Positions 1 to 64,000 of a stretch of DNA of 64,000 nt are shown here, piece by piece. The stretch is from Ideonella dechloratans (GTDB lineage: Bacteria; Pseudomonadota; Gammaproteobacteria; Burkholderiales; Burkholderiaceae_C). Each line of letters opens with the position of its first letter. The first letter of the stretch is position 1. Both the position numbers and the translations under genes were made by a program. The notes beneath the pieces are model-generated. The model was not told the DNA's origin. It saw nothing but the letters and a program-made list of their open reading frames with translations, and made no database searches. The stretch is taken from NCBI RefSeq assembly GCF_021049305.1, contig NZ_CP088082.1:558001-622000 (forward strand). The letters run 5' to 3'.

Positions 1-62
1 CAGGTCTGTGTTCAAGGCTCCGGGCGCCGCTCCCCAGCAGTTCCTCTTTCCGGGAGAAGCCC

Positions 63-2453
63 ATGTCTATCCGCCTGCGGATCGCCCTGTTGGTGCTGTC
101 CGTCTTCCTGTCGCTGGCCGCCATCGGCGGCTTTGCCATCCACCGGTCCCAGCTCAGCGCCCGCGAGGTGCGCAACGTCACCACGGGCGTGGTGCCCGAT
201 GCCATCGAGTCCATCGAGCTGATGGGGCAGCTCAAGGATGTGCAGATCGCCACGCTGGCCATGGTCAACGAGACCGAGCCGGCCGCCATCGACAAGCGGC
301 GGCGCGAGATTGCCGACCGCAAGGCCAAGCTGCAGGCTTCCTTGCAGACCTTGGCTGCCCACGCCAAGAGCGAGGCCGAGAAGGGCCTGGTGGCCCAGGC
401 CATGGACGGCGTGACCAGCTATTTCCAGTCCATCGACGACACCGCCCAGCTGGCCCTGACCGGCCAGCACGAGATCGCCCAGGCCAACCTGGCCGGCACG
501 GTGGACCAGTACCTGCGCGAGGAGGGCGAGATCATGCAGACCCTGCAGGTCGAGCGCACCCGCACCAAGGACGAGGCCATCGCCAGCCTCAACACCCTGC
601 AGGGCCGCACCACGGCCACGCTGGGCATCGCCACGCTGCTGACGGTGCTGGCCTCGGCACTGATCGGCTGGCTGCTGCAGCGCCAGGTGGTGCGCCCCAT
701 CGCGGCGATGGAGCGGCGCATGACCGACATCGCCACCCACCACGATTACTCGCTGCGCATGCCGGTGGAGCGGCAGGACGAGATCGGGCGCTCCATCGTG
801 GCCTTCAACACCATGCTGGGCAAGATCGAGGAAAGCGCGGCGGAGGTGCAGGCCAAGAACGCCAATATCCGCGCGCTGCTGCAGGCCATCCCCGAAGGCA
901 TCCTGACGCTGGAAGCGGGTGGGGTGATCCAGCCCGAGTACTCGGCCCACCTGAACCTCATCCTCGGGCCGCAGAACCACGCCGGCTGCAGCGTGATGGA
1001 TGTCTTGTTCGCCCCCAGCCCGCTGAGCGACGACGAACGGGCCGCGCTGGCCGCGGCCATCGACGCCTGCATCGGCGAGGACGAGATGAACTTCGCCTTC
1101 AACGCCCACCTGCTGCCGGCCGAGGTGCGCTGGCAGCCCGCGGGTGCGCCGGCCGCCAAGATCCTGGAACTGCACTGGGAGCCCATGGCCGACGGGCAGG
1201 GCATCATCCAGCGTCTGCTGCTGACCCTGCGGGATGTGACGGAGATGCACTCACTGGCGCAGGCCGCCGCGCAGCAGGCCCGCGAGCTGACCATGATTTC
1301 CGAGCTGCTGGCGCTGCCGCCCGGCAAGTTCGCCACTTTCCTGTCGCAGACGGAGCCCGACCTGGAACGCCTGCAGGCCCTGCTGGCGCCGGCCCAGCGC
1401 GAGGTGCAGGACCCGGCCACCCTGGTGGCCCATCTGTTCCGGCTCATGCACACCGTGAAGGGCAACGCCCGGATGATGGGGCTGAAGACCCTGGCCAATG
1501 CCGCCCACCAGGCCGAGGACAGCTACGACCGCTGGCGTCGGGGCGAGGCCGCGATGGACCCGGCGCAGGCCTGGGAGGAACTGGCCCGGGTGCGCGCGCT
1601 GGCCCAGGCCTACCGGCAGCTGAACGACGAGACCCTGGGCCGGCGTGCGTCGGCCGATGCGGCGGCCCTGAGCGCGCAGGACCTGGCCCAGCTGGGCGAA
1701 CTGACCCGCCAGGCCCGCGACCAGGCCTCGCCGGCGGGGCAGGCCGCGCTGAACGAGGCCTTGGACATCCTGGCCCGGGCCGAGGCGGTGTCGCTGGACG
1801 AGCTGCTGGCCCCGATCGAGCAGGCCTGCGTGCCCCTGGCCGCCCAGCTGGGCAAGCCGGCTCCGCAGTTTCTGCACACCGGCGGGGCGCTGCGGCTGCG
1901 CAGGCCGGCCCAGAAGGCCCTGACCGGGGTCTTCAACCACCTGCTGCGCAATGCGCTGGACCATGGCCTGGAGCCCGCGGCCGAACGGGAGGCCGCCGGC
2001 AAGCCGGCGCAGGGGCGAATCTGCCTGCACGCCAGCCTGGCCGCGGACGGCCTGCAGGTGACACTGTCCGACGATGGCCGGGGGCTGAACCTGGCGCGCA
2101 TCCGCAGCCGGGCCCTGTCCCTGGGCCTGCTGGGCGAGCAGGACGCGGCTTCGGCCGAGACGCTGGCCCAGCTGATCTTCGCGCCCGGCTTCAGCACGGC
2201 CGAACAGGTGACCGACATCTCGGGCCGTGGCGTGGGCATGGATGCGGTGCGGGCCGATGTCGAAGCCCTGGGCGGCAGCATCCGCCTGGTGCTGGGCGAG
2301 ACGGCGGGTGGCTTCGCGCCCTTCTGCACCCGCATCTGCCTGCCGGCCGATCAGGCCTGGGCGCCGATGGATGCGGCTGCACCGGAGGCACCTCGGGCCG
2401 GCGCCGAACACGTTCTTCAGAGCGAACAAGCGGGAGAACACCATGTGGTCTGA
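63..2453 (+). CDS. Membrane-bound CheA-like histidine kinase (HAMP, HPt and ATPase domains)
   Basis: This 796-residue protein probably senses a signal at the membrane and phosphorylates the response regulator encoded downstream. It has an N-terminal membrane segment (about residues 8-27), a helical sensor region, a second membrane segment (about 187-206) and a HAMP linker. A PAS-like stretch follows, then an HPt domain with the motif HTVKGNARMMG (His463 is the likely phosphorylation site). A CheA-type ATPase follows with an N box (HLLRNALDHG, about 627), DDGRG (about 670) and GRGVGMD (about 721). The protein ends about 50 residues after the ATPase, so it lacks the CheW-like P5 domain of classical CheA. 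A GGGAGAAG ribosome site precedes the ATG. It overlaps the next gene by 11 bases. Function is inferred from the domains. Confidence 0.85.
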   Translation: MSIRLRIALLVLSVFLSLAAIGGFAIHRSQLSAREVRNVTTGVVPDAIESIELMGQLKDVQIATLAMVNETEPAAIDKRRREIADRKAKLQASLQTLAAHAKSEAEKGLVAQAMDGVTSYFQSIDDTAQLALTGQHEIAQANLAGTVDQYLREEGEIMQTLQVERTRTKDEAIASLNTLQGRTTATLGIATLLTVLASALIGWLLQRQVVRPIAAMERRMTDIATHHDYSLRMPVERQDEIGRSIVAFNTMLGKIEESAAEVQAKNANIRALLQAIPEGILTLEAGGVIQPEYSAHLNLILGPQNHAGCSVMDVLFAPSPLSDDERAALAAAIDACIGEDEMNFAFNAHLLPAEVRWQPAGAPAAKILELHWEPMADGQGIIQRLLLTLRDVTEMHSLAQAAAQQARELTMISELLALPPGKFATFLSQTEPDLERLQALLAPAQREVQDPATLVAHLFRLMHTVKGNARMMGLKTLANAAHQAEDSYDRWRRGEAAMDPAQAWEELARVRALAQAYRQLNDETLGRRASADAAALSAQDLAQLGELTRQARDQASPAGQAALNEALDILARAEAVSLDELLAPIEQACVPLAAQLGKPAPQFLHTGGALRLRRPAQKALTGVFNHLLRNALDHGLEPAAEREAAGKPAQGRICLHASLAADGLQVTLSDDGRGLNLARIRSRALSLGLLGEQDAASAETLAQLIFAPGFSTAEQVTDISGRGVGMDAVRADVEALGGSIRLVLGETAGGFAPFCTRICLPADQAWAPMDAAAPEAPRAGAEHVLQSEQAGEHHVV

Positions 2454-3177
2454 GCTGGGTTGGCTGGCCGCGCTGGCCAGTGCCGGCGGGCTGGGCGCGC
2501 TGCTGTGGCGCTGTCGCGGCCGGGCGCAACAGGCCCTGGCCGCACAGGCCCAGGCCGAGCAGGCCTTGGCCCGGCTGCGCGCGCAGACCGAGGCCGATCT
2601 GTCGCGCTGGCAGCATGAGCTGGCCGATCTGCGCCGGAGCAGCCAGAGCCGGGAGGCCCAGTGGGCTGACCAGGAAGCGGTGGCCAGGCAGCACCATGAG
2701 GCGCTGGCCCCCACGCTGGACGCCTGGCGGGTGGCCATCCAGTCGGCCTGCGCGCAGGCCCGCCCCCTGACCGACGGGCTGGCCGAACTGCAGGCGGTGC
2801 AGAGCACCTTCGAGCGCTGGCACGAGGGCATGGACGCGCTGCTGCGGCAAAACGCCGACATGCACCGCAAGAACGAGGACTTCGCCCAGATCGTACGGCA
2901 GATGACCATCGTGACACTCAACGCTTCGATCGAGGCGGCCCGCATCGGCGAGCTGGGGCGCGGCTTTGCGGTGGTGGCCGAGGAAATGCGCGAACTGGCC
3001 CGCCGGGCCGAGCGGCTGTCGGGCGACTACCGGCGCGGCCTGCACGAGAACGACCTGCTGACCACCTCGACCTTCCAGGACATCCAGGCCAGTGGCAAGC
3101 TCATCGTGGGCACCATCGCCGCGCTGGACCTGTACCAGCGTCAGGTGGTGGGCAGCCTGGAAGGAGCCGGCGCATGA
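2443..3177 (+). CDS. Short MCP-like signalling protein
   Basis: The 244-residue product has one N-terminal membrane segment (about residues 6-22) and a long coiled coil. It then carries the conserved signalling tip of methyl-accepting chemotaxis proteins (TLNASIEAARIGELGRGFAVVAEEMRELA spans about residues 156-186). There is no extracellular ligand-binding domain, so it is far shorter than a usual MCP (about 500 residues) and probably relays or scaffolds rather than senses. It starts inside the end of the kinase gene and overlaps the next gene by 4 bases, which indicates translational coupling in one operon. Partner specificity is inferred from this position. Confidence 0.8.
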   Translation: MWSELGWLAALASAGGLGALLWRCRGRAQQALAAQAQAEQALARLRAQTEADLSRWQHELADLRRSSQSREAQWADQEAVARQHHEALAPTLDAWRVAIQSACAQARPLTDGLAELQAVQSTFERWHEGMDALLRQNADMHRKNEDFAQIVRQMTIVTLNASIEAARIGELGRGFAVVAEEMRELARRAERLSGDYRRGLHENDLLTTSTFQDIQASGKLIVGTIAALDLYQRQVVGSLEGAGA

Positions 3178-3722
3178 TCAGCCCGGCCACCCGCGCGCAG
3201 TTCGAGCAGCTGCTGCTGAGCGCCCTGCAGGAGGGCCTGCCCGCGCCATGGCGGGGCCAGACGATGCTGCAGCCGCTGCCGGCCCTGGCCCAGGTGCGGG
3301 ACACGCAGGCGGTGATGCTGTCCATCGCCACCTTTCGCTGCCGCCTGCATGTGCTGGTTCACCACGGCCTGCAGCCTCGGCTGCAAAGGGTCTTCGGCCC
3401 CGCCCAGGGCGAAGAGCCCGGCGCCGCCGTGCCGGTGACGGACCGGCTGGCCGAGTACGGCAACCTGGTCTGTGGCGCCATCAACCGCGAGCTGGGGCGC
3501 AGCTGGCACTACGCCGGCATGTCCACGCCATCGCACCTGACCGGGCTGGCACTGGACCACCTGGACCTGCTGCGCGACCAGCACCAGATCCACGCCGAGG
3601 TGGGCGTGGCCGGCGAACGCCTGCTGGGCGCTTCGCTGCTGATCGGCAGCCATGCCCCTTTCGAATTCCAGTGCATCGACGCGCCAGCGGGGCAGACCGC
3701 CGGCGAACTCGAATTCTTCTGA
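3174..3722 (+). CDS. CheX/CheC-like chemotaxis phosphatase
   Basis: This 182-residue protein carries the pattern EYGNLVCGAINREL (about residues 91-104). It resembles the ExxN active-site signature of CheC/CheX/FliY phosphatases, which dephosphorylate CheY. The length fits a single CheX-type domain with no extra modules. The ATGA start overlaps the stop of the MCP-like gene, and the CheY-like gene follows 31 bases later, so kinase, scaffold, phosphatase and regulator form one signalling operon. The family call rests on this motif and the context; the catalytic role has not been tested. Confidence 0.65.
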   Translation: MISPATRAQFEQLLLSALQEGLPAPWRGQTMLQPLPALAQVRDTQAVMLSIATFRCRLHVLVHHGLQPRLQRVFGPAQGEEPGAAVPVTDRLAEYGNLVCGAINRELGRSWHYAGMSTPSHLTGLALDHLDLLRDQHQIHAEVGVAGERLLGASLLIGSHAPFEFQCIDAPAGQTAGELEFF

Positions 3723-3753
3723 CCCATTCCCATCTTCACGAGGACAACATCCC

Positions 3754-3907
3754 ATGGCCCAGGTTCTGGTGGTCGACGATTCCAGCACGGTCCGCAACGA
3801 GGTCGCGGACTTTCTCCAACGCAATGGCCTGACGGTGAGCACCGCCGTGGACGGCAAGGACGGGCTGTCCAAGCTGCGCCTGGACAGCGGCATCAAGCTT
3901 GTCATCT
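3754..3907 (+). pseudogene. CheY-like response regulator, 3' part lost at the prophage junction
   Basis: The frame begins MAQVLVVDDSSTVRNEV, with the paired acidic residues of a receiver domain, and continues normally to IKLVI (about residue 51). In a CheY-like protein the next residues should contain the phosphorylated Asp (SDVxMPxMDG). Instead the frame reads WNIDFCSTMF and stays open to a stop at 4026, with no further receiver signature. The break is at about 3907, just before a 9-bp inverted repeat and the phage integrase. I read this as truncation by prophage integration. The phosphorylatable Asp and the second half of the domain are missing, so the product should be non-functional. Confidence 0.75.
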
Positions 3908-3937
3908 GGAACATTGATTTTTGCTCCACAATGTTCC
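3908..3937. other. Candidate left attachment core (inverted repeat at the host-phage junction)
   Basis: GGAACATTG (3908-3916) and CAATGTTCC (3929-3937) form a perfect 9-bp inverted repeat separated by 12 bases. It begins exactly where the cheY frame departs from its family consensus. Inverted 9-13 bp arms are typical of core-type sites for tyrosine recombinases, although the usual spacer is 6-8 bp. A further GTTCC copy follows at about 3943. The right attachment site is outside the window, so the core cannot be confirmed. Confidence 0.35.
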
Positions 3938-4027
3938 GGTACGTTCCACAACCCCCGCCAACTCCCTGCAAACCCTTGAATCTCGGTTTCGCAGCGTGTC
4001 AAGATGCCCCCCTACATCACGCATAAA

Positions 4028-4077
4028 GTGGGTAGCTAGGTGGGTAGCTAGAAAGCCAGGCCCCGCCAGCTACCCAC
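4028..4077. repeat. Direct and inverted 10-12 bp repeats upstream of the integrase (arm-type sites?)
   Basis: GTGGGTAGCTAG occurs twice back to back (4028-4039 and 4040-4051). The inverted copy AGCTACCCAC is at 4068-4077, 19 bases before the integrase start. Such clusters fit integrase arm-binding sites or an operator controlling int. No gene lies between the junction and the integrase (3908-4096). Confidence 0.4.
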
Positions 4078-4096
4078 CCTGAAGGGAGGCGGCTGC

Positions 4097-5395
4097 TTGG
4101 CAAAACTCACACATCTACTGTCCGACATCCAGATCAGAAATTGGGTATCCAAGGGCGCGGCCATCGCCCGCTCGGATGGCGACGGCCTGACCTTCACGCT
4201 GTCGGCCGCCGGAACCGCCACCTGGGTTCTGCGCTATCGCCTCGGCAAGGGTCGCCGCCGCGAACTCACTATCGGCAACTACCCCGACGTGTCCCTGTCC
4301 GCCGCCCGTGAGAAGGCCCGCGTCGCGCGCGTCGCCATCGACGAGGGACGCGACCCCGCCATCGAGAAGCAGGAAGAAAAGCGCCGCACGCAGGCTGCCT
4401 GGACGCTGCGCGAGCTGATCTCCGACTACCGGGAGAAGTGCCTACTGCCCACCGAGTTCGCCCAGGACACCATCGACTACCGGAACCGCGACTACGATCA
4501 GGTCATCATCCCGCGCCTGGGAGCGCGCCCGGTGCAGCGCATCACGCCCATCGACATCGTGGCGATGATCGAGGACTGCAACCGAACCTGGACGGTATCG
4601 AAGCGCATCCTCACCTCGGCATCCCAACTGTTCGACCACGCCTGCGGCCTGAAGATCATCGCCGCAAACCCTTGCACCGGGGTCAAACTGAAGGCTATCA
4701 AGGGGCCTCGCCCGCCTATCCGCAAGCGCGTCATGCTGCTGGAGGACGAACTGCGCGAACTGCTGCCCGACATCGACTTCATCGGCACCGAGAACGCGCT
4801 GGCCTTCCTCATCCTGCTGGCAACATGCGTGCGTGGCATCGAACTGGCGCGCGCCAAGAAGGAGCATATCTTCCTTGACCGTGGCATGTGGTGGGTGCCG
4901 GACGAGTCGGTAAAGACCCGCCGAGGCTTCCTGGTTCCGCTCACGCCCGTGGTGGTCGAGTGGTTCCGCGCCCTGTTCGAGCTGTCCGGGGAGTCCCGCT
5001 ACGTTCTGCCCGCACGCCAGGAGCGCCGCCGGCGTAACAAGGGCGGAGATACCCACGTCGGAGAAACGACCCTCTGGGCGGCCATCCGCCGCGCCTTCGA
5101 GCGGCACGACATTGAAATCCGCAAGTTCACGCCCCACGACACCCGCTCCACGGCCAAGGGCCACCTGCGCAACATGGGTGTGTCCTGGGAGGAATCGGAG
5201 GTGGCGCTAAACCACAAGCTGGGCGAATTGGACGACATCTACGACGTGCGCGAGGAACGGCCGGAGCGCCGCGAGGCGCTGGAGAAGTGGTGCGAGTTCA
5301 TCGTCGCCTGCAAGACCGGCGCGCCCACGCCGGCTTTCGTCAAGAAGACCCCGAACAACCTCATCCACCTGTTTTCACAGACCAAGGTCGCGTAG
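4097..5395 (+). CDS. int: Prophage tyrosine integrase (DUF4102 N-terminus)
   Basis: This 432-residue site-specific recombinase would integrate and excise the prophage. The N-terminal 90 residues match the DUF4102 arm-binding type (SDGDGLTFTLSAAG, then YRLGKGRRRELTIGNYPDVS). The catalytic domain shows the first Arg in CVRGIELARAKK, the HxxR box in HDTRSTAKGHLRNMG and a terminal Tyr in DDIYDV. Translation starts at TTG, chosen because GAAGGGAGG lies just upstream and no ATG fits. It is the only confident phage gene on the + strand and converges with the first reverse transcriptase gene, overlapping it by 21 bases. Confidence 0.92.
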   Translation: MAKLTHLLSDIQIRNWVSKGAAIARSDGDGLTFTLSAAGTATWVLRYRLGKGRRRELTIGNYPDVSLSAAREKARVARVAIDEGRDPAIEKQEEKRRTQAAWTLRELISDYREKCLLPTEFAQDTIDYRNRDYDQVIIPRLGARPVQRITPIDIVAMIEDCNRTWTVSKRILTSASQLFDHACGLKIIAANPCTGVKLKAIKGPRPPIRKRVMLLEDELRELLPDIDFIGTENALAFLILLATCVRGIELARAKKEHIFLDRGMWWVPDESVKTRRGFLVPLTPVVVEWFRALFELSGESRYVLPARQERRRRNKGGDTHVGETTLWAAIRRAFERHDIEIRKFTPHDTRSTAKGHLRNMGVSWEESEVALNHKLGELDDIYDVREERPERREALEKWCEFIVACKTGAPTPAFVKKTPNNLIHLFSQTKVA

Positions 5396-6448
5396 CGCAG
5401 CCTTCTCGGCTATGTCGCGCAGGCCAGGCACCAGCACCAAATCACCGAGCACGCCCTCGACCGTCCGCTGGGCGTTGCAGTGCTTGGCATAGGCCAAGAA
5501 GGACATCACCCGCTGGCGGACGTGCTCAAGATCGACCTCGCCGTGGTAGAACTGGCTCGCCAGCTCCCTGAAGTCGGCCCGCGCCCGCTTGATGTTCCTC
5601 TTGCGCGGCAGCACATGGGTGGGCCAGATGCGGTAGCCGCAAAAGTCCACGCCGCGCTGCCACGGGTGAATCGCCGTCTTCGGGTTGAGCGAGAGGCCCA
5701 GGGCATTGACGACCTTTCCAAGGGCCTGTAGCACGCGCTGCGCTTCGGCCTTGTCCTTCACCACCGCCACGAAGTCGTCCATGTACCGCACGTAGAAGCG
5801 CAGGCCCATATCGTCCTTGGCGATGTGATCGAGGCGGTTCAGCAGGACGTTAGCCCCGAGCTGGCTGGTCAGCGCGCCGACGGGTAGGCCCAGCCCGGCC
5901 TCGTGGCCGTAGCCGCTGATGATTTGCCGCCAGAGCCAGAGCACGTCGGGATCCGCAATGACGCGCTCCACCTCGTCCATGAGGATGTGATGCTGGATGC
6001 TGGCGAAATACTTGCTGATGTCCGCCTTCACCACGTAGATGCCGTCGCCCCAGTTCCGCTTCGCCACGCGCAAGAAGTGCTGCACGCGCGCCACGGCGGC
6101 CTGGGTTCCCTTACCCTCGCGGCAGGCGAACGAATCAGAAATGAACCGGCGCTCGAAGTGCGGGCCGACGACGGCCACCAGGGCGTGATGCACCACACGA
6201 TCAGCGAACGGCGGCGCCTGGATGGCGCGCAGCTTCGGTTCGCGCACGATGAACTCGCGCTGCGGGCCGGGCGTCCAGGTTTTCTCGATCATGGCCGCCT
6301 GGAGCGCAAAAAGGTTGTCTTCCAGGCTTTCGGAGAAGCGCAGCACGTCGGGCCGATACCGCTTGCTGCGGCGCGCCTCAAGGTAGGCGCGGTAGATGTT
6401 GTCGAACTGGGTGATGCTCGGCCATAGGCCGCTGATGGTCTTCGGCAT
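5375..6448 (-). CDS. DGR reverse transcriptase 1
   Basis: This 357-residue enzyme should copy template RNA from the neighbouring TR into mutated cDNA. It has the DGR-type motif LPVGALTSQ (SQ rather than the SP of group II introns), the catalytic box YVRYMDDF (about residue 222) and the upstream KADISKYFASI with the first catalytic Asp. The C-terminal thumb-like part (GYRIWPTHVLPRKRNIKR) matches the second RT in the window. No maturase, endonuclease or retron features are present. It is the last gene of the - strand operon, preceded by TR1 and Avd 1, and ends inside the 3' end of the integrase gene. The active-site residues look intact. Confidence 0.9.
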   Translation of the reverse strand: MPKTISGLWPSITQFDNIYRAYLEARRSKRYRPDVLRFSESLEDNLFALQAAMIEKTWTPGPQREFIVREPKLRAIQAPPFADRVVHHALVAVVGPHFERRFISDSFACREGKGTQAAVARVQHFLRVAKRNWGDGIYVVKADISKYFASIQHHILMDEVERVIADPDVLWLWRQIISGYGHEAGLGLPVGALTSQLGANVLLNRLDHIAKDDMGLRFYVRYMDDFVAVVKDKAEAQRVLQALGKVVNALGLSLNPKTAIHPWQRGVDFCGYRIWPTHVLPRKRNIKRARADFRELASQFYHGEVDLEHVRQRVMSFLAYAKHCNAQRTVEGVLGDLVLVPGLRDIAEKAALRDLGL

Positions 6449-6601
6449 GGGGTTCCTGTTGGGGGTGGTCGGGTGCCACCACGTTCGCCGGCGTGCCGGG
6501 TACTTGCCGTGACGCCCTGTTCATCTTCGACAGCATGGTCAGGACACAGGCCCCAAAGGAAATGCACTGGACGGTGGCCGCTTGAACCGCCCGCCTTCTG
6601 G

Positions 6602-6735
6602 CAATGTCGTTTGCGAGGCGGCCACCGATGTTGGAGTTCGAGAACTCCGCGTCGTTGTTGACGTTGAGATGGAAGGCGCCGGCGTTCTGGCCGTTGCCCC
6701 AATTGCCGCCGGAGTAAGCCTCTGCCCCATCGCTT
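6602..6735 (-). repeat. DGR template repeat TR1 (no matching variable repeat in the window)
   Basis: The 301 bases between Avd 1 and RT1 hold no credible gene. Read on the - strand, about 6735-6602 encode a peptide typical of DGR variable regions (GGNWGNGQNAGAF, then HLNVNNDAEFSNSNIGGR). It has nine AAY asparagine codons in about 35 codons, the feature that gives adenine-directed mutagenesis its targets. The position, between avd and RT, is the same as for TR2. I found no second copy in the window, so the ends are approximate. Bases 6449-6601 show nothing further that I can name. Confidence 0.7.
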
Positions 6736-6749
6736 GGGAGAGTGGCGCG

Positions 6750-7100
6750 CTACATGGCCTTGCCTCCCTCGTTCTTAATCCAGGCCCCTACCATGCGGCC
6801 TATCTCGTTCGTGTGCCGCATCCAGACTTCCAGCCGGTGCGTGTTGATGTAGCCCAGCCGGTGGGCCTTGCGGATGAGGCCCCGGAACACCTCGATTTCT
6901 ACGTCCAGGTCGAACAGCGCGGCGGACTTCTGCCTGCGCTTCCACGCCACCACGACCTGACGAATCACCCTGTTCATGGTGCCGCGCATCTCGGCGCACA
7001 GCAGATGCCGTTCGAGCTTGGGGAACTGGTGCAGCACCGTGTGGGTGTAGGCGTCCAATTCCTCCAATTTCGTCATCAGCACCAGGTGGGCGTCGCTCAT
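6750..7100 (-). CDS. avd: DGR accessory variability protein Avd 1
   Basis: The 116-residue product is an Avd-type four-helix protein, which binds the RT and template RNA in DGRs. Family marks are FPKLERHLLCAEMRGTMN, a charged helix with DLDVEIEVFRGLIRKAHRLG, and the C-terminal NEIGRMVGAW. It aligns by eye along its length with Avd 2 at 8454-8825. The ATG overlaps the stop of RT2 by 4 bases, so RT2 and Avd 1 are translationally coupled although they belong to different modules. TR1 follows directly. Its pairing with RT1 is inferred from gene order. Confidence 0.85.
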   Translation of the reverse strand: MSDAHLVLMTKLEELDAYTHTVLHQFPKLERHLLCAEMRGTMNRVIRQVVVAWKRRQKSAALFDLDVEIEVFRGLIRKAHRLGYINTHRLEVWMRHTNEIGRMVGAWIKNEGGKAM

Positions 7101-8161
7101 TGGGGCCGGCCCTCCCCGCGCGTGAAGGGGGTGCTGGCCAGCAGCTTGCGGCGCAGGCCGTAGGTTTCCGCATGGCTCGCGTGCGCTATCCACGACATGA
7201 CCGATTCCCTGATCTTCGAGAGGTCGATCTTGCCAGCCGCGTACTGCCTGCGCAGGCGCTTGAGCGTGCGGGTGATGCGCGAAATCGAGCTTTTCCTGAT
7301 GCGCCGGTGCGTCGTCCATATCCGGTAGCCCAGGAAATCCACAGCGCGGCCGAACCGCTCGCCGACGGGGAACACCTGGGTCTTGGAGTTCGTCTTGAGC
7401 CGCAGGCGCTCCCACAGGAACCGCTCGATCTGGGCGCGGATGCGGTGCAGGTGGGCCTTGTCGTGATGCACGATCAGGAAGTCATCCATGTAGCGCAGGT
7501 AGTTCTTCTCCCGCAGAACATGCTTCACGAACTCGTCCAGCTCGTTCAAATACACGTTGGCGAACAGTTGCGAGGTCAGGTTGCCGATGGGCAGGCCGAC
7601 GGGGTGCGGGTCGCCTGGCATGGCCGTCGAGTCGATGATGCCGTCTATCAGCTTCAGCGTGCGGCGGCATCGGATGCGCCGGCGCACCAGCGACTTCATC
7701 ACGCCGTGGTCGATGCTGTAGAAGAACTTGGAGATGTCGGCCTTGAGCACATACACATGGCTGTGCTCGCGCTTCACCTTGCGAAGCATGGCCTCGGCGC
7801 GGTCGGCGCCCTTGTGGGTTCCTTTGCCCGGCCGGCAGGCGTAGCTGTCGAAAATGAAGCGACGCTCCCAGATCGGTTCGATCACCGACACCAGCGAGTG
7901 CTGGAGCACGCGGTCGCGGAACGGCAGCGCGGCAACGAGGCGCTCCTTCGGCTCATTGACGATGAACTGGCGGTAGTGCCCCGTCTGGTACATGCCCCAG
8001 ATAAGCTCGTTCTGGAGCTGAATCAGGTTGCCTTCCAGGTCTTGCTCGAACTTCTGGACTTCGCGCCTCTCGCGCTTGCCGCGCCGGGCGAGCATGTAGG
8101 CCGCGTGAAGGGACTCGAAGCTGTAAATGTCCGGGTAGAGATTGTTGTACGTCTTCGCCAT
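7097..8161 (-). CDS. DGR reverse transcriptase 2
   Basis: This 354-residue RT is of the DGR class. It has KADISKFFYSI (first catalytic Asp), LPIGNLTSQLFANVYLNELD, YLRYMDDFLIV (about residue 223) and a thumb-like region with FLGYRIWTTHRRIRKSS. It resembles RT1 throughout but clearly differs from it. It lies directly downstream of TR2 and Avd 2, the standard avd-TR-RT order, so it is the likely enzyme behind the mutated variable repeat at 9509-9622. It overlaps Avd 1 by 4 bases. The catalytic residues are intact. Confidence 0.93.
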   Translation of the reverse strand: MAKTYNNLYPDIYSFESLHAAYMLARRGKRERREVQKFEQDLEGNLIQLQNELIWGMYQTGHYRQFIVNEPKERLVAALPFRDRVLQHSLVSVIEPIWERRFIFDSYACRPGKGTHKGADRAEAMLRKVKREHSHVYVLKADISKFFYSIDHGVMKSLVRRRIRCRRTLKLIDGIIDSTAMPGDPHPVGLPIGNLTSQLFANVYLNELDEFVKHVLREKNYLRYMDDFLIVHHDKAHLHRIRAQIERFLWERLRLKTNSKTQVFPVGERFGRAVDFLGYRIWTTHRRIRKSSISRITRTLKRLRRQYAAGKIDLSKIRESVMSWIAHASHAETYGLRRKLLASTPFTRGEGRPQ

Positions 8162-8336
8162 AAAAACCCAAGACCCCGAAGGGCGGCGGCTGCGAACGGT
8201 CGCCCAATCGGGCTACTGGTTCGGGCCGCCTGTTCAATCTTCCGGCTTCAGGTTTCCCGTGGCCGGGGGATGCGCGTCCTTTTGAGGGTGTGCTGCCGTC
8301 AGGCCCGTGAGCCTGCCGTTCCTGACTTTCCCCAAG

Positions 8337-8450
8337 AGCGGGGCGGGAGCCGATGTTCGTGTTCGTGTTCGACCGAGCGTTGTTCAGGTTCAGCGCGAAC
8401 ACGCCCGAGATGGCGGCGTTGTTCCAGTTGCCGCCACGGATCGCCAGCCG
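8337..8450 (-). repeat. DGR template repeat TR2
   Basis: This 114-bp segment aligns without gaps to 9509-9622, the 3' end of the fibre gene, with 15 differences. On the coding strand 14 of these are at template adenines (23 adenines in the repeat), and only one is at another base. Read in the frame of the target gene it encodes nine asparagines, and all nine are replaced in the variable copy. It begins 4 bases after the Avd 2 stop. The segment 8162-8336 between it and RT2 holds no gene and is probably part of the template RNA. Confidence 0.93.
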
Positions 8451-8453
8451 TTT

Positions 8454-8825
8454 TCAACGCGCACCCCCATTGCCGTCACCGGCAAATGCTTTGACCCAAC
8501 CGCCTACCATCCGGCCGATTTCGTCGTTCAGGCGTGACCAGTGCTCATACTTCTTGAAGTCGATGTAGCCCATGTTCTTCGCCATCCGCACCTGGGAGCG
8601 CAGCAGGTCGAGTTCAGCGTCCAAGTCCTGAAGCGTGGTCTTCTTGTGGTATCGCTTGTTGCACACCACGATCAACCGAAGCACCGCCCACATGGTGGCG
8701 CGAATCTCCGCGCCGAGGACATGCCGCTCCATCTTGGGAAACTGCCTGACGGCCGTGTGGCCGTACTCGATCATTGCTTCGCACCGCTGCCGAATCAGTA
8801 GGTCGTTCTGGACTGGCCGCGTCAC
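8454..8825 (-). CDS. avd: DGR accessory variability protein Avd 2
   Basis: This 123-residue Avd-type helical bundle should work with RT2. Characteristic stretches are RQFPKMERHVLGAEIRATM, TLQDLDAELDLLRSQVRMAK and LNDEIGRMVGGWVKAF. The start is taken as GTG at 8825, because GTGA overlaps the stop of the upstream membrane protein gene and gives the family's usual length (about 120 residues). An internal ATG at about 8774 would remove the first helix. The stop lies 4 bases before TR2, so avd and the template are packed end to end. Confidence 0.88.
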   Translation of the reverse strand: MTRPVQNDLLIRQRCEAMIEYGHTAVRQFPKMERHVLGAEIRATMWAVLRLIVVCNKRYHKKTTLQDLDAELDLLRSQVRMAKNMGYIDFKKYEHWSRLNDEIGRMVGGWVKAFAGDGNGGAR

Positions 8826-9415
8826 GCCTGCGCGGCCACCAGCCGCCAGTTGTTGCAGACGACCAGGCCATAGAAGCCGCACAGGCCCGCCGTGACGTGG
8901 GGCGTATAGACCCAATCCGGCGCCTGCACGCCCAGGCCGACGTAGAACGCCGCGAGAGCAACGACCTTCACGACCGCCAGCGCCGGCACCACGCCAATCC
9001 AGCTCATGGCCTTCGCCATGATGGGGTTCAGCTCGCGGCCGCCGCCGTCCAGCACGCGCACCGTGAGCACTGCATCGGCGACGTTCAGCAGCACCAGGGC
9101 GGCGAACAGCGCCACGAAGGGCACGCTCACGCCGAGGTGCCAGCCGAGGGCCACCAGCAGCGTCGCCGCGACGGGAAACGCCAGGTCGAGCTGGCTGTCG
9201 AGGCTCCACTTCCAGAGCTGGAACCCGGCCAGCGGGTTGAGCGTGCCGACGGTGCCGCCGGCGACGGCCAGCTTGCGCTCGAACTGCGCGTGCTCGCGGC
9301 CAAGGAAGAAGAAGACGCCAGCGGCGGCGCCAATCCACCAGTTGCCGGTGAGCACGCCCACCGCGATTTGCAGGAGCACGGCGTAGATGGCGTGCTCGAA
9401 GTTTGTTTCGTTCAT
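8822..9415 (-). CDS. Polytopic membrane protein inside the DGR cassette
   Basis: The 197-residue protein has about five hydrophobic segments (near residues 8-37, 75-95, 97-115, 140-160 and 170-190) and no signal for export of a soluble domain. The part LNVADAVLTVRVLDGGGRELNPIM resembles DUF5658-type membrane proteins. It lies between the diversified fibre gene and Avd 2 and overlaps Avd 2 by 4 bases, so it is translated with the DGR machinery. I do not know its function. A lysis, superinfection-exclusion or cargo role is possible; none is shown by the sequence. Confidence 0.7.
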   Translation of the reverse strand: MNETNFEHAIYAVLLQIAVGVLTGNWWIGAAAGVFFFLGREHAQFERKLAVAGGTVGTLNPLAGFQLWKWSLDSQLDLAFPVAATLLVALGWHLGVSVPFVALFAALVLLNVADAVLTVRVLDGGGRELNPIMAKAMSWIGVVPALAVVKVVALAAFYVGLGVQAPDWVYTPHVTAGLCGFYGLVVCNNWRLVAAQA

Positions 9416-9452
9416 CTTGGATTCCCTGAGCAGTTTTCTTGGAGAGGCCCGA

Positions 9453-9474
9453 GGGGTGGGCTATCGCCCACCCC
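9453..9474 (-). other. DGR target hairpin downstream of the variable repeat
   Basis: A perfect 9-bp stem (9453-9461 with 9466-9474) closes a 4-base loop that reads GATA on the coding strand. It lies 22 bases after the stop codon of the diversified gene. In the Bordetella phage DGR, a hairpin with a short GC-rich stem and a G(A/G)NA loop just after the variable repeat is needed for efficient homing, and this one fits in position, loop and stem. No T-run follows, so it is not a typical terminator. Confidence 0.75.
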
Positions 9475-9496
9475 ATCAGATGACACGCTCCAGATT

Positions 9497-10591
9497 TCAG
9501 AGCACAAAAGCGGGGCGGGAGCCGAGGCTCGTGCCCGTGTACGACCGAGCGTAGCTCAGGTACAGCGCGAACACGCCCGAGAGGGCGGCGCTGCCCCAGC
9601 TGCCGCCACGGGCCGCCAGCCGCTCGCCTTCCACGTTCAGGTAGAAGCCGTCGCCGCCCAGGCCCGTGCTTGCCACCGGGAACAGGCCGTACTTCTTCAG
9701 CACGGTCAGCGCAGCAGCCGAAACCGGGGTGGAGCCGGGGTTGGTCATGCCCTCGAAAGACTGGCCCGAGGTGCGCACCAGGGTGTAGTTCGCCGTGCCC
9801 GACGTGTTGTAGCGGACGGACTTCGGCGTGGTCGGCACGTAGTCGCCGCCGGCGATGCTGCCCGTGAAGGTCGGGTTGATGAGCAGTCCGGTATCGCCGT
9901 CGATGGCCTTCCAGGCCGAGGACGTGGCGCTCAGATCGGTAGCGTTCAGCGCAGCGTCGTTGTTGGCGATGACCTGGATTTCGCCCTGCACCACGCGCAG
10001 GCCCGGCGACCATTCCCAGATGTTGCCGCACAGGTCAGCGATTCCACCCACGCTGTTGTCGTGGCGCCAGCTCACCGGGCCGGAGCCGGTCAGCGTGCGG
10101 CCGGTGGCGCTCGTGTCGCCAGGCGTGCCGCCGTCAGCGCGACGGCCGGTTTCCCAGGTGGCATCGCTGGAGCGGCCGTAGTTGCTGTTGCCACGCGGCA
10201 TGTAGCCGTTCTTCCAGCACCACAGCGCCAGCGCCGTGAACTCGATGCTGCTGATGGCGTGCCAGCCGGGGCCGTTGGCGCGCGCCAGGTTGGCGAAGTA
10301 GTCGAAGTTCTGCGACACGGTGGGATCGACGCCCGGCAAGCTCAGGAACTCGCCGTTTTTGTTGATGCCCTGGTAGGTGCCGATGAACAGCTCGGACTTC
10401 TCGACGCCGCCGACGATGAACGCCGGATGCACGCCGGAACCCAGGCCCGCGTCGATGTCTTCCAAGTTGAACTTGGGGATGACGTTCATGTACGAGGGCT
10501 GACCGCTGGCGGTGTAAAGCACCGTGACTTTGCCGCCAGTGGCGGCCTCGACGGACGCGCGCAGGTCGTCCTTGACGAAGATGGAAGGCAT
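9497..10591 (-). CDS. DGR-diversified tail-fibre tip protein with FGE/C-type-lectin fold
   Basis: This 364-residue protein is probably the variable receptor-binding tip of the tail fibre. The second half carries marks of the formylglycine-generating-enzyme-like C-type lectin fold (HAISSIEFTALALWCWKNG, about 111-129; GGIADLCGNIWEW, 182-194). It ends in the variable repeat (GERLAARGGSW to GSRPAF). The first 60 residues look like a fibre-attachment region. It is the fourth gene of the tail-fibre block, downstream of the collar-like and fibre genes. Use as a receptor binder is inferred by analogy with Mtd and related DGR targets. Catalysis is not expected. Confidence 0.88.
   Translation of the reverse strand: MPSIFVKDDLRASVEAATGGKVTVLYTASGQPSYMNVIPKFNLEDIDAGLGSGVHPAFIVGGVEKSELFIGTYQGINKNGEFLSLPGVDPTVSQNFDYFANLARANGPGWHAISSIEFTALALWCWKNGYMPRGNSNYGRSSDATWETGRRADGGTPGDTSATGRTLTGSGPVSWRHDNSVGGIADLCGNIWEWSPGLRVVQGEIQVIANNDAALNATDLSATSSAWKAIDGDTGLLINPTFTGSIAGGDYVPTTPKSVRYNTSGTANYTLVRTSGQSFEGMTNPGSTPVSAAALTVLKKYGLFPVASTGLGGDGFYLNVEGERLAARGGSWGSAALSGVFALYLSYARSYTGTSLGSRPAFVL
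9509..9622 (-). repeat. DGR variable repeat (VR) of the fibre gene
   Basis: This is the counterpart of TR2, covering about residues 324-361 of the 364-residue fibre protein. The nine template asparagines have become S, G, S, Y, S, Y, Y, G and S, and three isoleucines encoded by ATC have become A, L and L. The G/C-rich end next to the stop (GGCTCCCGCCCCGCT on the coding strand) is unchanged, as expected for the site where homing begins. The tyrosine and serine replacements are typical of binding surfaces made by DGRs. Confidence 0.93.
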
Positions 10592-10633
10592 GTAGGTTTC
10601 TCCTGATGAATCGGTCGGGGTGGTGCCGCGCGC

Positions 10634-10960
10634 TTAGGCCGTGGGCCAGAGCGTAACGACGACGGCGTTCGGGTCGAGCGGCAGCGGCTCGCGCAGCTCG
10701 GTCGGCTGCTCGTCCTCGCCTTCGCCTTCGGCGGGGACGATGACCGTCTCGTAGCGGCGAGCCGGAATCTCGATCTGCGCCAGGTAGGCGCCGTTACCGC
10801 CTTCGCTGGGGCCGCCGATGTTCTGGCGGACTTCAACCGTCACGGCGATGTCCTGCTGGCGCTCGGCGCAGTCGATGGCGACGCCAGCGACGGTGACATT
10901 GGCGCCCGACACCGAGAAGTCGGCGACGGGCTGGCCGTCCTGCTTGAGGATGATTTGCAT
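10634..10960 (-). CDS. Small tail-fibre-associated protein, unknown function
   Basis: The 108-residue product begins MQIILKQDGQPVADFSVSG. It is rich in short beta-like segments with an acidic linker (EGEGEDEQPTE) and no membrane segment. I do not recognise a family. Its position between the fibre gene (10979-11896) and the DGR target gene, with gaps of 18 and 42 bases, suggests a fibre component, connector or assembly chaperone. AAAGGAGCAATCC precedes the ATG as a ribosome site. Confidence 0.65.
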   Translation of the reverse strand: MQIILKQDGQPVADFSVSGANVTVAGVAIDCAERQQDIAVTVEVRQNIGGPSEGGNGAYLAQIEIPARRYETVIVPAEGEGEDEQPTELREPLPLDPNAVVVTLWPTA

Positions 10961-10978
10961 GGTGGATTGCTCCTTTCC

Positions 10979-11896
10979 TTAGTTGTTGAGCTTGCTGGCG
11001 CGCCAGCGCAGAACCACGTTGTCGGCCGCGCTCGCCAGATAGACGGAGAACCCGTTGGTGGTGCGGCTGGCAACGACGATGTGCCGGCTGTCGCAGGGCG
11101 CGCCGTCGGCGGAAACCACGTCGAAGGACAGGCTGTAGTCGTTGGCGCCCAGCGTTTGCAGAGCGGGCGACACGCTGGCCGGACTGTTGAGCAGTTGCGG
11201 GAACTGCGCTTCGATGCGGCGAACGTCCGTCATCGCCACGCCCGTCAGATTCGGGTCAGTGGCATCAGTCGAGTTCGCCGGGATGGTCAGGTTGTAGATG
11301 ATGATGGCGCCGTCGGGCACGGTCGTGCCGATGGGCGTCACCGCCAGACGCCACAAGCCGTTCGCGTCTTGGAACAGGTAGGCATAGACCACCACGGAGC
11401 TGGAGCCGATGTTGCTGGGCACGGAGGCGGCGTTATTACCGTCCGACACGGAGTAGGCCCGGCCGTTGGCGAAACACACACCGCTGGTGATGTTCAGGTT
11501 GCGCGCCGCCGTGGTCGATTTCGACACCGAGCAACCCTTGACGATGCCCCGGTTCTTGATCGTGACGACGCCCTCCTGCTGGGCCTGTTCTCGCAGCGCG
11601 CGCACGCTGTAGTTCGCCAGTGCGGCCTGGTCGAGCGCGAACTTCAGCGCGGCGGCCGTGGCGTTTTGCATGTCCACCGAGGTCGCGCCGATGTTCGAGT
11701 CCATCTCGGTCAGGCGGGCGGCCAGGTTGGCCTTGCCACCACGGGCGTTGTTCAGCTCGGTTTCGCGGGCCGCCAGGCGCGACTCGTGATCGGCGAAATT
11801 TTCGTCGATTTCCTGGTAGCGGGTGTTCCACAGCGACGGGACGGCATCCGGCTCGTTGTTGGGAATCGGGGAAATGTTGGGATGGGGCAGTGCCAT
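10979..11896 (-). CDS. Tail fibre protein
   Basis: This 305-residue protein starts with a short Asn/Pro-rich attachment region (MALPHPNISPIPNNEPDAVP) and a heptad-like helical part (about residues 25-110), then a beta-rich body. The middle reads ITSGVCFANGRAYSVSDG and AYLFQDANGLWRLAVTPIG. Such N-terminal coiled coil plus beta body layouts are usual in trimeric phage fibres. It lies 14 bases downstream of the collar-like gene and upstream of the DGR target, so it may be the shaft that carries the variable tip. No peptidase or lyase motif is seen. Confidence 0.6.
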   Translation of the reverse strand: MALPHPNISPIPNNEPDAVPSLWNTRYQEIDENFADHESRLAARETELNNARGGKANLAARLTEMDSNIGATSVDMQNATAAALKFALDQAALANYSVRALREQAQQEGVVTIKNRGIVKGCSVSKSTTAARNLNITSGVCFANGRAYSVSDGNNAASVPSNIGSSSVVVYAYLFQDANGLWRLAVTPIGTTVPDGAIIIYNLTIPANSTDATDPNLTGVAMTDVRRIEAQFPQLLNSPASVSPALQTLGANDYSLSFDVVSADGAPCDSRHIVVASRTTNGFSVYLASAADNVVLRWRASKLNN

Positions 11897-11910
11897 TGTG
11901 GAAACTCCTT

Positions 11911-12291
11911 TCAGAAGCGCAGCTTGATGCTGATTTCGTAACGCTCGTCGTTCTCTTTGAACTTCGGAGCAAACGTCTTCAGGCCGACAAGCTGCCCGTT
12001 GGCGTCGATGAGGGCCGCTTCGGAGATTCCGGCGCCGACAACCTCATTGGCCTCGACCGCGCCCTTGCCAGTCACCGAATACAGGTCTTCCTGCGTGATC
12101 GCCGCGAGGGGCTTGCGCAGGATTTCGTGATTGAGCGCCGTCGCGCTGGCGGACGGGGCTTTCGGCGTCAGGTCGGCGTTGTGCCCACCATCGCCGAAGG
12201 CCATGTAGGCGACGGGCGCGAGCTGCGCACCGCCGGCCATGCGGGCCGCGATGCGCTGGCGGTAAGTGTTGACGACGACGGCTTCAGCCAT
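11911..12291 (-). CDS. Tail-collar-type fibre protein
   Basis: The 126-residue product has RIAARMAGGAQLAPVAYMAFGDGGHNAD, then LNHEILRKPL and GISEAALIDANGQLVGLKTF. This is the layout of the phage tail-collar fibre domain that joins fibres to the baseplate. The ATG at 12291 has AGGAGGG upstream and lies about 24 bases from the predicted transcription start of the promoter at 12322-12363, so the longer reading frame to 12381 is rejected. It is the first gene of the fibre and DGR transcription unit. Confidence 0.7.
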   Translation of the reverse strand: MAEAVVVNTYRQRIAARMAGGAQLAPVAYMAFGDGGHNADLTPKAPSASATALNHEILRKPLAAITQEDLYSVTGKGAVEANEVVGAGISEAALIDANGQLVGLKTFAPKFKENDERYEISIKLRF

Positions 12292-12321
12292 GTCAGCCCT
12301 CCTATGAACGTGATGCCGGCC

Positions 12322-12363
12322 ATTCTGGTTGCCAGGAACACCCCGGCTTGGCGGCTTTTTCCG
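12322..12363 (-). promoter_or_regulatory. Late promoter copy 1 (fibre and DGR unit)
   Basis: CGGAAAA (12363-12357) is followed, at the spacing shared by all nine copies, by the -10-like CAGAAT (12327-12322). It lies in the gap between the SGNH gene and the collar-like gene. Confidence 0.7.
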
Positions 12364-12402
12364 AATCCAGACGGCCCACAACGGCCCGCCGGGCGGAGAC
12401 GG

Positions 12403-13569
12403 TCAGCCCTGGGTGATGGCGGCCCGGCAGGAAGGCGCAACGTGCCAGCGCCGGTAGGTGCCGCCCGCCACCGAGAAATCGCCCCTGGTCGAGTCGCGCA
12501 GGTTCCCGGTTTCCTCGTCATTCCAGGCCGTGCCGGCCGCGCGGTAGTCGAGCGCGTAGCGCACCTCGGCGGCCGATGCCGCGCCGGCGGCCAGCGTCAG
12601 CACCACGGTGTCGCCGTCCTTGATGGCGATGGAGGAAATCGCCAGCTTGTTGCCCGCGCTGTCATTCACACGGAACCCGTAGTCGGTCGTCTGCGGCATG
12701 GTCGCCACGTCGAACACCAGCGGCCGCAGGGGCACGCTGAACTTCCACTCGATGGTGCTGCCCTTGCGCACGGCGGCCACCGAGCGGATGAAGGCGGGCT
12801 TCTTCCGGTCGATCAGGTACTGCTTGACCGCGCGGCCGAACTGGTGGCCGGTGCGGTACTCGCTGATGTTGGTGATGTGCGTGCCGTCGGTGGCCGGCTC
12901 CATGTGGTAGATCGGCCCGCCGAAGAAGAACCCCGGCTCGTTGAGGCACAGGTCGAGCTGCGCGCGCGAAATCTGCCCGTTCAGGCTCCCGTTGTTCGGG
13001 GTCTGGTACATGATGATCGGCACGTCGAAGCTCTGCCCGGTGACGCTCTTCACCCAGGCCGAGAACCCAGCCTGGAAGGCCACCATGCCGTTGTAGTAAG
13101 TCTGGTAGGCGGTGCCGCTGTTTGCCTCGCCCTGCATCCAGGGCATCGCCACGACCTGGTACGACTTGCCGGCCTCGTCGGCGCGGGCCTTGGCCTCGGT
13201 CACATGGTCTTTCAGCACCTGCACCCAGGCGCTGTTCATGTCGAGCTGGGCCAGCGAGTAGCCGCCGTGGCCCGGCGCGGAGCAGAACAGCACCACGCTG
13301 CCCGGCGCGATGCCATCCTCGGACAGCGACAGCTCCGTGAAGGCGTGCGCGAGGCCGCTGCATGGCGTTTCGCCACGGTTCGAGCCTTCGGACGCCGCCG
13401 TGTTCTCTATCAGCCCCTTCACCGTGTCGGTGCCGGGGTTCGTGCCCAGGCTGCCGGCCTTGCTCGCGCGCGGGCCGGCGCCGAACGTCAGATGCCCATA
13501 GCGCGGCGTCGTAGAAAGCGGCGGCCGCGAGGTGGCGCCCACGGACAGGGATTGCCCATAGACCACCAC
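12403..13569 (-). CDS. Tail-associated SGNH/GDSL-type carbohydrate esterase
   Basis: This 388-residue protein carries the blocks of SGNH hydrolases of the sialate-acetylesterase type: GQSLSVGA (Ser7 nucleophile), WMQGEAN (144-150) and DGTHITN (Asp228, His231). It should remove acetyl groups from cell-surface polysaccharide. The C-terminal third (about 270-388) is beta-rich, like a carbohydrate-binding or fibre-attachment region. The frame opens with GTG at 13569, 7 bases after the wedge gene stop; there is no ATG before the GQS block, so the start is weakly supported. It lies between baseplate and fibre genes, which suggests a virion enzyme that prepares the host surface. Confidence 0.75.
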   Translation of the reverse strand: MVVYGQSLSVGATSRPPLSTTPRYGHLTFGAGPRASKAGSLGTNPGTDTVKGLIENTAASEGSNRGETPCSGLAHAFTELSLSEDGIAPGSVVLFCSAPGHGGYSLAQLDMNSAWVQVLKDHVTEAKARADEAGKSYQVVAMPWMQGEANSGTAYQTYYNGMVAFQAGFSAWVKSVTGQSFDVPIIMYQTPNNGSLNGQISRAQLDLCLNEPGFFFGGPIYHMEPATDGTHITNISEYRTGHQFGRAVKQYLIDRKKPAFIRSVAAVRKGSTIEWKFSVPLRPLVFDVATMPQTTDYGFRVNDSAGNKLAISSIAIKDGDTVVLTLAAGAASAAEVRYALDYRAAGTAWNDEETGNLRDSTRGDFSVAGGTYRRWHVAPSCRAAITQG

Positions 13570-13575
13570 ATGGTT

Positions 13576-15234
13576 CTAGTCCGCCAGTCCGTCGGGCAGC
13601 ACCGAGGCGTCCAGGTCGTCCAGCGGCTCCGGCTCGTAGCCCGGCCCACCCGGCACCTTGAACACCTCCAGCTTGAACTCCGGCGCGGCCGGGCCGCCGA
13701 TGCGCCAAGCACCATCGAGGCGCAGGCGGCGCACGTCGCCCGAGGCGTATTCCACGTCGCCTGGGATGTCTGCCGCGATGGCGAAGTGCCCGATGCGCGG
13801 GTACTGGGTCATCTTCATGGCGCGCAGGCGCCGGCCGTCCAGGGGGAAGCGCCCGATGCGGTTCTCCGCGCCCAGGAACCACGTACCGTTGAGCTTGCGC
13901 GAGGTGCCCTTGAGCTTCGTGGCGGCGGGCCGCGCCAGGCGCTCGGGGATGGCCCAGGCATTCGCCGTCGAAGTCATGCCCAGGGAGCCGTCGGCAAGGA
14001 AAGCCTCGTCACGCTCGATGGCGAAACCGAAGGGTCGGCGCACGGACTTCTCGCCCACGCGCCAGCGGCCGTCCAGGCGGCGCCACGGCGCCAGGCGAGC
14101 CGTGCTTCCCAGGCGCGCCGGCGTGGCCGGGTACTTGATCTGGTGCTTGTCGTGGAACGTCGTCACCAGGCCGGCCGGCGCCGCCATCTCGATGCGCTTC
14201 TGCATGGCCGCACGGCTGCCGACGTACAGCGAGCGGCCGCCAAGCCGCCAGGTGCCGTCCAGCCGCCGGTCAGCCTCGCCCACCTTCGGCAGGCGGTAGA
14301 TGATCGCGCTGGCCGCGCTCTCCAGCAGCGCCGAACTCTGGATGCGGCAACCTTTCAGGCGCCACACGGACTTGCCGCCGCGCGCTTCGCCCAAGCGGAA
14401 CGACCCGAAGGGCTGCGGCAGCTTGACCAGCACGCCGTCCTTGCCCAGCTTCCAGCGCACGTCGGTGGAATCGCCGATCACGCGCCCGCACCAGGGGTAG
14501 CGCATCCGCGAGTTCTTCTGCATCAGCAGCTTGGACGATGCCAGGATTTCGACGTACAGGACGAAGTTCAGCCAGAAGCGGAACACCGGCAGCAGGCGCG
14601 CGGGAATCACCGAGCGGATGATGTGCATGAGGCTCGCAATCGAGCGCACATTCACACTGAAGTCCAGCACGATTTCGACCCGGCTGGTCAGGTACATCTG
14701 GTCTGTGTCGATGGGCCGGTCGGCGCGGCTCTCGTCGGCATTCAGGATGCGCCGGCCGATGCCCCAGGTGCCGTCCAGCTTCAGGCCGGGTTCGCCGATC
14801 TGGTGCAGCCACCAGGAAAAGCGCGGCGTCGAGGGATAGATGCCGGTCGGGTACGGCAGCGCCTTGTCGTGCCAGAGCTGATCGACCTGGCAAAGGTTCG
14901 GGAACAGCATCTGGAGGTAGGTGCGCAGGAAGTGCAGCCCGCGCCCCTGCACGTCGCCCGACTTCCAGGCCCGGTACAGGTAGCGGGTGGCGGCTTCCTC
15001 GCGGTCGCCCTGCATCAGCACCAGGCCGTCGGCATTGACCGCCTTGCGCACCAGGTCGAAGCTGCCCAGGTGCGCCGCGCCCAGCACATTCACGTCGAAG
15101 GTGTCGGCGGCCAGGGTCGAGTCGAACAGGTCGAGAAACAGCCGCTTCAGGTCGGCCTCGACCTCGTTTTCGGTGTAGCTGTTCTCCAGCGGCAGCAGGC
15201 GCGGGAGCTGGGCGTTCGAGAAATCCAGGGACAT
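13576..15234 (-). CDS. Baseplate protein with LDGTW repeats (tail protein I-like)
   Basis: The N-terminal part of this 552-residue protein (NSYTENEVEADLKRLFLDLFDST) resembles baseplate wedge proteins of the tail protein I/gp48 type, and it follows the J/gp6-like gene by 3 bases as in many myoviruses. The rest is unusual. A short motif occurs five times: KLDGTWGIG (152-160), RLDGTWRLG (324-332), RLDGRWRVG (386-394), KLNGTWFLG (447-455) and RLDGAWRIG (505-513). These probably form beta hairpins that add a peripheral arm to the baseplate. The role is inferred from position. Confidence 0.65.
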   Translation of the reverse strand: MSLDFSNAQLPRLLPLENSYTENEVEADLKRLFLDLFDSTLAADTFDVNVLGAAHLGSFDLVRKAVNADGLVLMQGDREEAATRYLYRAWKSGDVQGRGLHFLRTYLQMLFPNLCQVDQLWHDKALPYPTGIYPSTPRFSWWLHQIGEPGLKLDGTWGIGRRILNADESRADRPIDTDQMYLTSRVEIVLDFSVNVRSIASLMHIIRSVIPARLLPVFRFWLNFVLYVEILASSKLLMQKNSRMRYPWCGRVIGDSTDVRWKLGKDGVLVKLPQPFGSFRLGEARGGKSVWRLKGCRIQSSALLESAASAIIYRLPKVGEADRRLDGTWRLGGRSLYVGSRAAMQKRIEMAAPAGLVTTFHDKHQIKYPATPARLGSTARLAPWRRLDGRWRVGEKSVRRPFGFAIERDEAFLADGSLGMTSTANAWAIPERLARPAATKLKGTSRKLNGTWFLGAENRIGRFPLDGRRLRAMKMTQYPRIGHFAIAADIPGDVEYASGDVRRLRLDGAWRIGGPAAPEFKLEVFKVPGGPGYEPEPLDDLDASVLPDGLAD

Positions 15235-15237
15235 GGC

Positions 15238-16734
15238 TTACCCGCCCCAGGAAGGCGTGACGATATTCACCGTCTCCACGGTGACGCTCAGGGTATCGGT
15301 GTCCAGGTAGCGCCACATCTCGGGCCGGGCCAGCAGCGAGGCCGGCTCCACGATGCCCACGGTCAGGTCGGCCTCGCCGTCGGACAAGGCCGGCACCTTC
15401 TGGCGCAGCAGCGCATAGACGCGCTGGTACAGCGGGCGCTGGCGGCCGCGCCGCGATGCCGCCGAGGACGGGCCGAACTCGGCCATCAGCGCCTCGATGA
15501 TCTTCTGCTTCACGTCGGACGCCACGTAAGAGGTGGAAACCCGCGCGCTGATGGTCATGCGGATTTTCGAGCGCACTGGCGAGAAGAAGCGGACGCGGTA
15601 GCTGTCGTCGGCAGCCAGGATCGCCGCCTTGATGGCCTGCTGCGTCCCGGTCAGGTCGTCGTCGGCGATCACCGCCGGCGGCACCGGCGTGTCTGGGTCA
15701 TCCTCGATCAACACGGATTCGCCTCCCTCGCTGGAGAGGCAGGCCACGAAGATCGCATTGATGTTGTCGAAGGCCGGGCCGCGCGCCTGCTCCTCGGCCG
15801 ACTCGTTCCAGACGGAAAGGAATTGCAGGGTCGGGAAGTTGCGCCGCACCAGAAAGTCGAACTCGCCCAGGAACACGGCGTTGTTGTCGTACACCGACGG
15901 GTAGCGCGCCAGGTCGCGCAGCACCGACATGGGCATGGGGTTCTGGCCGGCGATCAGCAGCGCGTCCATGCGCAGCTCGATGGCGGACTCGGCCGGCGAC
16001 CCCAGGTACTCGAACGAGAACGGGCTGTCGTAGGCCGGGCTGACCTCGCCCGAGGTGTAGAAAACCGTCAGGGTGATTTCCGCGCCGTCCTTGGGCTGCA
16101 CGCCCACCACGCCGTCGAAGCCGAACCGGACGTAGGTGCGCTGGCGGTCGTCCGCCTCGACGTGGAACACGCGCTCATCGGGCGCCGTGTTCACGTAGCG
16201 GTCGCGGTACTCGAAGGCGCCATCCGCATCGCTGACGGCGATGGCGCACAGGTAGGAGTCGTCCTCGGGCGCCGGCACCTCGATGGCGTAGAACGGCTCG
16301 GTGCCGCTCACGGTATGCGTGACGGTGCTGGAGCGCACCTGGCTGGCCTCGAACGTGGCCTCGCCGCCGGCGGGCACGGCGGCCGGCGTCTCGACGCGCC
16401 ACAGCAGGCCCGACGAATCCAGCAGCGTGCGGCCGGATTCCACCGTGAAGGCGCTGGAGCTGGTGTTGATGGCCCGCACGCGCACACGCGCGGACTTGCC
16501 CTTGCGCACGATGCCACGCATGGCAGCATCCGCCAGCACGGTCGCGTCACGGGTCTTCTCGAATGCCTCCGCATGGGCTGCCTCCACCTGCGCCGAGAAC
16601 ATCGCCAGCATGGTCGCCATCGCGTCCAGGTGCTGCATGATGCGCGGGTCGCCCGCCTGGTACAGAGGGGCGATGGTCGGGTAGGAAGCAATCGAATCGC
16701 GGATGGCCCGCTGGTAATCGGCCTTGGTCAGCAC
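15238..16734 (-). CDS. Baseplate wedge protein J (gp6-like)
   Basis: The 498-residue product has the features of baseplate J/gp6 proteins. The helical N-terminus has many Ala and Glu residues (QVEAAHAEAFEKTRDATVLADAAMRG), followed by a beta region (ARVRVRAINTSSSAFTVESGRTL), and the C-terminus contains IKAAILAADDSYRVRFFSPVRSKIRM. Translation starts with GTG at 16734, inside the end of the gp25-like gene. It acts in the wedge that triggers sheath contraction. The gp25-like, J-like and tail-I-like gene order supports the call. Confidence 0.75.
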   Translation of the reverse strand: MLTKADYQRAIRDSIASYPTIAPLYQAGDPRIMQHLDAMATMLAMFSAQVEAAHAEAFEKTRDATVLADAAMRGIVRKGKSARVRVRAINTSSSAFTVESGRTLLDSSGLLWRVETPAAVPAGGEATFEASQVRSSTVTHTVSGTEPFYAIEVPAPEDDSYLCAIAVSDADGAFEYRDRYVNTAPDERVFHVEADDRQRTYVRFGFDGVVGVQPKDGAEITLTVFYTSGEVSPAYDSPFSFEYLGSPAESAIELRMDALLIAGQNPMPMSVLRDLARYPSVYDNNAVFLGEFDFLVRRNFPTLQFLSVWNESAEEQARGPAFDNINAIFVACLSSEGGESVLIEDDPDTPVPPAVIADDDLTGTQQAIKAAILAADDSYRVRFFSPVRSKIRMTISARVSTSYVASDVKQKIIEALMAEFGPSSAASRRGRQRPLYQRVYALLRQKVPALSDGEADLTVGIVEPASLLARPEMWRYLDTDTLSVTVETVNIVTPSWGG

Positions 16735-16735
16735 G

Positions 16736-17026
16736 TCATCCCCCCGTCACTTCGATGGTCTGGCCGGCGACTTCCACGATCAGGTCGAGGCGGTCAGGCA
16801 GCGAGGGAACGCCGTAGAGGTTCAGCGAGCCGGTCGGCAGGGCCTGAAGCACAGGCACGTCGCTGCGCATCTTGCGCAGGAACGAATCGGGCGCACCGTC
16901 GGCGTGCGGGCGCTGGAGCAAGGATTTCGTGTCCTGCCCATAGTCCGAGCCGAGATAGCCCCCCACCGGCGTATTGAGCCAGTGGCGCACCATGCCTTGA
17001 ATGTCGTTTCCAGTGATCGTCGCCAT
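16736..17026 (-). CDS. Small baseplate wedge protein (gp25-like position)
   Basis: The 96-residue product (MATITGNDIQGMVRHWLNTPVGGYLGSDYG) lies directly before the J-like wedge gene, where many myoviruses encode gp25/W-type wedge proteins. Sequence similarity to that family is weak by eye, though the segment GSLNLYGVPSLPDRLDLIVEVAGQTIEV is consistent with a short wedge protein. The ATG at 17026 is within a base of the transcription start predicted from the promoter at 17034-17075, and no ribosome site is visible, so the message may be leaderless. Confidence 0.6.
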   Translation of the reverse strand: MATITGNDIQGMVRHWLNTPVGGYLGSDYGQDTKSLLQRPHADGAPDSFLRKMRSDVPVLQALPTGSLNLYGVPSLPDRLDLIVEVAGQTIEVTGG

Positions 17027-17033
17027 GCCAGAC

Positions 17034-17075
17034 AGCGTAGGGGCCTGGCAACGTCAGGAAGGGGCTGGTTTTCCG
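17034..17075 (-). promoter_or_regulatory. Late promoter copy 2 (baseplate wedge unit)
   Basis: CGGAAAA (17075-17069) is followed at the common spacing by TACGCT (17039-17034). The predicted start of transcription is 17026-17027, which coincides with the ATG of the downstream gene. Confidence 0.7.
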
Positions 17076-17084
17076 ATGCGGCGC

Positions 17085-20000
17085 CTATGCGCCCCCCAGC
17101 CCGCCGGTGGCAATGTGCGCGATACCGCGCTCGCGCAGGTCTTGGCCCACCTCGGCCGGCTGAGACACGACGGCAACGGGCTTGCGCGCATCAGCCCCGG
17201 CCATCGGCACGGCCACGGGCGGCGCGTCGGCGATGGGGGGCACCACGGGCGCCGCCGGCACAGTCGGCACGCTCACGGCGGCTACCACGGGCGCGGCCGG
17301 CGCCACGATGCCAACCGGGGCGGCCGGCGCGGAAACCTGGGCCAGCGCCGGCGCGGCGGGCGCGGTGACGCCCTCCGGCGCAGCGGCGGCGCGCGGCGGT
17401 GCCGGCTGCTGGGCACTGGCCGGGTTCTGCGGCGTGGCCTGGGCCACGGCCTGCACGCTCGGCGAACCTTCCGGGGAGCCGGGCTGCGCGGGCGCGCCGG
17501 CGGCAACCGGCGCGGGCTGCTCGCCAGCCAGAGCAAGCAGGCGTTCCTTCTCGGCCACGGCGCGTTTGGCCGTACCGGCGCGGACTGCTGCCGACGAGCT
17601 GGCAAAGAGCTTGTCGTTGTTGGCGATCTTGTAGTCTTGAACCGCCGCCACAATGTCCTGGTCGCTCATCGTGGCAACGTCACGTCCGGCCAGAGCCTTC
17701 TGGAACATACCGATGGCGCCGGTTCCCCGCTTCGCGTTCCCTGCCCCGAACTGCACGGACGACGACCAGACGGCATCCTGCACGGCGGCGCCGCGCTGCG
17801 ACAGGTCAATGCCAGCATCCTTCAGGCCCGACATGGCCGGGTCGTAGTGCGACGCCTGGATGAACGAGTGCTGCGCATCGCCGAACGACGGGTCGCTGTT
17901 CGCCAACGCCTTCCATTTCGCATCGAACTCCGGCGTGCCCGGCTTGAGGCCGGCGAACTGCTCGCCGTACTTGCTCGACGAGAGGAACTTCTGGAGCGTG
18001 CCGGCCGCCGACGAAAGCTGATAGGTGCCATAGGAAGCGCCGCCGAAGTCTCCCTTGCCGCTGGAAACCGTGCCCGCTCCACCCTTGCCGGACTCGAACA
18101 CCTTGCTCGTTTGGCCCAGCACCCAGTTTCCAGCCGCCTTCGCGCCTTCCCATGCCTTGACCGCGCCGCGCCCGACAGTCGTGTTCTCGGCCGCCCAGCT
18201 CGCGCCGCGCCCGACAGCATCGGCAGCCTGCGCGCCAAGCTCAACGGCCTTGTCCTTGATTTCTATTGCCTTATCGACGACGACCCGGCCGGCCCCAACT
18301 ACGGCATCACCTGCGGTAGTCGCTGCGTCGCTCACATACGACCACGCCTGCGCGGTGCCAGCCTTGATGTCGATGCCCGTCTTGTCCTTGATGAAGTCGT
18401 TGGCGCTGTCGGCCTGGACGCCGGCCCATTCCGCCACCTGGTTGCCAGCATCCTTCACGGACTGCCAGCCGGCCTCCAGCTTGGCGAGCGCGCCATCCCA
18501 AGCCGACTTCAGGGAATCCGTCATGTCCGCCCAGCCGGATTTCACCGATTCCCAGACACCCAGGGCCGCACCCTTGACTTCCTGCCATCCGTCCTTGACG
18601 AAGGCGACAGCGGTATCCCACGCCGCAGCGATCTTGCCGGGGATGTCGGCGGCGCGCAGGTCGGACACCCAGCCGCCCACGGTCGTCCCGATGATCTGGC
18701 CGGCCTGGTCGCCGAAGAACAGGCCCGCCGCGCCGCCGATGGCGCCGCCAATGGCCGCGCCCACCGGGCCGGCGAAGGCCCCCACCAGCGCGCCGAGCTT
18801 CGCGCCGGCGAACATGCCGCCCATCGTCCCGGCCAGGCCGCCCACCGCCTTCCCGGCGCGCTGGTCTTTCTCGCGCCGGGTCAGGGTGTCGTCCGTCTCC
18901 GAGTCGTAGATGTCGGTGGCCGCCCCGATGCCGCCCAGCAGCGCGCCGATGATCGGGATGCGGCGCAGCGCGCCACGACCCAGGCCCAGCAGGCCGCGCC
19001 CAGCGCCGGCGGCCATCCGGCCAGCCCCAGCCAGCAACCCACCGCCGCGCGCGAGCAGCCCGCCAGCGCTGGCAGCCAGCGCGCCGACGCCCGGAATCCG
19101 CTTCAGCAGGCCGCCCAGCATTCCCAGCAGCCCGCCGAACAGGCCGCCACCGCCGCCGGCTTCGGCGACTGGCTTTTCCTCGATGGCCTTCAGCCGCTTG
19201 GCGGCCACCTTGTTGAACAGGCCCTCATCCTTCCTGAAGCCGGTCAGCGAGCCGTAGATGCGGCGCAGCCAGCCTTCCTGCTTCTTCTGGCTGTCGCCGC
19301 CGGTCAGCAGCTCGTAGCCCCGCGCCATCGGCTGGGCCACCTCGTTGAACGCCTTGACCGTCGGGTCGGCTTCCTCCAGGCCGGCGCCCGATTCCTTGAA
19401 CGCGCCCACGATGCGGTCGCCCAGGGAGCGCAGCGCGCTTTCGTCCTGGCCGTCGCGCTCGCCATCGGTTGGGCCTCCGGCTCCAGCGCCGCGCCCACCG
19501 CCAGCGGCAGGCCGGGCAGCAGCAGCGCCGCGCACGAACCGGCCCCGGCTGTCGCGGCCCATCGGCTGCGCCGGCGCGGGCGTGACGGCCTGGCGCGTGG
19601 CGCGCAACTCGGCCACGGCGCGGGTGATGGCGGCGGCGCTCTCGGTGTCGCGGCGGGCGGCATTGCCGCCGGCGCCGCCGGTCTGCGGCACGGCAGGCGC
19701 GCGCAGCAGCACCGGAATCTGGCGCTCGCGTCGCGCGGCCTGGGCCGGCTGCCCGGTCAGGGCCTGGCGGGCCGGGACGGCCTGCGGATTCTGCGGCGCG
19801 CGCGCGGTGTCGGCACCCTGGCGCGCGTCCCGCGCCATCGGCTGGGCCACCTCGTTGAACGCCTTGACCGTCGGGTCGGCTTCCTCCAGGCCGGCGCCCG
19901 ATTCCTTGAACGCGCCCACGATGCGGTCGCCCAGGGAGCGCAGCGCGCTTTCGTCCTGGCCGTCGCGCTCGCCATCGGTTGGGCCTCCGGCTCCAGCGCC

Positions 20001-20597
20001 GCGCCCACCGCCAGCGGCAGGCCGGGCAGCAGCAGCGCCGCGCACGAACCGGCCCCGGCTGTCGCGGCCCATCGGCTGCGCCGGCGCGGGCGTGACGGCC
20101 TGGCGCGTGGCGCGCAACTCGGCCACGGCGCGGGTGATGGCGGCGGCGCTCTCGGTGTCGCGGCGGGCGGCATTGCCGCCGGCGCCGCCGGTCTGCGGCA
20201 CGGCAGGCGCGCGCAGCAGCACCGGAATCTGGCGCTCGCGTCGCGCGGCCTGGGCCGGCTGCCCGGTCAGGGCCTGGCGGGCCGGGACGGCCTGCGGATT
20301 CTGCGGCGCGCGCGCGGTGTCGGCACCCTGGCGCGCGTCCCGCGCCATCGGCTGGGCCACCTCGTTGAACGCCTTGACCGTCGGGTCGGCTTCCTCCAGG
20401 CCGGCGCCCCGGCCGGGCGTCGCGGGCACGCTGGCGCGCGCCTCGGGCGCGTCCCGGTTCAGCGCGCTTTCGATGCCGAGCACCGCTTGGCGAATCGCGC
20501 GCACGTCGTCGCGGATGGCGGCCCAGTCGGCAACCGCCTTGCTCAGGTCGATGGGGTCGCCTACCAGGAACCCCTGTGCGTCATGTTTCAGCGCCAT
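17085..20597 (-). CDS. Tape-measure-like tail protein with lysin-like C-terminal domain
   Basis: This 1170-residue protein has a low-complexity Ala/Arg/Gly N-terminal third (with a duplicated 170-residue unit), then a glycine-rich hydrophobic region (about 480-640). Trp-spaced helical repeats follow (VKDGWQEVKGAALGVWESVK, VKSGWADMTDSLKSAW, LEAGWQSVKDAGNQVAEWAG), as in tape measure proteins. Residues about 850-1030 resemble virion-associated peptidoglycan hydrolases (GDFGGASYGTYQLSSAAG, then DPSFGDAQHSFIQASHYDPA). The tail is Ala/Pro-rich. It probably sets tail length and opens the cell wall at infection. It overlaps the upstream gene by one base. The fused lysin role is inferred. Confidence 0.7.
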   Translation of the reverse strand: MALKHDAQGFLVGDPIDLSKAVADWAAIRDDVRAIRQAVLGIESALNRDAPEARASVPATPGRGAGLEEADPTVKAFNEVAQPMARDARQGADTARAPQNPQAVPARQALTGQPAQAARRERQIPVLLRAPAVPQTGGAGGNAARRDTESAAAITRAVAELRATRQAVTPAPAQPMGRDSRGRFVRGAAAARPAAGGGRGAGAGGPTDGERDGQDESALRSLGDRIVGAFKESGAGLEEADPTVKAFNEVAQPMARDARQGADTARAPQNPQAVPARQALTGQPAQAARRERQIPVLLRAPAVPQTGGAGGNAARRDTESAAAITRAVAELRATRQAVTPAPAQPMGRDSRGRFVRGAAAARPAAGGGRGAGAGGPTDGERDGQDESALRSLGDRIVGAFKESGAGLEEADPTVKAFNEVAQPMARGYELLTGGDSQKKQEGWLRRIYGSLTGFRKDEGLFNKVAAKRLKAIEEKPVAEAGGGGGLFGGLLGMLGGLLKRIPGVGALAASAGGLLARGGGLLAGAGRMAAGAGRGLLGLGRGALRRIPIIGALLGGIGAATDIYDSETDDTLTRREKDQRAGKAVGGLAGTMGGMFAGAKLGALVGAFAGPVGAAIGGAIGGAAGLFFGDQAGQIIGTTVGGWVSDLRAADIPGKIAAAWDTAVAFVKDGWQEVKGAALGVWESVKSGWADMTDSLKSAWDGALAKLEAGWQSVKDAGNQVAEWAGVQADSANDFIKDKTGIDIKAGTAQAWSYVSDAATTAGDAVVGAGRVVVDKAIEIKDKAVELGAQAADAVGRGASWAAENTTVGRGAVKAWEGAKAAGNWVLGQTSKVFESGKGGAGTVSSGKGDFGGASYGTYQLSSAAGTLQKFLSSSKYGEQFAGLKPGTPEFDAKWKALANSDPSFGDAQHSFIQASHYDPAMSGLKDAGIDLSQRGAAVQDAVWSSSVQFGAGNAKRGTGAIGMFQKALAGRDVATMSDQDIVAAVQDYKIANNDKLFASSSAAVRAGTAKRAVAEKERLLALAGEQPAPVAAGAPAQPGSPEGSPSVQAVAQATPQNPASAQQPAPPRAAAAPEGVTAPAAPALAQVSAPAAPVGIVAPAAPVVAAVSVPTVPAAPVVPPIADAPPVAVPMAGADARKPVAVVSQPAEVGQDLRERGIAHIATGGLGGA
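19321..20409 (-). repeat. 510-bp in-frame tandem duplication in the tape measure gene
   Basis: Bases 19321-19830 and 19831-20340 are identical as far as I can compare, and the first 69 bases recur a third time at 20341-20409. The unit is exactly 170 codons, so the frame is kept. The repeated protein segment begins GAGLEEADPTVKAFNEVAQP. Perfect identity means a very recent event or an assembly artefact. Confidence 0.85.
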
Positions 20598-21514
20598 CAG
20601 GGCCTCATGAAGGTGTCGAGCTGCGAGAACGTCATCTGCACCTCTTGCAAGCCGTCCTCACGGCGGGAAAGGCTCACGTCGAGATTGACCGGGCGGAACA
20701 GGCCGATGTCCTCGTATCCGCCCCGGTTGCTCTCTGCCGTGATGAACGAATGCACCACGCGGATGGTGATGGCGAAGCTGTCAGGCACGCCGACGGTGCC
20801 ATCGCGCGGCGCGGCGGCGCCGTGGTGCGCGGCAAACCACTTCTTCAGGGAGCCGGCCTGGTCGTCCAGCGTCGTCATGCGCAGCTCGACCGGCTCCGCT
20901 CCCTGCACCGCGTCGATCACCGCGCCGCCGACGCGGTGCTTGTCCCCGGCGACGATGAAGGGCGCGTACTCGACCTCGGTGGCGAACAGGTTGAAGCGGT
21001 CGGGCATGTTCATGCCCCCACCGCCCAGCCGACTCGTCACCTCCAGCAGCCAGAGGTTTTTCTTGGCGAGGCGTTCGTTGCGCACCTGGTCATAGATGCG
21101 CTTGGCTTCGCTCGCGCTGATGCCGCCAAGCAGCGGCGTGGCCGCGCCCCAGTACGCCACCTGCGAGGCGACGCCGCCACCGAAGCCGGGCAGCAGTTCG
21201 TTCAGCAGGCCGGAATCCAGCACGCGCAGGCCCGCCGAGTTCCAATCCCCGTTCATGAGGTCGCCCACGGCGCCCGCGCCCACGTTGATCGCACGCTGCG
21301 CCTGGATGGGGATGTGCTTGTTCACGGCGTTCATGCCGGCATTGACGGCTGCGCTCTTGCCCATGCCCACCACGGTCTGGGCCAGCTTGCCGCCGCCCAG
21401 GGCCTGGGTGGCCGAATCCGTCACGCCGCCCAGGGCCGCATTCAGCCCCGAGCGGATGGAACCCAGCAGCCCGCTACTTGACAGGCTTTCGGCGATGTTG
21501 TTGTAGAGGCTCAT
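20597..21514 (-). CDS. Tail or baseplate structural protein (tube-initiator-like?)
   Basis: The 305-residue product has an Ala/Gly-rich helical N-terminal half (about 1-130) and a beta-rich C-terminal half (AEPVELRMTTLDDQAGSL to LQEVQMTFSQLDTFMRP). It lies between the portal gene and the tape measure. The C-terminal half is the kind of fold seen in hub or tube-initiator proteins, but I cannot name the family. It is reached by read-through from the portal promoter, with 116 empty bases upstream (21515-21630). Confidence 0.55.
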   Translation of the reverse strand: MSLYNNIAESLSSSGLLGSIRSGLNAALGGVTDSATQALGGGKLAQTVVGMGKSAAVNAGMNAVNKHIPIQAQRAINVGAGAVGDLMNGDWNSAGLRVLDSGLLNELLPGFGGGVASQVAYWGAATPLLGGISASEAKRIYDQVRNERLAKKNLWLLEVTSRLGGGGMNMPDRFNLFATEVEYAPFIVAGDKHRVGGAVIDAVQGAEPVELRMTTLDDQAGSLKKWFAAHHGAAAPRDGTVGVPDSFAITIRVVHSFITAESNRGGYEDIGLFRPVNLDVSLSRREDGLQEVQMTFSQLDTFMRP

Positions 21515-21630
21515 ACGCTATAAAATCCTTGTGTGCGCTTTGCGGCCCAGCCGGAGGGTTGGGTAATGTGGTTCCCTGGAACTGCACGGGCCATGAACGG
21601 CTTGCTCCGTGTCTGGCTTAGTGCGCGAAG

Positions 21631-23706
21631 CTATGACCTGTCGCCCAGCATCCGCAGATACTCGGCAACGGACAGCACTCCGGGGCGCATCGCTCCCGGC
21701 GCAAGGCGCGCAACCACCCTCTGTTTCTCCTTCATCTTCCCGGCGATCTGCCGCTTCCCGCTTTCATAGACGGAGCGCGCCACAAGGGCGCCGCCCACCA
21801 CGTCCAGCTCGATGCGCACCAGCGGGATAGACCCGCTTCCCACGCGCTCCCTGAAGATCGCCACGCGCGCCCCGCTATGGATGAACCAGTCGTCCGGGCG
21901 CTCCAGCACGAACTGGATGTCGGCCAGTACCTCGTCGGCGTCGCCGTGGTAATACTCGGGGTGCCGCTCGGCCAGGGCCTGCAAGTCGGCGCGCATGGTC
22001 ATGGCGCCATCGAAGCCCAGCCACTCCACGGTGCGCCGGGGGATGGGCACGGGAACCATCTGGCCCACGCCGTCGAGCGCGGCTGCGTCGAGCACGCTAT
22101 CCAGCCCGCCGCCGTTTCCACCCCCGCCGAAGCCGCCGCCGCCAAACCCGCCACCACCACCGAAGCCGCCGCCATCGTCCTGCGGCTTGGCATCGACGAT
22201 GGCCGCGTACAGCTTCGCCTGGTCTTCGTCCAGCATCATCGTCTTGGCGAGGAACTCGGTCATGATGTCCTTGCTGGCGCCCATCTCCTTGAGCATTTGC
22301 ATGGCCTGCACCAGCAGCATCCCGCCGTTCATCGAATCGGCGCGCGTGCGCTGCTTCTCCGCTTCCAGCGCAGAAATCGACCCGAAGAAGTTGATTTCCC
22401 AGGGGCGCTCCTTGACGTTGAACACGATGCCGTAGCGGCGGTAGGTGTGGATGTCGATGACGTGGTTGAAGAACTCGGCCAGGGCCACGCGAATGACGCG
22501 CGCACGCTCGGCGGCCTGCGCCGACACGCGGAAGAACCCGCCTTCGCCCAGGCCGCCCGAGAGCTGATCGGCGAAGCCCAGCATGGAAAGATCGACGCCC
22601 AGCGCGCCGGACAGCAACCGAGCGTGCAGCAGCACGTCCTCAATGCTGATGGTCGCGGCCCGGCCGGTCTGGCCGCCGTTGCCGGGGCCGATGTTGGTCA
22701 GTTGCTTCTCGTTGAAGACCGGGATGATGTGCCGGATGCGCTCCATGATCGGGCGCCCGCGCTTGACGGCCTGCTCGGCGTAGTTCTTCGACGCCAGCAG
22801 CATCCCCTTGACGGACTCGACGAACCGCTCCTGCTGCTCCAGCGTCATCGACTCCAGATTGACGGCCACCATCTGCTCGTCGATGGAGTCCATCCACCGC
22901 TGGCCCACCAGGCCCAGCAGAGAGGCGGTGAGGTTGTCGTAGGGTTCCTCGGCGTTGTAGAGCAGCGAACCGCCCACCATGCTGGGCATGATCGGCAGGT
23001 TGTCGATGTCGTTTTCGGTGATCGCACCCTTCAAGGACTTCTCGACCACGCCGAACTGCGGAATCCATTGCGTGCGCGGCATCTTCAGCCGGGCGAGCTG
23101 CGACACGTCCAGGCGCTCGAAGTTGCGTTCCCCGAGGGAGACGGCAAACCCGATCGTGCGGCTGCCGCGCTCGAAAGGCTGCACCAGTTGCGGGCGCACC
23201 ATCTCGTCGGAGTGAAGATCGACCACGCCGCGCGCGTCGGTGTAGATGCGCGCGTAGGAGTCGCCGTAGGCGGCCCCGGTGTAGGCCATCTGGAACGCCA
23301 CGCGGTTGAACAGCGGCTCCAGGTCGGCGGCGATTTCATCGGCGATGGCCGCGAGGCGCTTGTCCTTCTTCGCCTCGGCCGTCTTTTCGACGAACACCAA
23401 GTCGCCGCTGGTTTCGTGCCCGCCCAGGGCCGAAGTCACCAGAAGCTGGAGCGCGCTGGAGATGATCGGGTCGCCCTCCATCCGCATCCACTTCTCGTAG
23501 ATGATCTGGCGCGAGCGAGCACCCCGGCTGCCGGAACCCAGCAGCGAGGCAACGGTGGTGGTGCCGGCACCGTACAGATAGGTGTCGGACTGGTCGATTT
23601 CCTTGACCGGCGCGACGTGCGTAGAAGCCCATCGCTTGCGGGACAAGCCGAATCGGGCCAGGAAGCCTGGCTTGGTCGGAGCGGGGATGTTGGGAGTGTC
23701 GGCCAT
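21631..23706 (-). CDS. Portal protein with glycine-rich linker and C-terminal extension
   Basis: This 691-residue protein matches large portal proteins of T4-like myoviruses. It has KWMRMEGDPIISSALQLLV with a large helical wing, the stem region (MERIRHIIPVFNEKQLTNIG) and LLSGALGVDLSMLGFADQL. A Gly/Phe linker (about 533-556) separates an extra domain of about 130 residues that most portals lack. The ATG at 23706 lies 7 bases from the -10 hexamer of its promoter, so a leaderless message is predicted. It is placed nearly 30 kb from the terminase genes, which is unusual. Confidence 0.75.
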   Translation of the reverse strand: MADTPNIPAPTKPGFLARFGLSRKRWASTHVAPVKEIDQSDTYLYGAGTTTVASLLGSGSRGARSRQIIYEKWMRMEGDPIISSALQLLVTSALGGHETSGDLVFVEKTAEAKKDKRLAAIADEIAADLEPLFNRVAFQMAYTGAAYGDSYARIYTDARGVVDLHSDEMVRPQLVQPFERGSRTIGFAVSLGERNFERLDVSQLARLKMPRTQWIPQFGVVEKSLKGAITENDIDNLPIMPSMVGGSLLYNAEEPYDNLTASLLGLVGQRWMDSIDEQMVAVNLESMTLEQQERFVESVKGMLLASKNYAEQAVKRGRPIMERIRHIIPVFNEKQLTNIGPGNGGQTGRAATISIEDVLLHARLLSGALGVDLSMLGFADQLSGGLGEGGFFRVSAQAAERARVIRVALAEFFNHVIDIHTYRRYGIVFNVKERPWEINFFGSISALEAEKQRTRADSMNGGMLLVQAMQMLKEMGASKDIMTEFLAKTMMLDEDQAKLYAAIVDAKPQDDGGGFGGGGGFGGGGFGGGGNGGGLDSVLDAAALDGVGQMVPVPIPRRTVEWLGFDGAMTMRADLQALAERHPEYYHGDADEVLADIQFVLERPDDWFIHSGARVAIFRERVGSGSIPLVRIELDVVGGALVARSVYESGKRQIAGKMKEKQRVVARLAPGAMRPGVLSVAEYLRMLGDRS

Positions 23707-23712
23707 ACGGGA

Positions 23713-23754
23713 AGGGTAGGCTTCCCGATATGGCCCCCTCTGGGCAGTTTTCCG
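23713..23754 (-). promoter_or_regulatory. Late promoter copy 3 (portal and tape measure unit)
   Basis: CGGAAAA (23754-23748) is followed at the common spacing by TACCCT (23718-23713). It fills the 66-base gap between the 137-residue gene and the portal gene. Confidence 0.7.
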
Positions 23755-23772
23755 CTATAGGGCGCGCCCGCG

Positions 23773-24186
23773 CTACGCGGCGGGAAACTCCATGTCCGCG
23801 TCGTACAGCACCCAGAAGTCCGGGCTGGCCGCATCCAGCAGGAACTGGTTGGTGTAGATCATGTTCGCCTTCAAGTAGGCCGTGCGGAACTCGTCGGCCA
23901 TGATGAGGGTTTCCACTTCGCTGTCGCCCCGGTACGCCTTCTTCACCAACGGGTCGGTCTGGCTGCCCAGGTTGTAGCCGCCGGCGATCATAGCGTCCTT
24001 CAGCGCCCACCAGTACGGGCCGTAGTCGCGGTAGCGGCGCGGGTCTTTGCCCAGCCGCTCGGCCACCACGCCCAGGCCGAAGGCCAGCAGGTTCGAGAAC
24101 CCCCGGTTGGCGCGCAGCGCGGCCGCGCGCTCGGACACCAGGGCCTTGATGGCGTCCTTGTCGAACTTGTATTCGGTGTAGGCCAT
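23773..24186 (-). CDS. Hypothetical protein downstream of the DarB-like gene
   Basis: The 137-residue product (MAYTEYKFDKDAIKALVSERAAALRANRG) is helical and soluble, with a conserved-looking PRRYRDYGPYWWALKDAMIA. I do not recognise a family. It starts 10 bases after the giant methylase-helicase gene, which suggests it is packaged or acts with that protein. TAAGGAAGGAAAC just before the ATG is a good ribosome site. Confidence 0.65.
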   Translation of the reverse strand: MAYTEYKFDKDAIKALVSERAAALRANRGFSNLLAFGLGVVAERLGKDPRRYRDYGPYWWALKDAMIAGGYNLGSQTDPLVKKAYRGDSEVETLIMADEFRTAYLKANMIYTNQFLLDAASPDFWVLYDADMEFPAA

Positions 24187-24196
24187 GTTTCCTTCC

Positions 24197-27100
24197 TTAC
24201 AGGGAGCGGGTCGCGGCGGTCAGTTCGAGCTGATCGGCCGCCTGGGGATAGTTGGCGATGAGGTAGTCCCAGGTGGAACGGTACACGTTCCACGCCAGGG
24301 CATCCCCGTCCCACTTGTATTTGCCGAAGCCGGCCATGTTCGCGCACCGCCTGATGGTTTCCTTCCACACCTTGGTGTTGCCCCGGATGCCCACCACGTC
24401 CGACGGCGAAGGCCCGGCCGAACGGTCGTCACCGGCCACGACCTGGCGCACGGCGGCGGCGATAGCGGCCTTGAAGCCATACGGCAGGTAGTCGCTGGCC
24501 GGGTCTTTCTCCTGCCAGTCGAACCACGGCGAGGCCGCGCGCATGAACGCGGTGGCCTGTTCGATCACCTCCGGCTCGGTGCTGCCGGTCAGCGCCGCCT
24601 TCAGGTCATCCAGCGAAACCGTCTTCTCGATCTGCTTCTGCACCCAGAGGTCGAAGTCGTCGAGGTCGGCCACGGTCAGCTTCAGGCCGTTGGCCGTGGC
24701 GAACTCTCGCAGGGCGTCATGCCGAGCGGTGGAATCCTCGTTGCTGGCTCGGCGCGTCACCGGCGTGTCGCTGGGCACCACAAACTTCCCATCGTCGAAC
24801 GACCGGATGATGGCCTTCTGGGCATCGAAGATGCGGCGCTTCACTTCGGACTTGCCCGCGTCCGTCGGCGAGATAGCGAAGGGGAAATGCGGCTGCGGCA
24901 GCCGGTAATCGTGGGTGCTGTATGCCGCCAGGGCTTCCACCTTGCGGCGCTGCGCCACCTCGGGCACTACCGAGCTGAAGCCGTTTTCGACGGTGCCAGA
25001 GGCGTTGATGGTGTCCTCGATCTGGGCCGCGTCCGTCAGGCAGGCGTCGTAGCCGGCCGTGCCCTGGTAGAACCACTCGCCGGCCATGACGGCGGCCGTG
25101 TTCGCGGCCAGCGGGGTGCCGTCGAGGCTGCGGCCGAAGGCGCCAGGACGGCCGCTTTCCAGCTTCAGCACCGCCAAGCCGTCGGGCACGCGCACGAAGG
25201 TTCCGTGGATGAGCGGCTTGCCGTTGTAGATGATTCCCTCGCCGCGCGCGATGGCATCAGCCACGCCGGCTGGGTAGCCGCCGGACTCCCCGGCTTGACG
25301 CGCGAACGCGGCCTTGGCCTCGTCGATCATCGACCGGGCCATATCCACCTCGGCCTGCCATTCGTTGCCGATGGGGCCGCCCTCGATGACGTTCAGCCCG
25401 AAGGACGGATACGACCGGCCCAACAGCATGGATTCGATGTCGTCGTCCTTCTGCTTCTTCCCGCCGCGCACTGCGGCAAAGAAGCTGTCCAAGGTGGCCG
25501 GCTCCGAGGTCGAGCCGCCGGCGCGCCATTCCGTGCGGAACAGGGTTGCGGACTGCTCGATCTGCCGGCGCAGGCCGCCGACGCTCGCCATCAGCTCGGC
25601 CAGCAGGCTTTCGTTCTTGGCGACGGCGGTTGCCGTGGCCTTCGGATTGCTGATGCGGTCGCGCAGCTTCTCGGCCTGCTTCTCCAGCCCCCACAGGCCG
25701 ATGATCTTGCGGATGACGAAACTGGCCGCCGTCTGGTTGTCGTTCAGGAAGGCGTTTTGCTTGCGAATCGTGTCCAGGTTAATCATCTGCCGGTCGCGGT
25801 TGCTCGACGCGCGCGAGGCGGCTTCCTTGGCGGCGATGGTTTCCTGCATCCGGCGCATGGCGTCGGCGTCGCCCACCACGTCGATCAGGGCCTCCATCTG
25901 CTCCTTGGACAGCCCACCGGTGACGGCCACGCTGTCGGAGCCATTCACGTCCATGACCTGCCCAATCCAATCGGCCTTCTTGTTCACCATCGCCCGCTTG
26001 CTGGTGTCGAAAGTGCCGTCGGCGTCGTAGTAGTAGAGGCTCACGCGCGCGGTCAGGTTGCCCTGGCGCACGCCGCGCCCGTTGCGCTGCTCCAGGCTGT
26101 CCGGCGTCCAGCCGATGGTCAGGTGGTGGATGGCCTGGGTTCCCTTCTGGAGGTTGATGCCCACCTCGGCCTTCTCGTTGGCGATGACGGTCTGGTACTT
26201 GTTGTCCTCGCCGGTGCCGTTGAACCCATCCTGCACGGCCAGGATTTCGTCGGGCGTGTTGTTGGTGCGGCCCGTGATGATGGCGATGGCGGCCGACGGC
26301 ACGCCGGCGCGGCGGGTCAGCAGGCGCTTGATCTTGTTGTGCAGCGGCAGGATGTCGCAGAACACGATCTGCTTGACGATGGGCGAACGCTGGCCGTCGG
26401 CGTCGATGCCGCGCGGGCTGGCCTGCTCATGCTGGAAGTTTTCGAGCATGGCGGCCAGCTTCGGCGGCACGGACACGTCCAGATCAAGGCCCAATTTCTC
26501 CGCGATGGCCTCGAATGCGCTCTGCACGTCCGGGTCGATGGTGTCGATCACCACGCGGCCGCCGTCGATGGCCTTGGCGCGCACCTCGATCTTCAGCAAC
26601 TCGGTTTCGTTGCCGCCGGAATCCTTGACCGTCTTGTGGCCGACGATGGCCGCCTCGTCGGTCATGGGGCCGGGCCGAGGGCGTTCTTCCGTGAATTTCC
26701 GGGCGTTGAACTGCTCGATGGCCGCCTTGGCCTTGTCGGCCTGGGTGGGAAGGTAGCTGTAGAAGGTGGCGCGCTGGTCGAGTTCGGGGTCGGCGATCAG
26801 CAGCGTCATCTTGTTGATGAGGTTGAACGGGTGCCCGATGAGGTTCAGTTCCTCGCCGAAGTGCTGCGCCACCTGCGCGTAGGCTTCCGGGTCGCCACGG
26901 TTCGGCGACTTCTCCGAAATCTCGTCGATGGCGTAGCGGAACGCGCTCTTGTAGAGCTTCAGGCGCTCCACCACGTCGGGCGGCAGCGCCACGGGCGCGG
27001 CCTTTTCCTCGCGGTCGGGCACCTCGATCTGCTCGCCCACGTCCTCGGCGCTCTTGATCGTCGCCACCTCGCCGATGGCCTTGCGCAGCACGCCGACGTT

Positions 27101-30100
27101 GTTCAGGCCGACGAACACGTCCGTGGTGCGCGCCACGCCGTCCATCGTCACGTCGTCCTGGTTCTCCTTGGCGCACATCATCTCCATGAAGTCGTCGGCG
27201 CCACGGATGCCCAGGCAAACGTCATTCACGCGCTCATGGCCGACGGCCAGCGACAGCATCGCGTAGATTTCCAGCGGGCTATTGGTGATCGGCGTGGCGG
27301 TCAGCACCATCACGCCGTCTTTCAGCTCGGACTTGCCCCGGATGAACCACGCCTTGGCCTGGGCGTCGATGCCGCGCCGGGATGCCGGCGACAGGGACAG
27401 GAACTTGGCGCCCTTGAAATCCACCGTCTGGGCGGAGTTCTTGAAGACGTGCCCCTCGTCGAAAACGATGCTATCGACGCCCATGTCCTCCAGGTACGGC
27501 GCGCCGCCGCGCTTGTTGGACAGCACGGACAGCAGGCCGGCCTGCTTGCTCTTGGCCCGTTCGTCCTCCTTCTTGTCCATGCTCTCGGCGAAACTGGCGT
27601 CCGCCTGGCGCATGAACGCCTCGTAGGCACCGATGGTTTCGTCGCGCAAACGGATGCGCTCGAAGGCTTCCAGCGTCATGAACACCTTGCTGTGCCGGTT
27701 CTCCATCACGGCCGTCAGGTCGGCGTCGAAGTTGGTGGCGCTGATGGTGGCCTTGCCATCCTTGCCCACGCGCAGCCCTACGAACAGGCAATCGTCCGTG
27801 CTCGCGTAGGCGCGGGCAGCTTCCTTGCGCCAGTTCGACAGCACCGAATTGGGCACCACAAAAAAGGTCTTGGACTTGACGCCGATGCTCTGGGCGTACT
27901 GGGTGGCCGCCAGGGCCGTGAAGGTCTTGCCCAGGCCCACGCCGAAGCCGTTGATGCCGCCGAACTCGCGGCTGGTCTTACGCACGTAGGCGTTCTGGTA
28001 GCCGTGCAGCGTCAGGCCGTCGTTCATGCCAGGGATGGGCATGGGTGCCTCATCCTCGACCTGGCGGAAACGCAGCTTCGCTGGGTCGGCCGCCACTGCC
28101 TCCAGGCGCGCGACGATGGGACGATTGCCGCGCACCCAGCCGTTGAACTGCTCGTTGGCGGTATTCACCATCCGGCGCAGCTCTTGAAGCGCCTTGGCGT
28201 CGTCCATGCCCAGCTTCACGCCGCCCAGCGTGATCGTGCCATTCTTCAGGTAGTCGCCGATGCGGTTCAGCAGCTTCTCGCGGTCGGTTAGGTTGCTGCC
28301 CGGCACGTCGATGTCCACGCGCTTCTCGCCCGTGCGCTCGTCGTAGATGACGGCGGCCGATGGATGCACGAACCGGCGCAGAAACTCGGCCTTTTCCTCC
28401 AGGGTGACATGCGGGCTGAACAGGTTGAAGGTCAGCTTCGACACATCCACCTTGTCGATGCGCGCGCCGGCGTCGAGCTTCTGGCGCAACAGCTTGGCCC
28501 GGATGTCGTCGCTGGCCGCGCTGGCAATGTCCGCATCCACGCGCCGCAGGAACTCGGCGTAGTTGCCCACGTAGTAGTCGTCGGCGCGCGTGACGCTCTT
28601 GCCGTCCGGCGACAGGCACCAGGCCGGGTCTGCGTAGGGGTCGAAGCCATCGCCGTAGATGCCCTTGGCGTCCTCCAGGCTCACCCAGGCGGATTTCGTC
28701 TTGTAGCGCAGGCCCTCGAAACTGGCGTCGGCCGTGATTTCGACCGTCGGGGCCTGCTGCTGCACGTCGCCGCGCCAGACGGCCGAAAGGCCCGTCTTCT
28801 TCTGGTAGTGGTTGCCGATGAGCACCAAGCCATCGCGCAGCTTGCCGCCCAGGGCCGCCGGCCGCTTCTTCGCCGTGGTGGCGACGCGCTGCATGGCATC
28901 GGTCAGCGCCGGATATTCCTCGGCGAAGTTCACGCCGGTTTCCTCGCCCAGGCGCTCTTGCAGCACCTGCGCGGCCGCCATGCCCACGATGCCGGCGTTC
29001 CAGAACTGAGCGCGGTCGCCTTCGTCCTTCAGGTGCCGGATTTCGGTCATCGCACCGCGCAGCCAGTCGGGAATGTCCAGCGACTGCGAGGTTTCAATCA
29101 TGTAATCGACGCACCGCTCGGCGTCGGCCCACTGGATGCGGCCCTCGAAGGCCGCGTAGGGCGTCGTCAGCTTGCCCACCAACTCGGCCATGCTGGCGCT
29201 GTCCTCGCCGCGCGCCATCGGCACCCAGCGGCCATCCTGCATTTGCAGGGTCTGGCCGGCCTGGGTGATGGTGTCGCCGTCGCGGTAGCTGATGGGCGTG
29301 GTTTCGACCGTGCCCAGCATGTCCCAATCCACGCGCGAGCCGGGGAACTTCTTCAGCATCCGCGCGATTTCGGCAATGGGCCGGTCGGTCGTCACGCGAT
29401 CAACGTCGCGGAACTTGTTGGGGTCTTTCGGCACGAACTCGCCCAAGATGAACCGCTTGCCTTCGCCGTCGAAGTAGCGCCCCTCGATGAAGGGCTGCCA
29501 CTGCACGTTGGCGTCGATCAGGGCCTTGGGCGACTGCTCGCGCAGCTCGGCGATCTTGTCCAGCGCCTCCCGCCCGTACTTGCGGAAGGCAATCACGTCC
29601 GTCATGGTGTCCGCGCTGGCCGTGCCGAACACGGAGTTCGGCAGGCGGTACGCGCCCAGGAACTCGGCCATGTAGCTGGCCTTCACGCGCAGTTCTTCCT
29701 CCTTGCCACCCTTGCCGGAGACACAGCGCGGCGGCGTGATGAACACGGCCAGACCGCCCGGCTTCAGCTTCTCCAGCGTGCGCAGGATGAAGTAGTTTTG
29801 CAGCGGCTCCTTCTGATAGCGCCCGTCCAGCAGTTGGTTGCCGCCGCGATCTGCGACACCGCCGAACGGCACGTTGGTGACGACGGCATCGTATTGCTCG
29901 TCGGGCGTGGCGGCGGCCACGCGCTCGAAGGGCGCCACGGTGGCGGTGTAGCCGGGGCCGGCATTCACCAGGCCATTGATGCGGCCCGAGGTTTCGTTCA
30001 GCTCCACGGCGTCGATGGCGGCGTTCAGCGGCGCGGTGGCGCCGAAGATGCCGACGCCAGCGCACGGGTCGAGCACCTTCCCACCGGCGAAGCCCAGCTC

Positions 30101-30652
30101 GGCCATCAAGTCCCAGACACCCTCGGCGATGGGCTTGGGGGTGTAATACTCGTAGGCGCTGCCCTTCTTGCCGTCGGCCCCGATCAGCGCGCCGCCGGTG
30201 CCGGAATACTTCGCCAGCGCCAGCTTTTCCTCGGGGGTCAGCCGGGCCGCATCGACTTCGCCGGCGTCGATGCGCTTCAGCAGCGCCATCGCGGCGGCGT
30301 TGTCCTTCTTGCGCTGCGCAGGCTTGCGGTTCGGGTCGAACTCGTAATACTGCGCGGTCTGGTTGCGCGGGGCCACCGGCTCGTCGTCGCCCGAGGGCGG
30401 CTCGGGCATCGTCGCCACCGGCGCCGGGTTCGGGCTGGCCGCCGGCGGGGCCGCCTTCGGCTGCGATGCAGCGCCCAGCGCGACGCGAATCTGGTTCGCG
30501 CGCGCCACCAGCTTCAGCCGCTTAACGGCAGCCAACGGGCCTTCGCCCGCGTCCTTCAGCCCAGCCTTGATGCGGGCCAGCTCGCCCACCAGCTTCAGGC
30601 GGGCCAGCGCTCCGCCGGCGGCCACGTCGTCGAGGGAGATACGGTTCTGCAT
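24197..30652 (-). CDS. Giant DarB-like adenine methylase and SNF2-type helicase
   Basis: This 2151-residue polyvalent protein resembles phage P1 DarB and relatives, which enter the cell with phage DNA and shield it from restriction. After a helical N-terminus and a Pro-rich linker there is an adenine-methylase domain with KVLDPCAGVG (about 193) and TNVPFGG in place of the usual NPPY. A SNF2 helicase follows: LHGYQNAYV, GVGLGKTFTALA (Walker A, about 907), DSIVFDEGH (about 1063) and DSLEQRNGRGVRQG (motif VI, about 1520). The C-terminal 500 residues are helical and unassigned. It follows the InPase polyvalent gene by 14 bases. Packaging in the virion is inferred from DarB. Confidence 0.85.
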   Translation of the reverse strand: MQNRISLDDVAAGGALARLKLVGELARIKAGLKDAGEGPLAAVKRLKLVARANQIRVALGAASQPKAAPPAASPNPAPVATMPEPPSGDDEPVAPRNQTAQYYEFDPNRKPAQRKKDNAAAMALLKRIDAGEVDAARLTPEEKLALAKYSGTGGALIGADGKKGSAYEYYTPKPIAEGVWDLMAELGFAGGKVLDPCAGVGIFGATAPLNAAIDAVELNETSGRINGLVNAGPGYTATVAPFERVAAATPDEQYDAVVTNVPFGGVADRGGNQLLDGRYQKEPLQNYFILRTLEKLKPGGLAVFITPPRCVSGKGGKEEELRVKASYMAEFLGAYRLPNSVFGTASADTMTDVIAFRKYGREALDKIAELREQSPKALIDANVQWQPFIEGRYFDGEGKRFILGEFVPKDPNKFRDVDRVTTDRPIAEIARMLKKFPGSRVDWDMLGTVETTPISYRDGDTITQAGQTLQMQDGRWVPMARGEDSASMAELVGKLTTPYAAFEGRIQWADAERCVDYMIETSQSLDIPDWLRGAMTEIRHLKDEGDRAQFWNAGIVGMAAAQVLQERLGEETGVNFAEEYPALTDAMQRVATTAKKRPAALGGKLRDGLVLIGNHYQKKTGLSAVWRGDVQQQAPTVEITADASFEGLRYKTKSAWVSLEDAKGIYGDGFDPYADPAWCLSPDGKSVTRADDYYVGNYAEFLRRVDADIASAASDDIRAKLLRQKLDAGARIDKVDVSKLTFNLFSPHVTLEEKAEFLRRFVHPSAAVIYDERTGEKRVDIDVPGSNLTDREKLLNRIGDYLKNGTITLGGVKLGMDDAKALQELRRMVNTANEQFNGWVRGNRPIVARLEAVAADPAKLRFRQVEDEAPMPIPGMNDGLTLHGYQNAYVRKTSREFGGINGFGVGLGKTFTALAATQYAQSIGVKSKTFFVVPNSVLSNWRKEAARAYASTDDCLFVGLRVGKDGKATISATNFDADLTAVMENRHSKVFMTLEAFERIRLRDETIGAYEAFMRQADASFAESMDKKEDERAKSKQAGLLSVLSNKRGGAPYLEDMGVDSIVFDEGHVFKNSAQTVDFKGAKFLSLSPASRRGIDAQAKAWFIRGKSELKDGVMVLTATPITNSPLEIYAMLSLAVGHERVNDVCLGIRGADDFMEMMCAKENQDDVTMDGVARTTDVFVGLNNVGVLRKAIGEVATIKSAEDVGEQIEVPDREEKAAPVALPPDVVERLKLYKSAFRYAIDEISEKSPNRGDPEAYAQVAQHFGEELNLIGHPFNLINKMTLLIADPELDQRATFYSYLPTQADKAKAAIEQFNARKFTEERPRPGPMTDEAAIVGHKTVKDSGGNETELLKIEVRAKAIDGGRVVIDTIDPDVQSAFEAIAEKLGLDLDVSVPPKLAAMLENFQHEQASPRGIDADGQRSPIVKQIVFCDILPLHNKIKRLLTRRAGVPSAAIAIITGRTNNTPDEILAVQDGFNGTGEDNKYQTVIANEKAEVGINLQKGTQAIHHLTIGWTPDSLEQRNGRGVRQGNLTARVSLYYYDADGTFDTSKRAMVNKKADWIGQVMDVNGSDSVAVTGGLSKEQMEALIDVVGDADAMRRMQETIAAKEAASRASSNRDRQMINLDTIRKQNAFLNDNQTAASFVIRKIIGLWGLEKQAEKLRDRISNPKATATAVAKNESLLAELMASVGGLRRQIEQSATLFRTEWRAGGSTSEPATLDSFFAAVRGGKKQKDDDIESMLLGRSYPSFGLNVIEGGPIGNEWQAEVDMARSMIDEAKAAFARQAGESGGYPAGVADAIARGEGIIYNGKPLIHGTFVRVPDGLAVLKLESGRPGAFGRSLDGTPLAANTAAVMAGEWFYQGTAGYDACLTDAAQIEDTINASGTVENGFSSVVPEVAQRRKVEALAAYSTHDYRLPQPHFPFAISPTDAGKSEVKRRIFDAQKAIIRSFDDGKFVVPSDTPVTRRASNEDSTARHDALREFATANGLKLTVADLDDFDLWVQKQIEKTVSLDDLKAALTGSTEPEVIEQATAFMRAASPWFDWQEKDPASDYLPYGFKAAIAAAVRQVVAGDDRSAGPSPSDVVGIRGNTKVWKETIRRCANMAGFGKYKWDGDALAWNVYRSTWDYLIANYPQAADQLELTAATRSL

Positions 30653-31446
30653 GATCTTCCCTTTCCTTACGCGAGGCTGGAGGTGGCGGCCATCATGGCG
30701 GCCTGGTAAGCGGCCACGGCCTGCTCGAACAGGGCCGCCAGCTCGGCGTCGCTCTGGTTGCGGGTGTAGGCAGCCTCCAGGTCGTCGGCCAGCTCGGGCG
30801 CCAGGATGTCGGCCACCGTTCCGTCGATGACGGACTGGAACAGGGCGCGGTCGGCGGCCTTCTGCGGGTCGGCTTGGCCGTCGCCGGCGCCGCGCTTGGC
30901 GGCCTCGGCATCCGCCAGCGCGATAGCTGCGCCAACATCGGTCGTCCGGCCAATCTCGGTCGCCGCGCCCGTGATGCCGCCACTGAAGCCCACGGTCAGG
31001 CGCACGATGAACCCGTCTTCAGTCACCCGGACGTTGAACTGGAGCTTCTTGTCGTCGGCCTGCACCGCGCGCACGTAGTCGTTGTTCAGCACGCGACGGA
31101 AGCCAGCGGCGATCAGCTCGGGCACGTCCGGCGTGGTATCTGGCGGCGCGCCCAGGCCAAGCTCCTGCTCAACCTCGCGCAGCTTGCTGCGGAGCACGCC
31201 CTCCGCTTTGTCGTGGTCGTAGCTCTTGAACTGCTGCGGCGTGAGGGTATCCACGAACAGCGACAGGATGCGGTCGGACTCGATGGCCGTCTCAGCATTC
31301 CCTTCGTGCTTCGCCGCAAGAACCGAGTCGTGCAAGTGTTTCAGGACATTCATCTCCGTGATAACGGAGGGGTCGAACATCCTGCTGTAATCAACCTCAT
31401 CTACGCCGGGTTCGGGCTGGCCGCCGGCGGGGCCGCCTTCGGCTGC
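30422..31446. repeat. 43-bp identical segment shared by the two giant genes
   Basis: Bases 30422-30464 and 31404-31446 are identical and have the same orientation. They lie in the Pro/Gly-rich linkers of the two polyvalent genes but are read in different frames (SQPKAAPPAAS in one, EGGPAGGQPEPG in the other). This suggests DNA-level recombination between linkers rather than protein selection. Confidence 0.7.
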
Positions 31447-34400
31447 CGCCGCCTCGGCCTGCGCCTTTACGGCATCGGCGATGGCCTGGCCGTCGGCAGC
31501 CGTGGTCGCCGTAGAGACGTTCGGGTTAATCATGATCTGCTCGCTTCCGACATTCACCCAGCCGTGGGGCGAAATCTCGACCTTCAGGCTCTTTCCGCCG
31601 TAGGCGATGCTGGCGTTGATGACCAGGTTCGCATCCACCTCTGCGTCCTGCACGGCCACCCCGAGAAGCGAGGCAGCCTGCTTCACGGCCAGATACCCGG
31701 CGTCGCGCTTGTAGATGCCCGGCGCGTCCGGGTCGTTGTCGGCGTAGGAAACAGCCGGCGCGGGCGCGGCGGCCTCGCGCATGGAGAACAGCGCATCGAC
31801 CATGAGCACCGCGTCGTCGTCCGAATACATCGCGCGCGCGCCCGACGGGAACACCACGCGCTCGTCGCCGGCGGCGCCGACGTACACCATCGCCTTGCCG
31901 TCGTCGGCAATGTCGATGCGGCCGATGACCTCGCCGGCCATCTTGATCGTGCCGACGTGCTCGGTGCCATCCAGGGCCGGAACCGCATCGAGGGCCTGCT
32001 GCTGGCCCAGGAACGACCGCAGAGACGCCAGCAGGGCCTTGACGGGCGGCTCGTTGCTGCTGTCCAACGTGACGGCCTCGGCCTCGAACATGCCGCCGAT
32101 GTCTTCCTCGCTGGGCGCGTAGTCGGCCTCGGTCAGAGTGGCGATGGCTTCACGGATGCTCTTGGCCGTCTCCGTTTCGAGGCCGGCCTGCAAGATGTCG
32201 CCCTCGGCCTGGTTGATCGGGGCGTTGTTCTCGACCACCGCCAAGCTGGCTTCCAACGAGGCCACGGCATGGCCCACGTCATCCAGGGCAGCCAGCGCCT
32301 TGTCCCATTCGACGGTCGCGCCGTGACGCTTCGCCGCCTCATCCATCGCCTTCGCGGTGACGAAGGGCGAGTAGTCAGCCTTGTTCAGGGATTCGTGCAG
32401 CCACAGCTTGAAGCTGTCGGTCGCGCTCTCGAACTTGTAGGCCGCATCGACGGCCGCGATCTGCTCGGCGCCGCCCTGGGCTTCGGCGGCCTTGGGTTCG
32501 ACTGCGCCCACCAGCTCCAGAGCCTGGCGCAGGCCGCCGAAGGCGATGGCAGACTTCAGGAAGTTGGTGAAGGTGCGGTTGTTCACGAACACCAGGTCAG
32601 TGCCCTTTTCCAGGCCATAGACCGTTGCCGCGCCGCGCTTGAAAGAACCCACCGTGTCGTAACCTCCGGCCACCTGACCCAGCAGGTACTGCTGGCCGTC
32701 CGACACGACGCCGGTGCCGTTGTTGCGCACGTTCATGGCCTTCAGGGCGTCCCAGGACTCCTTGACTTTGCGCTCGCGCTCGCGCGCCAGCCAGGCCGCG
32801 TCCTTGGCGGCCTCCAGCTCGGCGCGCTTCTCAGGAGTGATGCCCGCCCACTCGTCGATCTGCCGGCCGCGCTCGCGCTGGGTCTTCGCCAGCTTCACGC
32901 CGGTGGCGCGCTCGAAAATCTCCATGCTGGCCTTGTTGCTGTCGCTGCCGACGCCGGCCAGGATTTCGCGCAGGCCGTCGGCGTCCTTCGCCTCGATCTG
33001 CTGCACGACACGGGCCACCCAACCCTCGCCGCGCTGGCCGATGTCGATGCCGTTCTTGCGGAACACGGCGCGCGCCACGTCCGCCAGCGGGGCACCCTCG
33101 GGCAGAGCCGCCAGCTCGGCCTTGCCGGCCTCGATCAGCTTCTCCTTGGCGACGGCCTGAATCTTGTCCGTGGCCGCGCGATAGGCGTCCATCGCATCGC
33201 CCTGAGCCTTGAATCCGGGGCTGTCGGTGACGCTCGCCAGGCGGTCGTCCCAGGACTTGATGCCAATGGCCTCCAGGGCGTCGCGGGCCTTCTCGATGGG
33301 GCGGTCGCTATTCGCCGCATCGCGCAGCTTCTGCATTTCGGCGGCGGCGCTGGCCGTGTCGGTGATGCCCTCCCAGTTGATCGCGGCCACGGCGGCGTTG
33401 ATCTGCGCCGCTTCCTCGCCCCACGACTTGAAATAGGCGTCGATCAGCGCCTGTTCGTCGGGTTGCGGCGGCGCTTCCAGCGCGGCCGCCAGCGCGTCGG
33501 CTTCCTCGGCCGTGGTCGGGCCGCTGGTGTCCTCGGCCACGGTGTAGCCGGCATCGCGGATTTGCTGGATAACGGCATCGGTGTGGGCCGCCAGAATCTT
33601 GCCGCCCTCGCTGCCCTGGGTGGCGTTCATGGTGCGCCACGCCTTTTCACCCTCCGGGGTGTTCGGCAGGAACGTGGTGAAAAGCCCGTCGGCGCTGCGA
33701 CGGTAGCTCAGGTCGGGCGCGACGGCGGCAGGCGCAGCAGCCGGGGCCGGATTCGCGTAGCCGTTAGCGGCCTGGCGCTCCGCCACCCACGCTTCGACGC
33801 GCTCGTTCAGCTCCCGTGCCACGTCGGCCGGCTCGCGGTCGCGGCCGTCGATGTCGAAAAGCTGGTCGTCGCCGAAGATCGCCGCGATGTACCGCTTGCG
33901 TTCGTCGAAGCGGTAGCCGGCGTAAATCTTCCGCGTGCCGTCGGGAACCATCTGGCCGCCCAGCGGGCCGACGCCGGGGAACGCCTTGACCACGCTGTCA
34001 TGGCCCGTGTCTTCCCATCCGTAGGAATCGACCAGCGTCTTCAAGGTCTGCGCCGAATAGTGCGGCGGCTCGGGCGGTTCCGCCGGCGTAACGCCGTTGG
34101 CGATGTCGCGCAGGCGCTGCGCCTCGGCAGATTGGCGGTCGATCTGGGCGGCCAGGGCCTCCTTGGTCTGCCCGGTCTTGGGGTCAGTGCCGCCGTTCTC
34201 GGTCGCACGCAGGTAGGCGTCCTGCAAGATGCTGACCTGCTGCACCGCGTCGGCATAGGCGCGGTTCTTCTTGTTCTGGGCGTCCTCGGCATCCACCTTC
34301 GCCACCTCCAGCTCATGCTGGGCGGCGGACAGTTCGGCCTCCAGGCCGGTGATTTCATCCTTCAGGGACTGGATGGCGCCCATCCGCTCGGCGCGCTTCG

Positions 34401-35487
34401 CGTTGAGCCGCTGGAAGGCCGGGCTGTTCTTCTCGGCCAGACGCATGATGCGGCGCGCGACTTCGCGCACGTTGAGGTCGGCGCCGCGCTCGGGCGCCAC
34501 CACGATGGTGATGTCCTTCTTATTGAGCAGCCACTTCCACGAAATCACCTCGTCGGTGGGTGCCATCTTGCCGGGCGTCACGTCCGGGTTGTGGAAGAAG
34601 ATGGAGACGGTCTGGCCGTCGGACAGCTCGAAAATGGCCGCCACGTTGGCGACGCCGCGCTGCTTGAACGGCTCCGTGATCTGCATGGCGACGGGCTTCA
34701 CCTTGTCCCCGGTGCGCTCCATGACGCCGCGCAGCAGCTCCATCTTGCGCTCCAGCTTCGCATAGGGCGACACCAGCGCATCGAAGGCCAGCAGGCCATC
34801 GGCATCCTCGGTGATTTCCTGGGCCTTCACGGCATCCATCAGCAGGCCCTCGCCGGCGTCCGCGCAGCGGATTTCGTACAGGACGTGATCGAGGGTGTTG
34901 TCGTAGGGCAGCGCGTCGCTGTTCCACTGAACTTTTCGGGTCATGGTTTCCAGTCCTTCATGAGGGAGGTTGTCGGCGCGGAGCGGGCGGCGCAGGTCGC
35001 CGTTCTTGAGCCACCACTTGAGTTGAGAAATCGAGGCCGGCACCAGGCTGGCGAGGCCATTCCAGCCGCGCTCGTAGCTGTCCAGGTAGGCCCGGCGGGC
35101 CGTGTCCTCGTCGGGGAAGGCGAGCATCACCTTGTGCTCGTCGAAGCGGCCGCCCACGTTCTGATTGATGACGTAGGCCGTCTCGCTTTGCGGGTAGAAG
35201 CCGATGAAACAATCCACGGCGTCGTCGTCGGCGCCTTTCGTGCCGCTGATGTAGCCGTAGTGGGCTGCCATGCGGCTTGCCCACCGCTTGCCGGTCTTGG
35301 CGTCAATGCCCGTGCGATAGCTGCCTCGCGGCTGTTCGATGGCGAGGGGCAGGCCGTAGAGATTGGCCCGGCCCACCTTGTAGTTGCCGGCGATGCACTG
35401 CGCCTCGGTGGGCTCGGGAATCGTGTTGTTCCCGAAGGCCCCGCCGTGCGCGGCATTCTCGATGTGGAGAAACGTGGAATCGCTCAT
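30667..35487 (-). CDS. Giant polyvalent protein with N-terminal InPase domain
   Basis: The product has about 1606 residues. The first 175 match the InPase-type domain found in phage polyvalent proteins (IEQPRGSYRTGIDAKTGKRW, MAAHYGYISGTKGADDDAVDCFIG, VGGRFDEHKVMLAFPDEDTARRAYL). The rest is mostly charged helical sequence with a long coiled coil (about 375-410) and several unassigned globular parts. Such proteins are thought to be injected with phage DNA to counter host defences. The ATG at 35487 is chosen over 35496 because the latter overlaps the -10 hexamer. It heads the unit that also encodes the DarB-like protein. Confidence 0.75.
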   Translation of the reverse strand: MSDSTFLHIENAAHGGAFGNNTIPEPTEAQCIAGNYKVGRANLYGLPLAIEQPRGSYRTGIDAKTGKRWASRMAAHYGYISGTKGADDDAVDCFIGFYPQSETAYVINQNVGGRFDEHKVMLAFPDEDTARRAYLDSYERGWNGLASLVPASISQLKWWLKNGDLRRPLRADNLPHEGLETMTRKVQWNSDALPYDNTLDHVLYEIRCADAGEGLLMDAVKAQEITEDADGLLAFDALVSPYAKLERKMELLRGVMERTGDKVKPVAMQITEPFKQRGVANVAAIFELSDGQTVSIFFHNPDVTPGKMAPTDEVISWKWLLNKKDITIVVAPERGADLNVREVARRIMRLAEKNSPAFQRLNAKRAERMGAIQSLKDEITGLEAELSAAQHELEVAKVDAEDAQNKKNRAYADAVQQVSILQDAYLRATENGGTDPKTGQTKEALAAQIDRQSAEAQRLRDIANGVTPAEPPEPPHYSAQTLKTLVDSYGWEDTGHDSVVKAFPGVGPLGGQMVPDGTRKIYAGYRFDERKRYIAAIFGDDQLFDIDGRDREPADVARELNERVEAWVAERQAANGYANPAPAAAPAAVAPDLSYRRSADGLFTTFLPNTPEGEKAWRTMNATQGSEGGKILAAHTDAVIQQIRDAGYTVAEDTSGPTTAEEADALAAALEAPPQPDEQALIDAYFKSWGEEAAQINAAVAAINWEGITDTASAAAEMQKLRDAANSDRPIEKARDALEAIGIKSWDDRLASVTDSPGFKAQGDAMDAYRAATDKIQAVAKEKLIEAGKAELAALPEGAPLADVARAVFRKNGIDIGQRGEGWVARVVQQIEAKDADGLREILAGVGSDSNKASMEIFERATGVKLAKTQRERGRQIDEWAGITPEKRAELEAAKDAAWLARERERKVKESWDALKAMNVRNNGTGVVSDGQQYLLGQVAGGYDTVGSFKRGAATVYGLEKGTDLVFVNNRTFTNFLKSAIAFGGLRQALELVGAVEPKAAEAQGGAEQIAAVDAAYKFESATDSFKLWLHESLNKADYSPFVTAKAMDEAAKRHGATVEWDKALAALDDVGHAVASLEASLAVVENNAPINQAEGDILQAGLETETAKSIREAIATLTEADYAPSEEDIGGMFEAEAVTLDSSNEPPVKALLASLRSFLGQQQALDAVPALDGTEHVGTIKMAGEVIGRIDIADDGKAMVYVGAAGDERVVFPSGARAMYSDDDAVLMVDALFSMREAAAPAPAVSYADNDPDAPGIYKRDAGYLAVKQAASLLGVAVQDAEVDANLVINASIAYGGKSLKVEISPHGWVNVGSEQIMINPNVSTATTAADGQAIADAVKAQAEAAAAEGGPAGGQPEPGVDEVDYSRMFDPSVITEMNVLKHLHDSVLAAKHEGNAETAIESDRILSLFVDTLTPQQFKSYDHDKAEGVLRSKLREVEQELGLGAPPDTTPDVPELIAAGFRRVLNNDYVRAVQADDKKLQFNVRVTEDGFIVRLTVGFSGGITGAATEIGRTTDVGAAIALADAEAAKRGAGDGQADPQKAADRALFQSVIDGTVADILAPELADDLEAAYTRNQSDAELAALFEQAVAAYQAAMMAATSSLA

Positions 35488-35494
35488 GCAGGGC

Positions 35495-35536
35495 ATGGTA
35501 TGGCCCGGCCTGGAGCGGAAATCGGGGCGTTTTCCG
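35495..35536 (-). promoter_or_regulatory. Late promoter copy 4 (polyvalent protein unit)
   Basis: CGGAAAA (35536-35530) is followed at the common spacing by TACCAT (35500-35495). The predicted start of transcription (about 35488) is one base before the ATG of the polyvalent gene. Confidence 0.72.
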
Positions 35537-35538
35537 CC

Positions 35539-35727
35539 CTATTGGGGTGGCGCTTCGGCCTCTATCTCGTCGGCCCACTCGCGGGCGATTCCGGCCGCCC
35601 CCACCATCTCGCGGCCGTGTTGCGTCATGCGCCCGTTGAAGCCGCCGAAGTAGTCCATCGCCGCGCCCAGGGATTCCATGTCGGCGGCCACGGCGCGCAG
35701 GCGCGCGACGATTTCGGCAGGCGTCAT
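35539..35727 (-). CDS. Small hypothetical protein
   Basis: The 62-residue product (MTPAEIVARLRAVAADMESLG) is helical, acidic at the C-terminus and has no known motif. Its ATG overlaps the stop of the upstream gene by one base (TGATG), which supports it as a real, coupled gene. No function can be assigned. Confidence 0.55.
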   Translation of the reverse strand: MTPAEIVARLRAVAADMESLGAAMDYFGGFNGRMTQHGREMVGAAGIAREWADEIEAEAPPQ

Positions 35728-36221
35728 CAAGCGGCCGCCGGTGCAGCGGTGCCCTTGATGGCCTCGATCTGGCTGCGCACCTCGGCGATGGCGGCCTTCA
35801 GGGCGTCGCGCTTCTCGGTGAGCACCTGTTCCATCTTCGGCGCGGCGGTGCGGATGCCTGCCGGCGGGCGCGCCTGGGCGGCGGCCAGCAGTTTCTGGAA
35901 GCGGGAACGGCCCGCGTCCATCGCCTGCACGATTTCGGCGATGGCCTTCACATGGTCGCCCTGGTTCTTGATCGGCAGCACCTTGCCGTTGAGCAGCACC
36001 TGGAAGATGTCGCCCGATTGCTTGATACGCAGCACGACCTGCTGCGAGTCGGCGAAGGTCAGTGCCATTTCCCGGTAGGTGATGCCCGACGAACGCTTCA
36101 CCGCCGTGGGCACGTCCTGCTGGACGACGTTCGCGCCGGCGCGCGAGAAATAGCGGGCGGCCTGCTTGGCCGCCTTGTCCTTGGCCGACAGGTCTTCAAA
36201 GCTGAAAAGCAGGTTCTTCAT
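35727..36221 (-). CDS. Hypothetical phage protein upstream of the polyvalent genes
   Basis: The 164-residue product begins MKNLLFSFEDLSAKDKAAKQ. It has a compact N-terminal part with a beta segment (ALTFADSQQVVLRIKQSGDIFQVLLNG) and a C-terminal coiled coil rich in Lys and Glu. It resembles small proteins that accompany Dar-type antirestriction genes in other phages, but I cannot name a family. The ATG is 29 bases below the predicted transcription start of the promoter at 36257-36298, which favours it over the longer upstream frame. Confidence 0.6.
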   Translation of the reverse strand: MKNLLFSFEDLSAKDKAAKQAARYFSRAGANVVQQDVPTAVKRSSGITYREMALTFADSQQVVLRIKQSGDIFQVLLNGKVLPIKNQGDHVKAIAEIVQAMDAGRSRFQKLLAAAQARPPAGIRTAAPKMEQVLTEKRDALKAAIAEVRSQIEAIKGTAAPAAA

Positions 36222-36256
36222 GGTGGTGTCTTTCCCAGGGCGATCTAACTGCCTGC

Positions 36257-36298
36257 ATTGTGGAACCCGGCAGACGCGCGAGCGCGGCGGGTTTTCCG
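36257..36298 (-). promoter_or_regulatory. Late promoter copy 5
   Basis: CGGAAAA (36298-36292) abuts the PAAR gene stop and is followed at the common spacing by CACAAT (36262-36257). It would drive the 164- and 62-residue genes and could read on towards the polyvalent block. Confidence 0.68.
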
Positions 36299-36586
36299 TC
36301 AGCCGCCGGCGAACACCGTGCCCGAGCCGCTGGCAACGGCGCTGCCGCACGCCACCGAATCCCCAATGCGGCCGAGAGGCTTCCCATTCACGAACACCGT
36401 GCCCGAGCCTGCGGCCAGGGTCGAGTCGTGGCACGTCGGGCCGCAGCAATGGGACTGCCAGTGATCGCCCTGGCGATGCGCGCCCAGGCCATTCACGAAC
36501 ACGTCCTCGGAAGCCTGGTCGTTGGCCCGCGACGGGAAGCAGCCGTGGCCCGTGCAGGTATCTCCGAATCTAGCGACGGCGGGCAT
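36299..36586 (-). CDS. PAAR-type spike tip protein
   Basis: The 95-residue product has the PAAR layout: MPAVARFGDTCTGHGCF at the start, then DVFVNGLGAHRQGDHW and GTVFVNGKPLGRIGDSVACG, with repeated short beta segments. The Cys and His residues (CTGHGCF, HCCGPTCH) probably bind the metal at the needle tip. It would cap the gpV-like spike, whose gene lies two genes upstream. It overlaps the preceding gene by 17 bases. The length is typical for a bare PAAR domain with no toxin attached. Confidence 0.85.
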   Translation of the reverse strand: MPAVARFGDTCTGHGCFPSRANDQASEDVFVNGLGAHRQGDHWQSHCCGPTCHDSTLAAGSGTVFVNGKPLGRIGDSVACGSAVASGSGTVFAGG

Positions 36587-37067
36587 TGACGGCCTCCTTG
36601 AGTGCGTCGCGGCCAGGGTCGAAGTTGGCCCAGACGCGCAGGATGAAGTCGGCGGTGAAATCCTGGGCCGCCCCGGTCAGGGCATCTGCGCAATGCGCCG
36701 TCACGCGCAGCGTCCAGTCTTTCGTGTTGGCCGGGTTCGGCACGAAGCGGATTACCTCGTCGGCCTCGGCCGGCAGCTCGTCGAACGCCGCGCAGTGCCC
36801 GGTGACGCCCTTGATCTGGTACTCGATGTCCAGCGGCGGAAATACGCCGGCCAGAGCCTTCGGCGCCGACGCGGTGACGCCGGCGGCGTCGGCCTGGACG
36901 AGCAGGCCCGGCAGCGGTTCCAGCCCGACCACTTCGCAGCTATACCCCGTCACCGTCAGCAGCGCCTCGGCATCGGCGGCCGTGATCGGGCCTTCTGTCC
37001 AAACCTCGTCGGCCTGCACGTCATGCCAGGGCGCGGTAGCCGGGTCGGGCGTCCAGGTCAGGGGCAT
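36570..37067 (-). CDS. Baseplate-region structural protein, unknown
   Basis: The 165-residue product starts MPLTWTPDPATAPWHDVQ and appears to be beta-rich, with two halves of similar style (DAEALLTVTGYSCEVVGLE and IEYQIKGVTGHCAAFDEL). I do not recognise the family. The position between the gpV-like spike and the PAAR tip, one base after the spike gene, suggests a spike or hub accessory component. Confidence 0.55.
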   Translation of the reverse strand: MPLTWTPDPATAPWHDVQADEVWTEGPITAADAEALLTVTGYSCEVVGLEPLPGLLVQADAAGVTASAPKALAGVFPPLDIEYQIKGVTGHCAAFDELPAEADEVIRFVPNPANTKDWTLRVTAHCADALTGAAQDFTADFILRVWANFDPGRDALKEAVNARRR

Positions 37068-37068
37068 G

Positions 37069-37488
37069 TCAGTTCAGGTCGATGCGCGGGCCACGGATGG
37101 CGATGCCGTCAGGCGTCAGCACGATTTCCGACGGGCCGACAGCCAGGCGCATGGTGCCGTCGGCCAGCAGCTCCATGTTCGGGTGGTGCCAGCGCCGCCA
37201 GTCCGCCGAGTTCCCCGCCTGGGGGTTCCGGTAGCCGGTGATGATGGGATAGCGCGGGTCGCCGGCAAGAAACGCAATCCAGACGGCATCGCCGGCCAGC
37301 ATCTCGATTTCGGTGGTGTTCGCGCCCGCGCGCGACTTGTCGCCGATGGGGTACTCGATTTCCGCCTCGGGCAGCACGTCGGCGCCGTCGGTCAGACCGG
37401 GAATCTCGACGCGGCACGTCCGCCGGGCTTGGTTGTAGCTGCGCACGATGGCCGGGTAGCGGCCGGGCATGAGGCCGTAGTCCATCAT
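37069..37488 (-). CDS. Baseplate spike protein (gpV/gp5-like OB fold)
   Basis: The 139-residue product has the opening of gpV-type spike proteins (GRYPAIVRSYNQARRTCRVEIPGL), a middle OB-fold region (AGDAVWIAFLAGDPRYPIITGY) and a C-terminal beta-helix-like repeat (MELLADGTMRLAVGPSEIVL). It punctures the outer membrane together with the PAAR tip. It follows the hub gene with a 4-base overlap. No lysozyme domain is present. Confidence 0.75.
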   Translation of the reverse strand: MMDYGLMPGRYPAIVRSYNQARRTCRVEIPGLTDGADVLPEAEIEYPIGDKSRAGANTTEIEMLAGDAVWIAFLAGDPRYPIITGYRNPQAGNSADWRRWHHPNMELLADGTMRLAVGPSEIVLTPDGIAIRGPRIDLN

Positions 37489-38384
37489 TCCTCCAGCGCG
37501 CCCAGCCAGAGCCGGGTGTAGGTGTCGCTGGCACCGCCGTCGTCCGTGCCGCTGCCGAAGGCGTGCGCGGCCGTGACGACCACCAGCTTTTCGCCGCCGG
37601 CGAAGGCGATCAGGTCGCCCGCGCCGATGCGGCTGTCGTAGTCGATGCGAACCGTCTTGCGATGCACCAGGCAGCGCGTCATGTTGCGCAGGCGCTGGGC
37701 ATCCTTGAACGGGGCGTAGCGCACCGTGCGCGGCTTCTCGCGGTTGCCGAACACGGCGGCGCCGTTCGCGTCCAGAGAGAAGAACCAGGGCACCTCGTGG
37801 CGCTCCAGAAAGCCGCCATCCACGTCGTCCGATGCGTTGTCGGGCAGCGTCTTCACGGGCGCCTGCTTGAATAGGTCTGGCAACCGGACGAACTGGAGCC
37901 GGCCGGCCTTCCAGCGCACCACGCCGCCTTCCTCTTGCAGCACGCGGGCGACGTGGAAGGTCGGCGTCTCGCCCACGGGGCAGTAGAAGCGCGGTACGGG
38001 AAAATCGGCATCCACCGCCTTGATGGTTGCGCCGGCGGCCTTGTAGATCGCCGACAGGGCGGCGCTTTCCTTGATGATCGCGCGGCTTCGCACGTAGGCG
38101 ACGCCGAGGCAGGATTCCAGCAGCGCCGTGATGCGAAAGCCCGCCATCTCGCGCGTGCCTTGGGTGCTGCGCTCGGCCACGCGCACAGACTTGACGATGT
38201 GCAGCGTATCGCCGCTGCTGATGGAGAGCTTCTGGCCCTCGGCCAGCAGCTTGTCGAGGCCGGCGTCACCGGCCCGGATGTCCGCCTCCAGCGTCATCGG
38301 CACCGGCGCCAGGTCGGAGCGCAGCACGGCGGACTTGATGAGGTCGCCGCGAATCTGCTTGCCGTCGGCGAGAAAGAGAATCAC
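37485..38384 (-). CDS. Baseplate hub protein (gpD/gp27-like)
   Basis: This 299-residue protein has the beta-rich first half of hub proteins, followed by a typical late-control-D-like stretch (AIYKAAGATIKAVDADFPVPRFYCPVGETPTFHVARVLQEEGGVVRW). It joins the tail tube to the spike. Immediate neighbours are the tube gene upstream and the gpV-like spike gene, which overlaps by 4 bases, the standard order in myoviruses. The family call rests on order and general features more than on a strict motif. Confidence 0.65.
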   Translation of the reverse strand: MILFLADGKQIRGDLIKSAVLRSDLAPVPMTLEADIRAGDAGLDKLLAEGQKLSISSGDTLHIVKSVRVAERSTQGTREMAGFRITALLESCLGVAYVRSRAIIKESAALSAIYKAAGATIKAVDADFPVPRFYCPVGETPTFHVARVLQEEGGVVRWKAGRLQFVRLPDLFKQAPVKTLPDNASDDVDGGFLERHEVPWFFSLDANGAAVFGNREKPRTVRYAPFKDAQRLRNMTRCLVHRKTVRIDYDSRIGAGDLIAFAGGEKLVVVTAAHAFGSGTDDGGASDTYTRLWLGALEE

Positions 38385-38394
38385 GGCCCACCCT

Positions 38395-38778
38395 TCAGAC
38401 GGTGATGATGGGCTGGAAGAACGCCCGGTGCGGCATGTCGGCCTCGGCCTGGGTGATTTCGGCCGCTATTTCGCTGGCCGAACGCCCGAACGGGTCGATG
38501 CCCATGCCGCGCGACGCTTCCAGTTGCAGCGCGGTTTCCCGCTCCGCGTAGAGCAGGAACAGCGGGCGAATGAGCGCCCATTCGGACGTGGTGATGGCGG
38601 TGTCGCCGTCGATGTCCGGCGCGGGCGTGACGCCCTCGTGCGCGCGCAATGCGGCGAACCCGGCATAGAACCGGGTCGCCGCGACGGCCTGCGCCAGAAC
38701 CGTTTCCTCGTCCAGCAGGTTGCCGGCCGGCCGCTCTTGCGTGGCGAAGGTCTGCGCCAGGTCGGCCAGCTTCGCCAT
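38395..38778 (-). CDS. Small protein between tail tube and hub
   Basis: The 127-residue product (MAKLADLAQTFATQERPAGN) is mainly helical and acidic, with GFAALRAHEGVTPAPDIDGD in the middle. The ATG overlaps the stop of the tube gene by one base, so the shorter start at 38778 is chosen over longer readings. I do not recognise it. Tail completion or hub assembly is a reasonable guess from position only. Confidence 0.6.
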   Translation of the reverse strand: MAKLADLAQTFATQERPAGNLLDEETVLAQAVAATRFYAGFAALRAHEGVTPAPDIDGDTAITTSEWALIRPLFLLYAERETALQLEASRGMGIDPFGRSASEIAAEITQAEADMPHRAFFQPIITV

Positions 38779-39299
38779 TAGCGGTAGTCGCCCGAGTTGC
38801 CGGCGATGATTTCGCCGAAGTAGTGGTAGAACAGCGTGCCGCTGAAGGTCAGCGGCTGCGAGCGGTTCTCCCAATCGCGGTCGGGCACGTCCATCTGGAT
38901 GAACGCATCGACGATGCGCTTGGCGCGCAGGAACTTGGTGGGCGTGCCCTCGTAAATCTTGGCGTTGAAGGTGGCCCCGCCGCTGGCGTAGGTGCCGCCG
39001 CGCGTGATGAGGTTCACCAGCATTTGGTCGATGGAGCCGGCAATCGTCTCGAACATCGAGATTTGCCCTTGCTGGGCAACCTTCAGTTGCTGCGGCTGCC
39101 ACATGGTGGCGCCCAGCGGCGTCGGCACTTCGATTTCGCCAGCGGGCGAAAGCTCGGGCCAGGGCGCCTGCTTGCACAGCAGGTAGTTCCCCTCGAAACC
39201 TTCGATTTCAAAGGTGAAGTCGCTGGAAATGACCTTGGCGCCCAGGGCGCGGGTCGTGTCGTAGAAGCCCTTGAGATAGGCGGCATTGGAGACAGTCAT
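38778..39299 (-). CDS. Probable tail tube protein
   Basis: The 173-residue product is beta-rich and of the right size for a tube subunit (gp19 type). It has FTFEIEGFEGNYLLCKQAPWP, TPLGATMWQPQQLKV and LTFSGTLFYHYFGEIIAG. It lies upstream of the hub and spike genes and is headed by a late promoter with a good ribosome site (AAAGGACACGAAATG). The sheath gene is 4 kb upstream, so the tube is not next to the sheath as it often is. Confidence 0.6.
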   Translation of the reverse strand: MTVSNAAYLKGFYDTTRALGAKVISSDFTFEIEGFEGNYLLCKQAPWPELSPAGEIEVPTPLGATMWQPQQLKVAQQGQISMFETIAGSIDQMLVNLITRGGTYASGGATFNAKIYEGTPTKFLRAKRIVDAFIQMDVPDRDWENRSQPLTFSGTLFYHYFGEIIAGNSGDYR

Positions 39300-39332
39300 T
39301 TCGTGTCCTTTCGGTTGATGAAACTCCCCTGC

Positions 39333-39374
39333 ACTGTATGGCCCGGCCGCCCGTGGAACTGGCGCGGTTTTCCG
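39333..39374 (-). promoter_or_regulatory. Late promoter copy 6 (tube, hub and spike unit)
   Basis: CGGAAAA (39374-39368) is followed at the common spacing by TACAGT (39338-39333). It lies in the 109-base gap between the holin gene and the tube gene. It shares the extra block GGCCGGGCCATAC with copy 4. Confidence 0.72.
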
Positions 39375-39408
39375 GCTGCCGGCAGGGTTCGGCGCCGGAT
39401 TTCCCCTG

Positions 39409-40008
39409 TTACTTCTGGCCCGGCGAGTCCGCCGTCACCGTGCCCGGCGTCACCGCGAACTGGCGCACCTCGGCGTTGGCGCGCTGCGTCTCGCCGGTGG
39501 TGCCGAACCAGAACGCCAACACTTGCTTCAGCTCGTTGAACCAGTAGCCGACGATGGTGCCGATGGTCAGGCTGGCGGTGGCATCGCGCAGCAGCGTGTC
39601 GGCCATGCCGGAGAAAACGAAAAACACGATGCCGCCGGCGCCGAGCAGCAGCAGGACGGTGATGGACGGGCGCACCCAGTCCTTGGGCTGCTGGGCCGCG
39701 AGCTTGCGCGCGCTGTCGCGGTCGGCCGCTTCGGCGGCGTACTGCGCGGCGGCGGCCTGGAGCCGGTTCTGTTCGGCGCTCACCGCGAGCTGCTGGAGCT
39801 GCACCTTGGAATTGACCTCCAGCTCCTTGAGCTTGACGGCTGCGTTCGGGTCGCCCAGCAACGCGGTGGAAACCGCGTCCGGCGTGGCGTCCGTGCCCAG
39901 CGCCGTTGCAACGAGGCCACCCACGGCGGCGCCGGCCGGCCCGCCCAGGATTCCGCCCAGAATGGGGGCCGCCTTACCGACGACCCCGGCAACGTCTTTC
40001 CAGTCCAT
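39409..40008 (-). CDS. Holin of the 3TM (GTA-release) type
   Basis: The 199-residue product begins MDWKDVAGVVGKAAPILGGILGGPAG, the signature opening of 3TM holins. It has a helical middle region (about 60-105), a hydrophobic segment SITVLLLLGAGGIVFFVFSG and a third weaker segment (TASLTIGTIVGYWF). It should open the inner membrane for the endolysin, whose gene overlaps the start by one base. It is the last gene of the lysis cassette. Confidence 0.8.
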   Translation of the reverse strand: MDWKDVAGVVGKAAPILGGILGGPAGAAVGGLVATALGTDATPDAVSTALLGDPNAAVKLKELEVNSKVQLQQLAVSAEQNRLQAAAAQYAAEAADRDSARKLAAQQPKDWVRPSITVLLLLGAGGIVFFVFSGMADTLLRDATASLTIGTIVGYWFNELKQVLAFWFGTTGETQRANAEVRQFAVTPGTVTADSPGQK

Positions 40009-40502
40009 TACGCATCCTCCGCCGCATATTTCAGGTTGCCCACCACGCGCCGCGCCCAGCCCTTGCCGAACGTCGGCCAGGTCGAGAGCTTCGTGTAGAA
40101 GTCCAGGCGCTCGGCGTTGAAGCGCGCCAGAACGTCCGTCACGGACATGGCACGAACCGCTGCGAGCGTCACCGGGCCAACCGCGCCATCGTCAGCCACG
40201 CCCACGGCGCGCTGAAGGAAGCGGATGGCCTGGCCGATTCCGTGATTCACGGCGGCGTCGAACACCTGGAAGGCGATAGCGCCGTCGTACTGCTCCGCCT
40301 TGGCGCGGCCCCAGTAGGCCGTCCGGTAGATTTCCTTGGCTTGGTCGCGCGTCAAGTCGCGCATGGAGCCGGTGTAGCCGGCCTCGCGCGCGGTGCGCAG
40401 CGTGACGCCCCAGTTTGTTTCGCCGCCGGGGTCTTCCGGGTGGTTCACGTACCCCCCCTCGTGCCCGATCAGGCGCTCGAAAGCAATGTCGAAGTTCATC
40501 AT
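40008..40502 (-). CDS. Endolysin, glycoside hydrolase 108 type
   Basis: The 164-residue enzyme should cut peptidoglycan at lysis. It has the GH108 opening (FERLIGHEGGYVNHPEDPGG, with the catalytic Glu in GHEGGY), TNWGVTLRTA and a C-terminal peptidoglycan-binding-like part (NHGIGQAIRFLQRAVGVADDGAVGPVT). There is no signal peptide, so it depends on a holin. The start at 40502 is preferred because a G-rich ribosome site precedes it and it overlaps the stop of the small membrane protein gene. Confidence 0.85.
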   Translation of the reverse strand: MMNFDIAFERLIGHEGGYVNHPEDPGGETNWGVTLRTAREAGYTGSMRDLTRDQAKEIYRTAYWGRAKAEQYDGAIAFQVFDAAVNHGIGQAIRFLQRAVGVADDGAVGPVTLAAVRAMSVTDVLARFNAERLDFYTKLSTWPTFGKGWARRVVGNLKYAAEDA

Positions 40503-40774
40503 TTCCCCCCAGAAATGTTCGAGACGATCCCGGCCCACACCGCAGCGGCCAGTGCCGCCGCCACCACGCCGATGAATGCCAGGGTTCCGTGGTCGGCGAT
40601 CTTGCGCAGCTTCCTGCCGAAGCGAAGATCAGCACGGAATTCCTCGACGCTCTCCGGCCTATCGACATCGACGCCAAGAATGGCGAAGACTTTCTTCACC
40701 GCACGATCTGCCGCTTCAGCCGAAACCGTCTCAGGAGACAAGCAGTGCTCGTCATACTTGGATTTCTCGGTCAT
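40499..40774 (-). CDS. Small membrane protein of the lysis cassette (second holin or antiholin?)
   Basis: The 91-residue product has a polar N-terminus (MTEKSKYDEHCLSPETVSAE) and one C-terminal membrane segment (GTLAFIGVVAAALAAAVWAGIV). It lies directly upstream of the endolysin with a 4-base overlap. Size and topology fit an accessory holin or antiholin; the family is not recognised. It overlaps the upstream small gene by one base. Confidence 0.6.
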   Translation of the reverse strand: MTEKSKYDEHCLSPETVSAEAADRAVKKVFAILGVDVDRPESVEEFRADLRFGRKLRKIADHGTLAFIGVVAAALAAAVWAGIVSNISGGK

Positions 40775-40998
40775 CAGCGAGTCCTCGCAATGGTCTTAGC
40801 GACAATGCCGCAGGCGCGGATAACGTCGTTAAGTCGGTTCACAATTGCCGCCTGCGTTTTCAATTCGGACTCCCTTCCTTTTTTCCAGTCGTCGAACGGC
40901 TTGCCCTCAAAGAATTTCCTGACCGTGCTGGGCTGCATCTGCATGGCGTCGGCCAGGGATGTCGAGGAATATAGGGTGAGGCTAGAGGCCAGATTCAT
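40774..40998 (-). CDS. Small helix-turn-helix-like protein heading the lysis cassette
   Basis: The 74-residue product contains SLADAMQMQPSTVRKFFEG (about 14-32), which looks like a helix-turn-helix, and a charged C-terminus. The start is uncertain. The first ATG (40998) keeps the motif whole, but a late promoter (40968-41009) lies across this region, and a transcript from it could only use the ATG at 40944 or 40938. A DNA-binding role is inferred from the motif only. Confidence 0.45.
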   Translation of the reverse strand: MNLASSLTLYSSTSLADAMQMQPSTVRKFFEGKPFDDWKKGRESELKTQAAIVNRLNDVIRACGIVAKTIARTR

Positions 40999-41009
40999 CA
41001 GGTTTTCCG
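40968..41009 (-). promoter_or_regulatory. Late promoter copy 7 (lysis unit, overlapping coding sequence)
   Basis: CGGAAAA (41009-41003) is followed at the common spacing by TATATT (40973-40968), the best -10 hexamer of the set. Unlike the other eight it is not in a gap but spans the end of one gene and the start of the next. Confidence 0.65.
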
Positions 41010-41767
41010 ACCAGTTCGCGCGCCATTCGAGAGAGGCAGGTATGAACCGGAAATCGGGCCGGCGGCAGGTTCGCTGCCGCCCCTCCTTTGGGCATCGCCA
41101 CGATGCCGTCCTCGCTGAACTCGGTCTTGAACAGGTGGTGCAGCTTCTCGCGGCCGGCGAAGTAGAGCGCCATCAGCGCGGAGAAGTCGCTTTCGGGGAA
41201 GGCGCCCATGATCTTCATGCGCGCCACCATGAACTCGTCGAAGGCGCCCTCGGCCATGTCAGCGTCCGGCACGCTCTCACCCGAGCGCACCATCTGCGCG
41301 GCCATCGCGCCCAGAATCCAATGCAGGCGGCCGGACAGCGGCTTGCCCGAGGCATCCTGCACCTCGCCGGTCATACGCTCGATGGACTCGGCCATCGCGC
41401 CGGTCAGGTGCCGGATGTGCCAGGTGTCGCCGCCAACCTCGCCCACCTCGATCTGCGGGGCCTGAGTCTGGATGTCGGCCGCGCCGTCCAGGTAGTCCGA
41501 ATAATGGCCCTCGCCCAGGGCGAAGTCGGGGCCGTCCTCGGCCGTCGCGGCCAGGTAGTGCGCCACGGCCAACATGCGCTCTTGCACCGTCCAGGCGGCG
41601 GGGTCGTCGATGCCCTGCGCAGACGCCACCGCCGCGCGCAGGAAGGCCGTGCAGGATGCTTCCTCCAGGTGCGTCGGCATCGACGCGATGGCGACGGACT
41701 CGGTGATGGACAGCTCGCGCAGTTGCACCGTCAGGCGGCGCGTGCGCAGCAGTGGAAAGTGAATCAT
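40982..41767 (-). CDS. Tail-region protein, possible assembly chaperone
   Basis: The 261-residue product (MIHFPLLRTRRLTVQLRELS) is mostly helical, with HLEEASCTAFLRAAVASAQG and WTVQERMLAVAHYLAATAED. Such proteins occur next to sheath genes as tail assembly chaperones or T4 gp26/51-like hub catalysts, but I cannot assign a family with confidence. It lies 12 bases downstream of the 270-residue tail gene. The end of the gene contains the upstream half of the lysis promoter. Confidence 0.5.
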   Translation of the reverse strand: MIHFPLLRTRRLTVQLRELSITESVAIASMPTHLEEASCTAFLRAAVASAQGIDDPAAWTVQERMLAVAHYLAATAEDGPDFALGEGHYSDYLDGAADIQTQAPQIEVGEVGGDTWHIRHLTGAMAESIERMTGEVQDASGKPLSGRLHWILGAMAAQMVRSGESVPDADMAEGAFDEFMVARMKIMGAFPESDFSALMALYFAGREKLHHLFKTEFSEDGIVAMPKGGAAANLPPARFPVHTCLSRMARELVGKPDESGL

Positions 41768-41779
41768 CGTCTGGTGCTC

Positions 41780-42592
41780 CTACATGGAAACGATGGCCGC
41801 ATTACTCCAGTCCTTGCGGTCGAGCGCGGTCAGCGTGCAGAGGGTCATGGGAACGGCGAGCTGGACGAACCGCCCGCTGGCATCCACGGGGGAATTGAGG
41901 GGCATGCCGATGGACTCGATCACCAGGGGCGAGAAGATGCGGCCCTTGTATTTCAGGGCAACCCGCGTGGGCGCCTTCGAGGGCATCAGGGCCTCGACAT
42001 AGCCCATGTCGCCCTTGGCCGTCTCGGCCGCGCGCGCGAGCACGGAGCCGTCCTTGGACAGCTCGATGGGCAAGGCCCACTCCATCAGCTTGTTGAACGG
42101 CGCCTCGACTTCGCTGGCGGAATCGCGCCATGCCCGGAACAGCGCAGTCACCGTGATCTTGACGGGCGGCATCCCGTTGAACACCTGCGTGCTGTTCAGC
42201 TTCGTGATGCCGGTGCGTCCCTCGAACTGCTTAAGGAACTCGTTGGACTTCTGCTGCGCGGAGCCTTCCTTGGACTTGCCCATGAGAGCATCGACTACGG
42301 GCTGGAGCGCACCGGATTGCAGCATCGCCATCAGCGCCGGGGCCTTCGACTCCGGGCCGGCTTGCTCGAACGGGCTTTGCCAGTTGAGCACCATCTCCAG
42401 ATTGGCGTCGGTCAGCGGCGCCATGACCGCGATAGGGTCGGTCTTGCCCTCGATGCGATCCCAGGCGTCATCGCCCGTCTTCGCCACCTCGTAGAAGGTG
42501 GCGATCAGGTGCGGGGAAAGCCCGTCCCAGATGGAAGTCAGGGCGTTCGCGCCCAGCGTGGCCGCTTGGCCGATGGATGGAATGGTTGCCAT
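41780..42592 (-). CDS. Tail structural protein, unknown
   Basis: The 270-residue product begins MATIPSIGQAATLGANALTS. The first half is helical and the second half beta-rich (PPVKITVTALFRAWRDS, RIFSPLVIESIGMPL, GRFVQLAVPMTLCTLTALDRKDW). This plan resembles the 305-residue protein at 20597-21514, so both may be hub or tube-initiator subunits. The ATG at 42592 is used rather than the upstream start because the extra residues (Pro-rich) do not look coding. Confidence 0.55.
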   Translation of the reverse strand: MATIPSIGQAATLGANALTSIWDGLSPHLIATFYEVAKTGDDAWDRIEGKTDPIAVMAPLTDANLEMVLNWQSPFEQAGPESKAPALMAMLQSGALQPVVDALMGKSKEGSAQQKSNEFLKQFEGRTGITKLNSTQVFNGMPPVKITVTALFRAWRDSASEVEAPFNKLMEWALPIELSKDGSVLARAAETAKGDMGYVEALMPSKAPTRVALKYKGRIFSPLVIESIGMPLNSPVDASGRFVQLAVPMTLCTLTALDRKDWSNAAIVSM

Positions 42593-42653
42593 AGAAAAAA
42601 ATGGCGCCGCCGGCGGTAGCACAGCGGCGCCCAAGTCCCCCTCGGAGCAGCGG

Positions 42654-43328
42654 TTACAGGCCGGCCTTGCGGCGCAGTCGCATGGACTTCAGGCGGCGCA
42701 TCATGGCGCCGGCGGAGTGGCTTTTCATGCGGGCCTTGCGGATGGCGACTTTCTGCTTGGCCGACAGGCGCACGGTGCCGGAGATGCGCTTGTTGATGCG
42801 CACCTTCTTGCCGTTGCGCACGGCCACCGTCTTGCGATACACCGCATCGAGGGCCGGCGCGTTGTCGTCGTCCGAAAACACGAAGCTGTCGATTTCGGCG
42901 CTGGCCGCGTCGTCGCCATCGGGCAGCACCGAAGCCACCAGGTCGCGCACGCGGTCGGCCGCGTCGTCGTCCCAGTCGTTCAGCAGCGCACCAGCGTCTT
43001 CCTCGGTGACGCCAGCCTTGACCAGGTAGTCCCAGGCCGCGTTGAGCGCCACTTCCAGCACGCCCTGTTCGTCCTCGGTGACATCGCCGTCGTGGTTGGC
43101 GTCGGCGATGCCCACGAACATCGCCATCAGGCGGCCGGCGTAGCTTTCGCCGTCGTCCAGGTCGTCGGTTTCCGCCCACTGCTGAACGACCGCGATGGCC
43201 GACAGCTTGATGTCGCGGAGGGTGTAGTCGTCGGCGCCGGACAGCGCCGGCTCGTCGCCGGTCGAGTCCAGCACCTTGACGGGTTCGCGGCGCTTCATCG
43301 CCCCGCGCAACAGTTCGCTCATGCTCAT
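42654..43328 (-). CDS. Acidic hypothetical protein with EF-hand-like loop
   Basis: The 224-residue product is very acidic in the middle and contains DANHDGDVTEDE (about 76-87), which fits a calcium-binding EF-hand loop. The last 60 residues are strongly basic (VRNGKKVRINKRIS, MMRRLKSMRLRRKAGL). This charge split suggests a nucleic-acid or scaffold contact. It lies directly downstream of the tail sheath gene. No family is recognised. Confidence 0.55.
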   Translation of the reverse strand: MSMSELLRGAMKRREPVKVLDSTGDEPALSGADDYTLRDIKLSAIAVVQQWAETDDLDDGESYAGRLMAMFVGIADANHDGDVTEDEQGVLEVALNAAWDYLVKAGVTEEDAGALLNDWDDDAADRVRDLVASVLPDGDDAASAEIDSFVFSDDDNAPALDAVYRKTVAVRNGKKVRINKRISGTVRLSAKQKVAIRKARMKSHSAGAMMRRLKSMRLRRKAGL

Positions 43329-43352
43329 GTTGATGTCCTTCTCGGTGATGGG

Positions 43353-45017
43353 TTACTTGGTCAGCGTCTGGGTGACGAAGGTCTGGCGGTTCGTGCCGTC
43401 GTAGCGGAGCCAGTACGACACGTCCATCGCGTCGTAGGGGCGTTGCTCGTTCGGGCGCACGTCGTAGGCCCAGGCCGCACCGTTCATCTGCGGGTCGTTG
43501 GACGGCACCAGCCAGCCGGACGCCTGCGCACCCTCGAACAGGGTGGTCAGGAAGTCCCGCATCTTCTTCACGGACACGTCCATCGGAAGTTGCAGGAAGT
43601 CCTTGGCCGCGCGCGTCACGGACTCGTCGATGCTGGTGGACATATCCGCCACCGCGATCAGCTTCTTCAGGCTCGACTCGACCAGCGCGCAGGTCAGCGA
43701 ATCGCGGAACACGTAGCGGCCGCCGCCGGTGTACGTCTCGTAGATCACCGGGTTGATCTTCGCGCGCGCCAGCAGGTTGAGTTCCTGATTGGTCGGCGAG
43801 TAGGTCTGCACGATGCGCGTGCGCTGGAGCGGCCATTCCCGGCCCGCGATGGGGTAGTTCTTCGGCGCGAAGCCCTTGGCGTTCTTCTGGGCGTTGCGGC
43901 CGCAGCCGTAGGCGATGTTCAGCGTCTCGGTGCCGAAGTAGCCGTGCGGATTGATGCCGGTCGGGTCGTCGGACTTCAGCGGCGCCCAGAATGCGTGCAT
44001 CAGGTGCGCGGTCTGGCTGGCGCCCATATTGAGCTGATTCACGAACGCGACGGCCGCCTCCGGCGCCAGGTTGCCCGGAATGCCGAAACGGAGCTGGCGG
44101 TTCGTGTCGAACGCGAGCTGGGCGAGCTGCGCCAGCAAGGCCGGGGCCTGCGTGCCACCGGACGAGATGTAGGCGTAGTCGAACTGCGTGTATTGCAGCT
44201 TGTCGCGCGCCGCCATGTAGTCCTGGGTGGTGTAGGCCGTGCCGCCCTCGACGAAGCACACCAACGTGCCGGACTTCGCCCACTTCTGCTGCCCGTTGGT
44301 GTCGTAGCCGTAGGCCACGGAATCGGAGTCGATCACAGCCGAGGCGCCGGTGACGCCCGTGGTGATTTCCACCGCGTCGGTCTGCGCCAGGGCCACGTCG
44401 GGCAGGTAGGCCGAGTTGCCGTAATCGTCCTTGGCGTCGCTTTTCAGCGAACCGTAGAACTCGTACAGCAGGTTGCCGTCCTTGTCCCGCAGGCGCAGGG
44501 TCAGCTTGTCATTGTCGGCCGGCAGGCCGCCAGAGGTGACTTCCTCGGCGCGGAACTCCAGCACGATGCCGTCGTTGAAGCACTCCAGGTGCTTGACGGC
44601 GAACAGATACGGCGTGGCCGGCAGGTTTTCGGACACGGTGAAGGTGAAATTGCCGGTCGGAACCGGGGGTTCATCCTCGCTCATCTCCGCTGCCACCACG
44701 GCGTACTTGATGACGGCAGCCGACGTGCTCAGACGCTGGACGATGGCTTGATAGGCGCCCTTGTTCAGGGCCTCCACCACATGCACCCACGCCTCGTTCA
44801 GCGCAGACAGGCGCACCTGCTCGCCGCTACCCAGCTTCTTGAACACGTTGCCGCGATCAACGGCGAACGGCTTGTCGATGCGGCCACGGGTAGCCCGCAT
44901 CATGATGCCGAACACCTGATCGGAATTGTCGGTGGTCGGGATTTCGGAGTTGTCGCGCAGCGGGTTGAGCTGCACGCCGGATTCCGAACCCAGTTGTCGC
45001 ACGAAAGCGGTACTCAT
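43353..45017 (-). CDS. Contractile tail sheath protein
   Basis: This 554-residue protein forms the contractile sheath and marks the phage as a myovirus. The C-terminal half carries sheath features: LARAKINPVIYETYTGGGRYVFRDSLT, then SSLKKLIAVADMSTSIDESV and the terminal domain SYWLRYDGTNRQTFVTQTL. A middle beta-rich insertion (about 120-240) is the protruding domain. It follows the 176-residue head-region gene by 15 bases. Confidence 0.82.
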   Translation of the reverse strand: MSTAFVRQLGSESGVQLNPLRDNSEIPTTDNSDQVFGIMMRATRGRIDKPFAVDRGNVFKKLGSGEQVRLSALNEAWVHVVEALNKGAYQAIVQRLSTSAAVIKYAVVAAEMSEDEPPVPTGNFTFTVSENLPATPYLFAVKHLECFNDGIVLEFRAEEVTSGGLPADNDKLTLRLRDKDGNLLYEFYGSLKSDAKDDYGNSAYLPDVALAQTDAVEITTGVTGASAVIDSDSVAYGYDTNGQQKWAKSGTLVCFVEGGTAYTTQDYMAARDKLQYTQFDYAYISSGGTQAPALLAQLAQLAFDTNRQLRFGIPGNLAPEAAVAFVNQLNMGASQTAHLMHAFWAPLKSDDPTGINPHGYFGTETLNIAYGCGRNAQKNAKGFAPKNYPIAGREWPLQRTRIVQTYSPTNQELNLLARAKINPVIYETYTGGGRYVFRDSLTCALVESSLKKLIAVADMSTSIDESVTRAAKDFLQLPMDVSVKKMRDFLTTLFEGAQASGWLVPSNDPQMNGAAWAYDVRPNEQRPYDAMDVSYWLRYDGTNRQTFVTQTLTK

Positions 45018-45032
45018 GGCCTCTCCCCTCGA

Positions 45033-45563
45033 TTAAGCGTTCGCGGCGCCGGTGTCGGCAGCGCCTTCCGTGCCGTCGCCAGCGTCGGCGGGCGCGGCAT
45101 CCAGCAGCGCAGCCAGGTCGGCCTTCTTGGCGTTGGCCGCGAACTCGATGCCCTTGGCCTTCAGCGCGTCCTTGAGCTGGTCGTAGGTCAGGCCATCGGA
45201 CGGCTTCTTGGCGGTTTCGGTGCTGTCGCCAGTGGGCGCGCCAGCGTCGGCGGCGGCCTCGGCCGCTTCCGAGATGGTCAGCGCCAACTCGCAGCGGCTC
45301 AGTTCGGCGATCTGCTCGACGCTCGACGCCAGGCGCTGGAACAGGTCGTGATCGGCGATCACCACCGTCTTCCGGCTGTCCTTGGGATTGGCGACGTGGC
45401 GAAGGAACAGGCCCTCGACCTCGGGAAACACCACGTCCTGGGGCATGTGGTTCTGCACCACCACCTTCAGGGGATACGCGGCATCGGCGAAAACCTCGGC
45501 TACGAGGTCGTTGGCGTCCTTCCCGGTCAGGGAAGGAGCGCCCAGTTCAACAGTGCGGGTCAT
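45033..45563 (-). CDS. Head-tail region protein with HeH/SAP-like C-terminus
   Basis: The 176-residue product has a compact N-terminal part (LKVVVQNHMPQDVVFPEVEG) and an Ala-rich linker. The C-terminal motif SDGLTYDQLKDALKAKGIEF continues with KKADLAALLD and resembles the HeH/SAP DNA-binding helices seen in phage head-closure proteins. It lies between the capsid and the sheath genes, so a head-completion or DNA-contact role is likely. Not recognised beyond that. Confidence 0.6.
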   Translation of the reverse strand: MTRTVELGAPSLTGKDANDLVAEVFADAAYPLKVVVQNHMPQDVVFPEVEGLFLRHVANPKDSRKTVVIADHDLFQRLASSVEQIAELSRCELALTISEAAEAAADAGAPTGDSTETAKKPSDGLTYDQLKDALKAKGIEFAANAKKADLAALLDAAPADAGDGTEGAADTGAANA

Positions 45564-45578
45564 GGCTCCATCCGTCCT

Positions 45579-47261
45579 TTACATGTTGGTGACGTTGATG
45601 AGGGCGAAGCCGCGAGCCGACGGGTCGTGCGGATTCACGGCGGTGAAGTTGCGGGCGTAGAAGCCGGCGCCCTGGCGCAGGTCGGCATTGACGGCCAGCG
45701 GGATGACGGTCGGCGGCACGGCGTCGCCCAGCACCACGGGGTTGCGCGTCACATCGGTGGCGCGGCCCACGGCGAGAATCTGGGCGCTGGTCGCGGTTTC
45801 GTTCAGGCCCTTCGGCGTGTAGTACACGTCGTACTGGCCGAACAGGCGGCCCAGACGATAGATGCCGGGGCGCGGGGCAATGCCCGAGGGCTGGAACAGC
45901 GTGCTGGGCAGGCCCAGGAACTGCGCGGCCACGCGCTTGGTGACGTACAGATGGGTGACACCGTGGTTCATGGTGTCCTCGGCCATCTTCTGCGACACGA
46001 CACTCAGCGGGTAGGCCAGCTCGGGCCACACGCCGAAGCGGCCGCTATCGACGTGCGCCTGCGCGGCGCCGAAGTCGAAGGTCGCGGTGTTCAGCGCGGC
46101 CAGACGAACGCCCTTGCGCAGCACGTCGTAGTGGCGCTCGTTGGCGAACTGAGCCTGGATGGCAATCACGCTTTCGCTGTACGGGTCGAGGCCCAGTTCG
46201 TTCGCCATCTGGGTGCGGCTGTCGATGGTCTGGTGCGTGGTGACGCGCCAGGGCTTGGCGAACAGCGAGAAGGTATTGACCGCCGAGATGATCGTCGGGG
46301 TCAGCTCGGGCGCACGCTCGAAGTCGATGAAGCCTTCGACCACCACGGGCACGGTAGCCGGCAGCGCGGGGGTCGTGGTCAGCGAGTAAGCGCCGGTGTC
46401 GGTATTGATCGTGCCGCCGATGGCATAGCTGGTGCCGCCGACATTGATGGTGCCGGACACGGCCGAGTTGCCGCTACCAGCGGAATCGACCTCGCGGGCA
46501 GCCACGCGGCCATCCACATAGACGATGGAGCGGCCACGCAGCAGCTTCAGGTTGGCGGCGTTCTGGTCGCAGGTGTCGGCGGTAGCCTGGATGGCGGTAA
46601 TCTTGCCCGTTACCGCGCCAGGGGTGGCGTCGCCCGAGCCGGCCGGCATGGAGGTATGCACGCGGCTGGAGCTGATGTAGGTGTCGCCGGAATCGACGCC
46701 ATCCAGCAGCGCGCCTTGCGCATAGGCGCCGAACTCGCTGCCGGCTTGGTGCGTCATGATCGCCAAGCGCGCCTCGTTGGAGCCGATGTCCGCCGGCAGG
46801 TAGTGCGCGAACGGGATGGCTTCGCCCAGGGCAGCCAGAATCGCCACCACGGCGCGGTTCGGTTGCAGCGAAATCTGGTCGTGGTGCGCCGAGGTCGCCG
46901 AGTCCAGACTGAACTTGCGGCGGGCGGCTTCGGTCGTGGCGTAGGCCGAGTGCAGCGCCAGCTCGATCACGTCGGCCGGGGCCGGGGTGCCGTGCTGGGC
47001 CTCATAGACGGAAACACCGTCCAGAACGGCGCGAGTAACGAGAGCGGCCGCATCGTCGCCCTTCGCCTCGTCCAGCACGGTCTGGAGGGTGTCGGGCACC
47101 TTGACGCCCGTGTTCTGGCTGGTGGCCGTCGCCAGGAAATCGGCGGCGGCGGCAGAATCGAAGGTGCCGCCCTTGGTGGCGTTGTCCTTCAGAGAATCGA
47201 CGAATTGGGCTACTTCGGCAGTCTCGCGCTTGAAGTAATCCTGATGGATTCGCTTGGTCAT
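45579..47261 (-). CDS. Major capsid protein
   Basis: This 560-residue protein is the best candidate for the capsid subunit. It is large, lies directly upstream of the head-tail and sheath genes, and has HK97-like pieces: a helical N-arm with a long delta-like region (1-130), a spine-like helix (PYSESVIAIQAQFANERHYDVLRKG) and the C-terminal ARNFTAVNPHDPSARGFALI. A beta-rich insertion (about 235-300, GTINVGGTSYAIGGTI) looks like an Ig-type surface loop. A strong ribosome site (AAAGGACACG) precedes the ATG. Confidence 0.7.
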   Translation of the reverse strand: MTKRIHQDYFKRETAEVAQFVDSLKDNATKGGTFDSAAAADFLATATSQNTGVKVPDTLQTVLDEAKGDDAAALVTRAVLDGVSVYEAQHGTPAPADVIELALHSAYATTEAARRKFSLDSATSAHHDQISLQPNRAVVAILAALGEAIPFAHYLPADIGSNEARLAIMTHQAGSEFGAYAQGALLDGVDSGDTYISSSRVHTSMPAGSGDATPGAVTGKITAIQATADTCDQNAANLKLLRGRSIVYVDGRVAAREVDSAGSGNSAVSGTINVGGTSYAIGGTINTDTGAYSLTTTPALPATVPVVVEGFIDFERAPELTPTIISAVNTFSLFAKPWRVTTHQTIDSRTQMANELGLDPYSESVIAIQAQFANERHYDVLRKGVRLAALNTATFDFGAAQAHVDSGRFGVWPELAYPLSVVSQKMAEDTMNHGVTHLYVTKRVAAQFLGLPSTLFQPSGIAPRPGIYRLGRLFGQYDVYYTPKGLNETATSAQILAVGRATDVTRNPVVLGDAVPPTVIPLAVNADLRQGAGFYARNFTAVNPHDPSARGFALINVTNM

Positions 47262-47324
47262 GGTTTCGTGTCCTTTCGGAGAAGTTCAAACACTGGAACG
47301 CCGGCTGGTAGCCGACTGCCAGCT

Positions 47325-47366
47325 ATTCTCAAAGGCTCACGAACTCGCCAGACGGCGCTTTTTCCG
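47325..47366 (-). promoter_or_regulatory. Late promoter copy 8 (capsid and sheath unit)
   Basis: CGGAAAA (47366-47360) is followed at the common spacing by GAGAAT (47330-47325). It lies in the 129-base gap upstream of the capsid gene and leaves a leader of about 57 bases. Confidence 0.65.
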
Positions 47367-47390
47367 GGTTTGCTATCCGCCCGCGCTGGG

Positions 47391-47561
47391 CTACGAAGGG
47401 AGTCTTTCGCCGCTCTCGAACGCCTCGCGCCCATCCATCGCGCGATGCACGATCAGGCCCGGCTCGTCATCGTCGGCAACGGGATGGCACCAACACGACA
47501 GGCTGGCCTCGTGCTCTCGGAAGTCGCCCAGAGGGATGACGTGGATGCGATCAGGGTTCAT
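47391..47561 (-). CDS. Small conserved-type phage protein
   Basis: The 56-residue product is MNPDRIHVIPLGDFREHEAS, followed by CWCHPVADDDEPGLIVHRAMDGRE. The pattern H-V-IP-D-EH, CWC and IVH-DGRE recurs in short proteins of many phages and prophages, of unknown function. The ATG at 47561 is chosen over longer readings. It overlaps the upstream gene by 11 bases. The paired Cys suggests metal binding. Confidence 0.65.
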   Translation of the reverse strand: MNPDRIHVIPLGDFREHEASLSCWCHPVADDDEPGLIVHRAMDGREAFESGERLPS

Positions 47562-48096
47562 CCGGCGCGCCGCCATCGTCTTCGGGGTCTTCCACCGGCC
47601 CGGCGGGCTGGTGCAGGTCGTCGCGGCGGTTGGTGATGTACCGCGTAGTGAATGGGGGGATGTTGGACGTGGTTTCCGTGCCCACAATCTCGAAAGCCAA
47701 GCGCGGCGCGTCCGGGCCGGTGCCCAGCAGCAGATACATCACGTCATGGTTGCGAACGTCGAACCAGTCCGGGTGCCCGGACGGCTCTTCCGGCTCGATC
47801 AGGAACCGGAACTCGTCGCCGGCGTAGATGTTGGCGTCCCCACGCTTGACCATAGGCGCGGGTGCGAAGCCCTCGGCCGGCATGGCGAAGCCGTTGCCCA
47901 GGAAGGCGTACTCGAACTGCTCTTCATCCATCGAATCCAGCACGCCCAGGCCGCCCATCGTGGGCGCGCCCGCGACGGTATCCGGGGCTGTGCGGGTGAT
48001 GGTCTTGCGGAATACCTGGACGGAGTAGGTGTTCGGGTGGTTCATGACCACGTTGCGGGTCATGCGGTTGATGGCCTCGGGCACGTTGTTCAGCAT
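47551..48096 (-). CDS. Head-region structural protein, unknown
   Basis: The 181-residue product starts MLNNVPEAINRMTRNVVMNH. It has a mid part (YSVQVFRKTITRTAPDTVAG) and an acidic disordered tail (EDPEDDGGAPDEP). It is encoded between the SWIM-finger protein and the capsid and may be a head-completion or neck subunit. Not recognised. Confidence 0.55.
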   Translation of the reverse strand: MLNNVPEAINRMTRNVVMNHPNTYSVQVFRKTITRTAPDTVAGAPTMGGLGVLDSMDEEQFEYAFLGNGFAMPAEGFAPAPMVKRGDANIYAGDEFRFLIEPEEPSGHPDWFDVRNHDVMYLLLGTGPDAPRLAFEIVGTETTSNIPPFTTRYITNRRDDLHQPAGPVEDPEDDGGAPDEP

Positions 48097-48099
48097 CGG

Positions 48100-49191
48100 C
48101 TACCCCTTACTGGTCTTGGCCTGGGCGGCCAGAATCGCCATGACCTGCTCGGGAGACAGGCCGAACTGTTTGCCCAGTGTCTCGGCGGCGGTCTTGGAAG
48201 CGCGGCGCGACGCCGGCGCGATCTTCTTGGGCGGCTTGGTTGCCGCCTCCTTCGCGGCGCGGGCGATCGCGGCTTTCTCCCGCACCTTCCGGGCCTCGGC
48301 GGCGCGCTGCTCGCTGGTCTTGATGCGCGTTGGCGTCTTCTGCTGGACGGCTTCCTCGGCCTCCATCTGGGCAAGCTGGGTGCGGGCCTTATATTCGGAC
48401 ACGCTCGCCAGGTGCTTTTCGAGGAAGGCCAGGACGGCATTCGACGATTCCAGCTCGGACATGACCCGCAGGACGTGCTTGCAAGCCACGCCCATCAGCT
48501 CCGGGTTCCTGATCTTCGGGTAGCCCGTTTCCTTCCGGCCGGCGGCAAACCCGCCGATGGTGGCGACGTACCGGAAGAAGTAGCGGTGCCGCTCGCAGTC
48601 GCAGTCAAAGGACAGCTTCTGCTTGCGCAGCCAGTTGGCGATCTGCTTGGGGGTCTTGCCGCCCTTGCCGTCGTTCGGCGTGGCCGCCAGTTGCGCGGCG
48701 GCCGTCTCGAACTCGTGCAGATTCACCACGACATGGTGCCGTCTCACCTTGGAGTCCGGGCCGGCGTTGGTGATGAAGCGGATGGTGCCGTTGATCGCCG
48801 ACACTGGCACACCCATCGTGATTTCCCGCCGGGCCTTGTCGATGTCGCTGGCCGGCTGGCCGGGCGAGACATACCGCAGCGGAGTCCCCGATGCCAGGTC
48901 AATCACCTGGCGAGCGGTGATGCCCTTGCCGCCCTTGAACCGGCTCTCGGCCTGCCTCATGTTGTGGCGGAACGTCGCCATGTCTTCGGCGGTGATGGGC
49001 CGGGCTTGGCCGCCCAGCGTCGTGAAGAGCACGCGGCTGGCATCCCACTCGCCGCGCACCTCGCGCTCGGTCAGGATGATGTTCTTGTCGGCAGGCGCCT
49101 TCCCGGCCGCCTCGCGCTCCCTGCGGTCGGTGTCGAAACGTCCCTTGGCCTCGCCGACGTGCCCGCGAACCCTTCCAAGCCAGTCCGCCAT
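48100..49191 (-). CDS. Phage head-region protein with SWIM-type zinc finger
   Basis: This 363-residue protein contains CDCERH (about 198-203) and, about 40 residues later, GVACKHVLRVM (about 238-248). Together they form the CxC-xn-CxH pattern of a SWIM zinc finger, which binds DNA or protein. The N-terminal part is helical and basic (MADWLGRVRGHVGEAKGRFD). The last 100 residues are a Lys/Ala-rich coil. It lies in the head-gene block 3 bases upstream of the 181-residue gene. I do not recognise a family, and the structural role is inferred from position. Confidence 0.6.
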   Translation of the reverse strand: MADWLGRVRGHVGEAKGRFDTDRREREAAGKAPADKNIILTEREVRGEWDASRVLFTTLGGQARPITAEDMATFRHNMRQAESRFKGGKGITARQVIDLASGTPLRYVSPGQPASDIDKARREITMGVPVSAINGTIRFITNAGPDSKVRRHHVVVNLHEFETAAAQLAATPNDGKGGKTPKQIANWLRKQKLSFDCDCERHRYFFRYVATIGGFAAGRKETGYPKIRNPELMGVACKHVLRVMSELESSNAVLAFLEKHLASVSEYKARTQLAQMEAEEAVQQKTPTRIKTSEQRAAEARKVREKAAIARAAKEAATKPPKKIAPASRRASKTAAETLGKQFGLSPEQVMAILAAQAKTSKG

Positions 49192-49193
49192 GC

Positions 49194-49532
49194 CTACACC
49201 TCCGCCCAGGCGGGCGCGTAGTCTTCGCGCAGGTCGTCGATGGACTCGAAACCGGCCCGGCGCTTGATGTCGATGAGCTGCCCCTCGTTGGGGAGCACGA
49301 TGCGCTTCTGCGGCAGAGGCTGATCGACCGTATCCAGGCCGGCGGCAGCCATCACGGCCAGGAACTCGTCACGCCGGCCATAGACGCGCTGGGAAACCAG
49401 CGTCAGGTCGTACATCTCGTCCGGCTTCGTCTCGTAGAAGATCGCCGTGGTGTCCCAGGGTTTGGTGTTCTCCGCGAACTTGCGCACCTCGCGGTAGAAG
49501 GATTTGGCGGCGCGGGTGTCCTTGTCGAGCAT
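49194..49532 (-). CDS. Small head/neck region protein
   Basis: The 112-residue product (MLDKDTRAAKSFYREVRKFA) has a helical start, then AIFYETKPDEMYDLTLVSQRVYG and a basic segment KRIVLPNEGQLIDIKRRAG. The order polar helix, short beta region, LPNEGQL is a little like LysM-type tail protein X, but the match is weak. It follows the 162-residue gene by 9 bases. Function unknown. Confidence 0.55.
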   Translation of the reverse strand: MLDKDTRAAKSFYREVRKFAENTKPWDTTAIFYETKPDEMYDLTLVSQRVYGRRDEFLAVMAAAGLDTVDQPLPQKRIVLPNEGQLIDIKRRAGFESIDDLREDYAPAWAEV

Positions 49533-49541
49533 GGCCGGCCC

Positions 49542-50030
49542 TCAGATGGTCATGATGCCGCCGCCCAGCAGGTGGCGGAACGATTCGGCCAGCTTGACGG
49601 TGCGCTCCACGGTGTCGTAGCGGGTCGCGTGCAGGCACGTCGCCAGCGCCGCGATCTGGCCGCAGGAGATACCCTCGGCCACCCGGTACTTGGGGCCGCT
49701 GGTGTCGATACCGTCGCGCTCAATGGCTTGTTCGGGGTTCGCGCGCGCGGCGCGGTCAGCAAACACCAGCCGGGCACTCTTGCCGTCAGCCGCCACGCCG
49801 GCCTTGAGGGAGTAGAAGGCGGCAATGCCCGGCATCAGGTCGGAATCGGTGAAAAGCCCGTCGCGGGCGATGTCCGGCACATTGGTCAGGACGATGCAGC
49901 CCTCGCGGCGCTCGGCCCGATAGTCGGCCTCGGCGCCAACCACCAGCACGCGCGCGTCGGGGTCATAGACCGAGAACAGCGAGCACGGACGGCCGCCGTA
50001 CCCGGTAAAGGTGGCCTGAATCTGGATCAC
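49542..50030 (-). CDS. Head-region hypothetical protein
   Basis: The 162-residue product begins MIQIQATFTGYGGRPCSLFS. It contains ARVLVVGAEADYRAERREG and a helical C-terminus. No motif is recognised. The ATG overlaps the upstream gene by 4 bases, so it is co-translated with the 261-residue protein. Confidence 0.55.
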   Translation of the reverse strand: MIQIQATFTGYGGRPCSLFSVYDPDARVLVVGAEADYRAERREGCIVLTNVPDIARDGLFTDSDLMPGIAAFYSLKAGVAADGKSARLVFADRAARANPEQAIERDGIDTSGPKYRVAEGISCGQIAALATCLHATRYDTVERTVKLAESFRHLLGGGIMTI

Positions 50031-50812
50031 GGCGCGCCCCCATCGTCGGCGGACACCTCGTAGGGCCGGATTTCGGCCTTGCCGCCCTGGTCGCCGGCCT
50101 CGGCGCTATCCACGCTCACGGTCTGCACCAGCGGATACCCGGCAGGGTCGTCCGTGCCAGGCTCGCCCTTGCCGTCGTTCGGCTCGCCCTCCTTGGGCGC
50201 ATCGAACAGCGGGATTTCCGCGCGCAGGGTCATGTCGATGGCGAGGATGGTCAGGTTCTTCGCGTCGGTCTGGATGGACATGGCCGGGGCGTCCGGGGAT
50301 TCGATCTGCACCGGCCAAGCTGTATCCAGCCCAGCGAAGCGGTAGGACGCCTCGAACCGGCGGTTCTCCGTCTCGTCGAGGAACAGCAGGAACTGCGCCG
50401 CCAAGGAGTGCGCCGACGGCTCATCCGTGGCGAACACCACGACCTGCGCGCGCACGTCGCCCGCCACGGCACGCAGGCCGAACAGCCGCTCCTTGGGGTC
50501 ATCGGGAATCATGACCATCTGGCGGTCGGCCACCTGGCGGGTGTAGTCGCGCCCGGTCGGCGTGTAGTCCTTCGCCACGGCCACGATGATCGCGGGCAAC
50601 TCGGGCGGCGTCGTGGGCGCGTTCTCCAAGTCGGAGCGCAGCCACAGGGACAGCATTTCCTCCGCCGCGTCGATCATGCGCGCCGGCGCCCAGGCGATGG
50701 CCTTGGCGAGCGGGCGCGCGACAAAGCCCTCTAGGGGCTTCGTGGTCGGCACGATGGAAGCGAAGTAGCGGCCCATGAACTGGCCGAGGGCGATCTTGAC
50801 GGGCTGGAGCAT
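50027..50812 (-). CDS. Head-completion or structural protein, unknown
   Basis: The 261-residue product (MLQPVKIALGQFMGRYFASI) has a helical first third, a mixed middle (TRQVADRQMVMIPDDPKERLFG, VVVFATDEPSAHSL) and an acidic tail. The plan is consistent with tail-terminator or neck proteins, but the family is not recognised. It lies 6 bases downstream of the putative prohead gene, inside the head block. Confidence 0.5.
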   Translation of the reverse strand: MLQPVKIALGQFMGRYFASIVPTTKPLEGFVARPLAKAIAWAPARMIDAAEEMLSLWLRSDLENAPTTPPELPAIIVAVAKDYTPTGRDYTRQVADRQMVMIPDDPKERLFGLRAVAGDVRAQVVVFATDEPSAHSLAAQFLLFLDETENRRFEASYRFAGLDTAWPVQIESPDAPAMSIQTDAKNLTILAIDMTLRAEIPLFDAPKEGEPNDGKGEPGTDDPAGYPLVQTVSVDSAEAGDQGGKAEIRPYEVSADDGGAP

Positions 50813-50818
50813 GGGCGC

Positions 50819-51646
50819 TTACCGGCGGAGGAACTGGCCGAGCAAGCGGCCGTACAGGGGCACATGCTCGGCCGGGTCGGCGTTGCTTTGCGGCTCGACG
50901 AACTGCGGCAGGGACGCGGCGCCACGGAAGGCGGCGGCATCCCGGCGCATCCGCTCCACCGGGTCGATGGAAACGGCGATGGGCGCCACGGCCACGGCGT
51001 CCAACGCCGCACCGGCGTCGATGCCCTTGGCGGCCAGCATGGACAGCAGTTGCTCGTTCTCCGCGCGCAGGTGCTCGATGACCTCGCTTGCCGTGTCGCG
51101 CTCCGCATTCGCCGAATCCAGCAGGCGCAACACGCCGCGCAGTTGCTCGTCGTAGATGGCCGCCTCGATGTCGTCCAGCGTCATGTCGCGCACGTCGTCC
51201 AGGGTGTAGCCTCGGTTCGTGGAATAGTTCGGCTCCAGCACGTAGTCGAAGCCGAAGAACTCGGGGCGGTGCTGGTCGATGGCCGAGCTGAAGCCGCCCA
51301 CGCGGCCGGCGTACAGCTTCGCCGCCACCTGGCCGGGATCGTTGTTCAGGAACTCGGCCTGATGCTCGATAGTGCCGTCCGGGCTGGCGCGCAGCAGGGT
51401 CGTGACAAGGGCCGGCTCCACCAGCGACGGGCGGCCGTCGTCCAGTCCGCCCTCGGCCGGGTTCATGCCGAACTTGATGCGGGGCCAGTGCCCGTAGTAG
51501 CCAAGCATGTCGCGGTTCTTGACCCGCTCTTGGCAGGCCGGGCCGTTGATGGCGTCGCAGATGGCGCGGATGTTGAAATTCCGTTCCTTGCCTCGGAACT
51601 GGCGGCCCCGCTCCCGCAGGTTGTAGGTGATGACCTTGGTTTGCAT
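50819..51646 (-). CDS. Putative prohead protease and scaffold
   Basis: The 275-residue product has an N-terminal part with LGYYGHWPRIKFGMNPAEGG and AKLYAGRVGGFSSAIDQ, which recalls the HxxG-phi-S patterns of T4-type prohead proteases. The second half is helical with a coiled coil (ASEVIEHLRAENEQLLSMLA), like a scaffold. It heads the head operon after the terminase, where such genes usually lie. An excellent ribosome site (GGAGGTT) lies just below the predicted transcription start. The protease call is tentative. Confidence 0.5.
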   Translation of the reverse strand: MQTKVITYNLRERGRQFRGKERNFNIRAICDAINGPACQERVKNRDMLGYYGHWPRIKFGMNPAEGGLDDGRPSLVEPALVTTLLRASPDGTIEHQAEFLNNDPGQVAAKLYAGRVGGFSSAIDQHRPEFFGFDYVLEPNYSTNRGYTLDDVRDMTLDDIEAAIYDEQLRGVLRLLDSANAERDTASEVIEHLRAENEQLLSMLAAKGIDAGAALDAVAVAPIAVSIDPVERMRRDAAAFRGAASLPQFVEPQSNADPAEHVPLYGRLLGQFLRR

Positions 51647-51667
51647 AGGAACCTCCTTCTTCGGAGG

Positions 51668-51709
51668 ATGGTAGGAGCCGCCCAGGGGGCGAAAGCGCGC
51701 CGTTTTCCG
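51668..51709 (-). promoter_or_regulatory. Late promoter copy 9 (head unit)
   Basis: CGGAAAA (51709-51703) is followed at the common spacing by TACCAT (51673-51668). It is the most upstream copy and lies between the terminase and the head genes. The terminase and XRE genes above it have no copy. Confidence 0.72.
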
Positions 51710-51722
51710 GCCCTGGCCGTGG

Positions 51723-53297
51723 TCACACGTCGGCGAACAGCCCTTCGGCCTTCTCCAGCACCGTCTCGGTCAGGCTGGTGGCGACGCTGGCCGCACCACC
51801 GGCCACCATGTAGGTCGCGCCTTCCAAGAAGATGAAAGACATGGCGTCGATCATGTCGGGCGACTTGATGCCGTCGCGGCGCATGTTCTCCTTGCTCTCC
51901 ATGACGTACCGCAGGCCGCCGGCCTCGCTGAAGTGGTACGGCAGCCTGGAACCCTGGTCGATGATCTTCTCGCGCAGCTTCTTGGAGATGCCCTGGGGCA
52001 GCACCACGCGGCCCTGCCGGATGGCGTCGCGGAATCGCACCATCGCGCAGGCGCGCAGGTTGTAGAACCTGGACTTGTATTCGTTCTTGAAACACGGCGC
52101 GCCCCAGTTCACGCGCGTCACCGTGGCGCCCGAACGCTCGATCAGCTTGCAGACGGTCGCGCCGACGCCGCCAGCATCCACGTACAGCGTGGCGTTGGAC
52201 AGCTTGCCCACCAGATTCACCAAGTCGCCGGCCAGGTCGATTTCGTTCTTGTCGTTCGCGCAGATAGGGATTTCGATGAACTCCACCCGCCGGGCGTCCG
52301 GGCCGTGGTCGGCGTCGCCGATCACCTTGGCGACGATGGCCACCGAGTCGTCCCGGTACTCGCCCAGGGCCACGTCGGACAGCACCACCAGGCCGAAAGG
52401 CTCGTCGTCGCCGATGATCTTCCTGGGCTTGAACGCCGCCTCGATGTCGGCGCGCGTCATCAGGACGTTGCTGCTGCTCTGGGCGAACAGGCCCAGCACC
52501 CGAATCTGGTACTCGACCGAGTGCCGGCCGCCGCTCTCCGATTCCCGCTCCCGCAGCCATTTCGTCGTGACGAACGGCGACAGCTCCGAATTGAAGCGTA
52601 GCGGCAGCCAGCTCCCGCCGTTCTCGATGCTCAGGGTATGGTGGGAGTCGTAGAAGCGCCCGGCGCTGCGCGCGCCCTGGGATGCCATCAGCGTGCGGTT
52701 GCCCGGCTGGGTCTGGGTGCCGTCGATCACGTCGAAGTGCTCATCGGGCACGCCGGCGGCTTCGTCGATGATGATGAGCTGCCAGTAACGGTGCTTGCCG
52801 GCCACGCCGATGGCCTCACCCTTCTTCATAGCGATCTGGGTGATGAACCACTGCTCCGCGTACCCATTCACATGCACGCGGGTCTTGGTGATCGTGAAGA
52901 AGTCGTTTATCCAGGCGTGCGGCCCGTTGGCAATGGCGATGCGGGCATCCTGCATCTCCTTCCAGATGCCGTCGGCCACCTGCTGAATGAAGGGGGCGCC
53001 GATGTAGGTGTTGCTGCCCACCTCCACCTTGCCGTCATAGACCGCGACGGGGAAGCACAGTAGATGCCAGAGGGCGATGCGGGCGAAGCTGGCCGTCTTG
53101 CCCGTACCCGTACCGGACACCACCGACACCTTGGCGTTTGGCGCGGTGATGGACTGAAACAAGGCCATCTGGTCGGCGCTGGGCATGAAGCCCGTCACCT
53201 CCACGGCGAATCGCAGCGGGTCAGCGTGGTAACGCTCGACGAACGCCTGGTAGCGCGGGTCTTCCAGCAGGTTCCGGTTTCGGCGGCGCTTCGTCAT
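51723..53297 (-). CDS. terL: Terminase large subunit
   Basis: The 524-residue motor packages DNA into the prohead. The ATPase has Walker A SGTGTGKT (61-68) and Walker B LIIIDEA (174-180). The C-terminal nuclease half shows VVLSDVALGEYRDDSVAI and ATLYVDAGGVGATVCKLI, with the spaced acidic residues of the RNase H-like fold. It overlaps the upstream membrane protein gene by 4 bases. Confidence 0.9.
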   Translation of the reverse strand: MTKRRRNRNLLEDPRYQAFVERYHADPLRFAVEVTGFMPSADQMALFQSITAPNAKVSVVSGTGTGKTASFARIALWHLLCFPVAVYDGKVEVGSNTYIGAPFIQQVADGIWKEMQDARIAIANGPHAWINDFFTITKTRVHVNGYAEQWFITQIAMKKGEAIGVAGKHRYWQLIIIDEAAGVPDEHFDVIDGTQTQPGNRTLMASQGARSAGRFYDSHHTLSIENGGSWLPLRFNSELSPFVTTKWLRERESESGGRHSVEYQIRVLGLFAQSSSNVLMTRADIEAAFKPRKIIGDDEPFGLVVLSDVALGEYRDDSVAIVAKVIGDADHGPDARRVEFIEIPICANDKNEIDLAGDLVNLVGKLSNATLYVDAGGVGATVCKLIERSGATVTRVNWGAPCFKNEYKSRFYNLRACAMVRFRDAIRQGRVVLPQGISKKLREKIIDQGSRLPYHFSEAGGLRYVMESKENMRRDGIKSPDMIDAMSFIFLEGATYMVAGGAASVATSLTETVLEKAEGLFADV

Positions 53298-54151
53298 CCC
53301 CTTGCCATCCGCGCCTCAAGGCCGCGCAGCAGCCGCGCGGCCGTCTCGCTCTTGCACCCGCCGATGCGTCGGCAGATGTCCTCGGCGGTGGGGCTGATTT
53401 CGCTGTTCTCCAGTGCCTCGTACAGCAGCTCCACCAGCTCCGCGTCGCCCGGCCCGCGCTCCGCTGGCTCCAGGGCGCCAGCCGGCCCGTCTCCCAGCTC
53501 CGGCCCAAGCACGGCCGCCAGCCACAGCAGGGAACCCAGCACCTCAAGCAGCATGGCGATCAGCACGCCGGCCCAGACGTTGAGGGCCGCCACGGGCAGC
53601 CCGGTAATCTCGGTCAGGCCGGACACCACCGGGTCAGCCGTCACGGCGGCGGCCTCCTGCCCGGATAGGGCCACGAGCTGGGCGCGCAGCTCGTTCGCGC
53701 GCTTTCCTTCGGTCAGCTCGATTTCCAGGGCGGCGCGGGCCTTGGGGTCTTTCGTTCGCGCCAGGATACCGGCCACGGTCGCGGCACTGCGGGCCTTGTT
53801 CTCGGCCAGCGCCGCCTCGATGGTGCGGCGCTGCTCCTGCACGGCACGCGCCTGGGCGGACGATGCGGCCCGGCCCTCGGCGGCCCCGTGGCTGGCATTG
53901 GCGAAGAACCAGATGTGCCCCCACAGGGCAGCCAGGAAGCACAGGCACCACACCGGCCACACGACCAGGCGCGACAGCCGGCCAAGCAGCGCGGGCATCA
54001 GATGGACAGCCAGCACGATCACGGCGGACAGGCCGGCCAGCAGCCAGCGGTCGGCCTCGGCGCCGGCGCGCTGCCAGGCGCTGGCAACGGCCATAGAGAC
54101 GGCCAGGCCGGTGACGACGAACGCGAACGCGCGGGTGATGGCGGCCTTCAC
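53294..54151 (-). CDS. Membrane protein between the terminase genes
   Basis: The 285-residue product has an N-terminal cluster of three or four membrane segments (about 5-25, 35-55, 60-80), a charged coiled coil (EQRRTIEAALAENKARSAAT) and a further hydrophobic stretch near 195-220. The C-terminus (ADICRRIGGCKSETAARLLR) looks like a small helical DNA-binding end. A membrane protein between the two terminase genes is unusual. Its function is unknown; 4-base overlaps on both sides show that it is co-translated with the packaging genes. Confidence 0.65.
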   Translation of the reverse strand: MKAAITRAFAFVVTGLAVSMAVASAWQRAGAEADRWLLAGLSAVIVLAVHLMPALLGRLSRLVVWPVWCLCFLAALWGHIWFFANASHGAAEGRAASSAQARAVQEQRRTIEAALAENKARSAATVAGILARTKDPKARAALEIELTEGKRANELRAQLVALSGQEAAAVTADPVVSGLTEITGLPVAALNVWAGVLIAMLLEVLGSLLWLAAVLGPELGDGPAGALEPAERGPGDAELVELLYEALENSEISPTAEDICRRIGGCKSETAARLLRGLEARMARG

Positions 54152-55386
54152 GGGGATTCCTCCGGCTCCGGTTCGTCCGCGCCAGGCGCTGGCGGCCCGC
54201 CCTCGTCGGCGTCAATGACGATGCCGCGCTCGGACAGTACCAGGGCCTGCCGCTCGCGCGCCTGCTGCATCTTGTCCTCGTAGAGGCGGAACAGTTCGTC
54301 ACCCGACACCATGTTGATGTTCACCTCGGTTTCCTTCTCCTTGAACAGGCCCAGGGCGCGCGCCAAGTTGTCGGCGGCCTTCTCCTTGCTCATGGTTAGG
54401 ACTTCGATGCCATCCCGGCCTTCCTTCACGCCGGCATAGACCAGGCGGGCGGCCGGCGACAGGTTGCGGGTGTCCGCGAAGAACACCTCCACGACGCCCT
54501 CGCCGTGGCATTCCGGGCAGTCTTCCGCCGGCGGGCGGCGCTTGTCGTACCAAGCGTCGGTGTAGGCCGGGAACTCCCCGATGTCGTCGTTCTGGTCGGC
54601 CTTCAGGCGGCGCTGGCGCTCCCGCTCATGCTTCGTTCGGGCGGCCTCCAGGCTGGACGGGGTGTATTGCCGCTGGTGGTCAGCTCCCCAGCAGTACGGG
54701 CAGCACACCCGCCGAAGCTGGGAAATCTCGTTGGCATCCAGGGTGACGACCGCCGCCCACATCCGCATCAGCTCGTCGGCGTCGATGCCCAGCCGGCGCG
54801 CGCGGGCCGAGGCCAAGGTTTCTATCGCCTCCCGCACCGAAGGTTTCTGGAGTAGCTGGTAGGCGATTTCCCCCGCGCTCTTGGCACTGTAGCCAGCCCG
54901 GATAGCTGCCTGCGTCCCGTTCCAATCCACCATGTATTCGCGGACGAAAACCTCTTGCATATCAGTCAGTTGCGCGAGGACGCCGAACTGGTCGGGGTCG
55001 CGCTCCAGGGCTTCGGCCGTGGTCAGGGGCATGGTTTCGCCCGTGCTCATGGTTTCGCTGATGGTTTCTCGCTGATGGTTTTCGGAAACCTTGGAAACCT
55101 TGCTGGTGCGCGGCGTGGCGTCGCCTTTCGGTTGGCCCTCCGCCTTCGTGCGGGCGGCCTTCTTCGGCTCCTTGGTGCCGGTCTTGGCCGGGGCCGGGGT
55201 GGCGTCATCCCCCTGGGCGGAAACCTTGGCCCAGCCATCGCGCAGCGCGGTCTTGCGCACGCCCGGCGCGGACACGGGCAAGCCCAGCTCATCGACGAGC
55301 CAGGAATACCCATCGCGCGGGTCGTGCTCCCAGTGATTTCGGACATCCGCCCATTGCTCGGGCGTCAGCTTCGGTTTTGCCGCCAT
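54148..55386 (-). CDS. Terminase small subunit with long N-terminal extension and zinc ribbon
   Basis: This 412-residue protein recognises phage DNA for packaging. The core (about 140-215) matches small terminases of the XtmA type: MQEVFVREYMVDWNGTQAAI, then RAGYSAKSAGEIAYQLLQKP. Two CxxC pairs (CCPYCWG, about 230, and DCPECHGEG, about 287) suggest a zinc ribbon. The first 50 residues look like a separate helix-turn-helix (LTPEQWADVRNHWEHDPRDG), followed by a Lys/Ala/Pro-rich linker. It is about twice the usual length. It follows the XRE gene by 19 bases. Confidence 0.8.
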   Translation of the reverse strand: MAAKPKLTPEQWADVRNHWEHDPRDGYSWLVDELGLPVSAPGVRKTALRDGWAKVSAQGDDATPAPAKTGTKEPKKAARTKAEGQPKGDATPRTSKVSKVSENHQRETISETMSTGETMPLTTAEALERDPDQFGVLAQLTDMQEVFVREYMVDWNGTQAAIRAGYSAKSAGEIAYQLLQKPSVREAIETLASARARRLGIDADELMRMWAAVVTLDANEISQLRRVCCPYCWGADHQRQYTPSSLEAARTKHERERQRRLKADQNDDIGEFPAYTDAWYDKRRPPAEDCPECHGEGVVEVFFADTRNLSPAARLVYAGVKEGRDGIEVLTMSKEKAADNLARALGLFKEKETEVNINMVSGDELFRLYEDKMQQARERQALVLSERGIVIDADEGGPPAPGADEPEPEESP

Positions 55387-55405
55387 ATCCCACGTCTTCC
55401 CCGAT

Positions 55406-56026
55406 CTACAGGGCCAGGCTCAGTTGATGAGTGTCGGCAGCAGCCAGGACGCACTCCACACGGAACCGCGCCATCTTGGCCTTGGCGCCTTTGGCGGCGC
55501 CGGTGGCCCGCCCTACCGTGCTCAAGAGTCGGGCGCCTCCCGGCATGTCCTCAAAGCCGGGGTTCAGCTCCATGAAGCGCGCCAGGGCCGCGCCCACGTC
55601 GTCGGTGGTGGTGAGCATCAGCGCCACGGCCTCGGACATCGCCTCCACCTTGTCATGCAATTTTTTCAGAGCCGCCATGTCCCGCTGGCGGGCTTTTTCC
55701 CAGGTGTCGAACAGCCAGGCCGAGGTTTCCCGCTCGATGCTCATGCGGGCGCCGACTTCCCAGTCATCGGTGACGCCGAACAGGAAGTCGATGCTGACCT
55801 CGTACACCTTAGCCGCGCGCAGGATGAGCCACAGGGGCACGCTGTTGGTGTCCGTTGCCCCCTCGACCTTGGACAGCTTGGACGAGTTCGAGTAGCCCAG
55901 GCGCTTCGCCGCCGCGCTCTGGGACAGGTTGCACAGCTCGCGGGCCTGCCGCATCCGGGCGCCGATGGTCTTGACCGCCGCCGCCTGTTCCATGCGCGTG
56001 TTCGCCGCCGGTTTCTTCTCTGCCAT
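55406..56026 (-). CDS. XRE-family transcriptional regulator
   Basis: The 206-residue protein has an N-terminal helix-turn-helix of the Cro/CI type (IGARMRQARELCNLSQSAAA, with KRLGYSNSSKLSKVEGAT), then a helical body with no peptidase domain. It lies next to the terminase genes rather than near the integrase. Because it is made just before the late units begin, it is a candidate for the activator of the nine-copy late promoter, though a repressor role is equally possible. There are 3 bases between it and the DUF1064 gene. Confidence 0.8.
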   Translation of the reverse strand: MAEKKPAANTRMEQAAAVKTIGARMRQARELCNLSQSAAAKRLGYSNSSKLSKVEGATDTNSVPLWLILRAAKVYEVSIDFLFGVTDDWEVGARMSIERETSAWLFDTWEKARQRDMAALKKLHDKVEAMSEAVALMLTTTDDVGAALARFMELNPGFEDMPGGARLLSTVGRATGAAKGAKAKMARFRVECVLAAADTHQLSLAL

Positions 56027-56029
56027 CGC

Positions 56030-56476
56030 CTATACCCCCTTGATCGACCAGCCGCCGCCGTCCTTCTTGGATGCCTTCTGGCACAGGAAGAACCGGAACG
56101 GGAACAATGCGGCGGCCACCTTCAGCTTCAGCCAGCCGTCCTCTCGAATGAAACCGCCCTTGGTTTCGTGAATCTCCAGCACCCCGTCCGGCAGCATCAC
56201 CAGGAAGTCCGGCGTGTAGCGCGTGTTGTCGGCCAGCTTCAGGGTGATGGCCTCGTACCGCCACCAGGCCACCTCGCCGCGCAGGCGGCGTTCTTCCAGC
56301 ATCCCGGCGTACTCGGCCTCGGTCTTGTTCATGGCCGGGTTCAGCTCAGGCGGGGCCACGGTGCCCACGGCCACCGGCAGCCGCTTGGCGGCGGGCTTCT
56401 GGGCCGGCTCCGCCTCGGGCGCGCGCCGCAGGTGGGCGGCCAGTTGTTCCTCGCTCCAGCGCAGGGTGTTCGCCAC
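56030..56476 (-). CDS. DUF1064-type phage nuclease
   Basis: The 148-residue product has MNKTEAEYAGMLEERRLRGE, then YTPDFLVMLPDGVLEIHETKGG. This is the PDx(n)ExK arrangement of DUF1064 endonuclease-like phage proteins, which act in recombination or DNA processing. The start is the GTG at 56476, which matches the family's length. The longer reading upstream is Arg-rich and looks non-coding. It is part of the early recombination block with the Ref-like gene. Confidence 0.75.
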   Translation of the reverse strand: MANTLRWSEEQLAAHLRRAPEAEPAQKPAAKRLPVAVGTVAPPELNPAMNKTEAEYAGMLEERRLRGEVAWWRYEAITLKLADNTRYTPDFLVMLPDGVLEIHETKGGFIREDGWLKLKVAAALFPFRFFLCQKASKKDGGGWSIKGV

Positions 56477-56478
56477 GG

Positions 56479-56703
56479 TCAGCCCTCCCCGCGCTTGTCG
56501 AGCCAGGCAGTCCGGGCCGCGCGCACGTCTGCGGCGGCCTCGCTGAACTTGTCGCACTGGCGGGGATAGACGGAAGACGGGAAGCTCGCCCGGCTCGGGG
56601 ATAGCGCGCACAGGCCGAACCCCAGCCGGCCCATCGCGCCGGCGTCCTTGAGCCGGTAGTGGGCGCAGTCGATGCAGCGGACGGTCTTCTGGGCTACCGG
56701 CAT
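56479..56703 (-). CDS. Small cysteine-containing protein
   Basis: The 74-residue product (MPVAQKTVRCIDCAHYRLKD) has CIDCAHY, a later GLCAL and QCDKF. These are four cysteines in the spacing of a small zinc-binding fold seen in short phage proteins. It overlaps the Ref-like gene by 10 bases. Function unknown. Confidence 0.65.
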   Translation of the reverse strand: MPVAQKTVRCIDCAHYRLKDAGAMGRLGFGLCALSPSRASFPSSVYPRQCDKFSEAAADVRAARTAWLDKRGEG

Positions 56704-56996
56704 CCGCCCTCCAGTCGTTCGAGGGTCAGGGCCAGCAGGTCGAGTTCGGAAAGGCCGTAGGTGCGCTCGAAGGCTCTGGTGCCCAGCCCGTGCAGGCCGG
56801 TCTTGCCCGTGTGGTGCTCAGGGCACAGGGGCACGGTCAGGTAGTTGCTGGCGCGCTGGGCGCCGCCCTGATCTTCGCGGACGTGATGAACCTGCGCCGG
56901 CGTGGCGCCCAGGCCCAGGTGATCGCACAGGATGCAGCCCAGCGCGGCCACGCGGCCCATGTGGCGCTTCTCGGCGGCGGTGGCGGCGCGCTTCAT
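56694..56996 (-). CDS. Ref-like RecA-dependent HNH nuclease
   Basis: The 100-residue product resembles the nuclease core of phage P1 Ref: AALGCILCDHLGLGATPAQVHHVRED, then LTVPLCPEHHTGKTGLHGLG. It shows the paired Cys and HH residues of the beta-beta-alpha metal fold. In P1, Ref nicks DNA held by RecA and stimulates recombination. It overlaps both neighbours by 4 and 10 bases in the early block. Confidence 0.8.
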   Translation of the reverse strand: MKRAATAAEKRHMGRVAALGCILCDHLGLGATPAQVHHVREDQGGAQRASNYLTVPLCPEHHTGKTGLHGLGTRAFERTYGLSELDLLALTLERLEGGCR

Positions 56997-57466
56997 TGGT
57001 CGAACCTCATCAGCTCATTGACGACGCGCTCGACTTCTTCCTCGCTGGCGTAGCCGGCGGCCTTCAGCACGCGGTTCCACACCACGGTCAGCACAGCCCG
57101 GAACACCGTCTCGAACCGCTCATCGTCCATGCTGGAAAAGGACAGGCTTTCGGCTTCCAGCCGCAGCTCGCCGCGCACGTTGTAGACCGGCTTGTAGAAC
57201 CCGGCCAGGATCGTCATGTCTTTGCGGAACCGCTCGAAGTCCTTGGCGACCGGCAGCCCCTTGTATTCCAGGGGCGTGACCGGCTCCCATGCCTCGAAGG
57301 CCAGCTTGAACAGGGCGAACGCCTTTTTCAGGAACTTGTAATTCCTGATCCGCTTGACCTCTACGAAGACCGGGGTGCCAACCTTGATCTTCCGCAGCAT
57401 TTCGCCAGCATCATCTGATGCCGGGATCAATGCTCCGCTGGGCGACTTGAGCATTTCAACCCTCAT
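56993..57466 (-). CDS. DUF1367 phage protein
   Basis: The 157-residue product begins MRVEMLKSPSGALIPASDDA. It continues with RNYKFLKKAFALFKLAFEAWE and MTILAGFYKPVYNVRGELRL, the pattern of DUF1367 proteins (lambda NinB-like neighbourhoods), which occur with recombination genes. It overlaps the Ref-like and HNH-AP2 genes by 4 bases each. A truncated relative of its N-terminus lies 1.2 kb upstream at 58530-58667. Confidence 0.75.
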   Translation of the reverse strand: MRVEMLKSPSGALIPASDDAGEMLRKIKVGTPVFVEVKRIRNYKFLKKAFALFKLAFEAWEPVTPLEYKGLPVAKDFERFRKDMTILAGFYKPVYNVRGELRLEAESLSFSSMDDERFETVFRAVLTVVWNRVLKAAGYASEEEVERVVNELMRFDQ

Positions 57467-57960
57467 GGCCCGGCCTCACCAGGAAAGTTCAGGCTGGCGA
57501 ATTCACCGAAATGCTCTTTCGCTGCTGCGTCGTATTGAAGGGCCGCATCTTCCTCACTCATGAAACTCCCGAGGTTGATGCGCTCACCATTGACGATGAT
57601 CTTGGCCTTCCAGCGGTTGTGAAACCTATCCCACATAACGCCCTTGTATTGCGACGTTCCACGGGCACGCTTTCGGTTCTGCTGGTTCTCAGCGACAGAG
57701 CACGACCGAAGGTTTTCCCGCTGGTTGTTCAGGCCATTGCCGTCAGCGTGATCGACCTCAACACCTTCACCGACAATCTGCCGGTGCATCCGAACGGTTG
57801 TCTTCTTCCCTCCAGGCCCGCGAACGCACCGGATGGCGTAGAACGTGCCACTGCGTTTCTCGGCAGACCATTTCCACTGGTTCAGCGCCTCGAAATCGGC
57901 GTCATCCACCATTGCGTGGGTGTCTGGGTAGCTGGGCGTGCTCACATCGATCAGCTTCAT
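57463..57960 (-). CDS. HNH endonuclease with AP2 DNA-binding domain
   Basis: The 165-residue product has the HNH core VRMHRQIVGEGVEVDHADGN with GLNNQRENLR (about 55-90) and a C-terminal AP2-like domain (TSQYKGVMWDRFHNRWKAKI, then AALQYDAAAKEHFGEFASLN). This is the build of free-standing phage homing endonucleases. It is inserted between the DUF1367 gene and the 101-residue gene with 4-base overlaps, so it has settled into the operon without breaking it. Confidence 0.85.
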   Translation of the reverse strand: MKLIDVSTPSYPDTHAMVDDADFEALNQWKWSAEKRSGTFYAIRCVRGPGGKKTTVRMHRQIVGEGVEVDHADGNGLNNQRENLRSCSVAENQQNRKRARGTSQYKGVMWDRFHNRWKAKIIVNGERINLGSFMSEEDAALQYDAAAKEHFGEFASLNFPGEAGP

Positions 57961-58262
57961 GCTGCACCGCCTTCCTGCTCTTCTGCGGCTTCGATGGCGG
58001 AAACGATGTCCTCATGAGCACAGCCGATGAGGTTTCCGATGTCGTCGGCGACATACTTGCCGAGCCCGACCAAGCGTTTAATATGGATTTCGCCGCCGCC
58101 CTTCTCGTGCAGCATTTCGATGGCCTTGAAGACGGAACTGAGCCAGTCGAGCGATTCAGTGCTGATGCTGAGGTAGGTGGCTACGTCGCGGGGCGATTGT
58201 CCGAGAACGGAACGGGCGTGTTGAAGCGGGGATTGCGCGGGCGCGCAAGTGGTCTTTGCCAT
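57957..58262 (-). CDS. Hypothetical early protein
   Basis: The 101-residue product (MAKTTCAPAQSPLQHARSVL) is helical, with SPRDVATYLSISTESLDWLS and GEIHIKRLVGLGKYVADDIG. I do not recognise it. The ATG at 58262 is preceded by TTGGAGG, which supports this start rather than the longer open frame running through the upstream gap. It is the first gene of the recombination block. Confidence 0.6.
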   Translation of the reverse strand: MAKTTCAPAQSPLQHARSVLGQSPRDVATYLSISTESLDWLSSVFKAIEMLHEKGGGEIHIKRLVGLGKYVADDIGNLIGCAHEDIVSAIEAAEEQEGGAA

Positions 58263-58529
58263 GATTGGCCTCCAAGCGGTGCGGTTTGCAAAAACCGCCG
58301 CACCCAACGCCAATTGGGGGCGGCAGCTCGAACGGGTTGGCGTACCGGGCACCGCTTGCGCGAACCGGCGGAGCTTGCGCTCCCCCATCCGAGCCGCCAT
58401 AACTGGAGGCACAGACAACGAAGCCGCATACTCTGCGGAAGAGAAACTGCGGCTTTCGTCGCAGCGGTGCATCGGGACGCCAATCCCGATCACGCCTTTT
58501 TTTGACGTGACGGGGGAAGTGTACCCGCA
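58263..58529. promoter_or_regulatory. Gap with inverted repeats (possible operator and promoter region)
   Basis: This 267-base stretch has no credible gene although one frame stays open through it. It holds a perfect inverted repeat, ATCGGGA (58471-58477) and TCCCGAT (58484-58490), and a second short one, CCGCA (58424-58428) and TGCGG (58434-58438). These could be operators for a phage regulator acting on the recombination block. A T-run at 58497-58503 on the + strand starts only 6 bases after the first repeat; it is not a convincing terminator. Confidence 0.35.
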
Positions 58530-58667
58530 AACCTGACGCGGCGCCATAGCGCGGCGGATGGTGGCGCGCACGCCCTGGCCGGCCTTCAGCTTCTCGATCA
58601 GCGCACGGGCTTCCTCGTCGGCCGGTGCCAGCGCGCCGTTCGGAGTCTTGACCAGAACCATGTCCAT
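58530..58667 (-). pseudogene. Truncated DUF1367 N-terminus
   Basis: From the ATG at 58667 the first 44 or so residues (MDMVLVKTPNGALAPADEEA, ending in VRATIRRAMAP) match the beginning of DUF1367 proteins and of the full copy at 56993-57466. After this the frame runs into the gap and loses all similarity. It is probably a recombination remnant in which the rest of the gene was replaced by the current block. The start overlaps the stop of the small membrane gene by one base. Confidence 0.6.
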
Positions 58668-58792
58668 CAGTCGCCCTCCCACTCGTCGCGCTCGCAGCGG
58701 TAGGCGTCGGCCAGCGAGGCCACGACAAGGCCGAACAGGCCCGCCACCAGCAGCAGGCCGCCCACGACCACCAGGAAGATCGTCTCGATCAC
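58667..58792 (-). CDS. Small single-span membrane protein
   Basis: The 41-residue product starts with GTG at 58792. It has a hydrophobic segment (TIFLVVVGGLLLVAGLFGLV) and a charged C-terminus (DAYRCERDEWEGD). GTGA overlaps the stop of the DnaC-like gene, and the end overlaps the next ATG, which supports translation. Function unknown. Confidence 0.6.
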   Translation of the reverse strand: MIETIFLVVVGGLLLVAGLFGLVVASLADAYRCERDEWEGD

Positions 58793-59595
58793 GCCGCCCC
58801 CCCTTTGCCCCGGTGGCTTTCCCAGTCGAAATGCACCATCTGGCCGCCCCCCTCGCGCAGGCGGTCATAGGCGGCTTCGCCCAGGTAGGCACGGATTTCC
58901 TCCGGCTCCTTGTTGCTGATGACGATGGTGGGCTTCATCAGCCGGTAGCGATGGTCGATGACGTGGAACAGGTGGATTTGCTCGCCCTCGGTGCCGTACT
59001 GGCGGCCCACCTCGTCGATCACCAGAAGATCAACGTCGCCCAGCGCGCGCGTCACGTCCTGCTCGGTCTGGTCGCCCGGCTGCCGGCGCCCCCACGTCTC
59101 GCGGATGCGGCAGACGATTTCGTAGGCCGTGGCGTGCAGCGCGGTGTGGCCCTGCGCCAGCACCTGCTTCGTGATGGCGACGGCCAGATGGTTCTTCCCG
59201 GTGCCAGGGTTCCCGCGCAGGATGAGGCAGCGGCCAACCTTGAGGGCCTCGGCGAACGAATCAGCGTAGTCGCGGCAGACTTCGAGGGCCTGCACCTGGT
59301 CGGGGGCCGTCGCAGCGTAGCCATCGAACGTGCAGCCCTCGAATCGGGGCGAAATCTCGGCGCGACGCATGAGCTGGCGCACGGCCGATTGCTTCGCGCA
59401 GGCCGGGCACACATCGGGCCGCCAGCGTTCGCGCCCCTCGCTGTCCAGGCTGTTCAGCGGGTACTGGCCGTGCTGCTCGCAGGTGCCGAACACCTGACGA
59501 AAGACCGGAAGGCTCGGCGCCTTGGCGCCGGTGTCGGGGGCCTTGTGGCGCTCCCCCAGGCTGGCAGGCAAAAGGTCAGATGCTCGTGACAACAT
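58789..59595 (-). CDS. DnaC-like helicase loader
   Basis: The 268-residue AAA+ ATPase should load the replicative helicase at the phage origin. It has Walker A GNPGTGKN (128-135), Walker B LLVIDEVG (about 188-195) and the sensor stretch PTIVISNKEPEEI. The N-terminal part has a zinc-binding set (C39, H42, C63, C66) as in DnaC/IstB-type loaders of phages. Its start lies 20 bases inside the end of the replication initiator gene. Confidence 0.85.
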   Translation of the reverse strand: MLSRASDLLPASLGERHKAPDTGAKAPSLPVFRQVFGTCEQHGQYPLNSLDSEGRERWRPDVCPACAKQSAVRQLMRRAEISPRFEGCTFDGYAATAPDQVQALEVCRDYADSFAEALKVGRCLILRGNPGTGKNHLAVAITKQVLAQGHTALHATAYEIVCRIRETWGRRQPGDQTEQDVTRALGDVDLLVIDEVGRQYGTEGEQIHLFHVIDHRYRLMKPTIVISNKEPEEIRAYLGEAAYDRLREGGGQMVHFDWESHRGKGGAA

Positions 59596-60481
59596 CGCGC
59601 GGCTCCTTCGGTTGTTGGGGGTGGGCAGGCGGGTTCATGCGGCCAGGACGCGCCGGCCCACCCTTGGGCAGCGGGCTGTCGGCGCGGCGAATCCAGTTGC
59701 GCCAGGTGGCCTCCCAGTCGGCCTTGCGCGCATCGGCACCGGCCTTGCCGTGCCAGTAGTCGGCAAAGCAGGCGGCTTGGTGCCGCACGTCGGCGTCGGT
59801 CATGTCGGGGCGGTTCTCCAGCGCCCAGTCGCCCCAGCCCTTCGGCAGTCTCCAGTCCTCGGGCAAGCGGGTTCCCCGCTTGGTTTTCGGCGGAGCCGCA
59901 GGCGCAGCATCGGGGTTGGTTCCGTTGCCGTCGCCGCCATCGGTGCCGTCGGGCTGGCCGTCGCCCCCAAGACTCTTCTGTTCCTGCTCCTGTTCTTTCT
60001 CCTGTTCCTGTTCTTGGCTTCGGAGGGGCTTTGAAGGGGCTTCGTAGGGGCTTGTTTTCCCCCGGCAGGCCGACATGCAGAATGCCGCGCTGTACTTCTC
60101 GTAAAACCGCGCCAGATAAGGGTTTTCGGGCAGCGAGCCGTACTCGTTCTGCACCCCTTTGACGCGCAGGTCGTTGGGCTTGAGCGCCTCTCCGATCTGG
60201 TACGAGGCCATTTCGATCACCCAGACCACCTCGGAAGCCTCGTCGTACTCGCAAAATCCGGCTTCGATGGCGCTTTGAAGCCCCTTTGAAGCCCCTTCCA
60301 AGCCCAGCCCGGTTTCATGGGCAATGAACATGGTCGGGCAGTAGTAGAGGCCCAGCATGTTGGCGTGCGGGCTGGTCAGCAGGTACATGGCGACGATCTG
60401 CGCCTCCATCCCTGCCGCGCGCAGGCGCTTACCCGTGGCACCAATCCAGAACTTCGGGCCGACTTTCGAGTAATCACGCAT
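59576..60481 (-). CDS. Phage replication initiator (winged-helix, lambda O/DnaD-like)
   Basis: The 301-residue product begins MRDYSKVGPKFWIGATGKRL. Its N-terminal winged-helix region (about 1-105, with LYYCPTMFIAHETGLGLEGA) is typical of phage replication initiators. A Glu/Gln-rich linker (EQEQEKEQEQEQ) leads to a helical C-terminal part (LPEDWRLPKGWGDWALENRP, then DADVRHQAACFADYW) seen in proteins that contact helicase loaders. Its neighbour is the DnaC-like gene. The ATG at 60481 is used; the longer frame upstream overlaps the methyltransferase. Confidence 0.8.
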   Translation of the reverse strand: MRDYSKVGPKFWIGATGKRLRAAGMEAQIVAMYLLTSPHANMLGLYYCPTMFIAHETGLGLEGASKGLQSAIEAGFCEYDEASEVVWVIEMASYQIGEALKPNDLRVKGVQNEYGSLPENPYLARFYEKYSAAFCMSACRGKTSPYEAPSKPLRSQEQEQEKEQEQEQKSLGGDGQPDGTDGGDGNGTNPDAAPAAPPKTKRGTRLPEDWRLPKGWGDWALENRPDMTDADVRHQAACFADYWHGKAGADARKADWEATWRNWIRRADSPLPKGGPARPGRMNPPAHPQQPKEPRDVVTSI

Positions 60482-61697
60482 AGGTGCCCTCCATCGACGT
60501 TTCAAAACCGGGGGCACCCCGGAAGCGTTGCGCGGCCGCGATCAGGTACTCGCGGCATCGCTCGGTCACAAGCCAGCGCCGGCCGTGCAGCTCGGCACCG
60601 CGCCCCGTCGTGGCCCAGCCACCGAAGGGGTCAACAATCAGGTCGCCCACCTCGGACAGGAACCGGACGAAGTGCTCGGCCAAGCGCACGGGCATCAGCG
60701 CCGGATGGGCCGGCAGGCCGTGCCGTGCCGCGAAGTCGCGCGCGGGTTGCTGGTCAGGGTCGCGGTGCGGGATGGTCAGCACGTTGCGGGCAATGGCGCC
60801 ATCGGTGGGCGCGCTGAAGCTGCCCTCGCGGACGGTGTAGGCCCCGCCGGCGTAGCGGGCGTACTGCTGCACGCCGCCGGCGTCCATGAACCGCCGGTGC
60901 TTATCGGTGTGCTCGCGCAGGCAGCGGCGGTTGTCGGCTATGACCAGGGCCGGCTCGTTGGTGAACCACAGCACATGCTCGTAGGCCGTGTTGTGATGCA
61001 CGCGGCGGATGGATGCCCATTGCACCGGGCCGGGCGGCTTCGTCGGGTTGTGCCAGACGAACCGCTCCATCAGGTGCAGGCCCAGCTTGTCGTGCAGCGC
61101 CAGGGTCAGCCGCTCCAGGTAAAGGGAGCGCGCCGGAGAACCCGGCTCGAAGATGTCATTGCCCAGGTTCAGCACCACGTTCCCGCCGGGCCGCAGGTGC
61201 GCCACGATGGGTTCGAGGATGGGCAGCAGCCAGTCGATGTAGCTGGCCTGGTCGGCGTTGCCGTAGGCGCGCTGCTTCGCCAGTGGGTACGGCGGCGAGG
61301 TGAAGGCCAGGGTGATCTGCTCACCCAGACCGCTGAACACGTCCTCGGCGTTCGCCCACAGCGCGCAGCCCAGGTCGGTCGAGAATGCCAGCAGGACGGC
61401 GCGACGCGGCGCCGGCGTCAGCTCCTTCTTGGCCTCGCCGCTCAGGCGCCAGGTGCCACGCTCCACGCGCTCAAGCACGCCCAGATGCTTCAGGGTCTGC
61501 TGGTGCCAGCGCACGCGGCGCTCGAACAGGTTGTAGGCTTTGCCGGCCTTGCCCACGGGCGCGCGCGCTTCCAGCGCCGCCTCGGGGATGTCCAGTTGCA
61601 GGGCGAGTTGCTGGAACAGCTCGCGGTTCGTGAGGGTGTCGCGGCCGACGAACGGCGCCATGACGGCTTCGGCGGACAGGTTCTTGAGGTCTTCCAT
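60474..61697 (-). CDS. Site-specific DNA methyltransferase (beta class) with N-terminal wHTH
   Basis: The 407-residue enzyme has the catalytic motif TSPPYPL (133-139) before the AdoMet motif VDPFGGWATTG (about 355), the order of beta-class methylases. SPPY favours N4-cytosine, although N6-adenine is possible. Residues 20-95 form a winged-helix region. There is no partner restriction gene nearby, so it probably protects phage DNA or marks it for regulation. It overlaps the replication gene by 8 bases and abuts the HNH gene. Confidence 0.85.
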   Translation of the reverse strand: MEDLKNLSAEAVMAPFVGRDTLTNRELFQQLALQLDIPEAALEARAPVGKAGKAYNLFERRVRWHQQTLKHLGVLERVERGTWRLSGEAKKELTPAPRRAVLLAFSTDLGCALWANAEDVFSGLGEQITLAFTSPPYPLAKQRAYGNADQASYIDWLLPILEPIVAHLRPGGNVVLNLGNDIFEPGSPARSLYLERLTLALHDKLGLHLMERFVWHNPTKPPGPVQWASIRRVHHNTAYEHVLWFTNEPALVIADNRRCLREHTDKHRRFMDAGGVQQYARYAGGAYTVREGSFSAPTDGAIARNVLTIPHRDPDQQPARDFAARHGLPAHPALMPVRLAEHFVRFLSEVGDLIVDPFGGWATTGRGAELHGRRWLVTERCREYLIAAAQRFRGAPGFETSMEGTYA

Positions 61698-62240
61698 CAG
61701 GCCGCACCCTCCTGCTCATGGACGGCATGACGCCAGCGGAATCCCTTGTGCGTCTTCTGGGTGCCGTTGCAGCACTCAGTAATGCAGGACGCGCGAAAAC
61801 CCTCTCGCACAGCGTCGGACTGCGACAGGTAGCGCCGCAGCAACCTTCCATCAAGGGAAAGCCTATCGACAGGCCGGGCGTTCGGGTTCTCTACGCCTGC
61901 CAACGCCGGCGTCTTGAAACCCAGCTCATGAACGGCGTGCTTCAGGTTCTCGCTCGGGGTGACGACCTCCAGGTTGTCGAGGCGGTTGTTCCCCTTGTCC
62001 CCGTCGATGTGGTTCACCTGCAATCCCGGCGCCAAGCCCAGGAAGGCAGCAGCCATCAGGCGATGCACCGACCGGCTATGCGCCTTGTTCCCGGCCCACA
62101 ATTGGACGCTGGGATAGCCGCTGTTCCAGAGCCGTTGCGCGAGCAATTTCCCCGTGCGTGGCGAGCGGACGCGGCCGCAGTCGGAAACCTCGTATTTGCC
62201 CTCGAAGCCAACCACCTGCCGCCATTTCTCATCAGCCAGC
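61697..62240 (-). pseudogene. HNH endonuclease, 5' end replaced by IS21 insertion
   Basis: The frame shows a NUMOD4-like start (KWRQVVGFEGKYEVSDCGRV), then the HNH core (HRLMAAAFLGLAPGLQVNHI, DGDKGNNRLDNLEVVT) and a C-terminal NUMOD-like region. In related proteins the start codon lies one to a few codons before KWRQVVGFEG. Here that part is joined to IS21 terminal repeats at about 62240, and the open frame continues into the IS. The nuclease core is intact, so a fused or shortened product could still be made. Confidence 0.65.
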
Positions 62241-62357
62241 TGCGTATTCCACGCGATGGCGGACACGATTCCACGCTGATGGCGGACAGTGTTCCACCAT
62301 GATGGCGGACAGTGTTCCACGCTGAAGGCGGACAGCATTCCAAACTGATGGCGGACA
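62241..62357 (+). mobile_element. Left end of an IS21-family element with five terminal repeats
   Basis: From TGCGTATTCC (62241) there are five imperfect copies of a unit of about 23 bases. Each has the core (A/T)TTCCA followed by GATGGCGGACA (one reads GAAGGCGG). Multiple transposase-binding repeats starting with TG are typical of IS21 ends. The element runs off the right edge of the window, so the far end and target duplication cannot be seen. Confidence 0.75.
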
Positions 62358-62424
62358 CCTGCGGGGTGTTCTGAGTGACCCGAACGCGGCATACGCTGCC
62401 CGGTTTTTTTGACCGGAGCCAGCG

Positions 62425-63969
62425 ATGCCCACACCCAGGGTCACCATGAGCAAACTACGACACACACTGCAACTGCTGCACCGCGGGGCCTTGAGCACCC
62501 GTCAAATCGGTGCCGCCCTCGGCATCTCCAAATCCACTGTCAGCGAGATAGCCAGCTACGCGCGCGTGGCCGGCGTGGACTGGGCTACGGCCCAGAGCCT
62601 GAACGACGACGAACTCCAGGCCCGGCTTTACAAGCCACCCGTGGCGCGCGAGTCCCGGCACCTCGAACCCGACCACGCCCACATCCACCGCGAACTGCGC
62701 CGACCTGGCGTGACGCTGCAGCTGCTGTGGGAGGAATACCAGCAACAGCACAGCGGTCAGGCGTACAAGTACAGCGCCTTCTGCGAGAAGTACAAGGCTT
62801 GGGCCCGGCGCCTGCAGCGCTCCATGCGCCAGACCCACTCGGGCGGTGACAAGCTCTTCGTGGACTACGCCGGCCAGACCGTGCCCGTCGTGGACGCCAG
62901 CACCGGCGAGATACGCCCGGCCCAGGTCTTCGTGGCAGTGCTGGGCGCATCGAACTACACCTACGCCTGCGCCACTGCCAGCCAGAAGGCCGCTGACTGG
63001 GTGGCCAGCATCATTGCCACGCTGGAGTTCATCGGCGGCGTGCCCCGCCTGCTGGTGCCCGACCAGCCGCGCGCCCTCATGGCCCGCCCCGACCGCTACG
63101 AGCCCACCGCGCACCGCCTGCTCGAAGAACTCTGTGCGCACTACAGCCTGGCCGTGATGCCCGCGCGCCCGGCCAAGCCACGCGACAAACCCAAGGTGGA
63201 GGTCGCCGTGCAGGTGGTCGAGCGCTGGATTCTGGCCCGGCTGCGCCACCAGACCTTCTTCAGCCTGGCCGAGCTCAACCGGGCGATTGCCGCCTTGCTG
63301 GTGGACTTGAACCAGCGCGCGTTCAAGAAGCTGCCGGGCAACCGCGCCAGTGCCTTCGCCGAGCTTGACCGGCCGGCCCTGCGCCCCCTGCCGGCGGTGC
63401 GCATGCCCATCGCGCGCTTCAAACCCGCCCGCGTCAACATCGATTACCACGTCGAGCTCGATGGCCACTACTACTCGGTGCCCCACGCCCTGGTGGGCGA
63501 GCCGGTGGAGTTGCGCATCACGGCCGGCACGGTCGAAGTCCTGCATGGCGGCAAACGGGTGGCCGCCCACGCCCTCAATCCCCGCCGGGGTGCACACACC
63601 ACCACACCTGAGCACATGCCGGCCTCGCACCGGGCGCACCTGCAGTGGACGCCGGCCAAGCTCATCGCCTGGGGCGAGCGCGTGGGTGCGGCCACCGCCG
63701 CCGTGGTGCGCTGGCAGATGGAGCACCGCCAGCATCCCGAGCAGGGTTACCGCTCCTGTCTGGGCCTCATGCGCCTGGGCCGTGAGTACGGGGCTGACCG
63801 GCTGGAGGCCGCCTGTGCGCGGGCGCAGTCGATTCGCTCACCGTCCTACAAGAGCATCGCCTCCATCCTGGGCTGCGGCCTGGACCAGCGGCCGCTGGAT
63901 GCGCCGATGGCCGCACAGGCGAGCCTGCCGCTGCACGAGAACGTGCGCGGGCCGGACTACTACCACTGA
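62425..63969 (+). CDS. istA: IS21-family transposase IstA
   Basis: The 514-residue transposase has a helix-turn-helix N-terminus (STRQIGAALGISKSTVSEIA) and the DDE-type integrase core (KLFVDYAGQTVPVVDASTG, LLVPDQPRAL, KPRDKPKVEVAVQVVERWIL). A beta-barrel C-terminal part carries DGHYYSVPHALVGEPVELRI. The length is normal. The ATG at 62425 is used; a second ATG at 62446 is possible. A ribosome site (CAAGGAA) ends the window, so istB should begin within a few bases of the edge. Confidence 0.9.
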   Translation: MPTPRVTMSKLRHTLQLLHRGALSTRQIGAALGISKSTVSEIASYARVAGVDWATAQSLNDDELQARLYKPPVARESRHLEPDHAHIHRELRRPGVTLQLLWEEYQQQHSGQAYKYSAFCEKYKAWARRLQRSMRQTHSGGDKLFVDYAGQTVPVVDASTGEIRPAQVFVAVLGASNYTYACATASQKAADWVASIIATLEFIGGVPRLLVPDQPRALMARPDRYEPTAHRLLEELCAHYSLAVMPARPAKPRDKPKVEVAVQVVERWILARLRHQTFFSLAELNRAIAALLVDLNQRAFKKLPGNRASAFAELDRPALRPLPAVRMPIARFKPARVNIDYHVELDGHYYSVPHALVGEPVELRITAGTVEVLHGGKRVAAHALNPRRGAHTTTPEHMPASHRAHLQWTPAKLIAWGERVGAATAAVVRWQMEHRQHPEQGYRSCLGLMRLGREYGADRLEAACARAQSIRSPSYKSIASILGCGLDQRPLDAPMAAQASLPLHENVRGPDYYH

Positions 63970-64000
63970 GCTCCAACGCGCAAGCAAACCCAACAAGGAA

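Follow-up and report, generated by a model that had tools for sequence, protein, structure and literature searches.

Diversity-generating retroelements (DGRs) are usually described as one reverse transcriptase (RT) with one or several targets, and the accessory protein Avd is common among them but not universal. The cassette of the Bordetella phage BPP-1 (mtd, avd, TR, brt) runs from the target through a small gene in the Avd place and the template (TR) to the RT; its target is a stand-alone gene with the variable recipient (VR) at the end and a GRNA hairpin behind it, all as for the adjacent target of the locus described here (PMC3240598, excerpt). The 4-nt GRNA loop is the consensus of phage DGRs, and changes to it harm homing in BPP-1 (PMC3240598, excerpt). 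Multiple DGRs or multiple TRs in a single genome were found in Bacteroides sp. 1_1_14 (PMC3521204, excerpt) and Nostoc PCC 7120 (PMC7517822, excerpt), and two TRs with six VRs in Stenotrophomonas SKA14 (PMC6642488, excerpt). The excerpts on these three bacteria describe no two complete tandem RT modules in one phage.

The DNA analysed here, a window of 64,000 nucleotides from Ideonella dechloratans, holds two such modules. Very likely, two mutagenic retroelements act side by side and separately in one 83-kb prophage, each with its own target.

Layout and ancestry of the two modules

The element is a temperate prophage with att sites, an integrase and a restorable integration site. The attL core (3895..3908) lies in a CheY-like gene whose joined flanks restore an intact 123-aa frame, and its counterpart, the attR core, is found at C2:645020-645033. 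Both cores are 14 bp long with 1 difference and enclose 83,125 bp. A 15-bp repeat initially considered as att site was rejected, as it sits inside the prophage and the cores of the CheY-like gene make a better boundary.

The original prediction was of two complete DGR modules in tandem beside a prophage integrase, and both the gene order and the minus strand were borne out, with open frames. The integrase (4097..5395; PHROG 1, E 1e-49) is encoded on the plus strand. On the minus strand, the order starts with the adjacent variable protein VP-A, the 364-aa target of module 2 (9497..10591; PHROG 2889, E 1e-133), whose C-terminal VR, at the 3' end of the gene, matches TR2. It continues with a membrane-type gene (8822..9415; DUF5658, PHROG 1443), Avd2 (8454..8825, 123 aa), the TR2 core (8337..8445), a spacer RNA (8162..8336) and RT2 (7097..8161, 354 aa), followed by Avd1 (6750..7100, 116 aa), the TR1 core (6612..6711), a second spacer RNA (6449..6611) and RT1 (5375..6448, 357 aa). 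The expected 4-base overlaps were located between the membrane gene and Avd2 (GTGA) and between RT2 and Avd1 (ATGA), and no frame in the window is broken that would mark one module as dead. A 305-aa protein encoded on the same strand (10979..11896) has no PHROG match and resembles the base of a longer fibre in the single-RT relative L016 (51% over 91 aa to its N-terminal part).

Both Avds, 45% identical to each other, exceed the curated 80-bit cut-off of NF033474 'diversity-generating retroelement protein Avd' (96.3 bits for Avd1, 118.8 for Avd2) and also match PF22296 bAvd (114.3 bits for Avd2). The consensus fold of the module 2 spacer (15 sequences including the window) has 33 pairs, 16 of them kept with double changes, and that of the module 1 spacer (25 sequences including the window) has 37, of which 17 are so kept. 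The spacers were aligned more than once, and the second alignment omitted L070. No Rfam family was detected in 5000-11000 (E up to 1).

The two RTs carry YMDD and TSQ motifs, match PHROG 1423 'Reverse transcriptase' (RT1 1e-124, RT2 2e-146) and have the same best solved structure, the 328-aa RT of PDB 8ub7 (RT1 2e-50, RT2 2e-65). They were the only proteins retrieved by a TIGR04416 search of their own genome. Their padloc matches, scoring below PHROG 1423, were set aside as general similarity to defence RTs; padloc gave zero matches for Avd1, Avd2, the membrane gene and VP-A. For the tree, segments of about 250 aa or more were collected, and removal of identical rows brought 162 down to 138; rows shorter than 290 aa, except L072 RT1, and 12 distant loci were then omitted, which left 124 rows. 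In this tree without a non-DGR outgroup, RT1 and RT2 group with BPP-1 Brt and other TR/VR-bearing cassettes, RT1 in a clade of 74 rows (SH-aLRT 99) and RT2 in one of 16 rows (SH-aLRT 96). Tree and profile matches together place RT1 and Avd1 within DGR families.

Since RT1 and RT2 are only 43% identical and belong to separate supported clades, the tandem does not stem from a recent duplication, and the RT tree rules out tandem duplication. The search for other genomes with the double cassette recovered six further distinct prophages with the same order in separate assemblies. In view of these prophages and of the different clades of the RTs, an assembly artefact or tandem duplication is hardly conceivable.

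Pairing of templates and recipients

The two template-like segments proved to be real TRs. TR2 pairs with the VR2 core (9509..9617, minus strand) in the adjacent VP-A, matching it at 85/86 non-A positions and differing at 14/23 A and 1/86 others. TR1 pairs with VR1 at C2:629240-629339 on the plus strand, in L009:10371-11348, where non-A positions match at 78/78 (0/78 mismatches) and 11/22 A positions differ. VR1 belongs to the gene of a second variable protein, VP-R, in the same prophage, 64.6 kb away on the opposite strand and 7.2 kb past the end of the window. Genome-wide, a single strong match beyond the TR itself exists for TR1 (E 3e-33) and likewise for TR2 (E 2e-34); the runner-up covers at most 40 bases (E 0.2 for TR1, 8e-5 for TR2). 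Cross pairs match at just 55/78 and 56/77 non-A positions. Each module is a DGR, with an RT of DGR lineage, a TR/VR pair differing at template adenines and an Avd. The prediction had left a choice between two targets and a shared one: the former stands, with one strong VR per TR, and the latter was abandoned, the pairs not being interchangeable by sequence and both VRs being variable.

By analogy with known DGRs, copying of the TR2 RNA by module 2 (Avd2, TR2, RT2) would be error-prone at adenines and would yield a cDNA that replaces VR2 in VP-A, a protein of the tail region and putative receptor-binding protein of the tail. Module 1 (Avd1, TR1, RT1) would likewise transfer TR1 to VR1 of the distant VP-R. 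The two would be kept apart by the TR/VR sequence match, and perhaps also by different recipient hairpins, the enzymes and hairpins of one module presumably not reacting with those of the other. Alternatively, the RT-Avd sets could be interchangeable, either using either TR, and two copies would only raise the dose. Both RTs and both Avds are homologous at the identities given above. By eye the two spacer RNAs also have short motifs in common, so an enzyme may act on the RNA of the other module too. Full interchangeability is nevertheless unlikely given the separate RT ancestry, the strict TR/VR matching and the different recipient hairpins, all read from sequence.

Two separate systems are also suggested by variation among close relatives. 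In VP-R (6 sequences, 5 distinct), 21/22 VR A-sites are variable, against 5/83 VR non-A sites and 36/860 elsewhere; in VP-A (5 sequences, 4 distinct), the counts are 20/25, 1/93 and 103/974. Fisher tests of A against non-A sites within the VR, which ignore relatedness, give 2e-16 for VP-R and 5e-17 for VP-A. In the same relatives TR2 is identical (loci of four close relatives), and TR1 has at most 1 difference in 100 bases. With constant TRs, and with the template-adenine sites of both VRs changing far more than the remainder of the gene, both systems probably worked recently.

One module alone might work now, the other being a relic kept by linkage with a frozen VR. The TR1/VP-R pair is indeed not intact in 2/7 distinct double-cassette prophages: it matches at only 69/80 non-A positions in G006, and in G007 (L072) a deletion joins a truncated Avd1 to a truncated RT1 and TR1 is gone. 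Since TR2/VR2 is intact in L072, survival of one module does occur. For the prophage studied here this is very unlikely, as all frames in the window are open and both VRs vary at template adenines with constant TR1 and TR2, a pattern that speaks of past rather than present activity.

The remote target and the recipient hairpins

VP-R was found paired with its own TR1 in 14/16 records, nine of them single-RT phages. In these nine relatives a single TR1 serves both an adjacent fibre and the remote VP-R. An ancestral single RT1 cassette would have served both, and an RT2 cassette with its own target would have taken the place of the distal fibre, leaving RT1 with the remote target, if the events occurred in this order. 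A single RT with two targets apparently gave way in this lineage to two RTs, each with its own target, and this probably happened on more than one occasion (L072).

VP-R is a 325-aa C-lectin-like protein encoded on the other arm and the other strand of the prophage. It is a stand-alone form of the C-terminal domain of the fibre (51% over 336 aa) and matches PHROG 5302 'tail protein'. A model built for a relative with 96% identity (pLDDT 83) has TaqVP as its closest match (PDB 5vf4, E 3e-14), followed by Mtd (E about 1e-3), which places VR1 in a predicted C-lectin-type ligand-binding domain. The VR of VP-A probably sits in a C-lectin-type domain as well, to judge from PHROG 2889 and the similarity to VP-R (E 2e-10). 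Among 50,697 phage records no close VP-R was found, 3 matching at E up to 1e-5 with 25-29% identity.

Whether VP-R is a second virion receptor-binding protein, with both modules serving host recognition, is evenly balanced; this concerns VP-R only and is compatible with two separate systems. The fibre-domain relationship, the PHROG 5302 match and a model closest to DGR variable proteins (TaqVP first, Mtd weakly) argue for it, and Mtd and VP-A are stand-alone genes too. Against it stand, weakly, the location of the gene in the other transcription arm, away from the tail genes adjoining the cassette, and RecT or YqaJ genes downstream in 5/11 neighbourhoods examined. A more doubtful proposal has two hypermutation channels insulated from each other by different recipient hairpins, which would have evolved together with the RT lineages; one channel would act on the virion tail and the other be dedicated to a non-virion protein of the early/lysogenic arm, perhaps meeting host defences or competing phages.

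VP-A carries after its VR a hairpin with a GRNA loop, GGGGTGGGC-GATA-GCCCACCCC (9453..9474, minus strand; loop-typed scan), whereas the conserved hairpin at VP-R has a C(G/A)A loop (CRA) instead. With near-duplicates counted and loop classes defined after inspection of the strict-hairpin list, GRNA was present in 18/19 RT2-type and 0/34 RT1-type targets, and CRA in 32/34 RT1-type and 0/19 RT2-type targets, over a background of 0.4-0.5% per scan window for loop-typed hairpins. When loop class was set against RT ancestry, L072 RT1 was omitted for its length. L047, L058 and L061, initially assigned to CRA after near-identical partners, proved to be CRA in 3/3 by their own hairpins. In the wider RT1 clade, 20/29 loci have neither loop class and 4 have GRNA, the stop codon being looked for within 120 bases beyond the target match (none in L107, at 72 in L100, at 33 in L023 and L074). 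A loose scan, which allowed G-T pairs, stems from 6 upward and loops of 3-8, told little, since stems of 8 or more turn up in 22% of random windows; it was discarded for the strict and loop-typed scans. Next to the known GRNA loop, the C(G/A)A class provides a concrete candidate determinant of target choice.

Comparison with known systems

A double system of this kind was not found in the open-licence papers searched. The apparent shift from one RT to two offers a natural test of what assigns each template to its site. As the remote target shows, surveys of short contigs near the RT overlook some components of such systems, a limit that Roux et al. state for their own survey (PMC8144416, excerpt). 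The VP-R model is closest to Thermus aquaticus TaqVP, with 18% identity. The cyanobacterial DGRs also have variable proteins with VRs far from the RT, but these are chromosomal paralogues of the cassette's own target (PMC7517822, excerpt). The phage DGRs nd4 and nd12 with tentaclins likewise diversify two different C-lectin proteins in one phage, although through one TR and with both targets within the cassette (PMC10743442, excerpt). As here, the second target of the Quimbyvirus DGR lies on the opposite strand and distal to the structural genes; both targets are served by a single RT, as in the single-RT relatives and in contrast to the double form (PMC8008677, excerpt). Finally, where BPP-1 has one RT, one TR and one VR, the present prophage has two full sets, and its second target lies far away and bears a different hairpin loop.

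Template-recipient pairs in one prophage

The original prediction placed all parts of both minus-strand DGR modules correctly (RT1, Avd1 and TR1 in module 1; RT2, Avd2 and TR2 in module 2), and the reading frames are open in every part. The reverse transcriptases RT1 and RT2 (43% identity) carry the YMDD and TSQ motifs described there and belong to PHROG 1423, and the two proteins proposed as Avd-type, Avd1 and Avd2 (45% identity), lie above the curated Avd cut-off. RT1 and RT2 are the only RTs retrieved in this genome by the TIGR04416 search. For both, the closest solved structure is the 328-aa RT of 8ub7, which we take to be the BPP-1 complex. The predicted fold of the spacer RNA keeps double changes at 16 of 33 pairs for the RT2 type (15 sequences) and at 17 of 37 for the RT1 type (25 sequences). 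A DUF5658 membrane-type gene (window 8822-9415) lies inside the module 2 cassette and shares a 4-base overlap with Avd2.

The window covers C2:558001-622000. Within it, the template TR2 pairs with the recipient VR2 in the adjacent target VP-A (window 9497-10591) and TR1 has no partner. When the whole genome is searched, each template has a single strong non-self match, which bears out the proposal of two targets: TR2 matches VR2 (E 2e-34) and TR1 matches VR1 at C2:629231-629341 (E 3e-33), 7.2 kb beyond the window end, at the 3' end of the remote target VP-R. The 100-base TR1/VR1 core differs at 11 of 22 template adenines and at none of the 78 other bases; the TR2/VR2 core differs at 14 of 23 template adenines and 1 of 86 other bases. 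Between modules, agreement at non-A positions drops to 55 of 78 and 56 of 77. Two mutagenic retroelements thus very probably act side by side and separately in this prophage.

Two 14-bp att cores differing by one base (window 3895-3908 and C2:645020-645033) delimit a prophage of 83,125 bp, and joining the flanks across them restores an intact 123-aa CheY-like frame. Module 1, module 2 and VP-R all belong to this one prophage. Within it, 64.6 kb separate TR1 from VR1, or 18.5 kb if measured through the joined ends. Also inside the prophage, an istA/istB pair that looks IS21-like by eye lies between minus-strand early genes (window 62425-63969 and L009:2425-4743) and may have a polar effect on the genes behind it. 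A tape-measure-like protein of 1170 aa (window 17085-20597) contains a direct repeat, exact over 193 residues, whose period is 170 residues. Two giant proteins of 2151 and 1609 aa (window 24197-35496) presumably resemble DarB/DdrB antirestriction proteins.

Both systems have probably been active recently, as both VRs vary at template adenines among close relatives. Six VP-R sequences, five of them distinct since one strain is present twice, are variable at 21 of 22 VR template-A sites, 5 of 83 other VR sites and 36 of 860 sites elsewhere; for VP-A (five sequences, four distinct for the same reason) the counts are 20 of 25, 1 of 93 and 103 of 974. In four related loci (L012, L013, L014, L044) TR2 is identical to that of the window and TR1 has at most one change in 100 bases. 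In L015 and L045, which are less closely related, both templates have diverged, with 83 of 109 (TR2) and 86 of 100 (TR1) bases unchanged. Compared with L012, RT1 (window 5375-6448) is 90% identical, against 99-100% for RT2, Avd1, Avd2 and the membrane gene, a sign of recombination at RT1.

The remote target and the recipient hairpins

VP-R is encoded on the plus strand (L009:10371-11348, i.e. C2:628371-629348), beyond a Cro/YdaS-like regulator on the minus strand. The predicted structure of a 96% identical protein from L182 (pLDDT 83, pTM 0.88) best matches TaqVP (E 3e-14), followed by Mtd variants and the Treponema variable protein (about 1e-3). At least 220 proteins match VP-R at 1e-10; of the 120 listed, 53 of the first 54 measure 315-331 aa, which makes the stand-alone form a common one, and the names given among these are 'hypothetical protein'. 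Among 11 VP-R neighbourhoods, RecT or YqaJ lies downstream on the same strand in five and YqaJ upstream in two; neither was seen in the other four, some of which are incomplete. In L124 and L020 (Gulbenkiania mobilis, G012), VP-R is 91% identical to that of the window and RT1 just 74%, which suggests that VP-R passes from phage to phage independently of its DGR.

GC-rich hairpins with 4-nt GRNA loops are found 3' of phage VRs, and the loop matters, according to Guo et al. (2011, PMC3240598). A GRNA-loop hairpin lies downstream of 18 of 19 VP-A-type targets (CRA, a C(G/A)A loop, in none), and a GC-stemmed CRA hairpin, whose loop becomes CC(G/A)AG once the closing base pair is opened, downstream of 32 of 34 VP-R and long-fibre targets (GRNA in none), both counts including near-duplicates. 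Random 70-nt windows contain the two classes at 0.4% (GRNA) and 0.5% (CRA), and neither hairpin occurs downstream of TR1 or TR2. As the loop class was picked after viewing the strict-hairpin list, a survey of 41 further loci and a test on the RT tree are fairer. Outside the RT1 clade, 11 of 12 further loci have GRNA and none CRA; inside it, 4 have GRNA, 5 CRA and 20 neither (29 loci). RT and target type are separable at four loci, L024 (VP-A-like target, CRA) and L078, L080 and L081 (VP-R-like targets, GRNA), so the loop class is not tied to the target family. When loop class is mapped onto a tree of 65 RTs, of which 26 are labelled CRA and 26 GRNA, 2 changes suffice, against a mean of 17.6 for shuffled labels. 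Every CRA row falls in one clade of 28 (100/97), which also includes the GRNA rows L078 and L081 (a pair at 100/100); these being weakly placed inside it (89/61), one loss and two gains are both possible.

Double and single cassettes among relatives

RT1 relatives were collected at 107 loci (32 in genome contigs, 75 in viral contigs), a set that misses distant kin because the search patterns came from one protein. Counting RT hits above 250 aa only, tandem RT pairs occur at 7 loci and a single RT at 80, where 2.3 kb or more of upstream sequence is available; 20 are undecidable. The same double cassette recurs in other genomes. As L014 and L044 agree at all 12,028 shared bases, the seven loci count as six distinct prophages: Pigmentiphaga NML080357, Burkholderia LMG 13014, Pseudothauera nasutitermitis, Pigmentiphaga humi and two IMG/VR records. 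TR2 has an adjacent VR at all seven loci; at none of them does the TR1 region have a VR in the available sequence, that of L072 being without TR1.

VP-R was matched in 20 of 20 genomes or records, with a full-length remote copy in 16 (all except G005, G010, G013 and G019, some of them fragments). In 14 of these 16 (exceptions G006 and G007) its VR fits the resident TR1, with no more than 3 mismatches at non-A positions in 60 bases. Of the 14, nine (G008, G009, G011, G012, G014-G018) are phages with a single RT, whose TR1 has an adjacent VR too. VP-R and the cassette share a contig in G004 and lie on separate contigs in the draft genomes G001-G003, so no distance is available there. RT2-like hits at 1e-30 occur in 10 genomes including our own (149 relatives) and RT2-like hits in 14 (369 of the class); RT1 hits occur in 16 (399 of the order). 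Two RT hits less than 5 kb apart were found in our own genome only in all three samples, which overlap and include genomes scored on 5 first-look candidates only.

Origin of the double form

In a tree of 124 RTs, the RT1-type sequences form one supported clade (SH-aLRT 99) and the RT2-type sequences another (SH-aLRT 96). Lone RT2-type cassettes with VP-A-like targets exist in L152, L154 and L155. L016 is a single-RT prophage whose integrase is 89% identical to that of the window. Near its N-terminus the 884-aa fibre of this prophage resembles a 305-aa protein encoded in the window (51% of 91 aa), and its C-terminus resembles VP-R (51% of 336 aa); DNA similarity picks up again on either side of the fibre region; the distal fibre and the next gene therefore occupy the place of the module 2 cassette. 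We infer that the single form is older than the double one. L072 probably represents a second origin of the double form, as its RT1, a fragment in the tree, clusters with RTs from single-RT phages (SH-aLRT 99). Its RT2 falls outside the 16-row RT2 clade, and its module 1 is broken by a deletion that abuts truncated Avd1 and RT1 and leaves no space for TR1.

No description of a phage with two RT modules in tandem was found in the accessible parts of the open-licence literature, including PMC3521204, PMC6642488, PMC8144416, PMC10743442, PMC11792537, PMC4159848, PMC7517822, PMC12135933, PMC10053308, PMC3240598 and PMC8008677. Within the same accessible text, the closest precedent is Quimbyvirus (PMC8008677).
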